DNA of 64,000 nucleotides from an uncultured Muribaculaceae bacterium (GTDB lineage: Bacteria; Bacteroidota; Bacteroidia; Bacteroidales; Muribaculaceae), in assembly GCA_944321865.1 (NCBI GenBank), contig CALUMZ010000004.1, positions 1-64,000 of the forward strand. The letters are read 5' to 3'. Each line of letters starts with the position of its first letter. Position 1 is the first letter of the stretch. Positions 1 to 64,000 of this stretch are shown piece by piece. The notes beneath the pieces are model-generated. The model saw only the letters and a program-made list of their open reading frames with translations. It was not told the DNA's origin and did not search any database. Position numbers and translations under genes: made by a program.

Positions 1-33
1 CACCGCGAAGAATTTACGAAACAGCTGATTTAA
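1..33 (+). CDS. Possible 3' end of a truncated upstream gene
   Basis: The first 33 bases can be read as ten sense codons followed by TAA at 31-33. Nothing identifies the product, and another frame stays open slightly longer, so this is only a candidate gene end cut by the window edge. Bases 34-209 up to the next gene hold no gene or clear hairpin that I can see. Confidence 0.15.
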   Translation, partial: HREEFTKQLI

Positions 34-209
34 AGAGTGTTACAACTGTTGGAATCTTAGGCTGTCAAAGTCAGGAAATATAGCGGAGGCTGCAAAGCTG
101 CTATACTCAGTTTAACACTTAATTCCAAATCGGTTATTAGACCGCAAATATCTGTTTTGAATAATGCTTTTTATGCCGATTGGGCTTAAAGCGGCTGGTT
201 CACAAAGGG

Positions 210-1160
210 CTATGTCGCTTTTCCTGTCAGAAAGGCCGAACCTTGAACAATATTATTTTCGGCAATGGCTCGATTCAGCAGTGCTGTGAATTGATAGTTT
301 TTCAATCCCCACCGCGGCGAAATAAGCAGCGAATCGGGCGACTGCGACGTGAAGCGTTCGATGGCTATCGATGGTGACAAGTTGCGTATGAAGTCAAGGC
401 ACACTGTTATATATTCATCTACGGTCCAATGCTTTATAGCCAATTCCCCGGCAGCTACTTGGGCGGCAAGGCGCGTGCCTTTTATCAGTTGCAACTGGTG
501 CAGCTTGACGGTGGACAGCGGCAATTGCGACAACTTGCGCGCAGTGGCCGACAAGTCGCCTGCATCTTCTCCGGGCAATCCGGCAATTATATGTGCCCCA
601 ACCGGCACGCTTGCAGCAGATGTGCGGACGATGGCATCGACACTCTGTTCCCACGTGTGCCCACGGTTTATCAATCGCAATGTGTCGTTGCGCGAGGTTT
701 CCACGCCATACTCCACCATGACGAATATGCCGCGACGCGACAATGAAGCCAAATAATCGAGCACCTCGGCAGGCATACAGTCGGGCCGCGTGCCAATTAT
801 AAGCCCCACCACGCCCGGAACGGCAAGAGCCTCCTCATAGAGGGCAAACAGCCGGTGCGCGTCACCGTAGGTATTGGTATATGCTTGAAAATACGCAAGA
901 TACTGCATTTCGGGATACTTGCGCGCAAAAAAGCGGCGACCCTCGGCAAGCTGTTCCGTGACACTTTTATGAGGGTTGCAATACTCGGGATTGAACGTTT
1001 GATTGTTGCAATAAGTGCACCCACCGATGCCCTTTGTCCCGTCACGGTTTGGGCAGGTGAAACCGGCATTTATCGAAATCTTTTGCACTTTGCCGGCAAA
1101 ATGCTCACGCAAGAAAGAGCCGAAATCCCTGTATCCGGCGGCATTCATATCCTTGAACAA
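210..1160 (-). CDS. yhcC: TIGR01212-type radical SAM protein (YhcC family)
   Basis: Predicted radical SAM enzyme of 316 residues, the usual size for the YhcC family. The [4Fe-4S] cluster cysteines are Cys36, Cys48 and Cys51, giving the CX11CX2C spacing typical of YhcC rather than the classical CX3CX2C. A TIM-barrel body with the segment [12 protein letters not shown] follows. The exact reaction of this family is not settled, and proposals centre on tRNA or sulfur-related modification. The start codon lies inside the end of aroC: the two genes overlap by 16 bp on the same strand, so they are probably co-transcribed and translationally coupled, with aroC first. Confidence 0.88.
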
Positions 1161-2224
1161 CGATTTTGCAACAAGAAATCAAGCAACACGATTGCCGTCA
1201 TAGCCTCGACTATCGGCACGGCACGAGGCAGCACACACGGGTCGTGACGGCCGCGCGCTTTCAATGCGACAGCTTCCCCACCGGCCGTTACCGTCTCCAC
1301 ATCGCGAAGCAACGTTGCCACCGGCTTGAATGCTACACGGAAATATATATCCTTGCCGTTGGATATTCCGCCTTGTATACCCCCCGAATTATTGTTTTCT
1401 ATGTCTATCGAGCCATCACTGCCGATTTTGAAATTGTCTATCACCTCGCTGCCACGACACCGGGCAAAGTCAAACCCAAGCCCATACTCAAATCCTTTTG
1501 CGGCATTAATACCGAGCATTGCGGCTCCGAGGGCGGCATGAAGTTTGCCAAATACAGGTTCACCCAGCCCGACCGGCACACCTGTTGCGACACCCGTTAT
1601 GACACCGCCGATGGTGTCTCCGTCGCGTTTCACGCATTCTACCAACTCGATCATGCGCTTTGCAACAACGGCATCGGGACAACGAACAATGTTATCTTCG
1701 ATTTTCGCCGGGTCATACTTGCGGTAATCACGGTCGAGTTCTATATCGCCCACTTGCGACGTATACGCATATACATTTATCCCCGACAGCGAAAGCACCT
1801 GCCGGGCCAATGCGCCGGCCACGACTCGCGCGGCCGTTTCCCGCGCCGACGACCTTCCACCGCCACGATGGTCACGGATTCCATACTTTTGAGCATACGT
1901 GTAATCGGCATGAGAAGGACGGAACACGTCGCGCATATTATCGTAATCGCCCGACCGCTGATTTTCATTTTCTATGACAAAACCTATGGGAGTGCCCGTG
2001 GTTACACCTTCGTACAATCCCGAAAGCATCTTTACACGGTCGCCCTCATTCCGCCCGGTAACTATTGCAGACTGGCCGGGCCGGCGGCGGTCAAGCTCAT
2101 GCTGTACCGCATCAAGGTCTATTTTTACTCCGGCAGGCATGCCATCGACCACGCCCCCTATTGCCGGTCCGTGTGATTCGCCAAAAGTCGTAAGCCTGAA
2201 TATCTCACCTATCGTATTTCCCAT
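1145..2224 (-). CDS. aroC: Chorismate synthase
   Basis: Catalyses the last step of the shikimate pathway, converting 5-enolpyruvylshikimate 3-phosphate to chorismate with reduced FMN, in the cytosol. It has 359 residues, the normal length. The N-terminus contains the family signature [11 protein letters not shown], and the central [13 protein letters not shown] segment, which lines the active site, is intact. The start ATG at 2224 fits the conserved N-terminus ([15 protein letters not shown]). The gene lies 18 bp downstream of the YbaK-type deacylase gene and overlaps the radical SAM gene, so the three minus-strand genes form a likely operon led by ybaK. Confidence 0.97.
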
Positions 2225-2242
2225 GACTCAGCGCATTATTAG

Positions 2243-2731
2243 TCAATCATTCACCACCGTCAAGTCGGCAAGTTGAGCCCTGACGTATTTTACCAAATCG
2301 GCCGGATTAATCTTAAATTGCAATCCGCGCACCCCGGCACTCACATATATGTAGTCAAACTGTCCGCACGACTCATCGAAATAAGTCGGGAACGCCTTCT
2401 TCATACCTACCGGAGAGCAGCCTCCGCGTATATATCCTGTCGTTGGCAACAATTCCTTCATAGGAATCAAGTCGGCTTTTTTATTGCCCGACACCTTTGC
2501 CGCCTTCTTCAAGTCGACCTCGGCATCGCCCGGAACAACACACACAAAGTAACCACTCTTGTCGCCATGCAACACGAGAGTCTTGAACACCTGCTTGATA
2601 TTCTCGCCAAGCTGAGAAGCAATATGAGTGGCGGCAAGGTCGTTCTCATCGACCACGTATGGCACCAACTCATATTTAATTTTAGCCTTGTCGAGCAATC
2701 GTGCGGCATTAGTTTTGTTAATCCCTGCCAT
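2243..2731 (-). CDS. ybaK: Cys-tRNA(Pro) deacylase, YbaK/EbsC family
   Basis: Predicted editing enzyme that hydrolyses cysteine misattached to tRNA-Pro. The 162-residue protein has the YbaK hallmarks: the KTNAARLLD start region, the FKTLV segment with the conserved lysine, and GYIRGGCSPVGMKK, which matches the conserved GxxSPxG substrate loop. A longer reading with a GTG start at 2755 is open, but that codon lies inside a TATTTTTG promoter box, upstream of the expected transcription start. The ATG at 2731 is therefore preferred. First gene of the ybaK-aroC-yhcC unit. Confidence 0.92.
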   Translation of the reverse strand: MAGINKTNAARLLDKAKIKYELVPYVVDENDLAATHIASQLGENIKQVFKTLVLHGDKSGYFVCVVPGDAEVDLKKAAKVSGNKKADLIPMKELLPTTGYIRGGCSPVGMKKAFPTYFDESCGQFDYIYVSAGVRGLQFKINPADLVKYVRAQLADLTVVND

Positions 2732-2754
2732 ATTCAAGAGAGCATAATTTTTCA

Positions 2755-2762
2755 CAAAAATA
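2755..2762 (-). promoter_or_regulatory. Bacteroidales -7 box upstream of ybaK
   Basis: On the minus strand this reads TATTTTTG, a match to the Bacteroidales -7 consensus TAnnTTTG. Transcription would begin a few bases downstream, leaving a short leader before the ATG at 2731. The box decides the ybaK start, since it overlaps the alternative GTG. Confidence 0.55.
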
Positions 2763-2947
2763 CAATTTTCCGCACAAAATCCTAATAGCCCGAAGCAAAG
2801 GAAACGAAAATGAATCGGCCTATTTCTTTGCCGATTGAGAAATTGTGACTACCTTTAACCCTGAAAAGTCATCAACCCGGCAAATCGCATGGAACACCGG
2901 CAAGAAAATTGATGCCATTTCAGGGTTTATGCTTGTGCAATTTTTTT

Positions 2948-4978
2948 ATGATGAATGTGGATAACCAAAACAACAAACAAGAAAACAGCGACCAAGAATT
3001 GCGATACTTGCAACTGCTTGCACGCAATTTCCCCAATGCAGCGGCTGCAAGCACCGAGATTATAAATCTCGAAGCCATACTCAACCTGCCCAAAGGCACG
3101 GAACACTTCCTTGCCGACCTGCACGGCGAATACGAAGCATTCCAACATGTGTTGCGCAACGCATCGGGAAACATAAAACGTAAAGTCCGCGAAATATTCG
3201 GAGAGACCCTCACACATCGCGAACAGAAGGAATTGTGCACACTCATTTATTATCCCGACCAAAAGATTGAATTGGTAAAACAAGAAATCAACGACGACAT
3301 CGACGACTGGTACTTTATCACGCTCAACAGGCTTGTAATGGTGTGCCGCAACGTATCGTCGAAATACACCCGTTCAAAAGTGCGCAAAGCCCTGCCCGAC
3401 GATTTTGCCTACATAATACAAGAACTGCTGCACGAAAGTACTGTCGACCCAAACAAGCAAGCATACGTGGACGTAATCGTAAAAACAATCATTTCCACCC
3501 ACATGGCCGACAAGTTCATCATAGCCCTGTGCAACCTCATACAACGACTTGCGATAGACTCACTGCACATCCTTGGCGACGTGTTTGACCGAGGCCCGAG
3601 TCCCGACAAAATAATGGATCTGCTATGCCATTACCACAATTGCGACATCCAGTGGGGCAACCACGACATTCTGTGGATGGGAGCTGCCGCCGGCAACGAC
3701 AGTTGCATAGCCAATGTGGTGAGACTTGCCTTGAGATACGACAACCAGTCGGTACTCGAAGACGGGTACGGCATCAACCTGCTGCCCCTTGCCACGCTTG
3801 CCATCGAAACCTATGGCAACGACGACTGCACCATCTTCACGCCCAAAGAAAACGAAGGGCGCAATTACAGTTCCAAGTCAATAAAGCTGGCAGCTCAAAT
3901 GCACAAGGCCATAACCATAATACAGTTCAAGACCGAGGGAGCAATCATCAAGCGCCGTCCCGACTTTGACATGGACAACCGCCTGCTGCTGCAAGGCATA
4001 AACGCAGAGAAGGGGACTATCACCATAGCCGGCAAAGAATACAAGCTGAAAGACACCAACTTCCCGACAATCGACCCGGCCGACCCTTACCGCCTGACAC
4101 CCGAAGAGAAAGACGTAATCGACAAGTTGCACAACTCATTTGTCCATAGCGAAAAATTACAAAAACACATAAACTGGCTCTTCCGCAACGGCTGCATATA
4201 CACTGTCACGAACAGCAACTTGCTGTTCCATGCCTCGGTGCCACTTAACGAAGACGGATCCCTGAAGGCTGTGGAAATAAGAGGCGAAAAGTTCAGCGGC
4301 AAGGAGTTGCTCAACAAAGTTGGCAACATAATACGCGAAGCATACTTTGGCTGCGACGACCCCGAACGTCAGGCATTTGCCCTCGACTATGTGTGGTACT
4401 TGTGGTGCGGGAAAAATTCACCCGCATTCGACAAAGACAAGATGGCGACGTTTGAACGATATTTCATCGAAGATGCCGAAGCGCGGAAAGAGGTAAAAGG
4501 CTGGTATTACCAACTAAGGAACGATGAAACCGTCTGCGACCGACTGCTCGATGCATTTGGCGTCGAGGGCCGTCACCGCCACATCATCAACGGGCATGTA
4601 CCGGTACGCACAAAAATGGGCGAACAGCCCATCCGCGCCAACGGCAAGCTAATGGTGATTGACGGCGGATTCTCAAAGGCCTACTGGTCGGAAACAGGCA
4701 TTGCCGGATATACGCTCGTATTCCATTCACGAGGGTTCCAGCTTGTGCAACACGAGCCATTCACCTCTATTGAAGAAGCCGTAAAAGAAGGCAAAGACAT
4801 CAAATCGACCACACAAATTGTGGAAATGAGCAGCCAACGGATGTTGGTGCGAGACACCGACAAAGGAAAAGAACTGCACACGCAGATTGCCGACCTCAAC
4901 GCCCTGTTGCAGGCATTCCACAACGGGTTGATTAAAGAGCAAGATTCAAGTATTAGCCCTATAAGGCTTAAACAGTGA
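2948..4978 (+). CDS. fbp: Class III fructose-1,6-bisphosphatase
   Basis: Gluconeogenic enzyme that hydrolyses fructose 1,6-bisphosphate to fructose 6-phosphate. This is the Firmicutes/Bacteroidetes class III type, unrelated to E. coli Fbp class I. From the ATG at 2948 it has 676 residues, close to the usual length for this class. The metallophosphoesterase motifs are visible: GDVFDRGPSPDKIMD and the following WGNHDILWMGAAAG (GNHD metal ligands), then INGHVPV near the C-terminus. The frame extends upstream to 2909, but those codons (MMPFQGLC...) do not look like the family N-terminus. Upstream, TACCTTTA at about 2849 is a weak -7 candidate. Confidence 0.95.
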   Translation: MMNVDNQNNKQENSDQELRYLQLLARNFPNAAAASTEIINLEAILNLPKGTEHFLADLHGEYEAFQHVLRNASGNIKRKVREIFGETLTHREQKELCTLIYYPDQKIELVKQEINDDIDDWYFITLNRLVMVCRNVSSKYTRSKVRKALPDDFAYIIQELLHESTVDPNKQAYVDVIVKTIISTHMADKFIIALCNLIQRLAIDSLHILGDVFDRGPSPDKIMDLLCHYHNCDIQWGNHDILWMGAAAGNDSCIANVVRLALRYDNQSVLEDGYGINLLPLATLAIETYGNDDCTIFTPKENEGRNYSSKSIKLAAQMHKAITIIQFKTEGAIIKRRPDFDMDNRLLLQGINAEKGTITIAGKEYKLKDTNFPTIDPADPYRLTPEEKDVIDKLHNSFVHSEKLQKHINWLFRNGCIYTVTNSNLLFHASVPLNEDGSLKAVEIRGEKFSGKELLNKVGNIIREAYFGCDDPERQAFALDYVWYLWCGKNSPAFDKDKMATFERYFIEDAEARKEVKGWYYQLRNDETVCDRLLDAFGVEGRHRHIINGHVPVRTKMGEQPIRANGKLMVIDGGFSKAYWSETGIAGYTLVFHSRGFQLVQHEPFTSIEEAVKEGKDIKSTTQIVEMSSQRMLVRDTDKGKELHTQIADLNALLQAFHNGLIKEQDSSISPIRLKQ

Positions 4979-5042
4979 TCGCTTTACACATTTTTTAAAC
5001 AAACCAACAAAAAACAAACTTTATAACCTTAAAAATGCCGAT

Positions 5043-5071
5043 GGACCGGCCGTCAAGCCGGTCCGTTTTTT
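5043..5071 (+). terminator. Rho-independent terminator of fbp
   Basis: GGACCGGC (5043-5050) pairs with GCCGGTCC (5057-5064) around a 6-nt loop and is followed by a T-rich tail. It lies 65 bp after the fbp stop codon. The 309-bp space from 4979 to 5287 holds this terminator and the promoter of the next gene and nothing else I can recognise. Confidence 0.85.
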
Positions 5072-5151
5072 CATATCACGCCATACATGGGGGGCACTTT
5101 CAAGCCGATTCAACCAGTAGATTGCCGCTGCAATATTTTCGTAAAAACAAA

Positions 5152-5183
5152 TTTGCAAAATTTAAACAAATAGCGTACCTTTG
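5152..5183 (+). promoter_or_regulatory. Promoter of the SulP transporter gene
   Basis: TTTG at 5152-5155 and TACCTTTG at 5176-5183, separated by 20 bp, fit the Bacteroidales -33/-7 consensus. The implied 5' leader is about 100 nt long. I see no known riboswitch in it. Confidence 0.75.
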
Positions 5184-5287
5184 CGGCTTCTTAATCGCAT
5201 TGAGTTAAGAAATGTTACAACAGGTAAAAAACATTGTTCCCAATGTTTATAACCATACAGATTGTTTTAAGGTAAAAAAGATAATTG

Positions 5288-7003
5288 ATGAATTTTAGCA
5301 GGAAAATCGAGTTCCGCCCCAAGTTGGCAAGCTCACTGAAACACTATTCCATAGGAAAATTCAAGGAAGACCTCGTGGCAGGTATCGTAGTGGGCATTGT
5401 CGCACTGCCGCTTGCCATAGCATTCGGTATCGCCAGCGGAGTAACCCCGACGGTGGGGTTAGTCACCGCCATAATCGGCGGCTTCTGCGTGTCGGCCTTC
5501 GGCGGCAACAGCGTGCAGATAGGCGGTCCGACAGGAGCATTTATCGTCATCGTTTACAACATCATTCAACTATACGGCCTGCAAGGGCTTGCAATAGCCA
5601 CTTTCATGGCCGGGCTGATACTGGTGCTGATGGGCGTTTTCAAGCTCGGCACCATCATCAAGTTTATCCCCTACCCGATAGTCGTCGGCTTCACCAGCGG
5701 TATCGCACTGACGATATTTTCCACACAGATTGTCGACCTGTTCGGGCTGAAAATCGCCGAAGAACTGCCGGGCGACTTCATCACCAAGTGGATAGTGTAC
5801 ATACGCAACTTCGACACCATGCACCTTGCGACCCTTGCAGTAGGCCTGCTGACCATTGCAATAGTAATCGTCACACCCCGCATTTCAAAAAAGCTGCCCG
5901 GTGCGCTCATTGCCATAACCATCATGACGGTAGCCGTGTACTTGCTCAGCACCTTTTGCGGCGTGACAGGCATCGAAACCATTGGCGACCGCTTCGGCAA
6001 TCTGCCATCTGAAATGCCGGCTCCACACTGGATAGGCCTCAACATGACTACCATCAACATGTTGCTGCCATCGGCATTCACTATTGCCATGCTCGGGGCA
6101 ATAGAATCGCTGTTGTCGGCCACCGTTGCCGACGGAGCTACCGGCAACAGGACAGACAACAACACCGAGCTGATAGGCCAAGGCATTGCCAACATTGCCG
6201 TGCCTTTTTTCGGCGGAATACCGGTGACCGGAGCCATTGCCCGCACCATGACCAATATCACCAATGGCGGACGCACTCCGGTGGCTGGAATCATACACGC
6301 GGTGGTGTTGTTGTTGATAATGTTGCTGCTAATGCCTCTCATCAACTATGTCCCCATGGCATGCCTTGCAGGTGTTCTCGTAATGGTGGCATACGGCATG
6401 AGCGGGTGGCGCACAGTGGCAGGCATACTCAAAAACCCCAAGTCGGACATCGCCGTGCTTGCTGTCACATTCCTGCTGACAGTGATATTTGACCTGACCA
6501 TCGCAATCGAAATAGGGCTGCTGCTTGCCATCGTTATGTTCCTGAAACGTGTGATGGAAAACACGCAAATCAAGGTGTTCAGCGACCAAATCGACATTGC
6601 CGACGGCAGCGAAGCCTCCCGGCACGAAGTGTTGTCGGTCCCGAAAGGTGTGGAAATATATGAAATCGAAGGGCCATTCTTCTTTGGCGTAGCAACCAAG
6701 TTCGACGACCTCATGCGCACCATGGGCGACAAGCCGGTTGTTAGAATCATTCGTATGCGCAAAGTGCCGTTCATCGACTCCACAGGCATACACAACCTCG
6801 AAATACTTATAAATTCGTCGCAGAAAGAAGGTATCCACGTAGTGCTCTCGGGCGTAACTCCCAAAGTAAAAGAAGTGTTGCTGCACGTGGGAATAGACCG
6901 CAAAATCGGTGCCGACCACATTTGTGACCACATCACCAAGGCCCTCGCCACCGCAAACACATTCATCGAAAACCACACTCCGGTGAAACAAGTCGACTGG
7001 TAA
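5288..7003 (+). CDS. SulP-family anion transporter with STAS domain
   Basis: Inner-membrane SLC26/SulP transporter, 571 residues. Family members move sulfate, bicarbonate or other anions, and the substrate cannot be read from the sequence. About a dozen hydrophobic segments run from residue 25 to roughly 420, including the SulP-type region DLVAGIVVGIVALPLAIAFG near the start. Residues from about 450 to the end form a cytosolic STAS domain (the EIEGPFFFG and FIDSTGI segments are typical). A TTG codon directly precedes the ATG at 5288, and the ATG is the better start. The gene stands alone with its own promoter, followed by tRNA-Arg. Confidence 0.93.
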   Translation: MNFSRKIEFRPKLASSLKHYSIGKFKEDLVAGIVVGIVALPLAIAFGIASGVTPTVGLVTAIIGGFCVSAFGGNSVQIGGPTGAFIVIVYNIIQLYGLQGLAIATFMAGLILVLMGVFKLGTIIKFIPYPIVVGFTSGIALTIFSTQIVDLFGLKIAEELPGDFITKWIVYIRNFDTMHLATLAVGLLTIAIVIVTPRISKKLPGALIAITIMTVAVYLLSTFCGVTGIETIGDRFGNLPSEMPAPHWIGLNMTTINMLLPSAFTIAMLGAIESLLSATVADGATGNRTDNNTELIGQGIANIAVPFFGGIPVTGAIARTMTNITNGGRTPVAGIIHAVVLLLIMLLLMPLINYVPMACLAGVLVMVAYGMSGWRTVAGILKNPKSDIAVLAVTFLLTVIFDLTIAIEIGLLLAIVMFLKRVMENTQIKVFSDQIDIADGSEASRHEVLSVPKGVEIYEIEGPFFFGVATKFDDLMRTMGDKPVVRIIRMRKVPFIDSTGIHNLEILINSSQKEGIHVVLSGVTPKVKEVLLHVGIDRKIGADHICDHITKALATANTFIENHTPVKQVDW

Positions 7004-7061
7004 AAAGAGAAAGATAGCACTCTCAAAACAATATTTTTTTCAAAAAAACAGGCTTCAGGCA

Positions 7062-7091
7062 TTGCAATTACAAAAAATATGACTACCTTTG
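7062..7091 (+). promoter_or_regulatory. Promoter of tRNA-Arg
   Basis: TTG at 7062-7064 and TACCTTTG at 7084-7091 with 19 bp between them. The expected start point is a few bases before the mature tRNA 5' end at 7104. Confidence 0.75.
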
Positions 7092-7103
7092 TAGTCGCAA
7101 TTC

Positions 7104-7177
7104 GGCCCATTAGCTCAACTGAATAGAGTATCTGACTACGGATCAGAAGGTTACAGGTTTGAATCCTGTATGGGTCA
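7104..7177 (+). tRNA. tRNA-Arg, anticodon ACG
   Basis: Folds as a full cloverleaf by eye. The acceptor arm GGCCCAT/ATGGGTC has one G-T pair, the D arm is GCTC/GAGT, the anticodon stem TCTGA/TCAGA carries the loop CTACGGA, and the T arm is ACAGG/CCTGT with loop TTTGAAT. Bases 34-36 are ACG, so it reads CGN arginine codons, with A34 expected to be deaminated to inosine by TadA. The CCA end is not encoded. The gene has its own promoter and terminator, so it is a monocistronic unit. Confidence 0.95.
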
Positions 7178-7184
7178 CAACTTG

Positions 7185-7220
7185 ACAAGAGCGAATCGAG
7201 ATTTATCGGTTCGCTCTTGT
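7185..7220 (+). terminator. Terminator after tRNA-Arg
   Basis: ACAAGAGCGAA (7185-7195) and TTCGCTCTTGT (7210-7220) form a perfect 11-bp stem just after the tRNA, followed by a moderately T-rich stretch. Confidence 0.75.
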
Positions 7221-7263
7221 TATGTTTCTTGCTCATTATTAGCCACATTCCCAAGAAAAATCG

Positions 7264-7271
7264 TAACTTTG
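7264..7271 (+). promoter_or_regulatory. -7 box of the GH31-like gene
   Basis: TAACTTTG fits TAnnTTTG and lies about 75 bp before the ATG at 7347. No convincing -33 box is visible at the usual distance. Confidence 0.5.
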
Positions 7272-7346
7272 TATCGGCGACTTCTGCTTCAGCCAAGTGG
7301 CAACAGGGGTAGCACGCACACAACAATACCATCATGATTAATCGCC

Positions 7347-9503
7347 ATGAACGAAAAACTTTTATACACGCTATTGTTGGCAAGCATGATTATGGGAGCT
7401 GTTTCATGCACCGATGATTACACGATAGATGCCGAAGGCGTTACAGTGAACCTGCAACAAGACTCGCAAACCCAAGCAAAGTTCATCAGGCTTCAAGCGA
7501 TAACCGACAAAATAATACGCATCACGGCAACACCCGGCGAAAATTTCGAGGGCAACATGACGCCACGGCAAACGGAATTGGCAGAATTCACCGTTTCCCA
7601 ACAAGACGACACCGTCACATTATCGACCTCCCACATCGATGCGTCGGTAGTAATAAACACGGGGGAGATACGCATTACCGACAATGATGGCAACATATTG
7701 CTTGAAGAGCCCGATACGGGAGGAAAAAGATTCACTTCCCGCGATACCGGCGGCACTCACAGCTACGACATAATACAAACGTTTGAATTGGACGGCAATG
7801 AAACTATATATGGGCTCACGCCGGAAAAGGGCACGCTGCCATGCGGCTCATTCATTATATCAAGCAAGCAATACGGATTGCTCATCAACAGCCTGCGTCC
7901 CGCCCGATTCTCAATCCCCGGCAAGCAAAACACACTGTCGTGGGAAATTGAAAATTCAGGAAGTCTCGATTACTACTTCATTTCGGGCGATAATCTCGAC
8001 GAGGTGATAAGCGAATACCGCACACTCACAGGCAAATCCCCAATAATACCGAAATGGGCATTAGGTTATTGGCAGGACGGGAGCAAATACACCACCCAAG
8101 GCGAATTAATATCGGCATTGAAAACATTCCGAGACCGGCAAATACCACTTGACAACATCATCGTAACGCCCCGGCTCAGGCAAGACAGCACCAACCCGAC
8201 CGACAACGACAGCCATTTGGCATTGCTCAAAGCCACTGCCGACTCGGTTCACAAAATAAATTCCCGAATGATGCTAACCGTGCCGCCGGAAACATATTCT
8301 TCGGTCGATACACCGGAACCACTTTGGGAGCAAATAAAAATATATTTCCAAGACACGTGTGCCGATGCGTTGTGGATAGATGCCATGCCCGATGCCCCGT
8401 CGAACATGGCGGCATTGTGTGACGGACAACGCAGCTTAAATCCCAACAAACGTGTTTTTACGTTCTCCAATGCGACCTACACAGGCATGCAGCAATACCC
8501 CGCAGCCACATGGAACCGGCACACCACATCGCAATGGGACGATTTAAAAAGCCAGATTGCCGAAGGGCTGAACACTTCAGTCGGCGGAATGCCATACTGG
8601 GGCACAAGCATTGGCGGCTATGACATAACCGACCGCTATGCCGCCAAACAAATCGAACAAGACAAAACAACGACAGAAACCTCCCCCGAGATGAAAGAGT
8701 GGAAGGAACTCTACACACGGTGGTTCCAATTCGGCGCATTCTGCCCACTGTTCCTCTCCAACCGCCACCAGACCATAGCAGAAGTGTCACAAGAAGATAC
8801 AATACCCTACAATTCAATGGTCTATTACTCACGGCTACGCTACCGCCTAATGCCATACATTTATACACTCGCCGAAATGACTTGGCACGAGGATTATACT
8901 ATCATGCGCCCGCTTGTAATGGACTTTACAAGCGACACGACCGCCAATAACGTATGCGACCAGTATATGTTGGGACCGTCAATAATGGTATCCCCCGTTT
9001 GTGAATACGAGACCTATTCCCGTGTGGTATATTTGCCGGAATGTGAAGGATGGTATGACTTTTATACCGGCATTTATTATGCCGGAGGGCAAGCAATCAA
9101 AGCAGCTGCCCCATACGAGAAAATACCATTGCATGTACGCGCAGGTTCTATCATCCCATCGGGGGCACCGATACAACACACAGGCGACACAAGCACCGAC
9201 GACGCCACTACCATCAGGCTGCATGTATATACCGGAGCCGATGCCAAATTCAACCTATATGAAGACGATGGCGACAGTTACGGCTATGAACAAGGCTCAT
9301 ATTCCATAATACCCATTAGCTATAACGAATCGTCAAAAACACTTACCATCGGAGAGCGTGTCGGCGAATACGGCGGAATGCCACGCGACCGCAATTTCAT
9401 CGTAATTCCCATAAGCCGCAACCAACCGCGTCCATTCGACCCCGATGCCGACGGAGCGGCAATAAAATACTCAGGCCGTGAAATAACAGTCAAGGCCATG
9501 TGA
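7347..9503 (+). CDS. GH31-fold lipoprotein, active site eroded
   Basis: A 718-residue surface or periplasmic lipoprotein: signal peptide with the lipid-attachment Cys21 (GAVSC), an N-terminal beta domain, a GH31 barrel from about residue 235 (GYWQDG) and C-terminal beta domains (DDGDSYGYEQG). GH31 enzymes are alpha-glucosidases or alpha-xylosidases. The nucleophile position is kept (Asp345 in LWIDAMPD). However, the acid/base Asp expected in a W-S-G-D context is His392 (WNRH), the usual R-S before it is Ser-Asn, and the substrate-contacting D-W-x-Y-W segment is replaced near residues 271-278 (IIVTPRLR). The frame is intact. It may be a non-catalytic glycan binder or have altered chemistry. 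No SusC/D or other glycan genes flank it. Confidence 0.8.
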   Translation: MNEKLLYTLLLASMIMGAVSCTDDYTIDAEGVTVNLQQDSQTQAKFIRLQAITDKIIRITATPGENFEGNMTPRQTELAEFTVSQQDDTVTLSTSHIDASVVINTGEIRITDNDGNILLEEPDTGGKRFTSRDTGGTHSYDIIQTFELDGNETIYGLTPEKGTLPCGSFIISSKQYGLLINSLRPARFSIPGKQNTLSWEIENSGSLDYYFISGDNLDEVISEYRTLTGKSPIIPKWALGYWQDGSKYTTQGELISALKTFRDRQIPLDNIIVTPRLRQDSTNPTDNDSHLALLKATADSVHKINSRMMLTVPPETYSSVDTPEPLWEQIKIYFQDTCADALWIDAMPDAPSNMAALCDGQRSLNPNKRVFTFSNATYTGMQQYPAATWNRHTTSQWDDLKSQIAEGLNTSVGGMPYWGTSIGGYDITDRYAAKQIEQDKTTTETSPEMKEWKELYTRWFQFGAFCPLFLSNRHQTIAEVSQEDTIPYNSMVYYSRLRYRLMPYIYTLAEMTWHEDYTIMRPLVMDFTSDTTANNVCDQYMLGPSIMVSPVCEYETYSRVVYLPECEGWYDFYTGIYYAGGQAIKAAAPYEKIPLHVRAGSIIPSGAPIQHTGDTSTDDATTIRLHVYTGADAKFNLYEDDGDSYGYEQGSYSIIPISYNESSKTLTIGERVGEYGGMPRDRNFIVIPISRNQPRPFDPDADGAAIKYSGREITVKAM

Positions 9504-9581
9504 CAAAAAAAAACGGGACACGTTCATAAATCCGGCACACACTAATAAAACCGATTTAAGGAATTATTTAACAATAAATTA

Positions 9582-9611
9582 TTGGAATACGGCGTTTTTT
9601 ATCTAATTTTG
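9582..9611 (+). promoter_or_regulatory. Promoter of topA-panB
   Basis: TTGG at about 9582 and TAATTTTG at 9604-9611 with about 19 bp between them. The predicted leader is near 110 nt. Confidence 0.65.
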
Positions 9612-9726
9612 CGGCGATTTTTGCGCGACCTGCACAATCGGTTGCAGACATAGCTCCGTTCACAAGCTGTGTAACAGCACTTTTTTCAATCTCTCAATTA
9701 CACTCACACAAGGCTCAACGATATTT

Positions 9727-12066
9727 ATGCCACACAATTTAGTAATAGTAGAATCACCGGCAAAAGCCAAGACGATAGAAAAATTTTTGGGCAAAGACTA
9801 CAAAGTCATGTCGAGTTACGGACACATACGCGACTTGCACAAAAAGGATTTCAGCATCGACACGGCTCACGGATTCACCCCCATCTATGAAATTCCCGCA
9901 GAAAAAAAGGAACTTGTAAAAGAGCTCAAGAAAGCTGCCGACAATGCCGACATGGTGTGGCTCGCTTCCGATGAAGACCGGGAAGGAGAAGCCATCGCGT
10001 GGCACTTGTATGAAGTTCTCGGGCTGACTCCCGAAAAAACACGGCGCATCGTGTTCCACGAAATAACCAAGCCGGCCATATTACATGCCATCGAGAACCC
10101 TCGCAACATCGACTACAACCTTGTCGATGCCCAACAGGCACGCCGCGTGCTCGACCGCATTGTGGGTTTTGAATTGTCGCCGGTATTGTGGAAAAAAATC
10201 AAACCCGCACTGTCGGCCGGACGGGTACAGAGCGTGGCTGTGAGGCTAATCGTGGAGCGAGAAAAAGAGATTGCCGCATTCGTGAGCGAGCAATTCTACC
10301 GAGTAGTGGCACAAATGCACCTTGCCAACGACAAGAACGCACGGCTCAATGCCGAACTCAACCACCGCTTGCCCGACAAGAAAGCGGCCACCGCATTGCT
10401 CGAGGCCTGCAATGGGGCGCAATTCACCGTAGGCGACATCACAGTCAAACCGCTCAAGAAATCTCCGGCACCACCATTCACCACATCGACATTGCAACAA
10501 GAAGCCGCACGCAAACTTGGCTTCACCGTGTCACAAACAATGATGGTTGCCCAGAAATTATATGAATCGGGACACATCACCTACATGCGTACCGACTCGG
10601 TCAACCTGTCGTCGCTTGCAATAAATGCCATCAGCCAAGAAATAACAGAAAACATCGGCGAACAATACCTCAAAGTGCGGCATTACCACACCGTGTCGAA
10701 AGGCGCGCAAGAGGCCCACGAGGCAATACGCCCCACCTACATCAGCAACCACACCATAGCAGGCACGGCACAAGAAAAACGGCTGTACGAGCTTATATGG
10801 AAACGCACCATCGCATCGCAAATGGCCGACGCACAGATAGAAAAAACCGTAGCCGATATTGCCATTCCCGGCCGTAGCGAGAAATTCGTCGCCACGGGCG
10901 AAGTGATAAAGTTCGACGGATTCCTCAAAGTATACATCGAAACACACGACGACGATAACGCCTCCGAGCCAAACGGAGACGACAACATGTTGCCAAAGAT
11001 GAAGCGCGGCGACACGCTCGATGCCGACTGCATCACAGCCACCCAGCGCTTTACGCAACAGCCGCCACGATACACCGAAGCATCGCTGGTCAAGAAGCTC
11101 GAAGAACTCGGCATTGGCCGCCCGTCCACATACGCGCCTACAATATCGACCATCCAAAACCGCGATTATGTCGAAAAAGGCGAGAAAAAAGGCTCTGAAC
11201 GCAAATATGAAATTGTGGAACTGAAATCGGGCAAAATCTCGACAAAACAAAAAACAGAGAACACGGGTGCCGACAAAGGCAAACTTATCCCTACCGACGT
11301 CGGCATGGTGGTAAACGACTTCCTGCAAGAATATTTCCCGCAAATAATGGACTACAACTTCACGGCAAAAATAGAACGCGAATTTGACGAAATTGCCGAT
11401 GGCGAGGTGAAGTGGAACGACGGCATAAGCAAGTTCTACGACAAGTTCCACCCCGAAGTGGAAAATGTGTCGAAATTGCGCCTCGAACACAAAGTGGGAG
11501 AACGGCAGCTGGGAATCGACCCCAAAAGCGGCCGCCCGGTGTCGGTAAAGATAGGGCGATTCGGCCCGTTGGTGCAAATAGGCACCGCCGATGGCGAAAA
11601 CAAGCCGCAATTTGCCTCGTTGCAAAAAGGGCAATCGGTAAGCACCATAACTCTTGAGGAAGCCCTCAAGCTGTTTGACCTGCCCCGCACATTGGGCAAC
11701 TTTGAGGATAGCCCGGTGAGCGTCGGTGTGGGACGTTTCGGCCCATACGTCAAGCATGCCGGGAAATATGTGTCGATACCCAAAAGCCTGTCGCCACAGC
11801 AAATCACCCTCGACGAGGCCATCGACCTTATCAAGGAGAAACGCACAAGCGAAGCCCAAAAAGTTGTGAAATCGTTCCCCGAAGATCCCGACCTTGAAGT
11901 CCTTAACGGGCGTTATGGCATATACATTTGCTACAAAAAGAAAAATTACAAGATTCCCAAGGGAACCGATGCCGCATCGCTCACCTACGAAGACTGCAAA
12001 GCAATAATTGCCGACGAAGCAAATGCGCCCAAAAAGCGCACCACACGCCGGACGGCAAAAAAATAA
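9727..12066 (+). CDS. topA: DNA topoisomerase I (type IA)
   Basis: Relaxes negative supercoils by transient cleavage of a single strand. It has 779 residues. The TOPRIM domain is at the start (LVIVESPAKAKTIEKFLG, with SDEDREGEAIAWH around residue 80), and the catalytic tyrosine is Tyr286 in ITYMRTDS. The C-terminus has topoisomerase C-terminal repeats (three GRFGP/GRYGI-type units) in place of the Cys4 zinc ribbons of E. coli TopA, and a basic tail. This arrangement is normal for Bacteroidota. panB begins 34 bp after the stop and is probably co-transcribed. Confidence 0.97.
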   Translation: MPHNLVIVESPAKAKTIEKFLGKDYKVMSSYGHIRDLHKKDFSIDTAHGFTPIYEIPAEKKELVKELKKAADNADMVWLASDEDREGEAIAWHLYEVLGLTPEKTRRIVFHEITKPAILHAIENPRNIDYNLVDAQQARRVLDRIVGFELSPVLWKKIKPALSAGRVQSVAVRLIVEREKEIAAFVSEQFYRVVAQMHLANDKNARLNAELNHRLPDKKAATALLEACNGAQFTVGDITVKPLKKSPAPPFTTSTLQQEAARKLGFTVSQTMMVAQKLYESGHITYMRTDSVNLSSLAINAISQEITENIGEQYLKVRHYHTVSKGAQEAHEAIRPTYISNHTIAGTAQEKRLYELIWKRTIASQMADAQIEKTVADIAIPGRSEKFVATGEVIKFDGFLKVYIETHDDDNASEPNGDDNMLPKMKRGDTLDADCITATQRFTQQPPRYTEASLVKKLEELGIGRPSTYAPTISTIQNRDYVEKGEKKGSERKYEIVELKSGKISTKQKTENTGADKGKLIPTDVGMVVNDFLQEYFPQIMDYNFTAKIEREFDEIADGEVKWNDGISKFYDKFHPEVENVSKLRLEHKVGERQLGIDPKSGRPVSVKIGRFGPLVQIGTADGENKPQFASLQKGQSVSTITLEEALKLFDLPRTLGNFEDSPVSVGVGRFGPYVKHAGKYVSIPKSLSPQQITLDEAIDLIKEKRTSEAQKVVKSFPEDPDLEVLNGRYGIYICYKKKNYKIPKGTDAASLTYEDCKAIIADEANAPKKRTTRRTAKK

Positions 12067-12099
12067 CATATATCTTCATGTATTAAAACAATTTAAATT

Positions 12100-12921
12100 A
12101 TGTCAACTTACACAGCCGAAGATAAACGCAAAGTCACCACACACCGCCTCATAGAAATGAAGCAACGCGGTGAAAAAATATCCATGCTCACGGCATACGA
12201 CTACTCGATGGCAAAACTCATCGACGAAGCAGGCATGGATGTTATCCTTGTAGGCGACTCGGCATCAAACGTAATGGCAGGCAACGTCACCACGCTGCCC
12301 ATGACACTCGACCAAATGATTTATCACGGGAAATCGGTAATGAAAGCCGTCAACCGGGCACTTGTGGTTGTAGACATGCCCTTTGGAACCTACCAAGGCA
12401 ATCCATTGGAAGCATTCTCATCGGCAGTGCGCATCATGAAAGAGACACATGCCGACTGCGTAAAACTCGAAGGCGGGTCTGAAATACGCGAATCTATCGA
12501 GAAAATCTTGTGTGCAGGCATTCCCGTGATGGGACACCTCGGACTTACTCCGCAATCAATCAACAAGTTCGGAACATACGCCGTGCGCGCCAAGGAGAAA
12601 GCCGAAGCCGACAAGCTAATCAGCGATGCACGCATGTTGCAAGAAATAGGCTGCTTTGCCCTCGTGCTTGAAAAAATCCCGGCAACACTCGCAAAGCAGG
12701 TGGCCGACGAGCTTTCAATACCGGTAATCGGCATCGGTGCCGGCGGAGGCGTTGACGGCCAAGTATTGGTTATGCACGACATGCTCGGCATCAACATGGG
12801 ATTCTCGCCAAGGTTCCTGCGCCGTTACGCATCGATAGGCTCCACCATCATCGAAGCTGTGGGCAACTACATTAACGACGTGAAAAGCGGTGATTTCCCC
12901 AACGAGAAAGAACAATACTAA
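12100..12921 (+). CDS. panB: 3-methyl-2-oxobutanoate hydroxymethyltransferase
   Basis: First committed step of pantothenate synthesis: transfers a hydroxymethyl group from 5,10-methylenetetrahydrofolate to alpha-ketoisovalerate, giving ketopantoate. It has 273 residues, the normal length. The signatures [28 protein letters not shown] and DMPFGTY are visible, as is the late [17 protein letters not shown] segment. It is a cytosolic decamer in the family. No panC or panD is adjacent. Confidence 0.96.
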
Positions 12922-12946
12922 CCACACGCACAATGGCAAAACAAAC

Positions 12947-12988
12947 ATGCGCAAGCAGCTCCACTTGAAAACCGGGCTGTTTGCGCAT
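12947..12988 (+). terminator. Terminator after panB
   Basis: ATGCGCAAGCAGC (12947-12959) pairs with GCTGTTTGCGCAT (12976-12988), with one G-T pair, followed by TTGTCT. It closes the topA-panB unit 25 bp after the stop codon. TAACTTTA near 13011 may be a weak -7 box for the next gene. Confidence 0.65.
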
Positions 12989-13043
12989 TTGTCTATAAGC
13001 TGTTTTGTTTGTAACTTTACCGCAATAATTTACGGCAACTGTA

Positions 13044-15590
13044 ATGGAAAAGAATAATTCGGCTGCGACAACCGCCCCGGGCGGAGTGGCAGCTTGGCTG
13101 AAAAAGTCACAAGCCATCTTCATAATCATCGCCATTGCCATAATGGCAGTGCTTTCACTGGCATTCTTTTATCCCGACGCCATCGAAGGCAACGTGCTGC
13201 GGCAGCACGACATAATGCAAGGCATGGCCAACGGCCGGGAAGCCAATGAGTTCAAGGCCGAAACAGGCGAAACCACGTGGTGGACCAACTCGCTCTTTTC
13301 GGGTATGCCCATGTTCCAGATTTCTCCTTCGTATGGCAGCAACAAACTGCTGTCGTGGATTAACGACCTTTACGGACTGTGGTTGCCATCGCCGGCCAAC
13401 CTGCTGTTCATGATGATGATAGGCTTTTTCATTCTCATGCTTGCCTGCCGCGCACGGTGGCACATCGCGCTACTGGGTGCCGTGGCATACGCATTCTCGA
13501 CCTATTTTATCATCATCATAGGTGCAGGGCACATCTGGAAATTCCTTGCCCTGTCATACGTTCCGCCGACAATAGCAGGCATAATATGGTGCTACCGCGG
13601 GCGATACCTGCTTGGAGGCTCTGTGGCAGCCTTGTTTGCAGCTCTGCAAATACAGTCGAACCACCCGCAAATGACCTATTACTTCCTGTTCTTGATTGCA
13701 GCACTCGCCATAGGCTACTTGGTGAAAGCAATCGGTGAAAAAAAGGCAAAGCAATGGGGCATCGCCACCGGCACACTGGCCGTGGCTGCGGTGCTGGCCG
13801 TGCTCGCCAACTCCCCCAACCTTTACAATACCTACCAATACAGCAAGGAAACCATGCGCGGCGGGCACTCGGAGCTTGCCGTCGACACCCCCAATTCAAC
13901 CAAAGGCGGACTTGACAAAGACTACATCACGGCATGGAGCTACGGCAAGTCGGAAACATTCACGCTGCTCATTCCAAATGTTGATGGCGGAGCCACAATA
14001 AAACCTGTCGGCGGCAACAATGCCATGCTCACGCTTGCCGACACCCAGCAGGCAAAAGAAATGCTGAATGCAGGAAAGATTTCCCGGGAAGACTACCAGT
14101 ATCTTTACCAATTCCCGCAATACTTCGGCGACCAACCCATGACCAACGGGCCGGTATACGTCGGGGCATTGATATTTGCACTTTTCATCGTCGGCTGCAT
14201 AATAATCAAGGGCCCGGTGAAATGGGCCATACTCATTGCCACCCTGCTCACAGTGATGCTGTCGTGGGGGCACAACATGATGTGGCTCACCGACTGGTTC
14301 ATCGACCATTTCCCCATGTACAACAAGTTCCGCACGGTATCGAGCATACTTGTGGTGGCCGAATTCACCATCCCGCTCATGGCCATGCTCGCCTTGCAGA
14401 AGATACTGTATGGCAAAGAGCTAAAACCATGGCAACGCATCGCCACATACGCCACGCTTGGCGGCTGCGCCTTGATTTGCCTCATCGTGTGCTGGTTCCC
14501 CGGCATATTCAACCTGTTTTCGCAAGCCGAAAACGACTTTTTCAACCAAGGCTATGCCCAACAGTTACCGACACTCTATGCGGCCATTGCCAACATACGG
14601 GCTGAAATGATTTCGGCCGACGCACTGCGCAGCTTCATTATAATAGCACTTGGCACAGGCGTGATATTCGTGGCTAATGCAGGGAAAATAAAAGCACCGG
14701 TGGCCACGGCATTGATAGGGGTTGTAGTATTGCTCGACTTGTTTACCGTCAACAAGCGCTACCTGAGCACCGAGTCGTTCACAAAGCCCGTCACCACCGA
14801 CGAGCAAGAATACTTTGCCAAACGCCCTGCCGATGAAATCATATTGCAAGACACGGCAATGAACTATCGCGTGCTCGACATACCACTGTTTGAAGATGCC
14901 ATGCCGTCGTACTACCACAAATCGGTTGGCGGATACCATGCAGCCAAGTTGTCGCGGTATCAAGATTTAATGACTTACCAAATCAACACCCGCACCGGCG
15001 ATGTAAACATAAACGTGCTCAACATGCTCAACACCAAGTATATCATCACCGGAGACACAGCCGTGTCATATAATCCCGGGGCATTGGGCAACGCATGGTT
15101 TGTCGACAAGATAAATTACACATCGACCCCCGACGAAGAGATGGATTTCCTTTACCACCTCAACCCTGCAACCGAGGCCGTAGCCGACAAGCAATTTGAA
15201 CAGGCACTCGGCACACTGTCGCAGGCAAAAGTCCCGGGCGACACCATATTTGAAACCACATACGCGCCCAACCGGCTCACCTACCATGCCGACACGCAAA
15301 ACGGAGGCATAGCCGTATTCTCCGAGATATATTTCCCGTGGGGTTGGGAGGCTACCATCGACGGCACTCCGACCGAGATAGGACGTGTGAACTATGTGCT
15401 AAGGGCATTGCGCATTCCGGCGGGGCGGCACACCATCAATTTCAGCTTCGAGCCGCAGTCGGTAACCGTCACCGAGACACTTGCCTACATCTCCATCATC
15501 ATTATATACTTGGCTGTGGCCGCAACAATCGCCCTGTCGGTGGCAAAAGCCCGCAAACCGACCGCCAAGCCGACGACAACAAAACAATAA
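13044..15590 (+). CDS. YfhO-family multispanning membrane protein
   Basis: An 848-residue inner-membrane protein with about a dozen hydrophobic helices between residues 24 and 580, then a soluble extracytoplasmic region and one final helix near residue 815. YfhO proteins have a GT-C glycosyltransferase-like fold and in Gram-positives are tied to cell-envelope glycosylation. The Bacteroidales members are unassigned. The acidic residues in the first outer loop (LRQHDIMQGM after the first helix) are typical of GT-C proteins. The closing ETYFPWGW-like segment (SEIYFPWGWEATIDG) is characteristic of YfhO. A methyltransferase-like gene follows after 14 bp. Confidence 0.88.
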   Translation: MEKNNSAATTAPGGVAAWLKKSQAIFIIIAIAIMAVLSLAFFYPDAIEGNVLRQHDIMQGMANGREANEFKAETGETTWWTNSLFSGMPMFQISPSYGSNKLLSWINDLYGLWLPSPANLLFMMMIGFFILMLACRARWHIALLGAVAYAFSTYFIIIIGAGHIWKFLALSYVPPTIAGIIWCYRGRYLLGGSVAALFAALQIQSNHPQMTYYFLFLIAALAIGYLVKAIGEKKAKQWGIATGTLAVAAVLAVLANSPNLYNTYQYSKETMRGGHSELAVDTPNSTKGGLDKDYITAWSYGKSETFTLLIPNVDGGATIKPVGGNNAMLTLADTQQAKEMLNAGKISREDYQYLYQFPQYFGDQPMTNGPVYVGALIFALFIVGCIIIKGPVKWAILIATLLTVMLSWGHNMMWLTDWFIDHFPMYNKFRTVSSILVVAEFTIPLMAMLALQKILYGKELKPWQRIATYATLGGCALICLIVCWFPGIFNLFSQAENDFFNQGYAQQLPTLYAAIANIRAEMISADALRSFIIIALGTGVIFVANAGKIKAPVATALIGVVVLLDLFTVNKRYLSTESFTKPVTTDEQEYFAKRPADEIILQDTAMNYRVLDIPLFEDAMPSYYHKSVGGYHAAKLSRYQDLMTYQINTRTGDVNINVLNMLNTKYIITGDTAVSYNPGALGNAWFVDKINYTSTPDEEMDFLYHLNPATEAVADKQFEQALGTLSQAKVPGDTIFETTYAPNRLTYHADTQNGGIAVFSEIYFPWGWEATIDGTPTEIGRVNYVLRALRIPAGRHTINFSFEPQSVTVTETLAYISIIIIYLAVAATIALSVAKARKPTAKPTTTKQ

Positions 15591-15604
15591 CTCACGCACA
15601 CACT

Positions 15605-16327
15605 TTGGGAAAATTAAAAAACATAGGCAACGCACTGTCGCGCTACCAAGCAAGCAAGGGATTTGGCGTGCACTCGCCTTTTGCATTCAAGTTCATATTA
15701 AACGTGCTCGACGAGAAATATGAATACTATGCCTACGACAAATTGCAACAATTGCGCATCAACGTTGTGGAGCGAACCCGCCGCGAAAACGGGTACAAGC
15801 CCCGTGTAATTTCAATAAGCGAAGCTGCCGCGATTTTTCGCGTCGCCAATTATTACAATCCGCAGTTGTTCTTGTCGATAGGCAGCAGCTATGGAGTCGC
15901 GGCAGCAAGTATGCTTGCCGTGTCGAAACGCAGCCGCATGTTCCTGTATGACGACAACTCGGCACAAAACAACGCCGCAGCACGCGAGATACTGTCGGGA
16001 TATGGCGACAGAATCGTGCAAGGCGAGGACCTGCAAAATACAATATCAGGCTATATAACAGCCCTTGGCGGCAATGACATGTTCGTGACTGTCAACAACA
16101 TTGCCGACCACGACACTGCCACCGCAACGGCACTCATCGACACGGCTGTGTCGCGCCGAGGAGTATTGATAATGCGCAACATCGACTCGTCACGCAACAT
16201 GGCCCGCCTGTGGCAACACTGCAAGCAAGCAATGACCTACGGCATGACATTTGGCAACGGGAAAACGGCCGTCATGGTACTTAACCCCAAGCTCCCGCGC
16301 CAAGACTTTGAAATATGGCTGTCATAG
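15605..16327 (+). CDS. Class I SAM-methyltransferase-like protein, TTG start
   Basis: Predicted 240-residue protein with a Rossmann methyltransferase layout: an N-terminal helix region with GFGVHSPFAFKFI, then LSIGSSYGVAAASM (motif I position, around residue 90) and FLYDDN (motif II acidic position). It resembles small O-methyltransferase-like proteins of Bacteroidales. The substrate is unknown. The frame has no ATG before the conserved region and continues back inside yfhO, so I infer the TTG at 15605, 14 bp after the yfhO stop. Its last 6 bp overlap the end of lrgB on the other strand. Confidence 0.65.
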   Translation: MGKLKNIGNALSRYQASKGFGVHSPFAFKFILNVLDEKYEYYAYDKLQQLRINVVERTRRENGYKPRVISISEAAAIFRVANYYNPQLFLSIGSSYGVAAASMLAVSKRSRMFLYDDNSAQNNAAAREILSGYGDRIVQGEDLQNTISGYITALGGNDMFVTVNNIADHDTATATALIDTAVSRRGVLIMRNIDSSRNMARLWQHCKQAMTYGMTFGNGKTAVMVLNPKLPRQDFEIWLS

Positions 16328-17017
16328 CAGCCCCAGCACGTCGAGAATGGTGGGTGTGAGCAATGCTGTGAATATGCCGTTGATTGTCAACCCGAGGCTT
16401 GCAAATGCGCCATACTTGCCGCTCACGTCCATTGCCCGCGACGTACCCATGGCATGGGCAGCCGTACCCATCGAGAGACCTTGAGCGATAGGACTGCCAA
16501 TCCGCGTTATTTTCATTACCTTGAATCCCGTCATGCCACCAAATATGCCCACGCATATCACCACGGCGGCCGTCAACGACGGTATCCCACCAATGGCATG
16601 AGTAACCTCCATTGCGATAGGAGTGGTGACCGACTTGGCTGCAAGCGACAGCACCACCTCTTGCGTGGCTCCGAGCATCCGTGCGACAAGCACCACCGAT
16701 ATGATACCCACCACGCAACCGGCAAGTTCCGACATGAGGAGCGGCAGCAACTGCTTGCGTATGGCCGACAATTCCTTGTACAGAGGAACGCCAAGAGCCA
16801 CCACGGCAGGCTTCAACCAAAATTCTATCAACCGTCCGCCCTCATTGTAAGTCTCGATGCTCACACCGGTGGTTTTCAAGAATGCGATTATCACCACCGC
16901 CGACACCAATATGGGATTCAAGACGGTCCACCCCGTGCGCAATTGCAATATCTGGCTTGCGGCATACACCACGAAAGTCAATGCCAGCAAAAAATACATG
17001 TTACTTAAATATTCCAT
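16322..17017 (-). CDS. lrgB: LrgB/CidB family membrane protein
   Basis: A 231-residue inner-membrane protein with several hydrophobic helices. The segments LKPAVVALGVPLY and AAKSVTTPIAMEV, and the glycine-rich MGTAAHAMGTSRA near the end, are LrgB signatures. LrgB acts with LrgA in murein hydrolase and autolysis control in Gram-positives, and related plant and bacterial proteins move glycolate or pyruvate. Which applies here is not known. Its start overlaps the end of lrgA by 17 bp, so the two are translationally coupled. Confidence 0.92.
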   Translation of the reverse strand: MEYLSNMYFLLALTFVVYAASQILQLRTGWTVLNPILVSAVVIIAFLKTTGVSIETYNEGGRLIEFWLKPAVVALGVPLYKELSAIRKQLLPLLMSELAGCVVGIISVVLVARMLGATQEVVLSLAAKSVTTPIAMEVTHAIGGIPSLTAAVVICVGIFGGMTGFKVMKITRIGSPIAQGLSMGTAAHAMGTSRAMDVSGKYGAFASLGLTINGIFTALLTPTILDVLGLL

Positions 17018-17366
17018 GACCGCCTCCCGCCATTAATTTACGCATCAACTGATGCACCCAACCGGTAACCACAATCACAAGCATCGTGCTGAAAGCCGAA
17101 GCCAGCAAGATAGGGAGCCACTGAGCCTTTATTATATCGAAAAACAGCATCAGCGACACAGCTGCCGGCACAAAAAAGAATCCAAGGTTCTTGACGAGGA
17201 AATTAGCCATTCCCTCGACCTGTTCAAGTCTTATCACGCGGAAATGCAACAACGCAGTAAGAATCAACATTCCAATCATGCTCGACGGCAACTTAACACC
17301 CGTGAGCCACACTATCAATTCCCCGAGTGCAAGGCACCCAAAGATGATTGCGCACTGAATAACCAT
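17001..17366 (-). CDS. lrgA: LrgA/CidA family membrane protein
   Basis: A 121-residue holin-like membrane protein with four hydrophobic helices and the family segment KLPSSMIGMLILTALL. Partner of LrgB. It is the first gene of the lrgAB unit, and its promoter sits in the nearest copy of a tandem hairpin repeat (17402-17655). Confidence 0.9.
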   Translation of the reverse strand: MVIQCAIIFGCLALGELIVWLTGVKLPSSMIGMLILTALLHFRVIRLEQVEGMANFLVKNLGFFFVPAAVSLMLFFDIIKAQWLPILLASAFSTMLVIVVTGWVHQLMRKLMAGGGHGIFK

Positions 17367-17401
17367 AAAACAATTTTTCTAAAAAATACTAAAAACCGCT
17401 G

Positions 17402-17432
17402 CAAAGGTAGTGCAAACCGAGCGCAATACAAA
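17402..17432 (-). promoter_or_regulatory. lrgAB promoter inside a repeat copy
   Basis: On the minus strand, TTTG (17429-17432) is followed after exactly 19 bp by TACCTTTG (17402-17409). Both boxes belong to the proximal copy of the tandem repeat: the TTTG is the end of the T-rich hairpin arm. The two distal copies have TACCTTTT instead, so only this copy carries a consensus -7 box. Confidence 0.7.
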
Positions 17433-17655
17433 AAAAAACAGGCTTGCATGTTTTTTTTTGCATTGCCGAGGTGCAGCCTACCTTATAAAAAGGTAGTGCA
17501 AACCGAGCGAAAAAAAAAAAAAACAGGCTTGCATGTTTTTTTTTTTGCATTGCCGAGGTGCAGCCTACCTTATCAAAAGGTAGTGCAAGGCGAGCGCAGA
17601 ACAAAACAAATTCATTTGTTTTTTATGCCGAGGTGAAGCCTATCTTAAAATAGGA
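17402..17655. repeat. Three tandem copies of a hairpin-promoter repeat
   Basis: Three direct copies with a period of 86-87 bp (about 17402-17487, 17488-17574, 17575-17655). Read on the minus strand, each has CTCGGCA, an A-tract/T-tract hairpin with a small central loop (GCAAGCC in two copies), CGCTCG, TTGCAC and then TACCTTT plus T or G. The copies differ mostly in tract length and in the hairpin core: the third has a shorter hairpin, AAACAAATGAATTTGTTT. A single related copy lies at 52593-52659. The 500 bp from 17367 to 17866 hold this array, the palindrome at 17684-17765 and no gene. Confidence 0.85.
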
Positions 17656-17683
17656 ATGTTAAAACTATTATTTCAATGTGGCA

Positions 17684-17765
17684 GTAGAGGGTGTATCAAA
17701 ATTGTGAAAGATGCCGGAAAAGGGCAGCGTAGCAGCCCATTTTCCCATTTTGATACACCCTCTAC
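17684..17765. repeat. Long palindromic interspersed repeat, copy 1
   Basis: An 82-bp element bounded by a perfect 19-bp inverted repeat, from GTAGAGGGTGTATCAAAAT to its complement at 17747-17765, with an inner GGGCAGC/GCAGCCC hairpin containing one mismatch. A diverged copy lies at 48139-48204. It has the look of a REP or MITE-like element and could fold in RNA from either strand. Confidence 0.8.
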
Positions 17766-17866
17766 AATCTGGCCGTGCAAACTATTTGATATTAAGCGTT
17801 TTATACGCCATAATTATCAAGACGCCATAATATGTCGTCTCTACAAAGCTCCCCCCGGGGACACAT

Positions 17867-18457
17867 TCAGATGATGTTCTTTTTCACCAATTTCAAGTCC
17901 TTGATACCGTTGCGCATTCCGGCCACATAATTCTTGGGAGCCGTGTCCCCTTCGTGTTGCAGATTAGTCATATAAAGAGGGTTTCCCTCGCTGAACAAGC
18001 CGGTGCAGAACGTGTCGCCCACCCTGATTTTGCTGTTTCGTGCCTCCAAAATTCTGAAGCTCCCCGACCCAAGGTAAACCACGCGGCAATAGCGGTCGGG
18101 AACCCATGAAAATTCTATTTCGTCGCCCGGCATGAGCATGTTGATGGAAATGGCGTCGCCGACGAGGAAAATTGATTCGCTCAAGTATTCTGTTTTCTTG
18201 TTCACGGCCTCGCAGAAGCTGTCCCAGTCGGAGAACCCGATGAAACGGCTCAATATGGAAAGCGTGTTCTCGCTTGGCGTATGCGTCGACTTGACGTATT
18301 TCCATATACGCTTCAGCGTCGACAGGCTTATATTCTCCTTGACATCCTTTACTATCGACAACGATAAGGCATTATAATCGGCAGGCGTTCTCAATTTGCG
18401 CCCGAACTTCTTTTCTATCGTATTTTTCAGTATGTCGACCAAGTATGCCTTTTCCAT
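17867..18457 (-). CDS. Bacteroidales HTH-type regulator-like protein
   Basis: A 196-residue protein. The first ~75 residues (KFGRKLRTPADYNALS, then LSTLKRIWKYV and LSILSRFIGFSDWDSF) have the layout of a helix-turn-helix DNA-binding domain seen in many Bacteroidales proteins next to small operons. The remaining part, rich in beta strands, is unassigned and may bind a ligand. Two in-frame ATGs exist (18475 and 18457), and the promoter box at 18473-18480 covers the first, so I chose 18457. It diverges from the lipoprotein cluster and probably regulates it or itself. Confidence 0.6.
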   Translation of the reverse strand: MEKAYLVDILKNTIEKKFGRKLRTPADYNALSLSIVKDVKENISLSTLKRIWKYVKSTHTPSENTLSILSRFIGFSDWDSFCEAVNKKTEYLSESIFLVGDAISINMLMPGDEIEFSWVPDRYCRVVYLGSGSFRILEARNSKIRVGDTFCTGLFSEGNPLYMTNLQHEGDTAPKNYVAGMRNGIKDLKLVKKNII

Positions 18458-18472
18458 ATTTCTATGTTTATG

Positions 18473-18480
18473 CAAAAGTA
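18473..18480 (-). promoter_or_regulatory. -7 box of the HTH gene
   Basis: Reads TACTTTTG on the minus strand. It rules out the ATG at 18475 as the start of the HTH gene. Confidence 0.55.
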
Positions 18481-18508
18481 AAATTTATCAATAAAATGTC
18501 CTACATCG

Positions 18509-18526
18509 TGAACCAACTTGAACCAA
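18509..18526. promoter_or_regulatory. Direct-repeat candidate operator
   Basis: TGAACCAA occurs at 18509-18516 and again at 18519-18526, a 10-bp period that places both on the same face of the helix. It sits between the divergent HTH gene and the lipoprotein cluster, a natural place for the binding site of the HTH protein. This role is inferred from position alone. Confidence 0.35.
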
Positions 18527-18595
18527 AAAGAATTGTTGGTAATTGTTATTTTCAATCTTACTTTGCATCAAGATAAATCTAAAAACGCCATAAAC

Positions 18596-19165
18596 ATGTC
18601 AACTAAAAATTTATTACTTCTTTTTTTCTTTCCGATTACACTTTTTATCATGAATTCGTGTGATGACACACAGCTTGCCAAGGATGCCGACGGGAGATGG
18701 GAAGGCACGTTCAGGATAAAAGACGAATATGGAACGCCTCAAACACAAAAAGTCGAATATGAATTCAAGTATATCGAAGACAACCTGACAGATGGAGGTG
18801 AGTTTACACAAACTTATGCCATTGATTGCGAAGAACAGGAAGACGGAATAAACGTAAAATATACCGTCAAGACAGAAATAAAGGGGACTTGGGAGGTAAT
18901 AATAAATGACATGTATCTCACTTACAACCTGTCGTCGCTTGAAGTCTCGATTGAAAACCTGCAATGCAACGCCCCATTGTGGCTTGCCGGTGGGTCGGAC
19001 GCAGTTTCAGAAGAGATTCGCAAAAACGTTTACAAGTCTCTCTATGATGAATATGAAACCTCCAATGACGAAGGCTACTACTTTGCCGGGTTGGAAGTGA
19101 CCGACGACAAGTTGTCATTTGAAACTTCCGACATCGGCCGCATGGAATTTGAACGTGTAAAATAA
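18596..19165 (+). CDS. Predicted lipoprotein, function unknown
   Basis: A 189-residue protein with a hydrophobic signal peptide and lipobox ending at the Cys of FIMNSCDD, followed by acidic residues. The body (ADGRWEGTFRIKDEYG, then VKTEIKGTWEVIINDMYLTYNL) reads as a beta-rich lipocalin-like or DUF-type fold, but I cannot name the family. The frame is open back to 18518, but the signal peptide begins at the ATG at 18596. First gene of a plus-strand lipoprotein cluster. The WG-repeat gene follows after 19 bp. Confidence 0.75.
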   Translation: MSTKNLLLLFFFPITLFIMNSCDDTQLAKDADGRWEGTFRIKDEYGTPQTQKVEYEFKYIEDNLTDGGEFTQTYAIDCEEQEDGINVKYTVKTEIKGTWEVIINDMYLTYNLSSLEVSIENLQCNAPLWLAGGSDAVSEEIRKNVYKSLYDEYETSNDEGYYFAGLEVTDDKLSFETSDIGRMEFERVK

Positions 19166-19184
19166 CTAAAAAACATAAACCATT

Positions 19185-20900
19185 ATGACCAAACCAAACA
19201 AGTTACTGACAGTTGCGGTACACGTGGCAATCGTATCATCGCTGCTCGCTACCGTTGCCTGCAACAATGCGGGCGTAAACAATGCGTTTCCCGAAACAGA
19301 TGCCATTCCTTTCTTGGAAACAGAGGGGGGCCGATATGGATTTATCTCCACATCTTCGGGCGAAATATTGTGTTCCAATGAAATCAAAGTCGATGCCTTG
19401 ACCGGCACGATTTCCTCATCGATAAACGGTGTGTTCAAAGTTCCCGTCTCCGATGGTTATGTATATTATACCAATCCGGCGAAGCCCGAAAAAATCGGTA
19501 ACGGCCATTACCTGCGCGGCGGCTATTACACCGCGGGCTGCATCCCGGTGGTCGCCGGACAAGGCAAGCCCATTTCGCTCATCGACATAAAGGGTAATGA
19601 GATTGCCAAGCTCGATGAAAACATCATCTGCACCAATTCTTACTTCAGTGACGGCCTGCTGCTGTTTAAAGATTCGGACAACAAATATGGTTACATCGAC
19701 GGCAAAGGCAAGATCGCCATACCGGCAAAATTCACCTACGCACAGCCATTCAATGAAGGCATAGCCGTGGTTTCCAATACCGATGCAGACGAAACGGCCA
19801 AAGAGTATTTCTTGATTGGAACAAAAGGTGAAACCGTGGCCAAACTTAAATTCGACAACCTCGACATGAGCGTACCAATGTTCTTCGATGGCGCGTTGGT
19901 GTGTGGCAACAGGGTCATAGGCAAGGATGGCAAGCTGCTTTTCCGTTCCCCGTCGAAGTGGGATTACGTGTCGCCTTATAACGGAGGATATGCGAGCTAC
20001 ATGGAAAATGGCCGCTTCGGCATTGTCGACAAAAAGGGCGAAGTTGTGATAAAAGCCAGATATGACTATGCGCTTACAAAAATGAGAAATTCATTCATGA
20101 CCATTAAATCGGCTTCCGAGTCGGACGAGGATTTTTACTATAACATCGTATTTATCGACAACAATGGCAAGCAAATAGGCAAAATCGAGAAAGTGTCAAG
20201 TCATGGAGTATTGTCCGACAATCTTGTGGCTGTATATGACGGAAACGGATATTACCTGTGTGACGGCGAAGGGAAGCCGCTTAACAACGATGAATACTCA
20301 TTCATTCCTGCCTACTCGGCAATGTTCAACAACAACTCCACTTTCATCTCCACTTTCCAACCCGACGGTGACTACACAGGCACCATGCTGTGTGACTGGA
20401 TTTACAGCGACTACCTGCCCGCCGACAAAGTGGCTGCCGACATATTGGATGGTCTGAACGTCGCAGGCGGATTCGACAACATAACGTTTGGCGAGACATT
20501 AAGCGATGTGATGAAAGATTACCAATTCAGTGCACTATGGAGAGACTACGCCTACAAGAACGTTTATGAATTCAAGAATGAGGTAATACACGGATTCAAT
20601 GTTTCTTACAACATCAGGTTCAACGAGCAAATAGCCGACTACAACGATTATAATCACAACGCAACTGTCAGCGGCATCATTATAATACCCGATTACAGCA
20701 CTGCCGGAAACTATACCGATGTTCCCCGGAAAATGTATGCCGCCATCACAAAAAAGATAACCGACAGCGGATTGCCCGTCTATGCCAAAGGTAACGAATG
20801 GGAGGGCTACATCATGGACACATTTTATAAGGAAGGTAGCCCATACGCAGTCTCCGTCGACCAAAACGCATCAATTATAGCCATCGAAACAATCAATTAA
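19185..20900 (+). CDS. WG-repeat lipoprotein
   Basis: A 571-residue lipoprotein: signal peptide with the lipid Cys in LLATVACNN, then repeated WG-type beta units such as GRYGFISTSSGEIL, KYGYIDGKGKIAIPAKF and RFGIVDKKGEVVIKARYDYA. WG repeats build a beta-propeller-like scaffold and are thought to mediate binding. The last ~170 residues (after the Asp-Lys-Val segment near 415) are a separate unassigned domain. It directly follows the preceding lipoprotein gene and is likely co-transcribed. Confidence 0.85.
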   Translation: MTKPNKLLTVAVHVAIVSSLLATVACNNAGVNNAFPETDAIPFLETEGGRYGFISTSSGEILCSNEIKVDALTGTISSSINGVFKVPVSDGYVYYTNPAKPEKIGNGHYLRGGYYTAGCIPVVAGQGKPISLIDIKGNEIAKLDENIICTNSYFSDGLLLFKDSDNKYGYIDGKGKIAIPAKFTYAQPFNEGIAVVSNTDADETAKEYFLIGTKGETVAKLKFDNLDMSVPMFFDGALVCGNRVIGKDGKLLFRSPSKWDYVSPYNGGYASYMENGRFGIVDKKGEVVIKARYDYALTKMRNSFMTIKSASESDEDFYYNIVFIDNNGKQIGKIEKVSSHGVLSDNLVAVYDGNGYYLCDGEGKPLNNDEYSFIPAYSAMFNNNSTFISTFQPDGDYTGTMLCDWIYSDYLPADKVAADILDGLNVAGGFDNITFGETLSDVMKDYQFSALWRDYAYKNVYEFKNEVIHGFNVSYNIRFNEQIADYNDYNHNATVSGIIIIPDYSTAGNYTDVPRKMYAAITKKITDSGLPVYAKGNEWEGYIMDTFYKEGSPYAVSVDQNASIIAIETIN

Positions 20901-20997
20901 CCACTATCAAAGTATATAAATTTTGAACCTTTTTTTATAGCAAATCGGCCATTAGGCTTTGGCCTGTATAAAATTAACAATCAAAACAAAAAACGAC

Positions 20998-21435
20998 ATG
21001 AAAAAGATTTTAAAATTACTGTTTTTCCCTCTCTTCTTATTGAGCCTGTCGGCATGCGGAACCGAAATCGACAACCGTATTTATGAAGCCGCCGATGCCC
21101 TAGACAATACTGACTATGAAGATGCCCAAAACATCTGTGACCGCACAATAAACAGATATTGGGACGAAATGACACTCGAAAACAAATGCGACCTTGCTGC
21201 TATATACGCAGTATTGTACTCAGAAATGGATGGCGATGAGAATGACAAGCACAACATTGGTATGCTCAAAAAGTGCTATTCTTCAGCAATGGACGAAGAC
21301 TCAAAGGCAACACGCGAGTATCTTAACTCTTTAGAAGATGGGGCACATGACGCTATTGAATTAGTGATAGAAATGACCGATTGGGCAAATGAATTGGAAG
21401 ATTTAGGGGATGATTTGGAAGACTTAGGTTATTAA
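20998..21435 (+). CDS. Small acidic lipoprotein, paralogue A
   Basis: A 145-residue lipoprotein: MKKILKLLFFPLFLLSLSAC signal with a lipobox, then a helical, strongly acidic body. It is clearly a duplicate of the gene at 22267: the identical segment LENKCDLA, the CDR motif and ATREYLNS are shared, as are the bases around the start codon (aaacgacATGAAAAAGAT). Function unknown. An upstream in-frame ATG at 20959 lacks a signal sequence. Confidence 0.75.
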   Translation: MKKILKLLFFPLFLLSLSACGTEIDNRIYEAADALDNTDYEDAQNICDRTINRYWDEMTLENKCDLAAIYAVLYSEMDGDENDKHNIGMLKKCYSSAMDEDSKATREYLNSLEDGAHDAIELVIEMTDWANELEDLGDDLEDLGY

Positions 21436-21502
21436 GGATTCTCCATAACCATAGCTACGTAATTCCAAAGTAACACACAAAATATTTTATAAAACTATCA
21501 AC

Positions 21503-21982
21503 ATGAATGCAGAATCATTAATCAACATTTCAGAGGCTTTTCTCAAGTCTCATCAGCAAAAAAGCAAAAACGTATATTTGTTAGATGCCATCACCCCAGA
21601 TGTATTGGCCATACATGCCAAAAACAGTGGTCCCATTGGTTCCGGAGAACGACCTTTGCTTGCCGTGAACAAAAAAATACCCGGGACCATAGGCGGATAC
21701 GGTTGGTCAGGTCTACTGATAACCGATAAAAATTTATACTACAAGTGTGTAAAAGACAACTTCTTTTCAAGTTTAATAGTACTGACCAATAAAGGAATAT
21801 TGCCATTGGAACAAATCAAAAGTCTTGCCATAGGCCGGCATGATGCATGCCTAGGCACAGCATATATAGGGCATCAACTGGTTATTAACGGCAAGGTTGT
21901 AGGACTTTTAAGAATGGGCGGAGGTATGCTTCTTGACGAAAAAGCAATCAATGAATTGCAATATATATTCAGTAATATATGA
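21503..21982 (+). CDS. Unknown cytosolic protein in lipoprotein cluster
   Basis: A 159-residue protein with no signal peptide. The segment GWSGLLITDKNLYYKC followed by LPLEQIKSLAIG suggests a PH-like beta barrel as in bacterial YcxB/SHOCT-associated domains, but this is only a resemblance. It is somewhat AT-richer than the surrounding housekeeping genes. The last 4 bp overlap the start of the next small membrane protein gene (ATGA), so the two are coupled. Confidence 0.6.
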   Translation: MNAESLINISEAFLKSHQQKSKNVYLLDAITPDVLAIHAKNSGPIGSGERPLLAVNKKIPGTIGGYGWSGLLITDKNLYYKCVKDNFFSSLIVLTNKGILPLEQIKSLAIGRHDACLGTAYIGHQLVINGKVVGLLRMGGGMLLDEKAINELQYIFSNI

Positions 21983-22224
21983 AACCGTTCAATATAAGAT
22001 ACAAGGCATATACCGAAGCATCCAAAATTGCGTCACGATTGGGAAACATATTTTCATTTATCGTGATGATCATCGCTATTGGCCTCTTATTTCATTTTAA
22101 TCCTAGCATATTATTATGGATTATATTTGTCATAATAATTCTATTTATTACTGGAATAATCGACATTATACTGAAACGGATTTTCCTGAAGATATTCTTT
22201 AAACGCAAATTACGTAAAATGTAA
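21979..22224 (+). CDS. Small membrane protein, two helices
   Basis: An 81-residue protein with two hydrophobic segments (about residues 25-41 and 45-64) and a very basic tail (KRIFLKIFFKRKLRKM). Translationally coupled to the preceding gene by a 4-bp overlap. The pair sits between the two copies of the duplicated lipoprotein gene. Function unknown. Confidence 0.6.
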   Translation: MKPFNIRYKAYTEASKIASRLGNIFSFIVMIIAIGLLFHFNPSILLWIIFVIIILFITGIIDIILKRIFLKIFFKRKLRKM

Positions 22225-22266
22225 ACCGACTGCGCATTAACAAAGTCTCCAAATAAAAAAAACGAC

Positions 22267-22728
22267 ATGAAAAAGATTTTAACATTACTGTTTTTCCCCA
22301 TCTTTTTATTGGGATTATCGGCGTGCGGGAACGAAATCACCAACCAAATCAACGAAGCCGCCGAAGCTGTGGAAAACTCCGACAATGAATTGGCACAAAG
22401 CATCTGCGACCGCATCGTTGACGAGCATTGGGACGACCTGACACTCGAAAACAAATGCGACCTTGCAGTCCTATATGTGTCATTTCTTGAATTAGACCTA
22501 ACCGGCGGAGAAAATAATGAACACAACTTGGAGATGCTCAAGCAGTGTTACACTTCGGCAAAGGAAGAAGACCCTGACGCTACGCGCGAATACCTCAACT
22601 CAATGCAAGATGGCTTCACCGGCACTATTGAAGTGTTTATAGGAGGCGACTGGCTGAATGAATTTGAAGAATCGGGTATTGATATCGAAGGATTGCAAGA
22701 TGTTCACCCCGACGAATTAGGGTATTAA
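22267..22728 (+). CDS. Small acidic lipoprotein, paralogue B
   Basis: A 153-residue paralogue of the protein at 20998, with the same signal peptide (MKKILTLLFFPIFLLGLSAC) and a matching helical body (LTLENKCDLAVLY). The C-terminus diverges (FIGGDWLNEFEESG). The duplication includes the start-codon context, which argues for a direct duplication of about 1.27 kb spacing. It ends the plus-strand cluster and meets the Ser/Thr kinase gene convergently. Confidence 0.75.
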   Translation: MKKILTLLFFPIFLLGLSACGNEITNQINEAAEAVENSDNELAQSICDRIVDEHWDDLTLENKCDLAVLYVSFLELDLTGGENNEHNLEMLKQCYTSAKEEDPDATREYLNSMQDGFTGTIEVFIGGDWLNEFEESGIDIEGLQDVHPDELGY

Positions 22729-22754
22729 CAATAAAAAACGGAAGCTATACTAAA

Positions 22755-24689
22755 TTATTCGTATAGCTCGGAATCAAAGATGGCATCCACGGTGCCATCT
22801 TTTTTGTTATGTTCATCCATCATTTCAATAGTCTTTGGGTCATATACGCGATAAACCCATGTACCGTCTTCCTGCAATTTGCCTTCTTTAACCCTACCGT
22901 CGGGCAACGTTTCGGTAGTCGATTCAACCATGAAATAGATACCGGTACGCTCACTTGCCGCACGCAATTTTGCCGCACCTATGACTATATTGGCATCTTC
23001 AATGCTCTTAATCGTGGAAAGAACTATCTCCCAACTTTGCTCATACAAAGCCGATTTCTTTGCCACACGCTCCGAAAGCCACTCATCGGCTTGGCTTTTT
23101 GCCAAATGCCGCCAAAACCCTATGTTTGCCTTTACATAAGAATCCTTGGTCGTCAAAGTATCGCACAAGTTCAAATATCCCACATAATTGCGGAATGCCG
23201 CAATAGTTGCCATTCTGTAAGCCTGCTCATTTAACGGCACTGCCTGTCCCGCGCCGTAAAGCCTTGAAATCTTGTCTTCGACCAATGGGCGGTATAACAT
23301 GCGCAACTCATTATATTTAAAATCGGTATAGTAATCAGCAATTTCATAATAACTGCCTGCTTGCTTTCCGGCATCTCCTGTGGCGACATCTTTGTCTATC
23401 CATTTATGGACTTTATCTTTCACCTGCTCACGCAATCCGCCAGCCAAACGGCAACCGGCAATCACGTTCTCCACATCATCGGGGGTGCGCGCGCCGTCAA
23501 TGCGCTTTACCACATCAAGCATACTTGAACATACTATGGAATATACATCTGCTTCAATGTCATAAACTTTTGGCTCCGAAGAATAAGGCGGACGTTCGGC
23601 AAGCATAACCTGTTGCCCGAAAAAGTCATTGACCGACGGAACTACACCCAAGGCCGACGGCAATGAGTCCTCCACTGCCCCGGCGGGCTGTTGCCTATCA
23701 TCGGCAGCAACGGCAGACTGCCTCCCGGCATAGGACGAGGGAGTATCAGGCGACATGCTTTGCCGCTGATTTGATATGGCCGCATCTCCGGCAGGCGGGA
23801 GTTCTTGCAATGTATCGGATGACGAAACAAGCACGTCTTGCCGTGAAACGGTGGCAATTTTCAAAATGGCAACCAACCCGACGGCAGAAATCATTGCAAC
23901 CGCGATTGCAATGCGCAACCATGCGTTACGGCGATGCCTTGCGGCAATCATTGCTGGTATCTCATCGGCTCGCCGGGGGCGGTCGGCGGGATTTGTGGCA
24001 AAGCAGCGGCGAGCGACGTGGCGCATCGCCCGGTCGCAGCCGGGCATCTCGCTCATTATCTTGCCCAAGGCATAGATGTCGGCACGGCAGTCGACTGTCG
24101 CGCCTGCCTCGGTTTGCTCGGGTGCGGCATACGCCCTTGTTCCGGCCGAAGCCTTCAAGACGGCATAACTGTCGGTATCGGCATACCCAAAATCGATGAT
24201 TTTGACATGGTTGCCATTGGCCGTAATCAATATGTTTTCGGGCTTGAGGTCGCGGTGAACCACCTGATGCTTGTGAATATATGCCAACGCACTGCATGTT
24301 TCTGACACAATCTGCCCTACACTCTCCCCCGGGGTGAGCAGATTCCCGGCGATGCACTCGCGCAGCGTCAGCCCGTCGACATATTCCATGACGATGCACG
24401 GCCCGAGGTCGGGAACCTCCTCCATGCCGAGCGTTTGCGCCACATTGGGGTGCGACAGGCCGTAACCTATCTCAAATTCCTTGACAAGCAAGCGGCGAAA
24501 CAACGGATCGGCGGCACAGCATGGCTTCAATGCCTTCAGCACAAACCACTTGCCGTGCCGCATTGCCTTGTAAAGCACACAGTGGCTTCCGGGCGAAGAG
24601 TTCCCAAGCAATGTGACATTCTCAAACCGCTGCGAAAATATCACATCGTCACGACCCGCATCAAAAAAAACTGAATCCTCGTCGCCCAT
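22755..24689 (-). CDS. Membrane-bound eukaryotic-like Ser/Thr kinase
   Basis: A 644-residue protein with an N-terminal cytosolic kinase domain: catalytic Lys52 (VLKALK), HRDLKPEN at 145-152 with Asp147, DFG at 166-168 and APEQ at 189-192. The glycine loop is poor (LGNSSPGSH), but the other catalytic residues are intact, so it is probably active. One transmembrane helix lies at about 256-278. The ~365-residue extracytoplasmic part has helical stretches and no domain I recognise. It starts 6 bp after the stop of a hybrid histidine-kinase-like gene, so the two form an operon. Unusual for Bacteroidales, where two-component systems dominate. Confidence 0.9.
   Translation of the reverse strand: MGDEDSVFFDAGRDDVIFSQRFENVTLLGNSSPGSHCVLYKAMRHGKWFVLKALKPCCAADPLFRRLLVKEFEIGYGLSHPNVAQTLGMEEVPDLGPCIVMEYVDGLTLRECIAGNLLTPGESVGQIVSETCSALAYIHKHQVVHRDLKPENILITANGNHVKIIDFGYADTDSYAVLKASAGTRAYAAPEQTEAGATVDCRADIYALGKIMSEMPGCDRAMRHVARRCFATNPADRPRRADEIPAMIAARHRRNAWLRIAIAVAMISAVGLVAILKIATVSRQDVLVSSSDTLQELPPAGDAAISNQRQSMSPDTPSSYAGRQSAVAADDRQQPAGAVEDSLPSALGVVPSVNDFFGQQVMLAERPPYSSEPKVYDIEADVYSIVCSSMLDVVKRIDGARTPDDVENVIAGCRLAGGLREQVKDKVHKWIDKDVATGDAGKQAGSYYEIADYYTDFKYNELRMLYRPLVEDKISRLYGAGQAVPLNEQAYRMATIAAFRNYVGYLNLCDTLTTKDSYVKANIGFWRHLAKSQADEWLSERVAKKSALYEQSWEIVLSTIKSIEDANIVIGAAKLRAASERTGIYFMVESTTETLPDGRVKEGKLQEDGTWVYRVYDPKTIEMMDEHNKKDGTVDAIFDSELYE
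22776..22806 (+). terminator. Terminator embedded in the opposing kinase gene
   Basis: AAAGATGGCA (22776-22785) and TGCCATCTTT (22793-22802) form a stem with a 7-nt loop followed by a T run. It serves the plus-strand lipoprotein gene but lies within the last codons of the convergent kinase gene. A second 8-bp hairpin (AGCTATAC/GTATAGCT, 22743-22768) surrounds the kinase stop codon. Confidence 0.65.
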
Positions 24690-24695
24690 GCCACC

Positions 24696-27020
24696 TTACT
24701 TACCTTGCAATTTAGAGGTGAATGCCGGGAACCCACTCAAGTGCTTGCGGCACATAGCCAGCAAGTCATCACGATTCACGGGCTTCACAAGATAGTCGTT
24801 TGCCCCGGCAGTCATGGCATCTTCCACCTGCGACTTGGAATTAGATGGCAGCACGGCCACGATGGGCAACACGGCCGAATATGCGCGAATGCTCTCGATA
24901 GCCTTCAGTCCGCTGTCCGACGACAAGTTGACCCCGGCAAGCACCATGTTGATGTTTTTGGTGTTGCAAGCCATCAATGCTTCATCGGCATTGTGTGCAT
25001 GAACGAGCCACACGTTGGTGCCGAGGCGTTCCATCAATACCTTCAGATACAAGAACGACGTGCTTTCGGCCTCGACGATGAGCACCGTGGGATAATTGGG
25101 GTCGGCAATCACTGCGCCCGACCCGTTTACGTTGTCATCGATTTTCAGCGGCAGGCGCAACGTGAAAGTTGTCCCAACACCCTGCGTCGACTTAAACGTG
25201 AGTGTGCCTTGCAGCAATTGCGCGTTGCGCTGCGCTATGGTAAGTCCCAACCCCATCTTTTCATGCAAGTTAAGCAAGTCGGGTTGATGCCCGTCGAAAA
25301 TCTGCGTCAGCAACATTTGCCGCCGTTGCGGAATGCCTATGCCGGTGTCGTTCACCGAAATCAATATATTCTTGCCGTCATCGGCTATGCGGTAGCCAAA
25401 TGTGATTTTGCCTTGTGCCGTATACTTCAAGGCATTGTCGAGCAGGTGGTAAATTATTTTGGAAATTCGTTCACGGTCGCTCACAATATGGCTATCCTCG
25501 TCCTTCAGCGGCAGCACCATGTTGATGGCCACGGCGCGCTCGCTCACGATTATCTTGAAGTCTTCGTAAATGTCGCGCAGCAGGTCGTTGATGCACACGT
25601 CGCCCACGTTCACCCGCGCCCCGCTTGAATACGACTTCGAGAAGTCGGCAATGTCGTCGATGGCCTGCTTCATCTTCAGCGCCGAGTGGCTTATTATTTT
25701 CCCATACCCGATGATTTCTTCCTGTTTCAACCCCGGGGTCGACAATATTTCGGTAAAGTCGTCGATGGTGTTAATTGGAGCCTTCAATTCACGTGCGAGA
25801 TTCTCGATAAACGCACCGCGGTAGGCATTCAGCCGGTCGGCCTCCTCCTTTGAACGCACAAGTTCCTCGTTAAGGGCATTCACCGTCTGATTGGTGATTT
25901 TCAGGTAACGCTTGAGCTTGCGGTTGCGGATGCTCGATATTGCCATAAACACCACCACCATCAGCACCACGACGGCAGCAATCAACGTGTAAGGCCAATA
26001 TTTGCTTTCCGACGAGAACAGTCCCGGCGGCTCGTTGATTATGCGGCTGCCGGCGGGCAGAGCCGAAGTGTCGATGCCGAAGCGCACCAATTCGTTGTAA
26101 TCAAACACGTAATACAACTTGTTTGCATTGTTTATCGGTATTGATGCCACATTCTCACCGGCAAGCAACCGGGCCACCATCCGGCCGGCCGCCTGCCCCT
26201 GTTCATACTGCGAGACCATCTGCCCGCCCAACACCCCGCGACCGAGGCCGTGAGACCACAGGTGGAACAATGGCGATTGCAAGTTAGATGTAATCAGGTT
26301 AAGACTTTCATAGAAACTTTTTGTTTCCCCGTGACAGTCGGTATAGGCCGACAACAACAATACAGGAATATCAGCCGGAATCAGGCGCAACGTATCGGCA
26401 AGGGCTTCGAATGAAATCCCATTCAAGTCGATTATTTCATAATCGCTCCAAGCAAGCGTGGCTGCCGAAGAAAACGCATCAGAGTCGGCACGGCCCGTCA
26501 AAGTCCCGTCGGAAATGGCTATGGCACGCGGCGAGTTGGGGAACAGGTTTTTCATCAGCCGTATTGTACCATTCAATCCCAACGACTCCACCACTCCCGT
26601 CATGCCGGGGTTGGACTCTTGTTTCATTGCCATACGCTCGTTGTTGACACCAAGGAATACAATAGGAACACCGGCAAACAGGCTGTCTTGGCGCGACAGA
26701 GCAAACGCGAAAGCATTATCATCGGCCACCACCGCCACGTCGTAACGGGGCAACCGGGCGAGCTTGAATGCAAGACGCTCCTCAAACGAGCGCACATTGC
26801 CGGCTTCGGGGAAACGCTTGCAGTCCATTTCCTCGACGTCAATCGCCACCGAGTCGGCGTTCAACACCGACCGCAAGCCTTCTAATTGCCTGTGCACCGT
26901 AGGAAACGACATGTCATAAGAAGTTATGTACAATATGTTCCTTTGTGTGAAAGCTTTTGCCTGCGGCAAGCAACAAGCAACAAGCAACAATGCCATAAAA
27001 ACATGCCTAAATACCATCAT
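24696..27020 (-). CDS. Hybrid histidine-kinase-like protein lacking phospho-acceptors
   Basis: A 774-residue protein: signal peptide, a periplasmic ABC-substrate-binding-like sensor (about 25-335), a membrane helix at 344-362, a HisKA-like helical pair, an HATPase domain with N box (LLDNALKY, ~526-533), G1 (NDTGIGIP) and G2 (MGLGLTIA), then a receiver-like domain (644-760). In the HisKA motif the phospho-accepting His is Arg410 (NLARELKAP, codon CGT). In the receiver, the phospho-accepting Asp is Gly696 (VLAGVNL), and the acidic pair reads Glu-Ala. The conserved receiver Lys746 remains. It should bind ATP but cannot relay phosphate in the usual way. First gene of an operon with the Ser/Thr kinase. 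Confidence 0.85.
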   Translation of the reverse strand: MMVFRHVFMALLLVACCLPQAKAFTQRNILYITSYDMSFPTVHRQLEGLRSVLNADSVAIDVEEMDCKRFPEAGNVRSFEERLAFKLARLPRYDVAVVADDNAFAFALSRQDSLFAGVPIVFLGVNNERMAMKQESNPGMTGVVESLGLNGTIRLMKNLFPNSPRAIAISDGTLTGRADSDAFSSAATLAWSDYEIIDLNGISFEALADTLRLIPADIPVLLLSAYTDCHGETKSFYESLNLITSNLQSPLFHLWSHGLGRGVLGGQMVSQYEQGQAAGRMVARLLAGENVASIPINNANKLYYVFDYNELVRFGIDTSALPAGSRIINEPPGLFSSESKYWPYTLIAAVVVLMVVVFMAISSIRNRKLKRYLKITNQTVNALNEELVRSKEEADRLNAYRGAFIENLARELKAPINTIDDFTEILSTPGLKQEEIIGYGKIISHSALKMKQAIDDIADFSKSYSSGARVNVGDVCINDLLRDIYEDFKIIVSERAVAINMVLPLKDEDSHIVSDRERISKIIYHLLDNALKYTAQGKITFGYRIADDGKNILISVNDTGIGIPQRRQMLLTQIFDGHQPDLLNLHEKMGLGLTIAQRNAQLLQGTLTFKSTQGVGTTFTLRLPLKIDDNVNGSGAVIADPNYPTVLIVEAESTSFLYLKVLMERLGTNVWLVHAHNADEALMACNTKNINMVLAGVNLSSDSGLKAIESIRAYSAVLPIVAVLPSNSKSQVEDAMTAGANDYLVKPVNRDDLLAMCRKHLSGFPAFTSKLQGK

Positions 27021-27105
27021 ACCTGAACTTCCTTTTTTATGCCTTTACATTGGTTTCGCAGTATTTCAGGCGCCGCACGGCAATCTTCCCGGCCGACACC
27101 AAGCA

Positions 27106-27113
27106 CAAAAGTA
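27106..27113 (-). promoter_or_regulatory. -7 box of the kinase operon
   Basis: TACTTTTG on the minus strand, about 86 bp before the ATG at 27020. It lies in the 304-bp divergent space 27021-27324, which otherwise holds only the opposite promoter. Confidence 0.45.
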
Positions 27114-27229
27114 CAAAAAAATAAGACTATTATCATGGCTTGCCCTCATATAGCAAACATAATTTTTTTACAACAAACTTCGGTCAACAAAAGAGCCATG
27201 CAACATATAGCGCAAAAAATGGTGTATGC

Positions 27230-27260
27230 TTGTATTTTAACTCTAATTTGTATATTTTTG
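27230..27260 (+). promoter_or_regulatory. Promoter of the RecQ-like fusion gene
   Basis: TTG at 27230-27232 and TATTTTTG at 27253-27260, with 20 bp between them. The leader to the ATG at 27325 is about 58 nt. Confidence 0.6.
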
Positions 27261-27324
27261 TCATTACAACATAATCAAGTGACATTGCAACGGCATAAAC
27301 CATAATTATGCTTCATCAGGAACA

Positions 27325-30300
27325 ATGGAGACCTTCAAATCGCTGGTAGAAAACGAGAAAAGTGTTTCAATAGATAATTTGAAACAAATAAGCACGCTAT
27401 TATCGACCAATAGCGATGCCGATAATACACACCCTGCCACCGACACCGAAGAGCAGCTGATGAACAAATTCATAATTGACAACGCCGACGCCGTAAAGCA
27501 TTGCATGCAAGCGGCATACAATCTCATAAACGCCAAGCATCTCACCGGAGGCATCAACATCATCGACTGGAATTGCGGACAAGGACTGGCAACGGTTAGC
27601 TTCAATGACTTTATTGCCGGGAAATGCCCCGAAGCAAGCATAAAATCGGTAAAACTGATAGAGCCATCGGGCTTGTTGCTCGACCGGGCAGCAACCGTGG
27701 TCAAGGCAGCATGCCACATCGACGACATAAAGTGCATAAATCGGCCTGCAACCGATGTAATAGCCGACAATCTGCGATTTGCCGGTGGCACGGTGATACA
27801 TATCTTCAACAACCTGCTCGACAGGGAGGGGCTCGATTTCAAAAACACAGTTACACGCCTGACGGCCAACAGCGACTGCGCCAATATCGTCGTAGGCTGC
27901 AGCCCGTGCTATTTCCAAGGCAACCGACGCATAAAAGCCTTTGTCAATTACCTTGGCAATGCCGCAAAAGAAGTAAAGATATGCCGCAACAAAGCCGGCA
28001 GTGAAAGCATATTTGCATTCGTAATCGACTCGAAACACATCAACAACCGGTACAAACCATCTTACTTCGGTGCAGCCTACATGCTTGAATGCATCGGCAA
28101 CAATGCCAAAGCCGTGCAACAAATGTACCGTTGGAAAAATGCGGAAGTATATTGCCCGTTCTTTGCCGAATCACAAATAAGCGACGACATCCACCCCTTG
28201 CTTGCCATAGCCAACAACATAATATCTCGCGGGCTGCCCACGCATGCATCTCCCGGCATGGAGCAGACGTTTGCCATCTCATTTGGATTGACCCACCGCA
28301 CAACAAGTGGCAACAAGCTATGTTACGAAAGCAACATGGACAAGGCGTCGGAACGCGAATTGATACAATGCCTGTCACGCGGGCTTGGCAAAAACGCTGC
28401 CATCAACCAGTTGGCATTCACCCCGATTGAGGTGGCACGCTTGCACAAGGTTGCCATCGAAGCAATGATCTCGGGACGCCTCGACATAAATGCCCAATAC
28501 TGGAACATACTCATAATCGAAAACGATGTGCCATGCGCCGCCATCGCCATGAGAGACCTTGAAGAGCTTTTCGGCAACATTGCAAAAACGACTGCCGAAT
28601 ACAGCCATTTGTCATTGCCGCAAATACGCCTTGACATCATCTCAGGTGAACAATATGCCTGTTCGCCGTTACACTTGGGATATGCCCCATCAACAAGCCT
28701 GCAAAAACAGCACTTGCGCCGCACCTACGACATGGTGATAGAAACATCGATTGACCGGTGCGGGCAGAAAGAGCCTGAACTGCCCAACCTGTCGGCCCGA
28801 AACAGTTGCATATTCAGCATATACTCGGCCAATCCCCGGATGCCGATATCCAAAAGCATATACACACTGAATAAAATAAGTTACGACAATACAGCCGGGC
28901 ATGGCTACCTGCTCAGCCACCTGTTTAAATGCTTCGATGCCAACAACGACACAAACCGAGCAATCGGCAACGCATTACAGGGCAAGCCCACAATGATAAG
29001 CACCTTTGATAATTCATCGGGGTTCATGACGGCTGTCGCTGCCGCAATGTTACAACCGGGCTTGGCAATAGTGGCATCGATTACCGAAACCGACACAAAA
29101 ATCAGGTGCTGCAACTTGCAGGCCGCAGGCATTGATTGCTGCATGCTATACAAGCAAATGCCATCCGACGCATTTGAATCGGCATTGGCATCATTGGAAG
29201 ATTCGAGCGTGCAATTCGTCAGCCTACAATCACAGTTGCTACTCGATGTAGACATAATGCGCAGACTGTCTTCGCTCAAGCGGCAGCGCATATTCTTTTC
29301 CACAATCATCATCTGCGATGCCGAGGCCATATCGATATGGAGCGACAACTTCAGTGCCATCCACAGGCAGGTTGCAGCCACGGTACGCAAGCACCTTGCT
29401 GCCCCCGACGAAGAACTGAATACAATAGCCGTTACCCAAGTCATGCCGCAAGATGTGTCGGACGACATAATGTCGACCTTGTCTCCCGGCAATATGCCGT
29501 ACAATCCCGAAAACATCGTTCGGACCGATTGCTCATGTCGCAGCAACCTTCAATTTGCAATAGAACAACCCACCAATACGCCCTACGACACCGACGAAAC
29601 AGCATCGGTTATCAACGACATTGACGATTTCGATGCCATACAAAAGTCAAAAATAGCGTATGCCGGCGAATACCTGCACCGACTGCCCCTCCAACTGCGT
29701 CTCTTGCAGCAGGAAACTGTGGCGGCATCTACAATGCCCGACAATTATTACCTTGCCACAAAAAACAGATTCGAGCACGCCGGAGTAATATTCACTCGTC
29801 GCAACTATGCCGGAGAAGTTGAAAAGGGATTGGAGAAAAACGGGATAAAAGCATTGTCGCTGTTCACATCGGAATATGAAGACAATGATGACGCTTCACT
29901 AAGATTTTCGGAATTCATCGACAATAAAGCACCATTAATCATAGCTCAAACGGGCACAACCCCCTGTTTTGACAAACCAAACATACGGTTTGTCATAAAT
30001 CTTTGCCGCCCCGACTCGATAGAAGACTTAATGGCAAGCGCAAGTGTGTGCGGACTTGACGGGCAGGCAGCCTTAATTACTACATTTTTCCAAAATTTCG
30101 GCTTGGTCCGACCCACCAACGACAACATTCCCGAACCGATTGCATTCACCAAAGGCCACTGGATAAATGCCTGCGCACTCGAGAGCCTGTGCACAAAGCA
30201 TGGCATAGACCCGGCAGAACTGCAAACTGAAATATTCGACCCCACACACGACCTGATTCGATTAAATTGCGCCATCGACAACGACATATTCATGTCGCAC

Positions 30301-31545
30301 CTGTGCAATTATTGCAAAGAGAGAAGCAATTGCACGCTGTTAAACAGCACAAACTTGCCGACGGGCTGGATTCCTGCCGACAAATATGCCGATTATCTCT
30401 CAAGAAACAGCATCGCCTCCCACGAGACGGCAAACGAATCGCTGGCACAAAGTTACAACATTGCCATGCCTGCAATCGACAACAAGCAACACTGCATGGC
30501 AACATGCCGCAACTTGTTGCATAAGTTATTGCACACCTGTACATTGTCGACCGAAAACGGGAATTATGCCAACGGGCTGACCGAATTATTGTCGGGCATG
30601 GACACCGACAAAACTGCATACGCGGCCATATCAATCGACAACAATAGCGACTTTGAGAACATGGAAATCGCAGCAACAGCACTCTGCTACCTTGGCATAA
30701 TAGGTGTTGTCGATGAATTCCATACCGACAACACAAGAAAACAATTGCTGCTGCAAGTTTCAAACAAGCCCGAAGGTTTCTATTGCCGCAGGCTATTGCA
30801 ATTGCTCCTATGCCACCTTCCCCGGCACGAAGCCGAAGATATTGCCTCGGAAGCATGCAATTGCGACAGTGATTGTTGCGAACCGGAAAATGCCTTGTCG
30901 GCATTGCTCGATTTCATCGAGCGCAAAAGCCATGCAGCCTCGGAGCGCAAACTCATTGACATAAATGACTTGTGCATCTTGGCCACCGAAAACAAAGATT
31001 GCACAGACTCTAACGAATACATAAAGAAATATATTCACAATTACTACAATTCCCCTTTCCTGCATGATGCATGCGGCAACGAAGATGACCATGACGGCAA
31101 TTTCCTTGACATAGATACCCGGCATGGACGCGAATCTTCGTTAGACATATTATGCAAATACATCAGGCTGATGGCATCGCTTGACAATGACAGAATCCAA
31201 CAATTACACGGAGCCGTGCGCCGTCTGCTACGTTTGTCGACCGGCAACGGAACTCTCTCAATGCTCGATGCCCTGTGCATGATGTCGCTGCACTTTGACT
31301 GCTCAAGATTGCTTGCCGACCGCATTGCCGACGCATACGGCAAGGGGTATGAACAGCTTAGAGCACAGGAACACAACGTATTCCATCACCGTTGGAACAA
31401 TGAAATAAAACCGTTGCTACACTCATGCAACCCAGCTATATCTCGGCAAATGGCAACCTTGACAGGCTATGAACTGAGAATTGAATTAAAGGCACATAAT
31501 GAATGGTTGAATAAATTTATAAACAGATATGGCACAGGAAAATAA
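27325..31545 (+). CDS. Methyltransferase-like / eroded RecQ-like helicase fusion
   Basis: A 1406-residue cytosolic protein. Residues ~40-240 resemble a class I methyltransferase: INIIDWNCGQG (78-87) is motif I, KLIEPS (110-115) motif II. A middle region (~260-500) is unassigned. From ~545 to ~925 the order of RecQ helicase blocks can be followed, but key residues are missing: the Walker A GGGKS position reads DNSSGF (562-567), the DEAH box reads CDAEAISIW (664-672), the aromatic loop reads WSDNF, and motif VI reads ASVCGLDG (906-913) without the arginines. The second RecA-like lobe is still recognisable at DKPNIRFVINL (883-893). The C-terminal ~450 residues are helical. Probably a non-helicase scaffold, though methyltransfer or DNA binding remains possible. 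Overlaps the next gene by 17 bp. Confidence 0.65.
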   Translation: METFKSLVENEKSVSIDNLKQISTLLSTNSDADNTHPATDTEEQLMNKFIIDNADAVKHCMQAAYNLINAKHLTGGINIIDWNCGQGLATVSFNDFIAGKCPEASIKSVKLIEPSGLLLDRAATVVKAACHIDDIKCINRPATDVIADNLRFAGGTVIHIFNNLLDREGLDFKNTVTRLTANSDCANIVVGCSPCYFQGNRRIKAFVNYLGNAAKEVKICRNKAGSESIFAFVIDSKHINNRYKPSYFGAAYMLECIGNNAKAVQQMYRWKNAEVYCPFFAESQISDDIHPLLAIANNIISRGLPTHASPGMEQTFAISFGLTHRTTSGNKLCYESNMDKASERELIQCLSRGLGKNAAINQLAFTPIEVARLHKVAIEAMISGRLDINAQYWNILIIENDVPCAAIAMRDLEELFGNIAKTTAEYSHLSLPQIRLDIISGEQYACSPLHLGYAPSTSLQKQHLRRTYDMVIETSIDRCGQKEPELPNLSARNSCIFSIYSANPRMPISKSIYTLNKISYDNTAGHGYLLSHLFKCFDANNDTNRAIGNALQGKPTMISTFDNSSGFMTAVAAAMLQPGLAIVASITETDTKIRCCNLQAAGIDCCMLYKQMPSDAFESALASLEDSSVQFVSLQSQLLLDVDIMRRLSSLKRQRIFFSTIIICDAEAISIWSDNFSAIHRQVAATVRKHLAAPDEELNTIAVTQVMPQDVSDDIMSTLSPGNMPYNPENIVRTDCSCRSNLQFAIEQPTNTPYDTDETASVINDIDDFDAIQKSKIAYAGEYLHRLPLQLRLLQQETVAASTMPDNYYLATKNRFEHAGVIFTRRNYAGEVEKGLEKNGIKALSLFTSEYEDNDDASLRFSEFIDNKAPLIIAQTGTTPCFDKPNIRFVINLCRPDSIEDLMASASVCGLDGQAALITTFFQNFGLVRPTNDNIPEPIAFTKGHWINACALESLCTKHGIDPAELQTEIFDPTHDLIRLNCAIDNDIFMSHLCNYCKERSNCTLLNSTNLPTGWIPADKYADYLSRNSIASHETANESLAQSYNIAMPAIDNKQHCMATCRNLLHKLLHTCTLSTENGNYANGLTELLSGMDTDKTAYAAISIDNNSDFENMEIAATALCYLGIIGVVDEFHTDNTRKQLLLQVSNKPEGFYCRRLLQLLLCHLPRHEAEDIASEACNCDSDCCEPENALSALLDFIERKSHAASERKLIDINDLCILATENKDCTDSNEYIKKYIHNYYNSPFLHDACGNEDDHDGNFLDIDTRHGRESSLDILCKYIRLMASLDNDRIQQLHGAVRRLLRLSTGNGTLSMLDALCMMSLHFDCSRLLADRIADAYGKGYEQLRAQEHNVFHHRWNNEIKPLLHSCNPAISRQMATLTGYELRIELKAHNEWLNKFINRYGTGK

Positions 31546-32317
31546 TGCTCAAGAAATATTAAACTCGCTGGCTCAGCTCGAATCTTCACTCAAACAAATA
31601 GAATCTGCCCGGCAGCAAGTTGAAGAAGTTGTAAAATCGGCAACGGCCATAAATGGCTCGCTCGAAAACTATACCCGGTCGCTCAACGCACTCACCGATG
31701 CCGTAAAAGAATTTATCGCCACGGCACAAGAATGCAAGAAATCAGATGTCGAGAATACAAACTTGCGATTAGGGGAATTATGCGACAAACTCGAAAACAA
31801 AATCGACAAACTCGGGCAACCAAGTTCCCAACAGTTTGTGCCGGCACAGCAACCCAATAATGAACACAGCCTGACCGATATAGTTGCAGTGGGTGAAATG
31901 CTATTGCCCATAAAGGCCCAACTTGACGACATTAATTCAAAATTAGAACACTTGCCACACGCAGCAAGCAACGACAATGCCACACGATTATTGATTGAAG
32001 CCAACACTAAAATCGAATCCGTCGATTCAAAGCTGAAAGAAATCACCCTCACCACCGCTTCACAAAGTGCCTCCAAGCCGCTTAACACCGAAGATGCCGC
32101 AATTTCCTCCGACGCATTAAAAGAATTTGAAGAACGATTGAACCTTATATCCAAAGATGTCATGGTGATGCGAAACAGCACACATTCCATCTTGAAAAAC
32201 ATGGAAACTCAGCTCATCGACCGCTCGAGCAAGGAAGGCCGCATGTCGTTGATTATAGCAATCGGCGCACTTGTGGTGGCAATAGCCATATTGCTAAAGC
32301 TATATGGTGCCATCTGA
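31529..32317 (+). CDS. Coiled-coil protein with C-terminal membrane anchor
   Basis: A 262-residue protein, mostly long helices with heptad-like patterns (LAQLESSLKQIESARQQVEE, ~15-35; further coils at ~130-230). It ends with one hydrophobic helix (LIIAIGALVVAIAILLKLY, about 240-258) and no N-terminal signal, so it should be tail-anchored with the coil in the cytosol. Its start lies inside the last codons of the RecQ-like fusion gene, which implies coupled translation and a physical partnership. Its stop abuts that of the convergent SDR gene. No named family is recognised. Confidence 0.75.
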   Translation: MAQENNAQEILNSLAQLESSLKQIESARQQVEEVVKSATAINGSLENYTRSLNALTDAVKEFIATAQECKKSDVENTNLRLGELCDKLENKIDKLGQPSSQQFVPAQQPNNEHSLTDIVAVGEMLLPIKAQLDDINSKLEHLPHAASNDNATRLLIEANTKIESVDSKLKEITLTTASQSASKPLNTEDAAISSDALKEFEERLNLISKDVMVMRNSTHSILKNMETQLIDRSSKEGRMSLIIAIGALVVAIAILLKLYGAI

Positions 32318-33334
32318 TTACAGCCACCCGGCCTGCTTGTACCACGCAATGGCCTCAGCCACACCATCTTCAAGAGAATAACGGGGCGAGAAATTGAAAT
32401 CGTTCACGGCATCGCTTATATCGCAGGCCCAATTGCGTTGTTTCATTATTTTGTACTTGTCACTGTTAAGCGTGCTCGGTTTTAATGTCAACTTGCCAAT
32501 AAATCCGGCAATGACCGACACCACATACAGCAGCCACAGCGGACACCGCACCGGCAACACCACCTTCTTGCCAAGTGTGCGCGCAACCAATGTCCTAAAC
32601 TCCTTCTGCGTATAGGCTCGCGGTTCCGAGATTATATAAGTGCGCCGCCGTGTTGTCCGGCACTCCATTGCATCAAAAACGGCAGATGCCAAGTCTTTTA
32701 CGTAAATAAACGTGAGCATCTGTTTCTTGAATCCCACTCCAAAGTCAAATCCGGCTTTGATGCTACGCATCATCATGAAATAATCCCGTTCGTGAGGGCC
32801 ATATACGCCCGTTGCACGGAATATAACGTATGGGAAACCGCTTAACGACTGTAAATATGTCTCGGCTTTCAATTTCGACACCCCATAACGAGTATCGGGC
32901 AACGGTATCATTTTGGTGGTAAACGGTGTATACCCTTTTTCATCCCCGGCACCCATCACACTCAAACTGCTCATGAGCAAAAATGCGTCGGGAATGGCAT
33001 CGGCGGCAATCAAAGCATCGACCAATGTGCGCATATATTCATAATTGACCCTGTTGAAATCAAGGAAATTGACACACTTCGTGGCGCCAAGGTTATGTAC
33101 CACATAATCCCATTTGCCGCCCATCTGCTCCACGGCATCGGCTATCTGCTTCTGCAACACCTCCCCGTTGGAATAATCAAGCTCTATGAAATTAATACGC
33201 TCGTCTTGCAAGAACTTGCGTGACGTAGTGGCACGTACTGCCGCCCAAGTCTCATATCCTCGTCTTAACGATTCTTCAACAATAAAACCACCGATAAATC
33301 CTCCTGCACCGGTCACAAGTACACGTTTACCCAT
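32318..33334 (-). CDS. NAD-dependent epimerase/dehydratase (extended SDR)
   Basis: A 338-residue cytosolic SDR-superfamily enzyme. The N-terminal NAD(P) motif is VTGAGGFIGGF, the active-site Tyr-Lys pair is YGVSK with the Ser in LLMSSLSVMG. The substrate is probably a nucleotide sugar or a related sugar, but cannot be chosen from the sequence. Single gene with its own promoter box, convergent and abutting the coiled-coil gene. Confidence 0.88.
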   Translation of the reverse strand: MGKRVLVTGAGGFIGGFIVEESLRRGYETWAAVRATTSRKFLQDERINFIELDYSNGEVLQKQIADAVEQMGGKWDYVVHNLGATKCVNFLDFNRVNYEYMRTLVDALIAADAIPDAFLLMSSLSVMGAGDEKGYTPFTTKMIPLPDTRYGVSKLKAETYLQSLSGFPYVIFRATGVYGPHERDYFMMMRSIKAGFDFGVGFKKQMLTFIYVKDLASAVFDAMECRTTRRRTYIISEPRAYTQKEFRTLVARTLGKKVVLPVRCPLWLLYVVSVIAGFIGKLTLKPSTLNSDKYKIMKQRNWACDISDAVNDFNFSPRYSLEDGVAEAIAWYKQAGWL

Positions 33335-33354
33335 AGTGAAAAGTCAATTTTCTG

Positions 33355-33362
33355 CAAAAATA
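33355..33362 (-). promoter_or_regulatory. -7 box of the SDR gene
   Basis: TATTTTTG on the minus strand, 21 bp upstream of the ATG at 33334. No clear -33 box. Confidence 0.5.
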
Positions 33363-33417
33363 CTACAAAAATCGTCCGCATAAACACAAAACAAGTCCCA
33401 AATACACTATTCCTTAT

Positions 33418-33425
33418 TATCTTTG
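33418..33425 (+). promoter_or_regulatory. -7 box of the yjbR gene
   Basis: TATCTTTG, 28 bp upstream of the ATG at 33454. Confidence 0.55.
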
Positions 33426-33453
33426 CTCACAATAAAACAGTCCACACACCACC

Positions 33454-33810
33454 ATGAATATAGAACAAGCCCGCATATTCGCATTGTCGCAGCCCTATGC
33501 CACCGAAGACATGCCATTCGGTGACGACTGGGTAGTGTTCCGCATCGGCGGCAAAGTATTCATGCACATACAACTCGATGCTCCCGAACCGCGCATAGCC
33601 ATCAAGTTGCCGCCCGAAACGGGAGCCGAATTAAGGGAACACTACGATGCCGTGAGACCTGCGTGGCACATGAACAAAGTGCACTGGAACGACATCTACC
33701 TGACCGCAGGGGAATTGACCGACCCGCAAATACAGTCACTAATCGAAAAATCCTATACCATAGTCCGCAACAAATTGCCTCGCAAGACCAAGGAGGCATT
33801 GGAACCATAA
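33454..33810 (+). CDS. MmcQ/YjbR family protein
   Basis: A 118-residue protein of the YjbR family, small CyaY-like folds that have been linked to DNA binding. The characteristic segments are MPFGDDWVVFRIGGKVFMHI near the start and RPAWHMNKVHWNDIYL in the middle, and the protein ends in a helical tail. The function in Bacteroidales is unknown. Monocistronic, between the SDR gene and ppiD. Confidence 0.88.
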   Translation: MNIEQARIFALSQPYATEDMPFGDDWVVFRIGGKVFMHIQLDAPEPRIAIKLPPETGAELREHYDAVRPAWHMNKVHWNDIYLTAGELTDPQIQSLIEKSYTIVRNKLPRKTKEALEP

Positions 33811-33863
33811 CCACACATGCAAAACAGGCGTAAATGCTTGAAAATGCAAAAAATTAGGGACTT

Positions 33864-33896
33864 TTTGTGCAAAAACATAAAAATTTGGTATCTTTG
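33864..33896 (+). promoter_or_regulatory. Promoter of the ppiD-like gene
   Basis: TTTG at 33864-33867 and TATCTTTG at 33889-33896, with 21 bp between them. The leader is about 80 nt. Confidence 0.7.
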
Positions 33897-33984
33897 TGCG
33901 CCTTTACAGGCACGTTTTTCATGCCGTATACATCGGTTACGGCATATTATATTGCATAAAAACAATAAAAAACATAACAATTAA

Positions 33985-36045
33985 ATGGCAGCTTTAGAGA
34001 AGATTAGAAGTAAAGCAGTCCTGTTGACGGTTGTCATCGGTTTGGCTCTTTTAGCCTTTATTTTGACCGACTTCCTCAACTCGGGCAGGACATTCTTCGG
34101 CGACGGCAATACCGTTGCCTATGTGGGTGACACCAAAATTGACGCAATGCAATTCCAGAACCGTTACGAACAGGCCAGCCAAGAATTACAGTCAAGCGGC
34201 CGCAACAATATCGACGGTGCCGTATTGCAAAGCCAAGTGATGTCGCAAATGATTCAAGAAATATTGCTCAACGACGAGTTGGAGATGCTTGACATCGATG
34301 TGACCGACGAAGAAATCACCGATGCAATGATTGGCAACAACATACGCCCGCAAGTGATGCAACTTGTTCAACAGACAGGAATGCAATCGGCACGCGACTT
34401 GTATGACTTCATTTTCAACCCATCGAAATACGGAGCTACCGATGCCGACGTTGCTCAAATGAGAAACGTGTGGATTAATCTTGAAGACGATGTAACTCGC
34501 AGCCTTAAATATGAAAAATTGCAAAATCTCATAATGGGTGCCATCAGAGCCAATGACCTTGACAAAAAAGAAATGGCATCGGAGAATGCAACCACCAGCA
34601 CAATCGAATTTGCCCGTGTAGGATTCTCGTCGCTGAAAAACGAAGATTATCCCGTGAGCGATGCCGAAATCACCGAAGAATACAACAAGCAAAAGGAATT
34701 ATACAAGCTGCCCGAAGAAATGCGCGTGGCTCACATAATTGCAGTTGACATCACACCATCGACTCTCGACCTCAACCAAGCTCAAGAAAACATCAACGGC
34801 GTGTACACGACATTGGTGTCGAGCGAAGGTATCGATGAAATACGCAACAACAGCGACCTCGTCATCAACGAGAACACCGTGCGCTTGAGCGACATACGCC
34901 AAAACGACACTCGCCAGTTCATAGCAAAAGCCGCAGTGGGCGACGTTACTTCGCCTAAATTCCAGTCAAACACCTATACCATAACCAAGTTGCTTGGCAA
35001 GGAAATGGGACTTGACTCTGTAAACGTGAGCATGATGAGCATCGCCGGAGCAAAAAACCTGCAAGACTCGGTTCTCAACCTGCTCAACGCAGGCACTTCG
35101 TATGCCGAAATACAAAAGATTCAAGGCACACAAGGACAGGAAAACTTCTGGCAAACACTCGTCGGTGCTCCCGACTCTACCATAGCCAAGTTCAAGGCAG
35201 CCGGCAAGGGTTACTTCGTTCTCAACCAATCGCCGCAAGGAGCCATTTACGTAAAAATAAACGAACTCAAAGCCCCCAAGCAACTCTACGACATAGCCCA
35301 AATTTCCTATACCGTATATCCCAGCACAAAAACTACCGAGGAATTGCGCGACAGCCTGCAAGCATTCATCAATGCCAACAACACGGCCGAACTGTTTGAG
35401 CAAAATGCCGCACGCGCCGGCTACAATGCCATCGTGACACGAGTAACCTCGTCGACACCGCAAGTGAACGGCATCGAAAACTCACGCGAAGTGGTGAAAT
35501 GGCTGTTTGAGGCTACCCCGGGAACAGTGTCTACGATATTTGACAAGCAAAACAACGACAAATACATCGTTGCAGCACTCGACTGGGTGTATGAAAAAGG
35601 TTACCTGCCCGCCAATGCTCCCGAAGTGAAAGAAGAACTTACGGCGCAAATACGCAACAGCAAGAAAGGTGACGCATTGGTAGCCCAGTACCAAGGCAAA
35701 GCAAACGACATTGCCGGATATGCAAAACTGATGGATGTTACTCCCGACTCGGCACAAGTGACATTCGGACAGAACTATATTGCAAAAATCGGTGCAGGCG
35801 AATCGGCCCTCACTGCAAGCGTAGCTACAGCACAACCGGGAACTGTGGTTGGTCCTGTAAAAGCAAATACATCGGTAATCGTTTACAAGATAGTAAACCA
35901 AGAGCAGTCAAAGCGGGAACTTACCGACATGGAAACCGAACAACAATTCGCACGCACCCGTGGCAACCAAGCCGTAATGAGCCAAGCCCTCAATATATTG
36001 CGCAATGCCACGACCGTCGAGAACAAAATGATTAGATTCTTCTAA
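33985..36045 (+). CDS. PpiD/SurA-like periplasmic peptidyl-prolyl isomerase
   Basis: A 686-residue periplasmic foldase anchored by one N-terminal helix (about residues 12-30, VLLTVVIGLALLAFILTDFL). SurA_N-like helices follow (YVGDTKIDAMQFQNRYEQA), then a parvulin-like region beginning near LPEEMRVAHIIAV and a second one near the C-terminus. It matches the Bacteroidota PpiD-type protein in length and order. It helps outer-membrane and secreted proteins fold. Monocistronic, closed by a terminator. Confidence 0.9.
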   Translation: MAALEKIRSKAVLLTVVIGLALLAFILTDFLNSGRTFFGDGNTVAYVGDTKIDAMQFQNRYEQASQELQSSGRNNIDGAVLQSQVMSQMIQEILLNDELEMLDIDVTDEEITDAMIGNNIRPQVMQLVQQTGMQSARDLYDFIFNPSKYGATDADVAQMRNVWINLEDDVTRSLKYEKLQNLIMGAIRANDLDKKEMASENATTSTIEFARVGFSSLKNEDYPVSDAEITEEYNKQKELYKLPEEMRVAHIIAVDITPSTLDLNQAQENINGVYTTLVSSEGIDEIRNNSDLVINENTVRLSDIRQNDTRQFIAKAAVGDVTSPKFQSNTYTITKLLGKEMGLDSVNVSMMSIAGAKNLQDSVLNLLNAGTSYAEIQKIQGTQGQENFWQTLVGAPDSTIAKFKAAGKGYFVLNQSPQGAIYVKINELKAPKQLYDIAQISYTVYPSTKTTEELRDSLQAFINANNTAELFEQNAARAGYNAIVTRVTSSTPQVNGIENSREVVKWLFEATPGTVSTIFDKQNNDKYIVAALDWVYEKGYLPANAPEVKEELTAQIRNSKKGDALVAQYQGKANDIAGYAKLMDVTPDSAQVTFGQNYIAKIGAGESALTASVATAQPGTVVGPVKANTSVIVYKIVNQEQSKRELTDMETEQQFARTRGNQAVMSQALNILRNATTVENKMIRFF

Positions 36046-36076
36046 GGCATTACCATTCCTAAACATAACCATACAG

Positions 36077-36108
36077 ACAAGGGCAGAGGCATTTGGCACT
36101 GCCCTTGT
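36077..36108 (+). terminator. Terminator of the ppiD-like gene
   Basis: ACAAGGGCAG (36077-36086) pairs with CTGCCCTTGT (36099-36108) and is followed after TG by a T run. A second small hairpin (GCATTTTT/AAAAATGC, 36110-36129) follows immediately and separates it from the sufE -7 box. Confidence 0.75.
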
Positions 36109-36138
36109 TGCATTTTTCGGCAAAAATGCCTATTTTTG
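36108..36138 (+). promoter_or_regulatory. Promoter of sufE
   Basis: TTG at 36108-36110 and TATTTTTG at 36131-36138, with 20 bp between them. A TTG codon at 36136 is in frame with sufE but lies within the box, so the ATG at 36157 is the start. Confidence 0.6.
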
Positions 36139-36156
36139 AACAATTTATTATCCAGC

Positions 36157-36594
36157 ATGAAATCAATCAACGAAACTCAGGACGAGATAATCGAGGAATT
36201 TGAAGGTCTGTCGGAATGGATGGACCGGTATAGTTACATAATCGACCTCGGAAACGCCCTTGAACCGATAGAAGAAAAGTACAAAACTCCTGAATACCTG
36301 ATAGAAGGTTGCCAAAGCCGCGTGTGGATAACTGCCGATGAAGACAGCAACGGACTGATTCACTTCCGCGCCGACAGTGACGCGATTATCGTGAAAGGGA
36401 TAATATCGCTGCTCATTCAAGTATTGTCGGGACACACGGCACAGGAGATACTCGACAGCGACCTCTACTTCATCAAGGAAGTTGGGCTGCAAGAGCACCT
36501 GTCGCCCACCCGCAGCAACGGTCTTGTGGCAATGGTGAAGCAGATGCGCATGTATGCAATGGCATTCAAGGCAAAAGACCAAGAGAAACAATAA
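36157..36594 (+). CDS. sufE: SufE-family sulfur acceptor
   Basis: A 145-residue cytosolic protein that accepts persulfide sulfur from the cysteine desulfurase SufS for Fe-S cluster assembly. Family landmarks: WMDRYSYIIDLG near the start, IEGCQSRVWI with the persulfide-accepting Cys, and GLVAMVKQMRMYA near the end. No other suf genes are adjacent. Followed after 32 bp by a POT transporter gene, possibly co-transcribed. Confidence 0.93.
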   Translation: MKSINETQDEIIEEFEGLSEWMDRYSYIIDLGNALEPIEEKYKTPEYLIEGCQSRVWITADEDSNGLIHFRADSDAIIVKGIISLLIQVLSGHTAQEILDSDLYFIKEVGLQEHLSPTRSNGLVAMVKQMRMYAMAFKAKDQEKQ

Positions 36595-36626
36595 TAATCA
36601 CATAAAAAATAACCCGCTTAACAACT

Positions 36627-38180
36627 ATGTTCAACCAACCCAAAGGATTAATCCCCGCCGCCCTGTCGAATATGGGCGAACGCTTTGGCTACTACATCAT
36701 GAACGCCGTTCTCACGCTGTTCCTGTGTTCTAAGTTCGGCCTTAGCGAAGAAATGGGGGGACTGATTTACTCGTTCTTTTATGCAGGCATATATGTGCTG
36801 AGCCTTGTCGGAGGCCTCATTGCCGACCGTACCCAAAACTACAAAGGCACCATCATCAACGGCCTCGTTGTGATGTCGCTCGGCTATGCCATACTGGCAA
36901 TTCCCATTCTGTCTACCGACCAAAACATCAACTGGCTGTTGCCGTTGACATGCTTTGCCCTGTTCTTGATAGCATTCGGTAACGGCTTGTTCAAAGGCAA
37001 CCTGCAAGCCATAGTTGGACAAATTTACGACAACTACGAAGCCGACGAAGCAAAGAAAGGTCCCGAAGCTCTTGCCGCAGCACAAAAGAAACGTGACTCG
37101 GGCTTCCAAATCTTCTACGTGTTCATCAACATTGGCGGTCTTGTGGCACCATTTGTGGCACCACTGTTGCGCAGCTGGTGGCTCAACGCCAACAACTTCA
37201 TCTACAACGCCGACCTGCCTGCATTGTGCCACAAATACCTTGACGGCGCGCTGCAAGGAGCCGACATGGCCAACCTCAACGACCTTGTGGCCAAGGCAAG
37301 CACCACCGCAGTCACCGACATGACCGACTTCTGCACGCAATACTTAGACGTGTTCAACACCGGCATACACTACTCGTTCATAGCATCGGTAGTGGCCATG
37401 CTCATTTCGCTCGTCATCTTCATCGCCACTAAGAAGGTGTTCCCGACCCCGGGAAAGAAGGCCGAAACAGCAACTGCCGAATACACCACCGAAGAAAAAT
37501 TGCAGATGGCCAAGGAAATCAAGCAACGCATGTACGCACTGTTTGCCGTGCTTGGCATCGTCATCTTCTTCTGGTTCTCGTTCCACCAGAACGGTGTGTC
37601 TCTGTCATACTTCGCACGCGACTTTGTTGATACCACGGTGATTCCGCCCGAAATATGGCAAGCCGTAAACCCATTCTTCGTTATTGTTCTCACTCCTGTG
37701 ATAATGCTCATATTCGGTGCCTTGTCGCGGCGCGGCAAAGAAATCTCCACGCCCCGCAAGATAGCCTACGGCATGGCAATAGCCGGTATAGCCTACCTGT
37801 TCCTTACGATATACACCTACCTGATGGAATACCCGTCGGCCAACGAATTTACCGCCCTTGCCGAGAGCGCAAAGGTTAAAGCCGGATGGTGGGTTCTGAT
37901 AGTAACCTACTTCTTCCTGACGGTAGCCGAGTTGTTCATCTCCCCGCTGGGACTGTCGTTCGTATCGAAAGTTGCGCCCAAGCACATGCTCGGCTTGTGC
38001 CAAGGCTTGTGGCTCGGGGCTACGGCCGTTGGCAACCTGTTGCTGTGGATAGGTCCGCTGATGTATAACAGTTGGCCCATTTGGCAATGCTGGACGGTAT
38101 TCTTCGTTGTGTGCATCATTTCGATGGGAGTGATGCTGGGCATGGTTAAATGGCTTGAACGCATCGTGGCAGGCAAGTAA
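36627..38180 (+). CDS. POT/PTR-family peptide transporter
   Basis: A 517-residue MFS protein of the proton-coupled oligopeptide transporter family. The PTR signature is visible in the first helix (SNMGERFGYYIMNAVLTLF, an ExxERFxYY-type motif) and in the second (GLIADRTQNYKGTI). There are about 14 hydrophobic helices with a large outer loop at about 180-245. It imports di- or tripeptides with protons, which suits a peptide-using gut bacterium. It is closed by a strong terminator. Confidence 0.93.
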   Translation: MFNQPKGLIPAALSNMGERFGYYIMNAVLTLFLCSKFGLSEEMGGLIYSFFYAGIYVLSLVGGLIADRTQNYKGTIINGLVVMSLGYAILAIPILSTDQNINWLLPLTCFALFLIAFGNGLFKGNLQAIVGQIYDNYEADEAKKGPEALAAAQKKRDSGFQIFYVFINIGGLVAPFVAPLLRSWWLNANNFIYNADLPALCHKYLDGALQGADMANLNDLVAKASTTAVTDMTDFCTQYLDVFNTGIHYSFIASVVAMLISLVIFIATKKVFPTPGKKAETATAEYTTEEKLQMAKEIKQRMYALFAVLGIVIFFWFSFHQNGVSLSYFARDFVDTTVIPPEIWQAVNPFFVIVLTPVIMLIFGALSRRGKEISTPRKIAYGMAIAGIAYLFLTIYTYLMEYPSANEFTALAESAKVKAGWWVLIVTYFFLTVAELFISPLGLSFVSKVAPKHMLGLCQGLWLGATAVGNLLLWIGPLMYNSWPIWQCWTVFFVVCIISMGVMLGMVKWLERIVAGK

Positions 38181-38205
38181 CGATAATCATTTTTTCATTA
38201 ATAAC

Positions 38206-38262
38206 AATATTTTGCAGGGATAAACCCGGACAAAAGGGTTTATCCCTGCAATATTTTTTCTT
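38206..38262 (+). terminator. Strong terminator after the POT gene
   Basis: AATATTTTGCAGGGATAAACCC (read in two parts, 38206-38227) pairs with GGGTTTATCCCTGCAATATT (38236-38255), giving a long stem with one mismatch and an 8-nt loop, then TTTTTC. Confidence 0.9.
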
Positions 38263-38277
38263 AAGCATCATAAAAAA

Positions 38278-39465
38278 ATGACACAACCACTGCAAGCGGC
38301 AACCGCCGGACGCATTCAGGCGGTCGACGCACTTCGCGGATTTGCCGTGATGGGCATCATCTTGCTGCATAACATCGAGCACTTCAACTTCTACTCATTT
38401 CCCGAAACATCGGGTATGTTGAAAGCCCTTGACGGCACCATTTGGGACTTCCTGTTCTTCTCGTTCTCGGGCAAGGCATACGCCATTTTCGCACTGCTGT
38501 TTGGTTTCACATTCTACTTGCAAAGCCGCAGTTGCGCCCGTCGCGGCGAAGACTTCAAGAACCGTTATATGTGGCGGCTCGTACTGCTGTTGCTGTTCGG
38601 TTTCATCAACGCATCGTTCTTCCCCGGCGAGATACTTGTGCTGTATGCCATTCTCGGGTTCGTGCTTGTCCCCGTCCGCCACATCAGTGACCGCGCACTG
38701 TTCATCACCCTGACTGTGCTCATGCTGCAACCGCTTGAATGGGCAAAAGTGATATATGCCGCAATCAACCCGGCAGCCAACCCCGAGCAAATGATATTCT
38801 CGCTCGGCGACGTTTATCCACAGCTCGGCGGCACCGATTTTGTGGAAATGGTGAAAGTGAATTTTGTCACCGGGCAGCTTGCCAGCCTCAACTGGGCATG
38901 GTGCTACGGGCGCGTGTTCCAGACGTGCGCACTGTTCATGCTCGGCTTGCTGCTTGGACGCAAGGGGCTTTTTTCATCGGCCGACGACAAGTTGCTTGCC
39001 CGCTCGCGCCGGTTCTGGACCCGCACGGTGTGCCTGTCGCTGCCCATCGCCGTTGTGACATACTTCGCCAAGCAATTCATCTTCTCGCAAATCGACAACC
39101 CGTTCATGCTTGCGTCGGTTGAAACAATGGTCAACTCGTGGTACAACCTCGCTTTCATGCTCGCCATGACAGGGGCCTTCCTGCTTCTATACTGGAGTTT
39201 CAATGGAAAAATCATGAGCATACTTGCCCCCTACGGCCGAATGAGCCTCACCGACTACATCACGCAGTCAATCATGGGCAGCTTCCTCTATTACGGCTAC
39301 GGGTTGGCACTACACTCGGTGTGCGGTCACACGTGCAGTTTCCTTGTGGGCATAGCCATGCTTGTGGTGCAGATTGCATTCGCCCACTGGTGGTTCCGCC
39401 ACTTCCGCCGCGGCCCGTTAGAAACCATCTGGCACCGCCTCACATGGATAGGCACCCGCCGGTAA
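38278..39465 (+). CDS. DUF418 membrane protein (YeiB-like)
   Basis: A 395-residue inner-membrane protein with roughly ten helices. The N-terminus (RIQAVDALRGFAVMGIILLHNIEHF) and the C-terminal segment GRMSLTDYITQS are DUF418/DUF1624 hallmarks, related to acyltransferase-like membrane proteins. The function is unknown. The last two thirds contain the DUF418 domain proper (TWxF-type helices ending at HWWFRHFRRGPLE). It is 97 bp beyond the POT gene and separated from it by a terminator. Confidence 0.9.
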   Translation: MTQPLQAATAGRIQAVDALRGFAVMGIILLHNIEHFNFYSFPETSGMLKALDGTIWDFLFFSFSGKAYAIFALLFGFTFYLQSRSCARRGEDFKNRYMWRLVLLLLFGFINASFFPGEILVLYAILGFVLVPVRHISDRALFITLTVLMLQPLEWAKVIYAAINPAANPEQMIFSLGDVYPQLGGTDFVEMVKVNFVTGQLASLNWAWCYGRVFQTCALFMLGLLLGRKGLFSSADDKLLARSRRFWTRTVCLSLPIAVVTYFAKQFIFSQIDNPFMLASVETMVNSWYNLAFMLAMTGAFLLLYWSFNGKIMSILAPYGRMSLTDYITQSIMGSFLYYGYGLALHSVCGHTCSFLVGIAMLVVQIAFAHWWFRHFRRGPLETIWHRLTWIGTRR

Positions 39466-39475
39466 AGCCTTAATC

Positions 39476-39528
39476 ACAAAGTCTCGGGAGACGCGCATCA
39501 TCATGACAAGTGTCTCCCGAGACTTTGT
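39476..39528. terminator. Bidirectional terminator between convergent genes
   Basis: ACAAAGTCTCGGGAGAC (39476-39492) is perfectly complementary to GTCTCCCGAGACTTTGT (39512-39528), a 17-bp stem with A/T flanks. It can serve both the DUF418 gene and the convergent CHAT gene. Confidence 0.85.
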
Positions 39529-39560
39529 TATACCCATGCAGAAACTATGCCGGCGGAGCG

Positions 39561-42500
39561 TTAGTCAAGGATCACAAAACATGCCCATTTGAACGGGCTT
39601 GAAGGATATTCCTCCTTGAGTTGCAGTTGGGTGTCGCGGAAAGCCTTGTGCAAGTCGCCATGCTCAAGCAAGCGACGGTAAAACGAGGTTATGAATTCCG
39701 ACCCAGCCTTGTCGTTGACCGACCACAAGCTCGACACAATAGCTCCGGCTCCGGCCAACTTGAAGCCGCGTTGCAGCCCGTCGATACCCTCGTTCATGTC
39801 GGGGAACCCGAGGCCTGTTTCGCAAGCACTGAGCACCACCAATTTCACCGTCGAAAAGTCGAGTTCGGCAATCTCGTTGGCCGTGAGTATGTTGTTCTCG
39901 TTCATCGACACTTCGCGCTCGCCGTGCCACGACGGGTTCCCGTCGGACAGCACAAGGCCGCTGCGCTGCATGGGAGACAGCGACTGAGGGTCATAACCGG
40001 CATACAGCGTCCTCCATTGAGGGAAATCGGTACCGCGGTAAAATCCATGCGTTGAAATCTGGAACACGTCAAACGGCACACTGCTGCACGAGTCGATAAA
40101 TGCCTCGGGAACATCAAGCCCGGTGCGATAAGTAGTCGAAATGCCACCCGATTTAAGTATGTCGTTGACTTGGGCAGTTTCCTTGTCGGAGAACGGCAAA
40201 TGCTGCCACTCGCTACGATTGAGCGTGGAATCACGGTCATATATTATGCCACCGCACACAAGCGCGCGGTCGATTGCCGGAAAGCCCTTGTCGGTATCGG
40301 CAAGCAGCAAGGCCGTGTTTGACATCATGCGCATGTCATACCGCTCAATCAGGCACCGCCCCGAAGTGTCGGCAAGAGCCGAAAACGCCACGGTAAACAA
40401 TTTGCCTACCGGGCTGTAATAAACCCTGTTTATTCCCGACAAATGCTCGTCGACAGGCTGCCACAGCATGGCATACATGGCATCGCCGCGGTTGTTGCGG
40501 CGCAGGCGCGTGGGCTTCTGGTAAATGGCATTAATGCGTGCTTCCTCCTTAATCATGTCGACATTGCGCAGCGAGTCAAGCTGGCGCTCGGTAAGCAACG
40601 GCACATACTCAGGCTTTCGGCTGTCGTGCCGCACCACAAGCGCGGCATAACGGTTGCTCATTGCCACCGAGTCCCATAATTGCACCATTTCCACAGCCGC
40701 CTCGTCGCGACGGAGCCGCTTTTTTATATCCTTCCATGTAGCATCGTTCTTAGCCTTCTCGTTGCGGTACACGGCCGAGCGGTTTGCTATCGAGGCATCG
40801 AGGCGGTTGATTTTGTTGCCAAGTTCGGCATAGCGATAAGACTCTTCGGGCGACATTACGGCACCGGTGCTTGCGTCAAGCCCCTTGCTCATGCCCATGA
40901 ATTCGCGGCGTAAGCCGGAAAGCAAGCCGTAATCCTTTATCAAAGCCGAGTCGCCTGATGCCATCACACTCTTGCGTATACCGGCCTCGCTGCGCGTAAG
41001 CACCCCCTTGAAGAACACCGCGGCATCGTATGCCAAGGCAGCCGCATCGCCCGTTTTCAACCGTCCTGCCAGATTGTAATAAAATCCGGGGTTCATCACA
41101 TTTCCCGACAAGGCAGCCCGGTCGTTACCGCTGATTGTGCTGTAAGTGTCGTTTACAGCACGGCGTGAATGCTCCAGCATCTTCCACGCGCTTTCCATCG
41201 CCTCGTCGTTGCGTCCCATCGCCGACAGCAACAATACGTCGGTGCGCAGGAAATTTGCTATGCTTATGTCTCCGCGCTTATCCTCAATCGAGGCATCCAA
41301 TATTTCCTTGTGCAGAGCGTATGCTTTGGCATACTCCCCTTTTATGGTGTAAATCTCAACCAACGATGATTTTGAATACTCCGGCTCGACGTTCATCTCG
41401 ATAGCCTTGGTGAAGCACGCCTCGGCCTCGTCCAACTCGTTCATGGTTGCACAAAACAATCCCTTGCTCACCAACACGTATCCTTGGAACATCGTGTCGT
41501 ATTCGCCACTTCCGGCCAATTCTTCATATCCCTCTATCACCGTTTTCATCTGCGAGTCATATTGCGTTGCCGTTTCTGCAAAGTTTTCGCCTGCCGTCAG
41601 CATCGTGCTCCTCATGCCACTCCACCAGTTAATCATGTTAGGCAACATCTTAACCCACATGGACAATAACGTTTTAGAGTTGTCTGACGCGCTTTTCTGC
41701 ATGATGTTAAAATATTGGTTCAACTTGCCCACATAATAAGACTGCGATGAAAACTCGTTTATCTCAGACGAAATATTAAACGCTTCAACCAACAATGTGA
41801 AATAGGGGTAACTGATTTGCTCGTCAATCTCCTCCAACTTCGCGATTGCTTTATCCAAAGTCGCGCGCATGTTTTTAATATCATTCCTGTAAGCATACAC
41901 TCTCGATAGCTTAACCACTGCATCGGCATAATTTGCCAATTGCCCGGGCAACAAGGCCGAAAGCATGTTGGCGGCTTGGTTGTAATATTCCACTGCCTCA
42001 TCAAGCCGTCCGTCGGGAAAAGAGGTGCAATAATCGCCATACAAGATGTAGGCATTCGCAAGATACACGGCATAGTCATACTTAAATGCCACTTCGTTCT
42101 TTGCCAACGAAATAATCTGCTTGATTATTTGCTCGCATTCCTCGTCTATCTCCTTTAACCAAGAAAGGGCACACGCCTTGCACACAAGAGCTTCAATGTA
42201 AACCTCCGGCATCGCCTTGTCTGATTTTTCATACCAGTCGCACACCCGCTCGGCATAACCGAGGCTTTTCCTGTGTTCTCCGCTTTGCAAATAAAAAAAA
42301 GAGAGCTGTTTCTCGCAATAAGCCACGCTTTCGGCATCCTTTAGTTTGCCGTAAGCGTCTGCAGCCTCGTGCATAATCACCAATGCGCTGTCGGTAGCGC
42401 CGGCAATGTTGTAAAGATAGTTAGCATACATGGCCGTGTTGTTGGCACGCTCGCTGTCGTCGGTCGCCATGCGGTTTGCGGCGGCGTATGCTTTTGCCAA

Positions 42501-43793
42501 CGCGTCTTTGATATTCTCGGTGCTACCAAGCTCGCCATACAGGAAAGCCAATGCCGTATAAGCCTTACGGCCGCCAACATCCGAAACCTCTGCGACAGCT
42601 TCGACACGCTTGGCAAATTCGTCAATGGTTTCTTTGGCCAATTCAGGTCGGCCAAACAGCCGGTAATCATCTATGCAACCTTTAAGGAACGAGAGTGCAA
42701 ATTGCGAATCGGCAGCCTCGTCGACCGACAAGAGGGCATGCAAGTCGATATACTCCCGCCACCCGGCATCGGCATCGCTGCCGCCCAACCTTATTTTTAT
42801 CGAGGCTATCCACCGGCTCACCGAATAAATCGAATATCGCACCGACTTAGATGGTATTTTGTCATACAATTCCCGGGACTTTTCCATCTCGGACAATGCC
42901 GTGGTATTATACCCTTGCCAATAATTGCACGTACCCAATATAAAATGCAACACAGCCTCCAAATCATCGGAGTAGAAATTTGTCGCCCGAATCTCGGAAA
43001 TAAAATTCTCTATCTCAATCAACGTCATCATCGGATTGCTGCTCATCAGAGCTTTAACTCCAAGGCAATTGACACGGACGGCGGCCCGGGTCCTTTCGCC
43101 CAACCCAAGATCTTCGGCCACCTTCATACATTCGTCGTAACAATCATCTAAATTGTCAATCGAGATGAAATTATAATTGGTATTGAGCAACAGCAGCCTT
43201 GCATACAGCAAGAACCGCTCCACCGTGGCTTCATAACTGCATGTCTGCAGGTAATCATACACTAAATGAACGTCTGGATTCATCTCCTCCCCTTCCGGAC
43301 AAAAGCGATAGCACTCTTCCTGTCGCAGCAAGAAAATCATTTTCCATTCATGCTGCCGCTCCCTGGGCATGTCGATGCGGCCTACAATATCCCATGCACG
43401 GTCAAACAGCGAATCGGCTCGCACATATTCCCTCTCGGTAATGCGACCGGCCCATATAGTATCGCAAAACAAGGCTTTCAAGTATGCCACTGTCTCCACA
43501 GCCCCGATAGATTCGAGCCTGCTGCGTATACCGTATGTCGCCGCACATTCGGCGGTTTCGAGATTTTCATATCGTCCATATTGGAACACGTCGGCAATAG
43601 AATCAACTGCCGGTATGGTATTGGCCACTTCCCGCAAGATAGCAATGCTCCCGATATCGTTAGATTCTAATATAATAGCCGTCAGTGCTGCATCAAGCCT
43701 TGCAACCTCGGCCGAGTCTGCCGCAGCATGTCTGGCAGCATAGTTGTGCAGAACTGCTGCCAACCCAAGTAACAGGATTGATAAACGTTTCAT
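39561..43793 (-). CDS. Exported TPR-CHAT caspase-like protein
   Basis: A 1410-residue protein with an N-terminal signal peptide (LSILLLGLAAVLHNYAA), a very long helical region with tetratricopeptide-like repeats (about 100-1000, such as AEACFTKAIEMNVEPEYSKS), and a C-terminal CHAT domain. The caspase-type catalytic dyad is intact: His1249 in ISTHGFYRG and Cys1324 in LSACETG. The closing segment GAGAIVSSLWSVND and the end FKWACFVILD are CHAT-typical. It should be a cysteine peptidase acting outside the cytosol, an unusual location. It follows a secreted PPC-domain gene (132-bp gap, no evident terminator), which may be a partner or substrate. Confidence 0.88.
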   Translation of the reverse strand: MKRLSILLLGLAAVLHNYAARHAAADSAEVARLDAALTAIILESNDIGSIAILREVANTIPAVDSIADVFQYGRYENLETAECAATYGIRSRLESIGAVETVAYLKALFCDTIWAGRITEREYVRADSLFDRAWDIVGRIDMPRERQHEWKMIFLLRQEECYRFCPEGEEMNPDVHLVYDYLQTCSYEATVERFLLYARLLLLNTNYNFISIDNLDDCYDECMKVAEDLGLGERTRAAVRVNCLGVKALMSSNPMMTLIEIENFISEIRATNFYSDDLEAVLHFILGTCNYWQGYNTTALSEMEKSRELYDKIPSKSVRYSIYSVSRWIASIKIRLGGSDADAGWREYIDLHALLSVDEAADSQFALSFLKGCIDDYRLFGRPELAKETIDEFAKRVEAVAEVSDVGGRKAYTALAFLYGELGSTENIKDALAKAYAAANRMATDDSERANNTAMYANYLYNIAGATDSALVIMHEAADAYGKLKDAESVAYCEKQLSFFYLQSGEHRKSLGYAERVCDWYEKSDKAMPEVYIEALVCKACALSWLKEIDEECEQIIKQIISLAKNEVAFKYDYAVYLANAYILYGDYCTSFPDGRLDEAVEYYNQAANMLSALLPGQLANYADAVVKLSRVYAYRNDIKNMRATLDKAIAKLEEIDEQISYPYFTLLVEAFNISSEINEFSSQSYYVGKLNQYFNIMQKSASDNSKTLLSMWVKMLPNMINWWSGMRSTMLTAGENFAETATQYDSQMKTVIEGYEELAGSGEYDTMFQGYVLVSKGLFCATMNELDEAEACFTKAIEMNVEPEYSKSSLVEIYTIKGEYAKAYALHKEILDASIEDKRGDISIANFLRTDVLLLSAMGRNDEAMESAWKMLEHSRRAVNDTYSTISGNDRAALSGNVMNPGFYYNLAGRLKTGDAAALAYDAAVFFKGVLTRSEAGIRKSVMASGDSALIKDYGLLSGLRREFMGMSKGLDASTGAVMSPEESYRYAELGNKINRLDASIANRSAVYRNEKAKNDATWKDIKKRLRRDEAAVEMVQLWDSVAMSNRYAALVVRHDSRKPEYVPLLTERQLDSLRNVDMIKEEARINAIYQKPTRLRRNNRGDAMYAMLWQPVDEHLSGINRVYYSPVGKLFTVAFSALADTSGRCLIERYDMRMMSNTALLLADTDKGFPAIDRALVCGGIIYDRDSTLNRSEWQHLPFSDKETAQVNDILKSGGISTTYRTGLDVPEAFIDSCSSVPFDVFQISTHGFYRGTDFPQWRTLYAGYDPQSLSPMQRSGLVLSDGNPSWHGEREVSMNENNILTANEIAELDFSTVKLVVLSACETGLGFPDMNEGIDGLQRGFKLAGAGAIVSSLWSVNDKAGSEFITSFYRRLLEHGDLHKAFRDTQLQLKEEYPSSPFKWACFVILD

Positions 43794-43925
43794 AAAGAAG
43801 TTTTTTTATGTAAATAAAACCAACAAGGGGCGGACTCTCCAAAAAATGCGAGAACCCTCCCCCTCTCTGTTCATGTTTTAATGTACAGCCAATCCTACAA
43901 CTAAAACCATGCTACGTACATGGCA

Positions 43926-44618
43926 TTAATTCGTTGCGATTGAATAATAGTTACGAACGCTGCCTCGATTTTTAATCTTGATGGTGAACGGACCGGTCCA
44001 AATGGGATTCCACGTAACAATGCACTCGTCGGTGTAGTCAGTATCAGACCCTATCAGATTGCCATTTTCGTCATACACATAAAGGTCAAGGTCGGTATCG
44101 CCGTCACCCGACACATATACGCAAGCCGATTGTCCTCCGCGGAAACGAATACGGTAAACGTCGGTATCATGAGCAAGCACACATTCTTCGGTGTACTTGG
44201 CACCGCCCACTGCACCACGGTTTTGGTCGCTCTTGATGTCGTTGATTATGGCCAAGTAAGCCTCATTGTCGGCAGCTAGTTCTTGTGCATCGGCAAGCAC
44301 TTGATTCACGTCATAGGATATTGCCGAGGCAGTCTTGGTATCGGTTCCGGCAGTCCCCTCGGTAGTCTTAGTTACGTCAAGATCGCCAGGAACAATTGTT
44401 TTCAACAGTTGCGCTGCCTGTATCAATGGCAATGCTTCTTGCTGCTCATACCCGTAGCGAATCAATTCACTCGCCATAGCATAGACATTCAATTTCTCGG
44501 GAACAGCAACCTTTGTGGTGTCTCCTCCGCGGTTCACTCCCTGATTTTGCGCACTTGCAAGCGTAACTCCAAAAGCCACGCAAGCCACTGTCAATAATAA
44601 CCTGAATTGATTCTTCAT
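43926..44618 (-). CDS. Secreted PPC-domain protein
   Basis: A 230-residue secreted protein: signal peptide ending near LASAQ, a helical middle, and a C-terminal pre-peptidase C-terminal (PPC) beta domain (DTDVYRIRFRGGQSACV, then DTDLDLYVYDENGN). PPC domains usually sit at the end of secreted peptidases and are removed on maturation. Here the domain stands with no peptidase of its own. It is the first gene upstream of the CHAT peptidase on the same strand. Confidence 0.85.
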   Translation of the reverse strand: MKNQFRLLLTVACVAFGVTLASAQNQGVNRGGDTTKVAVPEKLNVYAMASELIRYGYEQQEALPLIQAAQLLKTIVPGDLDVTKTTEGTAGTDTKTASAISYDVNQVLADAQELAADNEAYLAIINDIKSDQNRGAVGGAKYTEECVLAHDTDVYRIRFRGGQSACVYVSGDGDTDLDLYVYDENGNLIGSDTDYTDECIVTWNPIWTGPFTIKIKNRGSVRNYYSIATN

Positions 44619-44668
44619 AGCTGTATATGTAAAAATTAATGATGAAATATTACCCTTTTTCTTATACG

Positions 44669-44676
44669 CAAAAATA
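44669..44676 (-). promoter_or_regulatory. -7 box of the PPC-CHAT unit
   Basis: TATTTTTG on the minus strand, about 50 bp before the ATG at 44618. No clear -33 box. No comparable box was found in the 132 bp before the CHAT gene. Confidence 0.5.
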
Positions 44677-44773
44677 ATACAATTACCGATACACTATACC
44701 TCGCAAGACGAAAATATTTTACCCGTTTGCCACCGATTTTGCAATATTTTAGAAATTGCGGAGCTATAAGGAA

Positions 44774-44819
44774 ACGTGCGCAAGCCCGGAAGGAAATGGT
44801 TCCGGTGGCTTGCGCACGT
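44774..44819 (-). terminator. Terminator of the prolyl oligopeptidase gene
   Basis: ACGTGCGCAAGCC (44774-44786) is perfectly complementary to GGCTTGCGCACGT (44807-44819), and the loop also contains CCGGAA/TTCCGG. It lies 33 bp beyond the stop codon of the minus-strand gene. Confidence 0.75.
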
Positions 44820-44852
44820 AATTGCAATTAGTTGTGCTATATACCGCTATGC

Positions 44853-46988
44853 TTACTTTTCGGCAGGAGCTTCGTATTGTTCACCCATGTTGTAGAGGAT
44901 GAAGCTGAAGATGTCGGTGTACTCGTCGATAACCTTGGCTATGGGCTTGCCGCCGCCGTGACCGGCCTTGCTGTCGATGCGAATCAGGTGCGGCTTGTCA
45001 CCTATGTTCGACGCTTGCAGCGTTGCAGCATACTTAAACGAGTGTGCCGGAACCACACGGTCGTCATGGTCGGCCGTCGTCACCAAGATGGCCGGATAAA
45101 CGGTACCGTCGTTCTTTATGTTGTGCAACGGGGAATAATCGTGCAGGTATTCAAACATTTCCTTGCTGTCGTCGCTGCGACCGTAATCGCCGGCCCAGTT
45201 CCACCCGATTGTAAAGCGGTGGTAACGCAGCATATCCATCACGCCCACCTGCGGCACGGCTACGGCAAACAGGTCGGGACGCTGGTTGACAACCGCACCA
45301 ATCAGCAAGCCGCCGTTAGAGCCGCCGTTGCAGGCGAGTTTTTCGGGACACGTGTACCCTTCCCTGACGAGATATTCGGCGGCTGCGATGAAGTCGTCAA
45401 ATACATTCTGCTTGTTCATCTTTGTGCCGGTAAGGTGCCACTGCTCGCCATACTCCGAACCACCGCGCAAATTAACCGACGCATATATGCCGCCATTTTC
45501 GATAAACGGCATGTTGCGAGGATTGAAGCCCGGCGTAAGGCTTATGTTGAAGCCGCCGTAGCCATAGAGCAACACCGGATTCTTGCCGTTGCGTTCAAGC
45601 CCTTTCTTGTAGGTGAGGAACATGCGAATGACGGTGCTGTCCTTGCTCGGAAACGACACTTGCTCGGTTACATACTCGTCAAGGTCGATATCGAGCGACG
45701 GACGCCAATATTCCGCCGACTTGTTTGCCGCCTTGTCGTAAGAATATATGACTCCCGGCATTGTGAACGAAGTGACGGAATACATCACCTCATCGTGCTT
45801 CGGGCTTGCGTCGAACGACACTGAGCCGAGTGCGGGCAACTCCACCTCGTTGACCATTTTACCGTCGCAATCATACAAATACAGGTGATTGCAGGCATCT
45901 TTCTCGTATTCGGCAATCAAGTGGTTCTTACCCGATTGTGCCACACCGGCAAGCGTCTCGCCCGCTTTTTCGGGCAGGATGGTCTTGCGCAGTTTCAGCG
46001 TCCGCAAGTCGTAAGCCACCAGTTTGCCCATTGCGGCATCTTTGTTGGTATATACATAAGCCAAGTTGCGCGCCTCGTCGATGCCTACCACTCCGCACTG
46101 GCTGTCCATTCCGTCGACAAGCGTGCGATATTTGGCACCGGGTTGCTTGGTGTCCTTGACAAGGATATTGGCATTTTGCCCATCCGACGGGTACAGGAAC
46201 ACATAGCGGTCTCCCTCCACCTGTGCCGAATAGAACATCAGCGGTTGGTCGCCCTCGTATTCCACACGGTCGGCCGACTGCTGCGTACCGAGGCGGTGGT
46301 AGAACACCTTGTGGTATTCATTTTTGGTGGAATAGGCCTTGTCGGCATCTTTGGGGGCATCATAGCCGCTGTAGAAGAATCCGTCGCCAAGCCATTCCAC
46401 CCCGGTGAACTTTGCCCACATAATGTGGTCATCGAGCAACTTGCCGTCGGCAAGGTTCATCACGTAAATCTCGTTCCAGTCGCTGCCGCTGCGCGAGATG
46501 GTATAAGCCAGATACTTGCCGTCGCTGCTGAAACTTATGCTTCCCAATGCCACAGTGCCGTCGTCGCTCAGCGTATTGGGGTCGAGCACAAGCCTTGCCT
46601 CACCGTCGAGCGAGTCTTGCACATACAGCGCGCTTTGGTTTTGCAAGCCGCTGTTGCGGAAAGTGTAATACTTGCCGTTACGCTTGAAGGGGATTCCCAT
46701 TTTCTCGTAGTTGAACAGTTGCGACATGCGCTCCTTCAATGCGCCACGGAACGGAATTTTTTCAAGATAGGCGTTCGTTACGGCATTCTCGGCTTTTACC
46801 CAAGCCCCGGTTTCGGCCGAAGTGTCATTTTCGAGCCAACGATACGGGTCGGCTACCTTGGTGCCGAAATAATCATCGACAACAGTAGTATCCTTCATTG
46901 TCTCGGGATAATCGATACGGCCTGCGCCGCCGGTGCAGCCCGAAGCCAAAATCACAGAACCCATTGCGATATAAACAAAAGATTTCAT
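44853..46988 (-). CDS. Prolyl oligopeptidase (S9A)
   Basis: A 711-residue serine peptidase cleaving after proline in short peptides. An N-terminal lipoprotein-like signal (ILASGCTGG) suggests export to the periplasm or outer membrane. A seven-blade propeller region follows, and the alpha/beta hydrolase domain carries the nucleophile Ser557 in GGSNGG and the Asp/His pair in DHDDRVVPAHS. The length matches the family. It is 27 bp downstream of the M28/glutaminyl-cyclase-like gene, forming a two-gene peptide-processing operon. Confidence 0.95.
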   Translation of the reverse strand: MKSFVYIAMGSVILASGCTGGAGRIDYPETMKDTTVVDDYFGTKVADPYRWLENDTSAETGAWVKAENAVTNAYLEKIPFRGALKERMSQLFNYEKMGIPFKRNGKYYTFRNSGLQNQSALYVQDSLDGEARLVLDPNTLSDDGTVALGSISFSSDGKYLAYTISRSGSDWNEIYVMNLADGKLLDDHIMWAKFTGVEWLGDGFFYSGYDAPKDADKAYSTKNEYHKVFYHRLGTQQSADRVEYEGDQPLMFYSAQVEGDRYVFLYPSDGQNANILVKDTKQPGAKYRTLVDGMDSQCGVVGIDEARNLAYVYTNKDAAMGKLVAYDLRTLKLRKTILPEKAGETLAGVAQSGKNHLIAEYEKDACNHLYLYDCDGKMVNEVELPALGSVSFDASPKHDEVMYSVTSFTMPGVIYSYDKAANKSAEYWRPSLDIDLDEYVTEQVSFPSKDSTVIRMFLTYKKGLERNGKNPVLLYGYGGFNISLTPGFNPRNMPFIENGGIYASVNLRGGSEYGEQWHLTGTKMNKQNVFDDFIAAAEYLVREGYTCPEKLACNGGSNGGLLIGAVVNQRPDLFAVAVPQVGVMDMLRYHRFTIGWNWAGDYGRSDDSKEMFEYLHDYSPLHNIKNDGTVYPAILVTTADHDDRVVPAHSFKYAATLQASNIGDKPHLIRIDSKAGHGGGKPIAKVIDEYTDIFSFILYNMGEQYEAPAEK

Positions 46989-47015
46989 TATAAAAAATTA
47001 GGTTTTTATTGATAA

Positions 47016-48002
47016 TTAGTAGCTGTAAATCACGTTAAGCACAGTCTGCCCTACGGCCTTGAGCGAAGCCGAATCGATGATGTCGGGGGTGTCGGCCGTA
47101 GTGTGCCACTGCCTGAAGAATCCGGTGCCGGTGGCATCGGTCTGGTCGATGATGTCGATGCACGGAATGCCGGCGCGGTTGACGAAAAGATGGTCGTCGG
47201 TCACGGCACCGCCGGGAGTGTCGACAAAGTAGTCGCCGTAGCCGGCCGTCCGGGCCGTTTTCCAAACCTCGTCGACAAACCCTCGGGCATAGTGGGTCGA
47301 GAAATACTCACGGGCAAATACTGCGCCACCCGCACCCACCATGTCGAGCAATATGCCATACATGGGGCGGTAGCCGGGACGGTGCGGATTGGCCGTCCAA
47401 TATTGCGTGCCAAGTGCCCACGTATCATCGTTGCCCGCACCAGAGTCACCCCAGTCCTCGGCATCGACCAACAGAATATCTACACCTATCGAGGGTTTGG
47501 CCGCAGCCAGTTGCCTTGCCACTTCGAGCAGCACGGCCACTCCGCTTGCGCCGTCGTTGGCACCCGGCACGGGGTCTCGGCGGCGCGCAGGATCGGGGTC
47601 ATTGTCAGCCCACGGGCGACAATCCCAGTGGGCGAGCAACAGCAACCGCCGCGAGGCATCGGGGTTGTACTCCCCTATTATGTTGCGGGCGGGTATCATT
47701 GTGCCGTCGAATGTAGTCAGCGACATGCGCTGCTCGGTGACCGAAGCCCCGTATTGCCGCAACTTGCCGGCAAGATAATCGCCACACAGCCGGTGCGCCT
47801 CGCTGCCGGGCACACGCGGCCCGAAAGCACACTGTTCCACCACAAACGCACGAGCCGAGTCGGCACAGAAATCGGCGGCCGGCTTGGCCTCTTGTTTGTC
47901 TTCAACCTGCAACCGACCCTCGCCGGCATTCTGTTGCCGGCCCGAAGAACAGCCCACAAGCGCCAATGCCATCATTATCATTGAAAATAAAAAATACCTC
48001 AT
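47016..48002 (-). CDS. M28-fold lipoprotein, probable glutaminyl cyclase
   Basis: A 328-residue lipoprotein (lipid Cys18 in ALVGCSSG) with an M28/glutaminyl-cyclase zinc fold. Metal and active-site segments: AHWDCRPWAD, PVPGANDGASG, DILLVDAEDWGDSG and QWHTTADTPD. The AHWD.RPWAD form and the later DMVGAGGAVFAREYFS block resemble the type II glutaminyl cyclases of Bacteroidota more than aminopeptidases. These cyclases convert N-terminal Gln to pyroglutamate on exported proteins, which is common in this phylum because signal peptidase cuts leave Gln first. An aminopeptidase role is not excluded. Confidence 0.8.
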   Translation of the reverse strand: MRYFLFSMIMMALALVGCSSGRQQNAGEGRLQVEDKQEAKPAADFCADSARAFVVEQCAFGPRVPGSEAHRLCGDYLAGKLRQYGASVTEQRMSLTTFDGTMIPARNIIGEYNPDASRRLLLLAHWDCRPWADNDPDPARRRDPVPGANDGASGVAVLLEVARQLAAAKPSIGVDILLVDAEDWGDSGAGNDDTWALGTQYWTANPHRPGYRPMYGILLDMVGAGGAVFAREYFSTHYARGFVDEVWKTARTAGYGDYFVDTPGGAVTDDHLFVNRAGIPCIDIIDQTDATGTGFFRQWHTTADTPDIIDSASLKAVGQTVLNVIYSY

Positions 48003-48138
48003 TGCGAAAGAATATGTTTTAAATTTTTTGTCTCCTTGTTTTGCCGGGAAACAGTTATTTCAAAGTGTCATTTTGGCTCTTTTAATCATCAATGTTGGCA
48101 CTTTGACGGGTTGTGACATGCAGTACCCGGTTATGCAA

Positions 48139-48204
48139 AGGGCGTATCAAAATGGCAACGGGCTGCGGAGCTGCCCATTTTTCCCATTTTGCCATACCCC
48201 CTAC
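48139..48204. repeat. Long palindromic interspersed repeat, copy 2
   Basis: A diverged copy of the element at 17684-17765: AGGGCGTATCAAAATGG near the left end, GGCTGCGGAGCTGCCCATT in the middle, and CCATTTTGCCATACCCCCT on the right, again an imperfect inverted repeat. The 398 bp from 48003 to 48400 contain this element, the promoter of the next unit, and no gene that I can support. Confidence 0.7.
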
Positions 48205-48371
48205 AACCGCCATAATGTTGTAGAAAGTATGATTCTGCAACACCCCCGCGCTGTTTCACATGAAAAATCAGAACGGTTGCCAAATTGCCTTTACACGTCA
48301 AAATTAATGATTTCCCACCCAATAGACAAATTATGTCGTTTTTGATTGCAACAATGCCATGTGCTACGGCT

Positions 48372-48379
48372 TAACTTTG
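48372..48379 (+). promoter_or_regulatory. -7 box of the capsid-like unit
   Basis: TAACTTTG, 21 bp before the ATG at 48401. A TTG at 48346-48348 lies 23 bp upstream, slightly farther than usual. It shows that the two-gene unit has its own host-type promoter and that the longer frame from 48359 is not used. Confidence 0.55.
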
Positions 48380-48400
48380 CCATACCAAACAATAATCGAC

Positions 48401-48901
48401 ATGGAAAACGAAAACATTGAAAAACACGAAGAAACCCTGTCCACACAAGAAGACATGCAGGAGACAAAACCCGAAACGCCCGAACCGGGCAGCGAAACAC
48501 CCGACTTTGCCGGGCAGTTTGCCCGGTGGTTAAACAACCCGTTGGTATCAATCGCAATGACCGATGCCCGACTGTGCCGCTTCATTGGCGACCTGATAGC
48601 CGGCGACAATGCCGACAGTGCCGTAGCACGCAATTTCCCGCACCGACTGCCCGAAATGCCCGCCGATGTTGCCACACGCCACCATCTTGACGAAGACGCA
48701 TCACAGGCCGTATCAAAATTGGGGCAAACCGTGATGAAAGGCGACTGGAGCGATGCTGCCATGAACATATTGCTGCGCGCCGCCCGGCACGACGATGACG
48801 TAAAAAATGCCGAAGCAGCCGGTTACCTGCGAGGGCGTAACGAAGCCATCGAAGTCCACCGCCGTAAACAAATCCATTCTTATTCACCCACTGAATATTA
48901 A
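48401..48901 (+). CDS. Small acidic protein, scaffold-like partner of capsid gene
   Basis: A 166-residue protein with no signal peptide. The first ~45 residues are low-complexity and rich in Glu, Thr and Pro (EKHEETLSTQEDMQETKPET). The rest is helical (FAGQFARWLNNPLVS, LRGRNEAIEVHRRKQ). No named family is recognised. Acidic helical proteins directly upstream of a capsid gene are often scaffolding or delivery proteins in phages. That role is inferred from position and composition only. 22 bp separate it from the capsid-like gene. Confidence 0.65.
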   Translation: MENENIEKHEETLSTQEDMQETKPETPEPGSETPDFAGQFARWLNNPLVSIAMTDARLCRFIGDLIAGDNADSAVARNFPHRLPEMPADVATRHHLDEDASQAVSKLGQTVMKGDWSDAAMNILLRAARHDDDVKNAEAAGYLRGRNEAIEVHRRKQIHSYSPTEY

Positions 48902-48923
48902 TTTTACCAAATATTCCAATATT

Positions 48924-50330
48924 ATGAAAAACATTCAAAACATCTCTTCGGAATGCTCATTGTGGCAAAAATTCATGAAACATCGCAGCACAATACTCCT
49001 GTTGTTGTTTATGACAATAGCCATAGTTTTACTATTGTCGGGCTGCGACATGGGAGACAGTTCGATTGCCCTTGCAGCAGTCATAGCCGGGACCGACGGC
49101 GGCAAGCACATCGTTGACGGCCCTCTGACCGCCGACACGGTAAGGCAGACGGGCAGCGAACTGATGCTTAACGAAATCGACCGGCAAATAGTGAAAATAC
49201 GCCCGATGGCTACGCCGATCGACCAAATCTCGCGTTACGCCCGTCCAAAGCACTCGCAAAGCATGATTGTTGATTATTACACCGGCGACACCAAGCCCAC
49301 GATGTGCACACTGCCCACTGCATACACTGCCTCTAACGAGGGCACTGAAGCCCAGCGAGTGGTGCTGAAAACCGACAACGACGACATGCTTGCCGTGAGC
49401 GACACGCTGATGCTGCCCGGCGTGAAGGGATATGAAGCCGACGGTACCACACCGTCTGACAAGAACCTCGTGCTGTATGTGGCAGCCAAGGACGACTCGG
49501 GCATCACTGTGATGGCACTGAACGGAATCACCATCGACGGTGTTACCAACTGCGTGCCGCCCATACCGGCCAAGTCGGTCATCATCAGAATGGGACGCGC
49601 AGCCACCGAACTCGACGTGCAAACGCCACAATTTGAATCGTTGCCGCAAAAGTCGCAAAACTATTGCCAAATATTCAAGATGCAAGTCGAGCAAAGCACA
49701 CTGATGAAAATAGGCGACAAAGAGGTTGACTGGACGCTGAGCGACCAAGAAGAAGCGGCAATCTACGACATGCGTCTGGGAATGGAAAAGAGTTTCCTCT
49801 TTGGCACCAAACGCCAACTGTATGACTATCGCAAGAAGGAAAATGTGATGTTCACCGAGGGCATCTGGTATCAGGCCGGGAAAGACTTCAGTTATTCGCC
49901 CGACACTTTCGACCAAGACACGCTCATCAGCATGATGCGTGTGGCATTCACAGGCAATGCCGGGTCGAAGCGGAAAGTGCTCATTGGCGGCTCGGCGCTC
50001 ATCGAGGCAATCAACAAAATCGACTATACCAAAGTAGTCAATGCCAAAGACACAGTGACAAAGTGGGGCATCGACTTCACCGAAATCAACAGCAAGTTTG
50101 GGCGATTGTATGTACTGCTGTCGGAGGTGTTTGACGAGTGTGGCATGGAATCGGCAGGCATGATTATCGACCCGGCTTATTTGCAGAAATACAGCCACCT
50201 GCCATTCGGTACCGAAGCCCTCGACCTGAAAAGCGCCGGCGTGCGCAACACCGACGCGCTCGTGCTCACCGAAGCAAGCTGCCTCGTGCTGCGCTACCCC
50301 AAAGCCCACGTGCGCATCACCGCGGAATAA
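48924..50330 (+). CDS. SU10/HK97-like major capsid protein with lipoprotein signal
   Basis: A 468-residue protein. Residues ~60-468 match the layout of the SU10 (DUF5309-type) HK97-fold capsid family: an N-arm with MATPIDQISRYA, QNYCQIFKMQVEQS, the long spine helix LSDQEEAAIYDMRLGMEKS then LFGTKR, the EGIWYQAG turn, SKRKVLIGGSALIEA, FGRLYVLLSEVFDE and the C-terminal beta strands ending KAHVRITAE. Uniquely, the N-terminus is a bacterial lipoprotein signal (TILLLLFMTIAIVLLLSGC, Cys41). A second ATG at 48975 would give a shorter, more classical signal (Cys24). No portal, terminase, protease or tail gene is nearby. It may be a domesticated capsid exported as a lipoprotein, or a remnant with a coincidental hydrophobic arm. 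Confidence 0.7.
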   Translation: MKNIQNISSECSLWQKFMKHRSTILLLLFMTIAIVLLLSGCDMGDSSIALAAVIAGTDGGKHIVDGPLTADTVRQTGSELMLNEIDRQIVKIRPMATPIDQISRYARPKHSQSMIVDYYTGDTKPTMCTLPTAYTASNEGTEAQRVVLKTDNDDMLAVSDTLMLPGVKGYEADGTTPSDKNLVLYVAAKDDSGITVMALNGITIDGVTNCVPPIPAKSVIIRMGRAATELDVQTPQFESLPQKSQNYCQIFKMQVEQSTLMKIGDKEVDWTLSDQEEAAIYDMRLGMEKSFLFGTKRQLYDYRKKENVMFTEGIWYQAGKDFSYSPDTFDQDTLISMMRVAFTGNAGSKRKVLIGGSALIEAINKIDYTKVVNAKDTVTKWGIDFTEINSKFGRLYVLLSEVFDECGMESAGMIIDPAYLQKYSHLPFGTEALDLKSAGVRNTDALVLTEASCLVLRYPKAHVRITAE

Positions 50331-50361
50331 CGACATATCGTCATTACTGCCTCATACAAAT

Positions 50362-50408
50362 ACCCATCGGAGTAAGACTAAACCAGTCTCCACCCGATGG
50401 GTTATTTT
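50362..50408 (+). terminator. Terminator of the capsid-like unit
   Basis: ACCCATCGG (50362-50370) pairs with CCGATGGGT (50394-50402), with an inner GACT/AGTC pair, then TATTTTTT. It sits 31 bp after the capsid-like stop codon. Confidence 0.8.
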
Positions 50409-50474
50409 TTATGCCCAAAAAAAACATTTTTCCATTTTCAAACCAATATTGCTTACATTTTGCAAATATTTAGG

Positions 50475-50482
50475 TACTTTTG
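50475..50482 (+). promoter_or_regulatory. -7 box of the DUF4954 gene
   Basis: TACTTTTG, about 40 bp before the ATG at 50522. An in-frame upstream codon at 50480 falls inside the box, so it cannot be the start. Confidence 0.6.
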
Positions 50483-50521
50483 CGCAAACCATTCGAATCA
50501 ATAACCAGAAATAGTATAAAA

Positions 50522-52519
50522 ATGGAACAGCACACATCATATCGCAAACTCATTGACAGTGAAATCGCCACATTGCAACAGCAAGGCTGCCGTGCCAACG
50601 ACTGGCAACAAGTGGAAATAACCGACGGCACCGACCTTGCTCACATCACCGGCGTAACCTTCTCGGGCAGCATACGGATAGGCACAACCGACAAGTGCTT
50701 CGAGCTACCGGGCGGGCTGCGGCGGCACAGCGGGCTGCGCAACGCAACGCTGCACAATGTGACAATAGGTGACAACTGCCTCATCGAGAACATTCGCGGC
50801 TACATTGCCAACTACAACATAGGTAACGACACGCATATATGCAACATCGACACGCTTGCCGTGGACGGCCGCAGCAGTTTCGGTAACGGAATCGACGTGT
50901 CGGTGCTCAACGAGACGGGAGGCCGCGAAGTGATGATGCACGACCGCCTGTCGGCTCACCAAGCCTACTTCATGGCACTGTACCGCCACCGCCCGACACT
51001 GATTCGCAACATGCGTGAAATCATCTCGGAATATGCCAACCGGGTGAGCAGCGAAACCGGCACCGTGGGGTCGCACGTGGTGATTGCCGACTGTGGCGAG
51101 CTGCACAACCTGCGCATAGGCGACTATTGCTCGGTGATAGGTGCGGCAAGGCTTGTAAACGGCAGCATCAACAGCGTGCGCGAAGCTCCGGTGACAATCG
51201 GCCGCAACGTGATTTGCGTGGATTTTATTATTTCAAGCGGCTCATCCGTTACCGACGGTGCCATGCTCACCCGTTGCTTCGTGGGACAGGCCTGCACGAT
51301 AGGGCATGGGTACTCGGCCAGCGAATCGCTGTTCTTTGGCAATTGTCAAGAAGAAAACGGCGAGGCGTGTGCCGTATTTGCAGGCCCGTTCACCGTCACG
51401 CACCACAAGTCGACATTGCTCATTGCCAGCCAATTCTCGTTCATGAATGCGGGATCGGGGTCAAACCAGAGCAACCACATGTACAAGCTCGGTCCCATTC
51501 ACCAAGGCTCGATGGAACGCGGCGCAAAAACATCGTCCAACTCCTACATCTTGTGGCCGGCGCGGATAGGGGCATTCTCGCTTGTCATGGGGCGGCACGC
51601 CGACCACCCCGACACGAGCGACCTGCCATTCTCCTACCTGATAGAGCATGAAAACATGACATACCTCTACCCTGCCATAAACTTGCGCAGCGTGGGTACC
51701 ATACGCGATGCCCGCAAATGGCCGATGCGCGACAAGCGTACCGACCCTCACCGTCTCGACCAGATAAACTACAACCTGCTAAGCCCCTACACCATACAAA
51801 AGATGATGAACGGCTGCAAGATATTGAAAGACTTGCAACACCTTGCCGGGGAAACATCGGTGGTATATTCCTACCAAAGCACGCGCATCAAGAACAGCGC
51901 GCTTGTGCGCGGACTTGAACTCTACGACATGGCCATAAACAAGTTTCTCGGCAACTCCATCATAAAGCGGTTGGAAGGGCTTACACCCACGTGCGACGAC
52001 GACATTCGCCGGCGGCTCAAGCCCGACACCGAAGCCGGGCTTGGCGACTGGTGTGACCTGTCGGGACTTATCGCGCCCAAGAGTGAAGTGCTGCGGCTGA
52101 TCGACGACATAGAGCAACAGCGTGTAACCGACGTTGACGGCATTCACGACCGTTTCGCCGAAATGCACGCCAACTATTACCGCTATGAATGGACGTGGGC
52201 GTTCGACAAAATACTGCGGTACTACAAGCTCGATGCCGACCGCATCACGGCAGCCGATGTCATCGGCATAGTGCAGCGATGGAAGACGGCCGTGGTGGGT
52301 ATCGACAATCTTGTATACAATGATGCAAAGAAGGAATTTTCGCTCTCTTCGATGACCGGCTTCGGCGTTGACGGCGACCGCACACAGCAAATCGAAGACT
52401 TCGAGCAAGTGCGCGGCGTGTTTGAACGCGACCCGTCGGTACAGTCCATCCTCGACCACATACGCGTCAAGACTGCCCTCGGCGACAGCGTGATAGCCAC
52501 AATGCAGCAAGCCTTGTAA
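50522..52519 (+). CDS. DUF4954 protein, left-handed beta-helix
   Basis: A 665-residue cytosolic protein of the Bacteroidota DUF4954 family. Residues ~30-330 carry imperfect hexapeptide repeats (VTIGDNCLIENI, IGRNVICVDFIIS, CTIGHGYSASESL), which form a left-handed beta-helix like sugar-nucleotide and acyl transferases. The central ILWPARIGAFSLVMGRHADH segment is strongly conserved in the family. The C-terminal third is helical. Function unknown, and an acyl- or nucleotidyl-transferase role is suggested by the fold only. Monocistronic. Confidence 0.88.
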   Translation: MEQHTSYRKLIDSEIATLQQQGCRANDWQQVEITDGTDLAHITGVTFSGSIRIGTTDKCFELPGGLRRHSGLRNATLHNVTIGDNCLIENIRGYIANYNIGNDTHICNIDTLAVDGRSSFGNGIDVSVLNETGGREVMMHDRLSAHQAYFMALYRHRPTLIRNMREIISEYANRVSSETGTVGSHVVIADCGELHNLRIGDYCSVIGAARLVNGSINSVREAPVTIGRNVICVDFIISSGSSVTDGAMLTRCFVGQACTIGHGYSASESLFFGNCQEENGEACAVFAGPFTVTHHKSTLLIASQFSFMNAGSGSNQSNHMYKLGPIHQGSMERGAKTSSNSYILWPARIGAFSLVMGRHADHPDTSDLPFSYLIEHENMTYLYPAINLRSVGTIRDARKWPMRDKRTDPHRLDQINYNLLSPYTIQKMMNGCKILKDLQHLAGETSVVYSYQSTRIKNSALVRGLELYDMAINKFLGNSIIKRLEGLTPTCDDDIRRRLKPDTEAGLGDWCDLSGLIAPKSEVLRLIDDIEQQRVTDVDGIHDRFAEMHANYYRYEWTWAFDKILRYYKLDADRITAADVIGIVQRWKTAVVGIDNLVYNDAKKEFSLSSMTGFGVDGDRTQQIEDFEQVRGVFERDPSVQSILDHIRVKTALGDSVIATMQQAL

Positions 52520-52592
52520 CCCACCCGGCATACTACTCTTGTTATATCATAAACCCAAATCTAATGACCGTTTTGGGATAAATATAGAATAC

Positions 52593-52659
52593 GCCTCGGC
52601 AAAGCAAAAAAACGTGCAAGCCCGTTTTTTTGCTTTGCTCTCGACTTTCGCTATATTTG
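52593..52659 (+). repeat. Single hairpin-promoter repeat upstream of rnz
   Basis: On the plus strand it reads CCTCGGCAAAGC, an A-tract/T-tract hairpin with GTGCAAGCC at its centre, TTGCTCTCG, and then TATATTTG at the end. It aligns block for block with the copies upstream of lrgA (17402-17655, minus strand), in the same orientation relative to its gene. Confidence 0.8.
52629..52659 (+). promoter_or_regulatory. rnz promoter contained in the repeat
   Basis: TTTG at 52629-52632, the end of the hairpin T-arm, and TATATTTG at 52652-52659, separated by exactly 19 bp, the same spacing as in the lrgAB copy. Confidence 0.7.
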
Positions 52660-52688
52660 TACCAAACAAATAAAGACGGTAAAACATC

Positions 52689-53621
52689 ATGCCGACAAAA
52701 TTCGAGCTTAACATATTGGGCTGCGGCTCGGCCACAGCATCGCTGCGGCACTTTCCCTCATGCCAAGTGCTTAACATTCGCGACAACCTGTTCATGATAG
52801 ATTGCGGCGAAGGGGCACAGTTGCAATTGCGCAAGATGTCGCTCAAGTATGCACGGCTCGGGCACATTTTCATCAGCCATCTACATGGCGACCATTGCTT
52901 CGGGCTGCCGGGGCTGATTTCCACTATGGCACTGCTGGGTAAAACCGGGGAAATCACAATACACACTTTCGACGATGGGCGACGCATCTTCAGCGAAATA
53001 CTCGGGTACTTTTGCCGTGAACTGCCTTTCAATGTGCGGTTCAACGTCATCACACCGTCGCAGCAGACAATCTATGAAGACGATGCCATAACCGTCAGGA
53101 CATTTCCACTCTACCACCGCTTGCCCACGGTTGGGTTCCTGTTTGCCGAAAAGCCCAAGCCGAGGCACATACGCGGCGACATGGCAAAATACTATGGCGT
53201 GCCGCACTACCAGATGAACGAGCTGCGTGCCGGTGCCGACTTCGTAACACCCGACGGCAACACCATTCCCAACGACGTGCTGACCACCGATGCCGACCCA
53301 TGCATCAGCTATGCCTATTGCTCCGACACAGTGAAATCGCAACGTGTAGCCGAAGCCGTCAAGGGTGTCGACTGGCTGTACCATGAAGCCACCTACGATG
53401 CATCATTGGGCGAAAAAGCACGGACGCGCGGGCACAGCACGAGTGCCGATGCCGCCCATATAGCCCTCGAGGCCGGAGCCCGGCACCTGATACTGGGGCA
53501 CTTTTCGAAACGATACATCAACACCGGCCAACTTGTCGACGAAGCCCGCAAGATATTTCCCTCGACAATCGCCGCCGAGGAATGCCTCACCGTCGACCTC
53601 ACCACCCCACCCAAACTGTGA
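52689..53621 (+). CDS. rnz: Ribonuclease Z
   Basis: A 310-residue zinc endonuclease that trims tRNA 3' ends. The metallo-beta-lactamase motif is His64-x-His66-x-Asp68-His69 in FISHLHGDH, and the later YHEATYD and LILGHFSKRY segments supply further metal ligands. tRNA-Arg in this window lacks an encoded CCA, so it is a typical substrate. Its promoter lies in an interspersed hairpin repeat. The stop codon (53619-53621) directly abuts the stop codon of the convergent DNA methyltransferase gene. Confidence 0.96.
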   Translation: MPTKFELNILGCGSATASLRHFPSCQVLNIRDNLFMIDCGEGAQLQLRKMSLKYARLGHIFISHLHGDHCFGLPGLISTMALLGKTGEITIHTFDDGRRIFSEILGYFCRELPFNVRFNVITPSQQTIYEDDAITVRTFPLYHRLPTVGFLFAEKPKPRHIRGDMAKYYGVPHYQMNELRAGADFVTPDGNTIPNDVLTTDADPCISYAYCSDTVKSQRVAEAVKGVDWLYHEATYDASLGEKARTRGHSTSADAAHIALEAGARHLILGHFSKRYINTGQLVDEARKIFPSTIAAEECLTVDLTTPPKL

Positions 53622-54527
53622 TTATGCAAACAGTTCTAATTGATATAAAGATTTTGGCTTAACCTCTTCCTGTATATCAAAATTGAACACCAATGCTTCT
53701 ATTACCGATTTCCTATTTTCGAGTTTCCCGCCATTATGGTAAAAATGCTCTTTTGTCATGACATTGAAACGGTTCCAATATCGAGCAAGCATTTCATTCG
53801 AGCGATAATCATTGTGATGCCATGTCGACAATATAAATTTGGCCGAGGTATTAGACAAAGCATCAAACAAATATTTCTCATCTTGCTCCGTCCACCCATT
53901 ATAATAATCAACATAACGCCCGAAATAAGGTGGGTCGCAATATATAATATCATCTTTACCGGCACTCGCTATTGTTTCCATAAAAGACATATTGACGAAT
54001 TCCCAGTCATACCTGTTAATAATTCGCCTGACATGTTCTATCTGATTACATATCTTAGTAATATATGCCGGGGCAAAACGTTCGGGCTTCTTGCAAAACG
54101 GCACATTCCATTCCCCTTTGCGATTAAACCGCATCATGCCATTGAACCCGGCACGCGAAAGGAATATGAAATCATACGAATCATATTCTTTATTAAAACG
54201 ATCTCTTACCTCCCTGAAATGTACATAACCATCTTCCTCTGAGGAATCAAGTAACCTGTTCTCTTTTTCAAGATACAACCTCATGGAATGCGGAGTAATT
54301 TCTCCATTCTGTATACTTCTATAAAATTTAATTATATGAGGATTAGTATCCCCGACAATATGCTTTCCATATATAGGGGAATTAAATCCGACAACTCCCG
54401 TGCCAAAAAAAGGTTCAATCCACCTTGCACCAAGATCTATGCCGGAACGAAGTATCAAATCATTTATCCAAGGTACAAGTTTTGTCTTGATACCTTGGGA
54501 TTTTATAGGGGGGACTATAACAGCCAT
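53622..54527 (-). CDS. M.EcoRV-type adenine-N6 DNA methyltransferase
   Basis: A 301-residue D12-class (Dam-like alpha group) enzyme. Visible motifs are VPPIKSQGIKTKLVPW at the start, the SAM-binding EPFFGTGVVG (38-47) and the catalytic DPPY at 198-201. The N-terminal block and the GEWNVPFCKKPERFAPAYI block match my recollection of M.EcoRV closely, so I predict methylation of the first adenine of GATATC. It pairs with the EcoRV-like endonuclease gene that ends 2 bp upstream. The DNA is visibly richer in A/T than its neighbours. Confidence 0.92.
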   Translation of the reverse strand: MAVIVPPIKSQGIKTKLVPWINDLILRSGIDLGARWIEPFFGTGVVGFNSPIYGKHIVGDTNPHIIKFYRSIQNGEITPHSMRLYLEKENRLLDSSEEDGYVHFREVRDRFNKEYDSYDFIFLSRAGFNGMMRFNRKGEWNVPFCKKPERFAPAYITKICNQIEHVRRIINRYDWEFVNMSFMETIASAGKDDIIYCDPPYFGRYVDYYNGWTEQDEKYLFDALSNTSAKFILSTWHHNDYRSNEMLARYWNRFNVMTKEHFYHNGGKLENRKSVIEALVFNFDIQEEVKPKSLYQLELFA

Positions 54528-54529
54528 AA

Positions 54530-55330
54530 CTATTCCAATTTCTTCAACAAATCTTGTTTGCTTGCCAAAAATTCCTTATATGTCGATAAATTTGTATAAT
54601 TGGGTTTGCCAATACCTGCACTGCGAGCATCACCTGCATTATAAAAATTCATCCAATAATCGTCAAAGACTTCTTCGCCAAGCAAGGCAAACGTACCATT
54701 CCCGTTAACTAAATTGTCCAACCCGATTACGCTCCCTATATTGCGAGTATTTCCGCTTCCGGTACGATCGCTGGCTATTTTCCATTTGGGTTGCACAAAA
54801 AAAGTAAAATCCCTTATGACCGATTTTATTGCAGCAAGTTCACTGACTTTATATATGCTACCTTCATGTATGATTTCGGCACTTTGCTTGTACAAAATAC
54901 CCAATATCAAGTGGCATTTATATTCGCCATAAGGATAATCTGTATTTTTCTTTTTGTCTCTTTGCCTGAAATATCCCCAATACGAACCAAGTGTAAACCC
55001 ACACGAACGGCTGTCGCTATAAAAACTTGACTTAAAATCCAGTGCATATATATTCCCATCCGAATCTTTAAAAGTAATATCCGGATAAAAATTTTGTGCC
55101 GAAGGGAATTCCACAGTCATGCCATTCCTTGCCGCAAACGAAATCAAGTGTGGCACAAGAATTATCTCTACAATCTTAGAAATTACTTTCGTGTCATTAG
55201 TGATTGAATATATATTTTTGTTCACATCGATGAATCCTTTTATAATCCACTCACCATCACTCGTTTCAAGTAATGACTTATATGATTTCACTTCCTCTGA
55301 AAGCAGTTCCAAGAAAAGTTCCTTATTCAT
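54530..55330 (-). CDS. EcoRV-like type II restriction endonuclease
   Basis: A 266-residue endonuclease. The PD-(D/E)xK centre is Asp84 (QNFYPDITF), Asp98 and Lys100 (ALDFKSS), with Glu55 at the position of EcoRV Glu45. The segment GSGNTRNIGSVIG also matches EcoRV. It should cut GATATC at its centre, leaving blunt ends. It is the first gene of the two-gene restriction-modification unit. No controller (C) protein gene is visible. AT-rich composition supports acquisition by transfer. Confidence 0.92.
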   Translation of the reverse strand: MNKELFLELLSEEVKSYKSLLETSDGEWIIKGFIDVNKNIYSITNDTKVISKIVEIILVPHLISFAARNGMTVEFPSAQNFYPDITFKDSDGNIYALDFKSSFYSDSRSCGFTLGSYWGYFRQRDKKKNTDYPYGEYKCHLILGILYKQSAEIIHEGSIYKVSELAAIKSVIRDFTFFVQPKWKIASDRTGSGNTRNIGSVIGLDNLVNGNGTFALLGEEVFDDYWMNFYNAGDARSAGIGKPNYTNLSTYKEFLASKQDLLKKLE

Positions 55331-55392
55331 ATCATTCTGCTATTGACATGTTGCAAAGTTAATCTAAATTATGAAAAAATCGACAATCATAA

Positions 55393-55400
55393 TATTTTTG
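55393..55400 (+). promoter_or_regulatory. Housekeeping -7 box upstream of the ECF operon
   Basis: TATTTTTG, just upstream of the ECF-type promoter at 55412-55441. It could supply basal transcription of the operon. Confidence 0.4.
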
Positions 55401-55411
55401 CAGAGGCGGGT

Positions 55412-55441
55412 GCAACCTTTCGGGGACGGCGGAACATCTAA
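55412..55441 (+). promoter_or_regulatory. Probable ECF-sigma promoter (autoregulatory)
   Basis: GCAACC at 55412-55417 and CATCTAA at 55435-55441, 17 bp apart, resemble the GCAAC / TCTAA pattern found before Bacteroidota ECF sigma genes. It precedes the operon that encodes an ECF sigma factor. An imperfect inverted repeat, TGTAAACCGGTT (55446-55457) with AACCGCGGTTTACA (55471-55484), lies just downstream in the leader. Confidence 0.5.
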
Positions 55442-55518
55442 TGCATGTAAACCGGTTCACACAAGGGTACAACCGCGGTTTACAAGAAAACGAATAACAT
55501 AATACAACCTACACTGAT

Positions 55519-56460
55519 ATGAAACACTCATTCTTGGCAGTAATTGCCGCACTCATCGCCATCACTCCGTTGGCCGGACGATCCGAAACTTCGTCCGTGG
55601 GAATTTCCCGCTCCGGCAACAAATTGGAAATTAACGCCAATAACAAGTCAATTAACATCTCGGTCGACTCCACCGGCACCGGGGCAATAGCCGTGGTCAC
55701 CGTCAACGGGGACACGCTGGTATCGGCCGACGTGAACAATCCGGTGGGACGCCTCAACGACACCTTGCTTGCAACTTCATCGTTCTACGCTTCAAGCCAA
55801 GACGACGACCAAGACCAATACGAGCAGCAGGAACTCGACTATTATGAACATGCCCAACAGATGCAAATGCGCTCGCAACTCACCGCAATTGTGATTGTTG
55901 CCATAATATTCGGGGCAATAACGTTGATAGTGGTTGCGTGCCTTGTCATATACTACATGAACCGCCGACGCAGGCTCAGAGTGATAGAGAAGGCAATAGA
56001 AAACGGCTACCAACTCCCCGACAGTTTCTACTCGGGCAAGACCGGTATGCCCAAGTATGCCGCTCCGGAGGGACAACCGACATCGGCACCAAACGGCAAT
56101 ATGATGTCCGCATTCCAATACGCCAACGAGCATGAAATGCGCCAAGGTGTTACGCTTGCCATAGTAGGATTGGGGCTTATTCTTTTCTTCGCCCTGCTTG
56201 GGGTGGATTTCCTTGCCGCACTGTCGGTTATTCCGTTCCTGTTCGGCTTGGCCAAAATATTTATTCCATATCTGCGCCGCAACAGAAGCAACCCACCAAC
56301 ACCGCCGATGCCAAACATTCCGCAACAACCGGGCCCCGAGCCGGCAGACAGCCGGCAACAACAGCCCGAAACCGGCAACACAACCACAATGCCGCCCGCA
56401 TTCAATCATGGGGAGAATGCCGGCACCGACAGTGAAAACAAAGACGGTGAAAACAAATAA
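55519..56460 (+). CDS. DUF6249-type membrane protein in ECF operon
   Basis: A 313-residue protein: signal peptide, a Ser/Asn-rich extracytoplasmic region, a membrane helix at about 120-147 (AIVIVAIIFGAITLIVVACLV), a cytosolic linker, and a helix pair at about 213-250 (LAIVGLGLILFFALLG then AALSVIPFLFGLAKI). It ends in a low-complexity Pro/Gln/Asn/Glu tail. The helix pair is typical of DUF6249. Such genes usually accompany ECF sigma factors in Bacteroidales. Here it comes first, 17 bp before the sigma gene, and may take part in sensing or anti-sigma control. Confidence 0.75.
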   Translation: MKHSFLAVIAALIAITPLAGRSETSSVGISRSGNKLEINANNKSINISVDSTGTGAIAVVTVNGDTLVSADVNNPVGRLNDTLLATSSFYASSQDDDQDQYEQQELDYYEHAQQMQMRSQLTAIVIVAIIFGAITLIVVACLVIYYMNRRRRLRVIEKAIENGYQLPDSFYSGKTGMPKYAAPEGQPTSAPNGNMMSAFQYANEHEMRQGVTLAIVGLGLILFFALLGVDFLAALSVIPFLFGLAKIFIPYLRRNRSNPPTPPMPNIPQQPGPEPADSRQQQPETGNTTTMPPAFNHGENAGTDSENKDGENK

Positions 56461-56477
56461 CACTCACCCATTGCCTG

Positions 56478-57008
56478 ATGCTTTCGAGGGTCGAAGAAAT
56501 AAAATTGATAGCCCGATGTGCCCTTGCCGACAACAGGGACGCATTCGGGCAATTGGTCGAAGCGTATCGTTCCGACGTGACACGTTTCCTGCTCAACCTG
56601 ACAATGGGCGATGATGCCCTGAGCGACGACCTCGCCCAAGAAACCTTCATAAAGGCCTACTTAGGCATACGCAGCTTCAAGGGGATTTCACGACTGCGCA
56701 CATGGCTATACCGCATTGCCTACAACGAATACTACTCATGGCTCAGGAAACGGCATGAGGAGCGGCTCGACGACGACAACGGTATAAATGATACCGCAGA
56801 AGCACCGACAAGCGAAGAACTGGCCGGAACAAAAATCGATGTACAAACGGCCATGCAATCACTGTCACGGCAGCAACGTGCCGTGGTGACACTGTTTTAC
56901 ATCGAAGACCTGCCGATAAAGAAAATATCTGAAATAACCGGAATGCCGACGGGCACCGTGAAGTCGCACCTGAGCCGTGCGAAAGTCAAACTGGCACAAT
57001 TGCTTTAA
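56478..57008 (+). CDS. ECF-type RNA polymerase sigma factor
   Basis: A 176-residue sigma factor with region 2 (RDAFGQLVEAYRSDVTRFLL, then DLAQETFIKAYLG and LRTWLYRIAYNEYYSWLR) and region 4 (LSRQQRAVVTLFYIEDLPIKKIS, then TGTVKSHLSRAKVKLAQLL). Length and domain order are normal for ECF sigma-70 proteins. It is likely to recognise the GCAACC-N17-CATCTAA site upstream of its own operon. The next gene encodes a small membrane protein in the usual place of an anti-sigma factor. Confidence 0.95.
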   Translation: MLSRVEEIKLIARCALADNRDAFGQLVEAYRSDVTRFLLNLTMGDDALSDDLAQETFIKAYLGIRSFKGISRLRTWLYRIAYNEYYSWLRKRHEERLDDDNGINDTAEAPTSEELAGTKIDVQTAMQSLSRQQRAVVTLFYIEDLPIKKISEITGMPTGTVKSHLSRAKVKLAQLL

Positions 57009-57022
57009 AACCTTTTTTATTT

Positions 57023-57346
57023 ATGACACAACGAGACGAAACCGACCTGAAAATAAGCAAGTTGCTTAAAGAGCAACAAGCCATGCCGCACAACAACGAA
57101 TGGTTTACACGCAAAGTGCTCAACCGCCTGCCTCCGCGTTACGTTGTCGCCGGCAAATGGATTCCGGTAGCTACCTGCGCCGCATGCCTGTTGGCTTGCC
57201 TTGCCGGCTGGGCCATGTTCATATTCACGCGCACACCCGGCGTTATACTCGTGAGGGATGTCGTAGGGGTTGCAATATTGCTTGCATCTACAACAGCGGT
57301 GCTTTACCGGATGCTGCGAAGCATTCTACAAATCAGCGAAGCATGA
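57023..57346 (+). CDS. Small membrane protein, possible anti-sigma (DUF5056-like)
   Basis: A 107-residue protein: a soluble N-terminal ~45 residues (DLKISKLLKEQQ, then WFTRKVLNRLP) resembling the DUF5056 type found after ECF sigma genes, followed by two membrane helices at about 48-68 and 76-93. It starts 14 bp after the sigma gene, so the cytosolic N-terminus is a candidate sigma-binding segment. Its last 21 bp overlap the end of the convergent rluA-like gene. Confidence 0.65.
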   Translation: MTQRDETDLKISKLLKEQQAMPHNNEWFTRKVLNRLPPRYVVAGKWIPVATCAACLLACLAGWAMFIFTRTPGVILVRDVVGVAILLASTTAVLYRMLRSILQISEA

Positions 57347-58984
57347 TGGCAGGTCGCTATGCAGCACCACCGGCCGGCCGGTGTGCGGATGCACAAACTC
57401 CAGTCTCTCGGCATGCAAGTGAAGCCTGTCGCCCCCATACAACCTCCTGCCATACAATCGATCGCCCACAATAGGCGTTCCAAGCCCCAACCGGTGTGCA
57501 GCATGGACACGCAACTGATGCGTGCGGCCTGTCAACGGATAAAATCGCACAAGGGCGCGATTAAGGCCGGGATAACGCTTTACCACATCATAGCGTGTGA
57601 CAGCTTCATATCCGCCCGCCTCGTCGACCACCTGCATGGGACGATGTTCGTAATCGGGGCGCAAAGGCAGATTTATAATTCCGCTGTCAGTTGTGGGAAT
57701 ACCGTCGAGCAGAGCCATATACTGCTTCGACACAAGCCTGCCGGCAAACATTGCCTGCAACCGTTTGTGAGTTTCCTTATCTCGGGCAAACACCACTATC
57801 CCCGATGTGTCCATGTCGAGCCTGTGCACCACTACGGGCCCTTCCAACATGGTGTACCGCTCCTGTAACATATCCAGCAACGATTTGCCGCAACTGCGTC
57901 CGGGGACAGTAGGGACTCCTGCCGGTTTGTCGACGGCTATAATCCACTTGTCTTCATAAATCACATTTAAATCTTCCACTCCTGCCTGCGACAAATAAGG
58001 GAGATCTATGCAGTCCATATCAAGCCCTTGGAGCATGAAATTTAATATAGGCAGGCACTTGCTGCGGCAGGCAGTATAAAACATTCCGTCGTGGCGCACG
58101 TGGCTGCCATGCGAGCTGCCATACCAAAACTCGGCAATCGCCAATGGCCTCAGACTATTAAGATAGGCATATTGCAGCAACCGCGGGGCGGCACACTCCC
58201 CTGCACCGGCGGGCGGTATGCGCTGCGGCGTTCCGGCAAATATTTCAAGCAAGTCACGCCTTTCGCCCCGGGCATTAAGCATCGAGAATCGGGAAAATAT
58301 CCACCGCTGCAAAGCCTCCGAACGCCGATGCCGCTCAGCCTTCAAGTCGGCAAGTCGTGTCTCGATTGCCGCAAGTTCCTGCCGTGCAGCTTCAATCTTC
58401 TCGTCCCACGCCTTGCGCAATCGGCGCAACTCGGCTTTCTGATGTTGGCTCTCACGTATCAATGCCGAAGTGTCGGCACATGACCGCTCGGCACGTGCTG
58501 CATCGCGCCGGCGCTTTGCTGCAGCCATGAATTGGCGGTACCGCTCTATTTCGGAGCTTGCCGCTCGCGACACCCCTTCGGCCATGCTGCGTGCTGCGGC
58601 AAGTTCATCTCCATGCTCGATTGCTTCGATTTCATGGTTTATGCACGATATTTCGCGTTCTTCGCGCTTGAAATATCCGGCGGCGTCGAGCAAGTCGAAC
58701 ACCGGCGGCACAAAATACCCTGCCTCCGACCGTGGCAACTCAATCGACCCCGAATAAGCCGCAAGAAACGCACATTCCCCCTTGCCGGCAGCCACCACAA
58801 GCACGCCAAGCATCTTCCCTTGGCTGAAGATTTCGTCAAGCACCGGCTCAGACTCTATATGCCGCCTCACTTGCCGGGCTGCGGCAAGTGCAAGCGGGTG
58901 TGGCTCGTAATTAAACGGCGAATTAAGCCGCTCGGGCACAGCCATACTCGATATATCTATATCAAAAAAGTGAAGACATTCCAT
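57326..58984 (-). CDS. RluA-family pseudouridine synthase with long N-terminal extension
   Basis: A 552-residue protein. The catalytic domain lies in the last ~210 residues: NVIYEDKWIIAVDKPAGVPT, the active-site HRLDMDTSGIVVFARD with its Asp, and PLTGRTHQLRVHAAH. It converts uridine to pseudouridine in rRNA or tRNA. The first ~340 residues form an extension that includes a long coiled coil (about 130-235, RRLRKAWDEKIEAARQELA) and a LHFFDIDIS start. This longer form is familiar in Bacteroidales. No S4 domain is visible. It has its own promoter. Confidence 0.9.
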   Translation of the reverse strand: MECLHFFDIDISSMAVPERLNSPFNYEPHPLALAAARQVRRHIESEPVLDEIFSQGKMLGVLVVAAGKGECAFLAAYSGSIELPRSEAGYFVPPVFDLLDAAGYFKREEREISCINHEIEAIEHGDELAAARSMAEGVSRAASSEIERYRQFMAAAKRRRDAARAERSCADTSALIRESQHQKAELRRLRKAWDEKIEAARQELAAIETRLADLKAERHRRSEALQRWIFSRFSMLNARGERRDLLEIFAGTPQRIPPAGAGECAAPRLLQYAYLNSLRPLAIAEFWYGSSHGSHVRHDGMFYTACRSKCLPILNFMLQGLDMDCIDLPYLSQAGVEDLNVIYEDKWIIAVDKPAGVPTVPGRSCGKSLLDMLQERYTMLEGPVVVHRLDMDTSGIVVFARDKETHKRLQAMFAGRLVSKQYMALLDGIPTTDSGIINLPLRPDYEHRPMQVVDEAGGYEAVTRYDVVKRYPGLNRALVRFYPLTGRTHQLRVHAAHRLGLGTPIVGDRLYGRRLYGGDRLHLHAERLEFVHPHTGRPVVLHSDLPSCFADL

Positions 58985-58994
58985 AATTTACCGA

Positions 58995-59012
58995 CAAAAG
59001 TAATTATTTTTG
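58995..59012. promoter_or_regulatory. Divergent pair of -7 boxes
   Basis: TACTTTTG on the minus strand (58995-59002) serves the rluA-like gene and leaves a very short leader to its ATG at 58984. TATTTTTG on the plus strand (59005-59012) serves the small gene at 59056. Only 2 bp separate them, so the two promoters should compete for polymerase. Confidence 0.5.
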
Positions 59013-59055
59013 CATGAGCATGAAAGATAATGTTTAACCCCATCTACACTTGAGC

Positions 59056-59391
59056 ATGGATTTCCACATAGTGACAGCCTCACACGAGGATTTGGAGACA
59101 TGGGCCACCGTTGAAGCCGGAATCGATGGTTACGGACAACTCGTTGTACGCTACACCCACTACCACTACGACCAAAGCAAGAGCCACGTCAGTGCCTCCA
59201 TCGACAAGGGAGACACCGCCACACTTGCCCGGCAGCTTGAGGTTGACCCCGACGGAATTATCGACGTATTAATCGACGAATACGAAGACGCGTTCCCTTT
59301 CAACCCGTCGGAAGTGGAAACCATATTCCAAGACATTCTTGAAAAAATCCTCGATTATGGCGTACATTACCGCCTGAATGACCACCGATGA
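59056..59391 (+). CDS. Small unknown protein
   Basis: A 111-residue acidic cytosolic protein (MDFHIVTASHEDLETW start). It is mostly mixed alpha/beta with Tyr/His-rich strands (VRYTHYHYDQS) and a helical acidic end (EVETIFQDILEKILDYGVHY). No family is recognised. A TTG at 59050 is in frame, but the ATG at 59056 is better placed. It has its own -7 box. The tcdA gene follows after about 100 bp. Confidence 0.7.
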   Translation: MDFHIVTASHEDLETWATVEAGIDGYGQLVVRYTHYHYDQSKSHVSASIDKGDTATLARQLEVDPDGIIDVLIDEYEDAFPFNPSEVETIFQDILEKILDYGVHYRLNDHR

Positions 59392-59489
59392 CAGATTATC
59401 ACAACAAGATTGTGAACATTGCACGGTACTGTGTCGCAGAAATTTTGTAACTTCGTGGGGTGGAAACATAACGCCCGCCACTCTTTGTG

Positions 59490-60212
59490 ATGCAAGACTG
59501 GGAAGAACGCACATACCGGCTGATGGGAGACAAGGCTGCCGAGGCCCTTGCCCGGGCTCATGTGATGATAGTGGGCGTGGGTGGTGTGGGTGCGTATGCC
59601 GCCGAGATGATTGCCCGTGCAGGCATAGGGCACATAACCATTGTTGACGGCGACACCGTAAACTGCACCAATATCAACCGCCAATTGCCGGCTTTGCATT
59701 CAACCGTGGGACTTGACAAGGTGGCCGTAATGCAACGCCGCATCGCCGACATCAACCCCCGGGCCGACATCGAAGCCTTGAAGCAGTTTGTCACTGCCGA
59801 CTCGGCGGGAGAGCTGATTGACACGGCGAAGCCCGACTTTGTAATCGATGCCATCGATTCGGTCGCACCAAAAGTGGCTTTGATAAAGCATTGCATCGAC
59901 AACGGTGTGGGCATAATTTCGTCGATGGGGGCAGGCGGAAGGTTCGACCCGGCGGCGATAAGATATGCCGACATATCACAAACCCGCAACGACGGACTGG
60001 CACGCGTGGTGAGGACACGGCTGAAGAAGATGGGCATACACAAGGGGCTGCCGGTGGTGTGGAGCGAGGAACTCCCCAGCGAGTCGGCATTGGTGCATAC
60101 CGATGAAATCCCCTGCAAGCGTTCAAGCTACGGCACGGTGAGCTACATGCCCTGCATGTTTGGCTGCATGCTTGCCGCATACGCCATCAACAAACTACGG
60201 ACAACAAGATGA
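59490..60212 (+). CDS. tcdA: tRNA threonylcarbamoyladenosine dehydratase
   Basis: A 240-residue E1-like enzyme that uses ATP to cyclise t6A37 to ct6A in tRNAs reading ANN codons. The nucleotide-binding motif [17 protein letters not shown] is near residue 30, and the motifs [13 protein letters not shown] and [13 protein letters not shown] are typical of TcdA (CsdL/YgdL). A GTG at 59487 precedes the ATG at 59490. It is the first gene of the tcdA-lolD-nigD-DUF3467-cysS run. Its stop overlaps the next start by 4 bp (ATGA). Confidence 0.92.
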
Positions 60213-60877
60213 TTAAAGCAACAAACATAAATAAATTCTTCGGACCGCTGCACGTGCTTTGCGACGTGTCACTGACTGTGGGACGCAAAGAGATTGTGTC
60301 GATAATCGGGCGCAGTGGAGCCGGGAAAACCACCCTGCTGCAAGTGCTTGGCACACTCGACACACCCGACAGCGGAATGGTTGAATATGACGGACAAGAC
60401 GTGCTGCGGCTCAAAGAGCGCGACCTTGCACGGTTCCGCAACCGCAACATAGGATTTGTGTTCCAGTTCCACCAACTGCTGCCCGAATTTACGGCATTGG
60501 AGAACGTAATGATACCGGCCATCATCGGTGGCGACAAGCAAAGCGATGCTCGCAACCGGGCCGGGGAATTGCTCGGCTACATGGGACTTGCCGACCGCAC
60601 CGACCACAAGCCCGCCCAGTTGTCGGGAGGCGAACGCCAGCGTGTGGCCGTTGCCCGGGCGTTGGTCAACCGCCCTGCCGTGGTGTTTGCCGACGAACCA
60701 TCGGGAAGCCTCGACAGCGAAAACAAGGCCGAATTGCACCGCCTCTTCTTCCGCCTGCGCGACGAACTTGGGCAGACTTTCGTAATAGTCACCCACGACG
60801 AAACTCTTGCCGCCGGAGCCGACAGGACAATACGCATGAACGATGGCAAAATAGTCACAAGCACGACTGCAATATGA
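60209..60877 (+). CDS. lolD: LolD-type ABC transporter ATPase
   Basis: A 222-residue ATP-binding subunit. The Walker A is GRSGAGKTT (near residue 36), the signature [15 protein letters not shown], and the Walker [13 protein letters not shown]. The sequence fits the LolD/MacB class, which powers release of lipoproteins from the inner membrane or related export steps. No LolC/E permease is adjacent, so the partner must be encoded elsewhere. Four-base overlaps join it to both tcdA and the NigD-like gene. Confidence 0.92.
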
Positions 60878-61554
60878 AGAAACTCCTGTCACACATATTA
60901 TTACCGGCAGTCATAGCCTTGGTCGTATCGGCAATGACATCGTGCGGCGACGATGAATATTACGAATATGGCAACTCAAGTTTCGACATGGTGACGTATG
61001 CCGGAAATGGAACTGCAGGAGACTCCTATATAAACTATCCCGTCAACGACATAGCTCCCGTGACACTCATCGATGCCGCAACAAATGCCTCGTCGGCCGG
61101 ACTGAAGAGCGGAACACGCCTGCTGCTCAACTATGCCGTCAACAGCCGTAACAGTGATGGCTCACTCAACATCACGGCAAAAAGCTACACCAAGGCAATC
61201 ACCGACACACTGCGGTATGTGCCCGGCACCACCCCCATTCCCATGGATTCGGTGAGCCTCAACAGCATTTGGCGCACCGGCCGATACATCAATATTTACT
61301 GCCGTGTGAAATATACCGAGACGGCACGGGTGATGGCACTCGTTGCCGACTATCGGACAATACGCAACGACACCGTGCATTGCTACCTGATGCACAACAT
61401 GATGGATGCCACGGCATACTTCTGGAGACGCTGCTATGCGTCATACGACATAAGTTCGGTATGGAATTTGCAATCTTGCAAAACAGTGCGCATTCACATC
61501 GACGACGTGAATTATCCCGAACGCCGGTACTACGATTTCACAAAGACAAATTAA
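60874..61554 (+). CDS. NigD-like lipoprotein
   Basis: A 226-residue lipoprotein with its lipid Cys in [14 protein letters not shown]. The beta-rich body ([18 protein letters not shown], then [14 protein letters not shown]) matches the NigD-like proteins of Bacteroidales, which are often encoded near bacteriocin or envelope genes. Function unknown. Translationally coupled to lolD by an ATGA overlap. The DUF3467 gene begins 26 bp downstream. Confidence 0.85.
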
Positions 61555-61580
61555 ACAACACAAAAAAAACATATACAACT

Positions 61581-61901
61581 ATGTCACAAGAAAAGAAAGA
61601 AATAAAAATCGAGATTTCGCCCGAAGTGGCACAAGGGAAATATGCCAACCTCGCCGTGATAAGCCACGGCCCGGCAGAGTTCTTCTTCGACATGATATGC
61701 CTCACCCCCAACACGCCGCAAGCCAAGGTACAGAGCCGCATAATCATGACTCCGGAAAATGCAAAGCAACTGCTGTTTGCCTTGCAGGACAATATAAACA
61801 AATATGAGAAAAATTTTGGAACAATCGTACCACGCGTTCCCGGCAACGGCAACCAAGGCGGAAACGTTCCTCCATTCATGGGTCCCAACGGACAAGCATA
61901 A
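61581..61901 (+). CDS. DUF3467 protein
   Basis: A 106-residue cytosolic protein. The pattern of alternating strands with [11 protein letters not shown] and the helix [17 protein letters not shown] is that of the DUF3467 family, small proteins of unknown role found widely in Bacteroidota. The open frame extends far upstream into nigD. The ATG at 61581 ([13 protein letters not shown]) is the natural start. It lies 17 bp before cysS. Confidence 0.85.
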
Positions 61902-61918
61902 AACCGACACACACTATT

Positions 61919-63391
61919 ATGGAACACCCATTGCATATATACAACACGCTGACGCGCCGCAAAGAGCAATTCGTGCCGCTGCATGAACCGCTGGTGGGAA
62001 TGTACGTGTGCGGCCCGACGGTATATGGCGATGCCCACCTCGGACATGCGCGTCCGGCCATCACTTTCGACATCTTGTTCCGCTACCTGCGTCACCTTGG
62101 CTACAAGGTGCGCTATGTGCGCAACATCACCGACGTGGGACACCTTGAACATGATGCCGACGAGGGCGAAGACAAGGTGGCAAAAAAAGCCCGCCTCGAA
62201 AAGCTCGAACCGATGGAAGTGGTTCAATACTACGTAAACCGCTACCACAAGGCCATGGAACGGCTTAACGTGTTGCCGCCAAGCATCGAGCCGTTTGCCT
62301 CGGGGCACATCATCGAACAAATAGAATACATCAAGGAAATACTCGACCACGGATATGCCTACGAAAGCAACGGATCGGTATACTTCGACGTGCCCAAGTA
62401 TAACCGCGACTTCCACTACGGGAAACTGTCGGGACGCAACATCGACGAACTGCTGAGCGCAACCCGGCAGCTCGACGGGCAGCAAGAAAAGCACAACCCT
62501 GCCGACTTCGCCCTGTGGAAAAAAGCCGCTCCCGAGCACATCATGCACTGGCCGTCACCTTGGAGCGAAGGATTCCCCGGCTGGCACCTTGAATGCTCCA
62601 CGATGGGACAGAAATACCTTGGCGAGACGTTCGACATACACGGCGGCGGAATGGATCTCATATTCCCCCACCACGAGTGCGAAATCGCACAATCGGTGGC
62701 ACACTCGGGGCATGATGCCGTGCGCTACTGGATGCACAACAACATGATTACCATCAACGGCCAGAAGATGGGCAAGTCGTTGGGCAACTTCATCACTCTC
62801 GACGAGTTCTTTACAGGCAGCCACAAGCTGCTCTCGCAGGCATATTCGCCCATGACCATACGCTTCTTCATCTTGCAAGCCCACTACGGCGGCACTGTCG
62901 ACTTCTCAAACGAGGCTTTGCAGGCCGCCCAGAAAGCCTACGAGCGTATGCTCGACGGGTGGAAGCGGCTCAACGAACTGAAGCCGTCGGAGACTTCGAG
63001 CGTGGATGTGACCGACCTCGACCGCAAATGCCACGAGGCGATGAACGACGACTTGAACACGCCCATCGTGATTGCGCACCTGTTTGAGGCTTGCAAGGCC
63101 ATCAACCTCGTGAACGACGGCAAGGCCACCATTTCCGAAGCTGACTTGGACCAACTGAAATCGACATTCTCGACATTCCTTTTCGACATCCTCGGCATTT
63201 ACGACGAGCGCGAAAGCGGCAGCGTCAACCTCAGGCCCTACGAGGAGGCCGTCGACCTGCTGCTCGAAATCCGCAAAGATGCCAAGAGCCGCAAGGACTG
63301 GGCTACGAGCGACCTCATCCGCAACCGCCTTGCCGAAATAGGCTTCGACGTGAAAGACACCAAGGACGGCTTCGAGTGGAAAGTGAAATAA
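61919..63391 (+). CDS. cysS: Cysteinyl-tRNA synthetase
   Basis: A 490-residue class I aminoacyl-tRNA synthetase charging tRNA-Cys. The HIGH-type motif is [11 protein letters not shown] (near residue 40), the metal-site Cys in YVCGPTVYG, the Zn ligands around FPHHECE, and KMSKS is represented by KMGKSLGNF. It is normal in length, with a C-terminal anticodon-binding helical domain. Last gene of the tcdA-cysS run, closed by a terminator. Confidence 0.97.
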
Positions 63392-63417
63392 CCACACCCG
63401 ACCTACCACAATATAGC

Positions 63418-63457
63418 AAGCAACCCGGCTCTACCCAGAGGCCGGGTTGCTTTATTT
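63418..63457 (+). terminator. Terminator after cysS
   Basis: AAGCAACCCGGC (63418-63429) pairs with GCCGGGTTGCTT (63441-63452) and is followed by TATTT. Confidence 0.85.
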
Positions 63458-63521
63458 AAAACCTAACAAAAGCTAATAACCATTCATCCCTTGCATAACC
63501 ACCCCTACGACCTAACTACCC

Positions 63522-63896
63522 TCAATATATGCCTTTTTCCCTTATCTTAGCAAACCAAGGTCCAGTTTCATCAGGTTTGCCAATTAAAACTTGAGTTAAA
63601 GCCTCTCCGACACCAACTATCACTGAACCATTATCAGGAAATACATATAAGTATGATTTTTTGAATTTCTTTTTATATACCTTTTTACCTGTCATAGAAT
63701 CTTTGACCAATACTTTGACACCACTGCTAAAATCATCGTCCGACTTTAATTCTATAACAACATTCCAATAAGTTTCACCTTCGATTACAGCCATTTCAAC
63801 CTCTCTATCCAATTCAATTCCATACGTAGGCCTAACCGCCATTCCTTTCATTGAGAAAAGGAAAACACAAAGCATCATAATAAAAATCTGTTTCAT
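63522..63896 (-). CDS. Small secreted protein, function unknown
   Basis: A 124-residue protein with a signal peptide (IFIMMLCVFLFSMKGMA), a beta-rich body (YWNVVIELKSDDDF, then VKVLVKDSMTGKKVYKKKF) and no lipobox. No family is recognised. It is AT-richer than cysS. Its ATG overlaps the TGA of a possible upstream gene (63893-64000) by 4 bp, which suggests it is the second gene of a unit that continues past the window. Confidence 0.7.
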   Translation of the reverse strand: MKQIFIMMLCVFLFSMKGMAVRPTYGIELDREVEMAVIEGETYWNVVIELKSDDDFSSGVKVLVKDSMTGKKVYKKKFKKSYLYVFPDNGSVIVGVGEALTQVLIGKPDETGPWFAKIREKGIY

Positions 63897-64000
63897 AATA
63901 TTGATTTTAAAATTCCTACGGCTGCCTCAAGGAATAATTGGTAAACAATGAAGCGTGGAACCACAACACCACATCTAAGTTTGGAGGTCGTAGGAAACCT
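63893..64000 (-). CDS. Possible 3' end of a gene cut by the window edge
   Basis: One minus-strand frame is open from the window edge for 35 codons and ends in TGA overlapping the ATG of the next gene (ATGA). The residues (LRCGVVVPRFIVYQLFLE) do not identify a family. An 8-bp inverted repeat, TTCCTACG (63913-63920) and CGTAGGAA (63989-63996), lies in the same stretch, so the segment could instead be an untranslated or mobile-element end. Confidence 0.3.
   Translation of the reverse strand, partial: RFPTTSKLRCGVVVPRFIVYQLFLEAAVGILKSIL

Follow-up and report, generated by a model that had tools for sequence, protein, structure and literature searches.

The catalytic cores of RecQ helicases (E. 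coli RecQ, human RECQL5 and BLM) have a two-lobe fold with a zinc/RQC-like continuation, and in E. coli RecQ an aromatic-rich loop located after motif II couples single-strand DNA contact to ATP hydrolysis. RecQ-like proteins also belong to other described systems: the Dpd 7-deazaguanine DNA system has the RecQ-like helicase DpdF, and PsyrTA has the RecQ PsyrT. The window, meaning the whole stretch of 64,000 nucleotides of an uncultured Muribaculaceae bacterium that was analysed, contained a gene pair whose large protein shared the two-lobe fold of RecQ and a putative zinc/RQC-like continuation. It differed from RecQ helicases by lacking the ATP-site and motif VI residues, and by adding methyltransferase-like, middle and C-terminal helical domains and a tail-anchored partner. 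PADLOC models of DpdF and PsyrT matched its helicase region (E of 4e-11 and 2e-8; up to 2e-69 in intact relatives). Reading the ORFs that surround the pair revealed no recognisable Dpd genes (DpdA-K) and, in contrast to PsyrTA, the pair was without the nucleotidyltransferase-like antitoxin PsyrA, its partner being a tail-anchored coiled coil. The window pair represents the degenerate extreme of a family that is widespread; its intact members are of RecQ type with nuclease-like or methyltransferase-like N-termini, and often occur in defence islands.

The large gene (27325-31545, + strand) was an ORF of 1406 amino acids with zero internal stops. The same eroded protein occurred in four congeners at 45-50% identity and the frame was therefore not a chance open frame. 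For three congeners an internal TGA had been reported, and recoding or damage was rejected as its reading, as each TGA was the normal stop of a full-length ORF and the alignment had continued a few residues past the ORF end. Upstream on the same strand, TTG (27230-27232) and TAnnTTTG (27253-27260) were read from the sequence as putative promoter-like elements of the Bacteroidetes type. The encoded protein comprised a class I SAM-methyltransferase-like domain (residues 42-238; 27448-28038), delimited by structure model, fold search and family profile; a conserved middle region with an E-x-D-V-P-C block (residues 287-507; 28183-28845), delimited by alignments and dN/dS by part; two degenerate RecQ lobes (residues ~529-720 and 813-925; 28909-29484 and 29761-30099); a cysteine cluster at the position of the RecQ zinc subdomain (residues 981-1003; 30265-30333), placed by alignment and by the fold match over the RecQ core; and a C-terminal alpha-helical domain that ended in a conserved H-x-x-W-L-x-x-F motif (30478-31542; alignments and model). 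In the alignments, the window protein thus possessed the conserved middle and C-terminal domains of the RecQ/tail-anchor family.

A Pfam search of the large protein returned zero matches, and NCBIfam recQ matched it at E=8.6e-12. AlphaFold2 models built with family alignments as input reached a pLDDT of 86.8 for residues 1-560, and a pLDDT of 86.5 and a pTM of 0.87 for residues 490-1406, although these alignments contained intact relatives, so that the fold of the window protein, chiefly in the second model, was partly borrowed. The second model matched RecQ catalytic cores with Z of 22-24 over ~400 residues, and RecQ in Foldseek at E about 1e-16. Residues 42-237 matched the class I methyltransferase (Rossmann-like) fold with Z about 16 in the structure search. 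Both similarities that the original prediction had read from the sequence, an eroded RecQ and a methyltransferase-like N-terminus deduced from DWNCGQG, were hence recovered by profile and by fold.

The residues of catalysis were replaced in both lobes. Compared to the intact relative L037 (PTGGGKS, DEVH, QEAGRAGRD), the window protein had FDNSSGFM vs PTGGGKSL at the Walker A position, CDAE vs DEVH at motif II, and ASVCGLDG vs EAGRAGRD at motif VI. Walker A (GxGK[ST]) and the DEAH box were lost in 5/5 genus members (the window and four congeners); motif VI was partly retained in two congeners (CGRDG) and otherwise lost in the genus. From these substitutions, the RecQ region of the window would have lost both ATP binding and hydrolysis. 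The DKPNIRFVINL block of lobe 2 (residues 883-893) was kept, as were S670, W672 and F676 of the aromatic-rich loop in lobe 1. Among 17 aligned members without the Walker lysine, retention of the loop S, W and F was 1.00, 0.88 and 0.88, vs a core-consensus mean of 0.33. A protein that lacks the ATP site but keeps the loop would fit DNA binding without turnover; the three residues may instead have a structural role.

The partner gene (31529-32317, + strand) overlapped the large gene by 17 nt, and encoded a coiled-coil protein of 262 amino acids with a single C-terminal membrane helix identified by hydropathy (32243-32314); the overlap, the coiled coil and the single anchor were as originally predicted. 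A protein with a single C-terminal membrane helix was located directly downstream of the large gene in 92 of the 96 evaluable loci, at a median offset of -3 nt (≤50 nt in 86/92). By comparison, 16 of 588 other nearby ORFs had that layout. The pairing was not circular, because loci had been found by the large protein, and a chance neighbourhood was rejected as an explanation of the partner since the linkage was directional and tight. Three of the four loci without partner were at contig ends (two with the start of the partner visible), and one, L176, had none. The partner was kept in 37/44 degenerate members, the remainder being mostly at contig ends, and in 55/58 intact members. On the original question of whether both genes always occur together, the partner was near-obligate. 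Partners had almost no proline, many charged residues and a common N-terminal signature (IN-x-EL-x-KLQ-x-EL), with heptad-range periodicity in 86/92. In one congener, G005, the partner gene was broken at the contig end (L036 12725-13050, L129 9516-9878), and the C-terminal half of the partner, with the membrane helix, adjoined the epimerase at the end of another contig; this truncation may be an assembly break.

A contig scan with the window protein alone as the query yielded zero relatives because the sequences of the genus are too divergent, and queries with alignments recovered them. Searches with the middle domain found the pair in 36/393 genomes of the order and in 13/395 genomes of a phylum sample. 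When each species was represented by one genome, the scan yielded 80 loci that spanned Bacteroidales, other Bacteroidota, Ignavibacteria and Cloacimonadota, with single records labelled as Thiotrichaceae, Clostridium, Lachnospiraceae, Denitrovibrio and others, although labels of metagenome-assembled genomes can be wrong. After removing duplicates, 110 loci were analysed. A viral origin was unsupported: viral contigs gave one remote match, and a match in a phage record covered the methyltransferase only.

Among long members, 59/105 had helicase motifs I, II and VI intact, with L095 and L206 scored as intact despite a slightly deviating Walker A. Where the methyltransferase-like head was missing, members carried the motif EhDGxQH in the stretch that replaced it. 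Among them, Pfam REase_MTES_1575 matched one weakly (L120; E 0.001), and it also matched four members of the methyltransferase type (best 1.8e-4). The longest members of the latter type were L204 and L212 (about 1725-1746 aa); given those four matches, not resolved per protein, they are candidates for carrying methyltransferase-like and MTES_1575-like nuclease domains together.

In members without the methyltransferase-like head, helicase and nuclease-like motif were both intact in 38 and both lost in 36; the nuclease-like motif alone was lost in 4, and the helicase alone in 0 (Fisher p 4e-18, ignoring relatedness). Nearly all of the degenerate members of this type belonged to one clade (support 0.941), to which the four with an intact helicase belonged too, and the association therefore represents few independent events. 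Helicase motifs and the methyltransferase motif I glycine were lost together in two clades. In a FastTree phylogeny from which the helicase core was left out, parsimony required at least 7 changes for the Walker lysine, with about seven losses in Bacteroidales, at least 10 changes for the motif VI arginines, and one change for the methyltransferase-like head. The clade of the window was nested inside the methyltransferase clade, among intact members (support 0.995). The order of loss suggested is the head first, and the motor later and repeatedly.

Intact pairs were found in BREX loci with PglZ, BrxL, BrxC and a triad of kinase, VWA and PP2C genes (L037 and L122), with PglZ and BrxL (L087), and with BrxA, BrxB and BrxC (L149), although most of the pairs found were outside BREX loci. 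On plasmids, one intact pair adjoined the DISARM gene DrmE (Haliscomenobacter, L236), and another was within a restriction-modification stretch (Salinibacter, L237). Degenerate pairs tended to have conserved chromosomal surroundings (e.g. L044/L117). There were 222 matching PADLOC models near intact pairs vs 55 near degenerate ones, which is only a hint, the models being mixed and unassignable to proteins.

DUF1848 adjoined 15 loci of the methyltransferase type, and none in the genus of the window or in the Tannerella-type clade. In the L149 BREX locus, the position of DUF1848 just upstream of a methyltransferase-type pair was taken by a gene for an AlkB-like 2OG-Fe(II) oxygenase (7147-7761); nucleic-acid bases are a possible substrate of both. 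The methyltransferase-like module also occurred in a fusion with Sel1-like repeats, in another with a UvrD-like helicase, and on its own (L042 4421-8173, L043 6202-8544 and L041 6894-7655), in each case with a DUF1848-like gene just upstream or nearby. On a Moraxella osloensis plasmid (L239 6881-8473), a relative of the domain was split across two hypothetical genes, and an antiviral radical SAM gene of the viperin family lay ~3 kb away. A 730-aa ORF resembling the RecQ region of the family (L114 6597-8789) was immediately upstream, on the same strand, of a degenerate member (8809-12876).

The ancestor would have been a two-gene machine, in which a RecQ motor carried a nuclease-like or a methyltransferase-like head. 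DNA processing by the intact pair would take place at the membrane, and its defence-gene neighbours suggest that the DNA is probably foreign. The partner is pictured as a helical rod whose one C-terminal helix anchors it in the inner membrane, with its conserved N-terminal helices binding the C-terminal helical domain of the large protein. In the genus of the window, the enzymes would have been lost while the holding of nucleic acid or of a partner protein at the membrane remained, and the retained pair would be a scaffold, sensor, trap or tether kept by selection. We favour with reasonable confidence the reading that the window pair is a membrane-tethered pseudo-enzyme complex, derived from a probable defence helicase and kept as a scaffold, sensor or trap. 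A scaffold or sensor at the membrane, as proposed originally, was the best inference; the domains, the selection, the partner and, in the sources searched, the novelty of that proposal stood, but the locus was not an isolated oddity, as it belonged to a widespread family, and active methylation became less likely.

More tentatively, the family as a whole might be an undescribed defence system that crosses phyla, in which a RecQ helicase with a Vsr-like nuclease or a methyltransferase head is fixed to the inner membrane through an obligate tail-anchored rod and attacks DNA at entry; in Bacteroidales it would have turned repeatedly into a complex that is catalytically dead but selected, and whose role, in regulation or sensing, is new. 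If this is true, a membrane-tethered pair of RecQ with nuclease or methyltransferase joins the candidate anti-phage systems, and the family provides a natural series of a rare kind, with one motor inactivated on several occasions and the membrane partner kept. The role of a helicase scaffold after loss of its ATPase would become testable, and genes now annotated as 'DEAD/DEAH box helicase' and 'hypothetical protein' (e.g. WP_013769079/WP_013769080 and WP_012845333/WP_012845332) would receive a name.

The pair was present in 5/9 congeners, at one chromosomal site, flanked on one side by a sensor kinase or other genes and on the other by an NAD-dependent epimerase, and was not found in 4/9. In two of the latter (G001 and G004), the flanking genes were joined. 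In the window, a Ser/Thr kinase gene with a trailing region (22755-27020, - strand) adjoined a gene for a hybrid histidine kinase/response regulator whose sensor is ABC_sub_bind; the kinase that congeners had at this site was shorter and lacked the sensor. Two small lipoprotein-like genes that resemble each other (20959-21435 and 22267-22728, + strand; MKKIL.LLFFP.FLL.LSACG), for which no Pfam family was found, are apparently a local duplication. Farther downstream, a gene on the - strand (39561-43793) encoded a TPR protein of 1410 aa whose C-terminal domain matched CHAT (caspase-like peptidase; PF12770, E 7e-49). No obvious defence gene was near the window pair.

The patchy presence in the genus, with flanks joined where the pair was absent, together with the defence islands of intact relatives, would agree with a defence that still works. 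Phage nucleic acid would then be sensed or trapped at the membrane by the degenerate protein, which would need no helicase activity and would set off an outcome by way of its partner. The large gene also evolved faster than the neighbouring epimerase taken as control (pN/pS of 0.25-0.49 vs 0.07-0.17). Unlike a mobile defence gene, however, the pair of the genus was at one fixed site beside ordinary metabolic genes, several degenerate lineages had conserved chromosomal neighbours as well, and no effector domain was left except the membrane helix. A working defence is accordingly possible, on the unlikely side.

Full-length frames were maintained across the five species of the genus at 45-72% pairwise identity. 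In the two closest pairs, dN/dS was 0.13 (G008-G003) and 0.19 (G007-G005), these being rough estimates at high dS, which was near saturation in wider comparisons. By part, dN/dS was 0.06-0.14 in the middle region and highest in lobe 1 (0.19-0.23). The slowest-evolving part of the large protein was the middle region with its flanks, and not the methyltransferase-like domain. By these sequence comparisons the large protein is under purifying selection, which is loosest in the dead motor, and the selection originally deduced from the intact 4.2-kb frame was supported.

Selection that was strongest in the middle region and not in the motor would also suit a domesticated housekeeping tether, unrelated to phage, giving the membrane a link to, for example, the chromosome, RNA or a repair complex. 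Several Bacteroidales lineages apparently inherited the pair vertically, and the tail anchor and the coiled coil were retained after all catalytic motifs had gone. Such a tether would not be essential, however, since the pair was not found in four of the nine congeners and in ~9/10 of the sampled Bacteroidales genomes, and a housekeeping role is likewise possible, on the unlikely side.

A class I fold, with nearest solved folds that included tRNA methyltransferases, would allow the methyltransferase-like domain to be active, the dead helicase merely positioning it on nucleic acid at the membrane. The family profile of the head matched YecO/CmoA methyltransferases, and the domain kept most of motif I and the acidic residue after strand 2 (LIEPS). 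Motif I was, however, DWNCGQG in the window (residues 81-87) vs DWGCGQG in intact relatives. At its first glycine, all genus members had N, and the Tannerella-type clade, from which helicase motifs were likewise lost, had Q; every intact relative of the methyltransferase type had G or A at that position. Loss of the glycine in both groups makes active methylation less likely. The domain was not the part most constrained, and DUF1848, next to most of the intact loci of the methyltransferase type, was absent from the window locus and from the genome of the window. Judged by its motifs, the head of the window protein is probably inactive or weakened, and an active methyltransferase is improbable.

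A decaying relic, in which a former helicase system is turning into a pseudogene and no longer has a function, would account for the progressive erosion fastest in lobe 1, the joined flanks in two congeners and the partner gene interrupted at a contig end in another, but is very improbable given five divergent species with full-length proteins, dN/dS far below 1 over the whole protein, and repeated independent degeneration with retention of the pair.

Some intact pairs were inside BREX loci (PglZ/BrxL/BrxC or BrxA/BrxB/BrxC); BREX genes gave zero matches in positions 15001-45000 of the window, and the one PglZ-domain protein of the genome was on another contig and common to all nine congeners. 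The main text of a 2026 BREX survey (PMC12839542) did not mention RecQ, PP2C or DUF1848. VWA, PP2C phosphatase and kinase genes, as in TerY-P triads and CoCoNuT systems (PMC11090510), adjoined some intact pairs of the methyltransferase type (L037, L087 and L091), but the pair differs from CoCoNuT in having neither the McrB GTPase nor HEPN. RecQ was not mentioned in the main text of the CoCoNuT paper, nor in that of the DefensePredictor paper (PMC13092281). None of the PADLOC systems matched the pair as a pair. No description of it was found in the literature searched, mostly open papers, an earlier mention elsewhere being possible, and the original statement that no described system has this pair agreed with the sources searched. 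Plasmid copies were annotated solely as 'DEAD/DEAH box helicase' or 'RecQ family' and 'hypothetical protein'. Relative to these known systems, what is new here is the partner and the repeated pseudo-enzyme state, in a helicase-based, probably defence-derived kind.

Follow-up and report, generated by a model that had tools for sequence, protein, structure and literature searches.

The window, by which we mean the whole 64,000-nucleotide stretch of Muribaculaceae DNA analysed here, carries adjacent genes for a scaffold and a major capsid protein that, on balance, we think probably belong to a vertically inherited gene transfer agent (GTA) derived from a domesticated SU10/VP1-like podovirus. As far as we found, it would be the first GTA candidate in the Bacteroidota. 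Muribaculaceae are a major gut family and, if this reading is correct, a conserved, host-owned DNA-packaging particle would provide a standing route of gene exchange in the gut. No mention of a GTA in connection with Muribaculaceae was found in the open-access literature, although subscription or unpublished work may exist, and open-access papers that name both GTAs and the Bacteroidales describe none in that order in the parts accessible to us.

Judged by sequence and predicted fold, the 468-aa protein is a genuine SU10-type major capsid homologue with the HK97 fold. It belongs to the Pfam family SU10_MCP (PF17236; 5.9e-49, 167.6 bits against a curated cut-off of 24.1), it matches phrog_26635 (6.8e-96) and the major head protein family phrog_1328 (3e-9), and a profile comparison with the solved capsid of VP1 (9in6) gave an E-value of 7.7e-16. 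A search of the NCBIfam models gave no match. The AlphaFold model (mean pLDDT 75) retrieved with Foldseek the capsids of VP1 (3.5e-20) and phicrAss001 (2.3e-13), followed by those of SU10, HK97 and the encapsulins; residues 40–70 are placed with low confidence in this model, and the N-terminal segment ahead of them is a separate helix. The SU10/HK97 layout read from the sequence in the preliminary description thus agrees with Pfam, the PHROGs, the VP1 profile and the predicted fold, and the doubt it raised, that the fold might prove unlike HK97, falls away. Encapsulins likewise are host-encoded shell proteins with this fold, but they come without portal, terminase and tail parts, and the capsid protein here is nearer to those of SU10, VP1 and crAss phages in both sequence and fold. 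A stand-alone shell with a cargo-loading peptide and no packaging genes is not what was found, portal, terminase and tail genes being conserved together with the capsid gene, and an encapsulin-like compartment was rejected.

The gene immediately upstream, in the same arrangement as in phages, encodes an acidic protein (30 D/E against 18 K/R residues) that, going by its shared motifs, is the scaffold. It matches phrog_22323 (3.6e-4), the family of the phage protein in the scaffold position, and it has in common with the scaffold of related phages the motif GxxRGRN and, in most other host genera, the C-terminal motif R(R/K)SVW, which supports the role of scaffold that had been suggested for this partner. 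Host scaffolds are shorter than phage scaffolds. Together with a putative promoter and a putative terminator the two genes form a unit (Table 1), whose other neighbour, opposite the peptidase gene, is a DUF4954 gene (PF16314 1.8e-223). The -7 box, both open reading frames, the terminator and the flanking genes were all confirmed where they had been described.

Table 1. Positions of the capsid unit, its parts and the peptidase gene beside it, and of a rhomboid protease gene at a phage locus
Feature	Position	Strand	Basis
-7 box TAACTTTG, Bacteroidetes-type, putative promoter of the capsid unit	48372..48379	+	Read from sequence
Scaffold-like acidic protein, 166 aa, shortened phage scaffold	48401..48901	+	PHROG, motifs, position, dN/dS
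SU10-type HK97-fold major capsid protein, 468 aa	48924..50330	+	Pfam, PHROG, PDB profile, fold; dN/dS
Hydrophobic segment and lipobox LSGC (Cys41) of the capsid protein	48993..49046	+	Read from sequence; congener conservation
Stem-loop followed by T-run, putative intrinsic terminator	~50363..50412	+	Read from sequence
M28 peptidase on one side of the capsid unit	47016-48002	-	PF04389 1.5e-33
Rhomboid protease gene, adjoining a phage capsid gene	L034 18110-18625	-	PF01694

No phage gene besides this pair lies in the window, as had been stated in the preliminary description, but the statement does not extend to the genome, where other particle genes lie on other contigs. A local prophage was excluded, the region being free of further phage genes and the capsid loci being single-copy and set among host genes, as seen from synteny at about 40 loci. 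A few genes away from the capsid unit is a type II restriction-modification pair (window 53622-55330, minus strand), in which a D12 adenine methyltransferase stands beside an EcoRV-type restriction endonuclease (PF09233 1.4e-88).

Many genera retain a cassette in which the scaffold-like and capsid genes are accompanied by c3, a head-tail adaptor of 180 aa, and by a gene for a 470-aa protein, with c6 and c8 following; elsewhere c5, of 800 aa, precedes a gene whose product has 620 aa. Of these, the 470-aa product is a portal of the P22 type (P22_portal, PF16510, 3e-13 to 3e-16; phrog_156, 1e-30), shortened in the hosts to about 470 aa as against 650–670 aa in phages. Immediately before the portal gene, four loci in two genera (L102, L107, L108 and L114; g18 and g19) carry a gene for a protein of 131–140 aa (cluster c33). 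The protein of 620 aa matches phrog_2 (1.8e-18) and is the large subunit of the terminase. Its Walker A, Walker B and coupling motifs and its nuclease D/E/DD residues are kept in most host copies; in terms of sequence, LKARQWGGST, the HLSE box and ST(A/N)G, together with D495, E556 and D661-D662 of the nuclease (BKO1-TP3 numbering), persist in most genera. The small terminase is probably c6, to judge from a short motif that it holds twice repeated and from the position of its gene near that of the terminase. Host and phage c5 match each other profile to profile (1.1e-16 over 584 columns), and a PDB profile search with c5 gave no match. A low-confidence model of the phage c5 (pLDDT 54.5) found its best, weak matches among the short-tail proteins of cyanophage A4, VP1 and SU10, and these matches and the position of the gene fit a tail nozzle-like protein. 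Neither a lysis gene nor a receptor-binding gene was identified. In one genus, g30, terminases are broken or eroded and the capsid is fast-evolving, which suggests decay or changed function; in L062, L063, G188 and other genomes of this genus the terminases are truncated or interrupted, and the capsid branch is very long.

Profile searches covered 198 Muribaculaceae genomes, 141 of them high-quality. The capsid was matched in 182 (135 of the high-quality genomes) and in 29 of 30 genera, usually as a single copy, ten of the 182 matches being weak (E > 1e-60); some matches, above all such weak ones, may be remote or prophage copies. Portal (186 genomes; 135 high-quality), terminase (181; 134), nozzle-like c5 (176; 132) and adaptor c3 (166; 119) were matched on a similar scale, and each of these five genes is normally present as one domesticated copy per genome. 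At the level of the order, 22 of 295 genomes had a capsid match, distributed over Muribaculaceae and six other GTDB families, with one match prophage-like; full-length portals occur in the same six sister families, prophage-like portal matches in two further families, and both genes are nearly missing elsewhere in these 295 genomes. Near-identical loci belong to Muribaculaceae, and Candidatus Avimuribaculum pullicola falls in the genus of the window. In the genome of the window the genes are dispersed, with the capsid on contig C4, the portal on C16, c5 on C36 and the adaptor on C52; contiguous particle-gene cassettes persist in some other genera. It had been proposed that the capsid gene stands alone and serves a compartment only. 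That reading is not supported: across the family the capsid is conserved in company with portal, adaptor and nozzle-like protein, and in congeners with the terminase as well. Homologues always embedded in complete prophages would have told against the preliminary description, but relatives of the capsid were found beyond prophages.

Capsid, portal, terminase, c5 and c3 are each matched in all eight congeners (8/8), and in the window's own genome four of the five are matched (capsid, portal, c5 and c3). No domesticated terminase was found in that genome, and the syntenic site is without one. In a congener the terminase has two flanking genes; their counterparts in the window's genome sit on contigs C75 and C9 (L398 and L400), and neither has a terminase beside it. 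Because both flanks were located in this way, a gene hidden in a contig gap is disfavoured and loss is the likelier explanation. The strain of the window therefore appears to have lost its terminase, though a copy may have relocated out of sight.

The particle genes are inherited vertically with the host and are under purifying selection. In trees of 26 genomes, in which five of the six sister families were sampled, capsid and rpoB (RpoB) agree on four bipartitions, of which three are deep; in 2000 label shuffles the number shared averaged 0.14 and did not exceed 2. Among the groups common to both trees are a 12-genus clade, one that unites the window's genus and four more, and the five sister families in the sample. 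Horizontal spread between families was considered, and vertical descent is preferred because these five families form a single clade in both trees. Correlation of capsid with rpoB distances is modest (Mantel r 0.25, p 0.018; r 0.17, p 0.07 without g30), as is expected if rates vary, and is clearer for portal (0.47) and terminase (0.60). Within the window's genus, where synonymous sites are near saturation, dN/dS is about 0.09 for the capsid, 0.08 for the portal and 0.25 for the scaffold. A fuller, phage-like cassette survives in the sister families: five of the six have the scaffold and capsid genes beside a gene for fumarase, continued in some cases by c19 and c3, and the same fumarase lies near a c6-c8-c5-terminase cluster in one genus of Muribaculaceae; such fumarase-linked cassettes fit one ancestral insertion that was later dispersed. 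The proposal that the capsid gene is a domesticated one is upheld, and the gene is not a prophage remnant.

Homologous parts are encoded within one genome each by the Bacteroides phages BKO1-TP3, BS-TP4 and BF1-TP2 (PQ571269, PQ571277 and PQ571263), which have scaffold, capsid, adaptor, portal, c6 and terminase in common with the host set and whose capsid proteins begin, like that of the window, with a hydrophobic N-terminus. The c5 gene was identified in BKO1-TP3; for BF1-TP2 and BS-TP4 the stretch covered was shorter. Unlike the host set, these are whole autonomous phages in which a rhomboid protease gene adjoins the capsid gene.

It is possible from these relationships to outline how the genes may have come to their present state and what they may do. 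A SU10/VP1-like podovirus would have entered the common ancestor of Muribaculaceae and the six sister GTDB families, after which its genes would have been dispersed over the host genome and passed on vertically. Scaffold and capsid protein would build a procapsid on the portal, and the terminase would fill the head with DNA, presumably that of the host, since the particle genes are scattered. Adaptor and nozzle would close a short-tailed particle that delivers its DNA to kin. The lipoprotein-type signal of the capsid perhaps anchors assembly at the inner membrane; as a counter-point to the GTA reading, a signal of the classical lipoprotein kind would export the capsid protein from the cytosol, the compartment in which the terminase acts. 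Production and release of particles are inferred, as are packaging and movement of host DNA, the latter two from the packaging machinery that is kept and from the dispersal of its genes, in the manner of known GTAs. What is expected of a GTA is found in that phage-derived head, packaging and tail genes reside in the host genome, descend with it under selection and, being dispersed, cannot package their own whole genome; a terminase with its catalytic residues kept is found in most genera and is absent from the syntenic site in the strain of the window.

The closest described system is the FpGTA of Faecalibacterium (Borodovich et al. 2026, PMC12946183). There too a gut bacterium, of the Bacillota, carries podovirus-like head, portal, scaffold and terminase genes at separate loci, two in number, and particles with no visible tail, packaged DNA and proteomics have been shown. 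The Muribaculaceae set differs from it in belonging to the Bacteroidota, in extending over a family and six sister families where FpGTA is described from one genus, in being further scattered and in being known from genes alone; the accessible parts of that report mention no membrane signal on the FpGTA capsid, whereas on the capsid here such a signal is the unusual feature. RcGTA, BaGTA and BhGTA (Kogay et al. 2022, PMC9662315) also have Caudoviricete-derived particle genes that descend vertically with the host, but they are of independent origin and other phage ancestry, and their function has been demonstrated.

The preliminary description held that the capsid protein starts with a hydrophobic stretch closed by a lipobox, and this is present as claimed, with the hydrophobic residues at about 24–38 and the lipobox LSGC ending at Cys41. 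The n-region, h-region, lipobox and invariant Cys of a bacterial lipoprotein are all there, as predicted from the sequence and from conservation in the genus. It had also been supposed that capsid proteins lack export signals. For this whole lineage that premise fails, because in the related phages every capsid whose N-terminus could be read, 77 in all, is hydrophobic there. The same is true of 10 of 10 sister-family loci and 78 of the 80 host loci nearest the window. A simple lipobox pattern is found in one of the 77 phage capsids. On these counts the hydrophobic N-terminus is ancestral and inherited from the phage, and the lipobox was acquired later, by some host genera. Constraint at the level of the protein is indicated for the N-terminal segment by pN/pS values of 0.34 (phages), 0.42 (the window's genus) and 0.40 (a rumen genus). 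In genera without the segment, translation starts just ahead of the capsid core. A soluble form made from an internal start was considered and rejected, the Met near the lipobox being inconsistently kept.

If the capsid protein were a true lipoprotein, it could form a membrane-bound or exported lattice independent of DNA packaging, with the acidic protein as its scaffold or adaptor. Placement on the membrane or outside the cell is possible given that the lipobox is conserved in several genera, being present in every congener examined, in all 16 loci of the rumen genus and in 53 of the 80 nearest host loci; the constraint on the N-terminal region in the two genera and the retention of the capsid by a strain that appears to have lost its terminase also speak for such a lattice. 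However, portal, adaptor, nozzle-like protein and the active sites of the terminase are conserved along with the capsid and would be needless for a compartment, the hydrophobic segment was inherited from the phage, and many genera are without it, only 19 of 40 genus representatives having a hydrophobic N-terminus. We therefore regard a lattice of this kind as unlikely.

Of the phage loci among L239-L318, 48 cover 14 kb or more, and each of these has a rhomboid protease gene (PF01694 5.5e-8) beside the capsid gene, but none stands beside the host cassettes; the phage capsid segment holds a conserved stretch resembling G-A-S-S-G-V-M-M-A. The phage capsid protein might thus be synthesised at the membrane and cut loose by the rhomboid; hosts, having lost the rhomboid, would have kept, converted or deleted the anchor. 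Taken as a whole, the proposal is of a capsid built on the membrane, its anchor cleaved by the rhomboid in the phage and, in the host, either deleted or remodelled as a lipoprotein signal, so that the gene-transfer head would be lipid-anchored; it is speculative, and we hold it to be doubtful. No work linking a rhomboid protease with a bacteriophage major capsid protein was found in the open-access literature. If the proposal is true, a membrane-anchored capsid and rhomboid in the parent phages would represent a new kind of capsid maturation.

Head genes could also be kept to poison the assembly of related infecting phages in a dominant-negative manner, and related prophages do occur in the same genomes, including that of the window. 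We find such interference improbable: the domesticated capsids share only about 40% identity with those of phages, which makes co-assembly of the two doubtful, and the catalytic residues of the terminase are kept. The prophage fragment in the window's genome, on contig C56 (L075), carries portal, terminase, rhomboid and a second capsid gene whose product is 42% identical, and its terminase is intact. Ordinary decaying prophage remnants, common by chance, would account for the lost or broken genes of certain lineages (g30, and the terminase of the window's strain), but single copies in nearly all species, dN/dS of 0.08–0.09, deep congruence with rpoB and intact reading frames in about 30 genera make this explanation very improbable.

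Some database entries for these genes deserve mention. In PQ571269.1 and PQ571277.1 the capsid gene is deposited as encoding a DUF2951 protein and the terminase as a tail spike, and both look misnamed. Five host-type loci (L319-L323), with capsids 53–58% identical, are filed as viral contigs in IMG/VR, and because of these entries it seems probable that virus-mining pipelines mislabel host loci.
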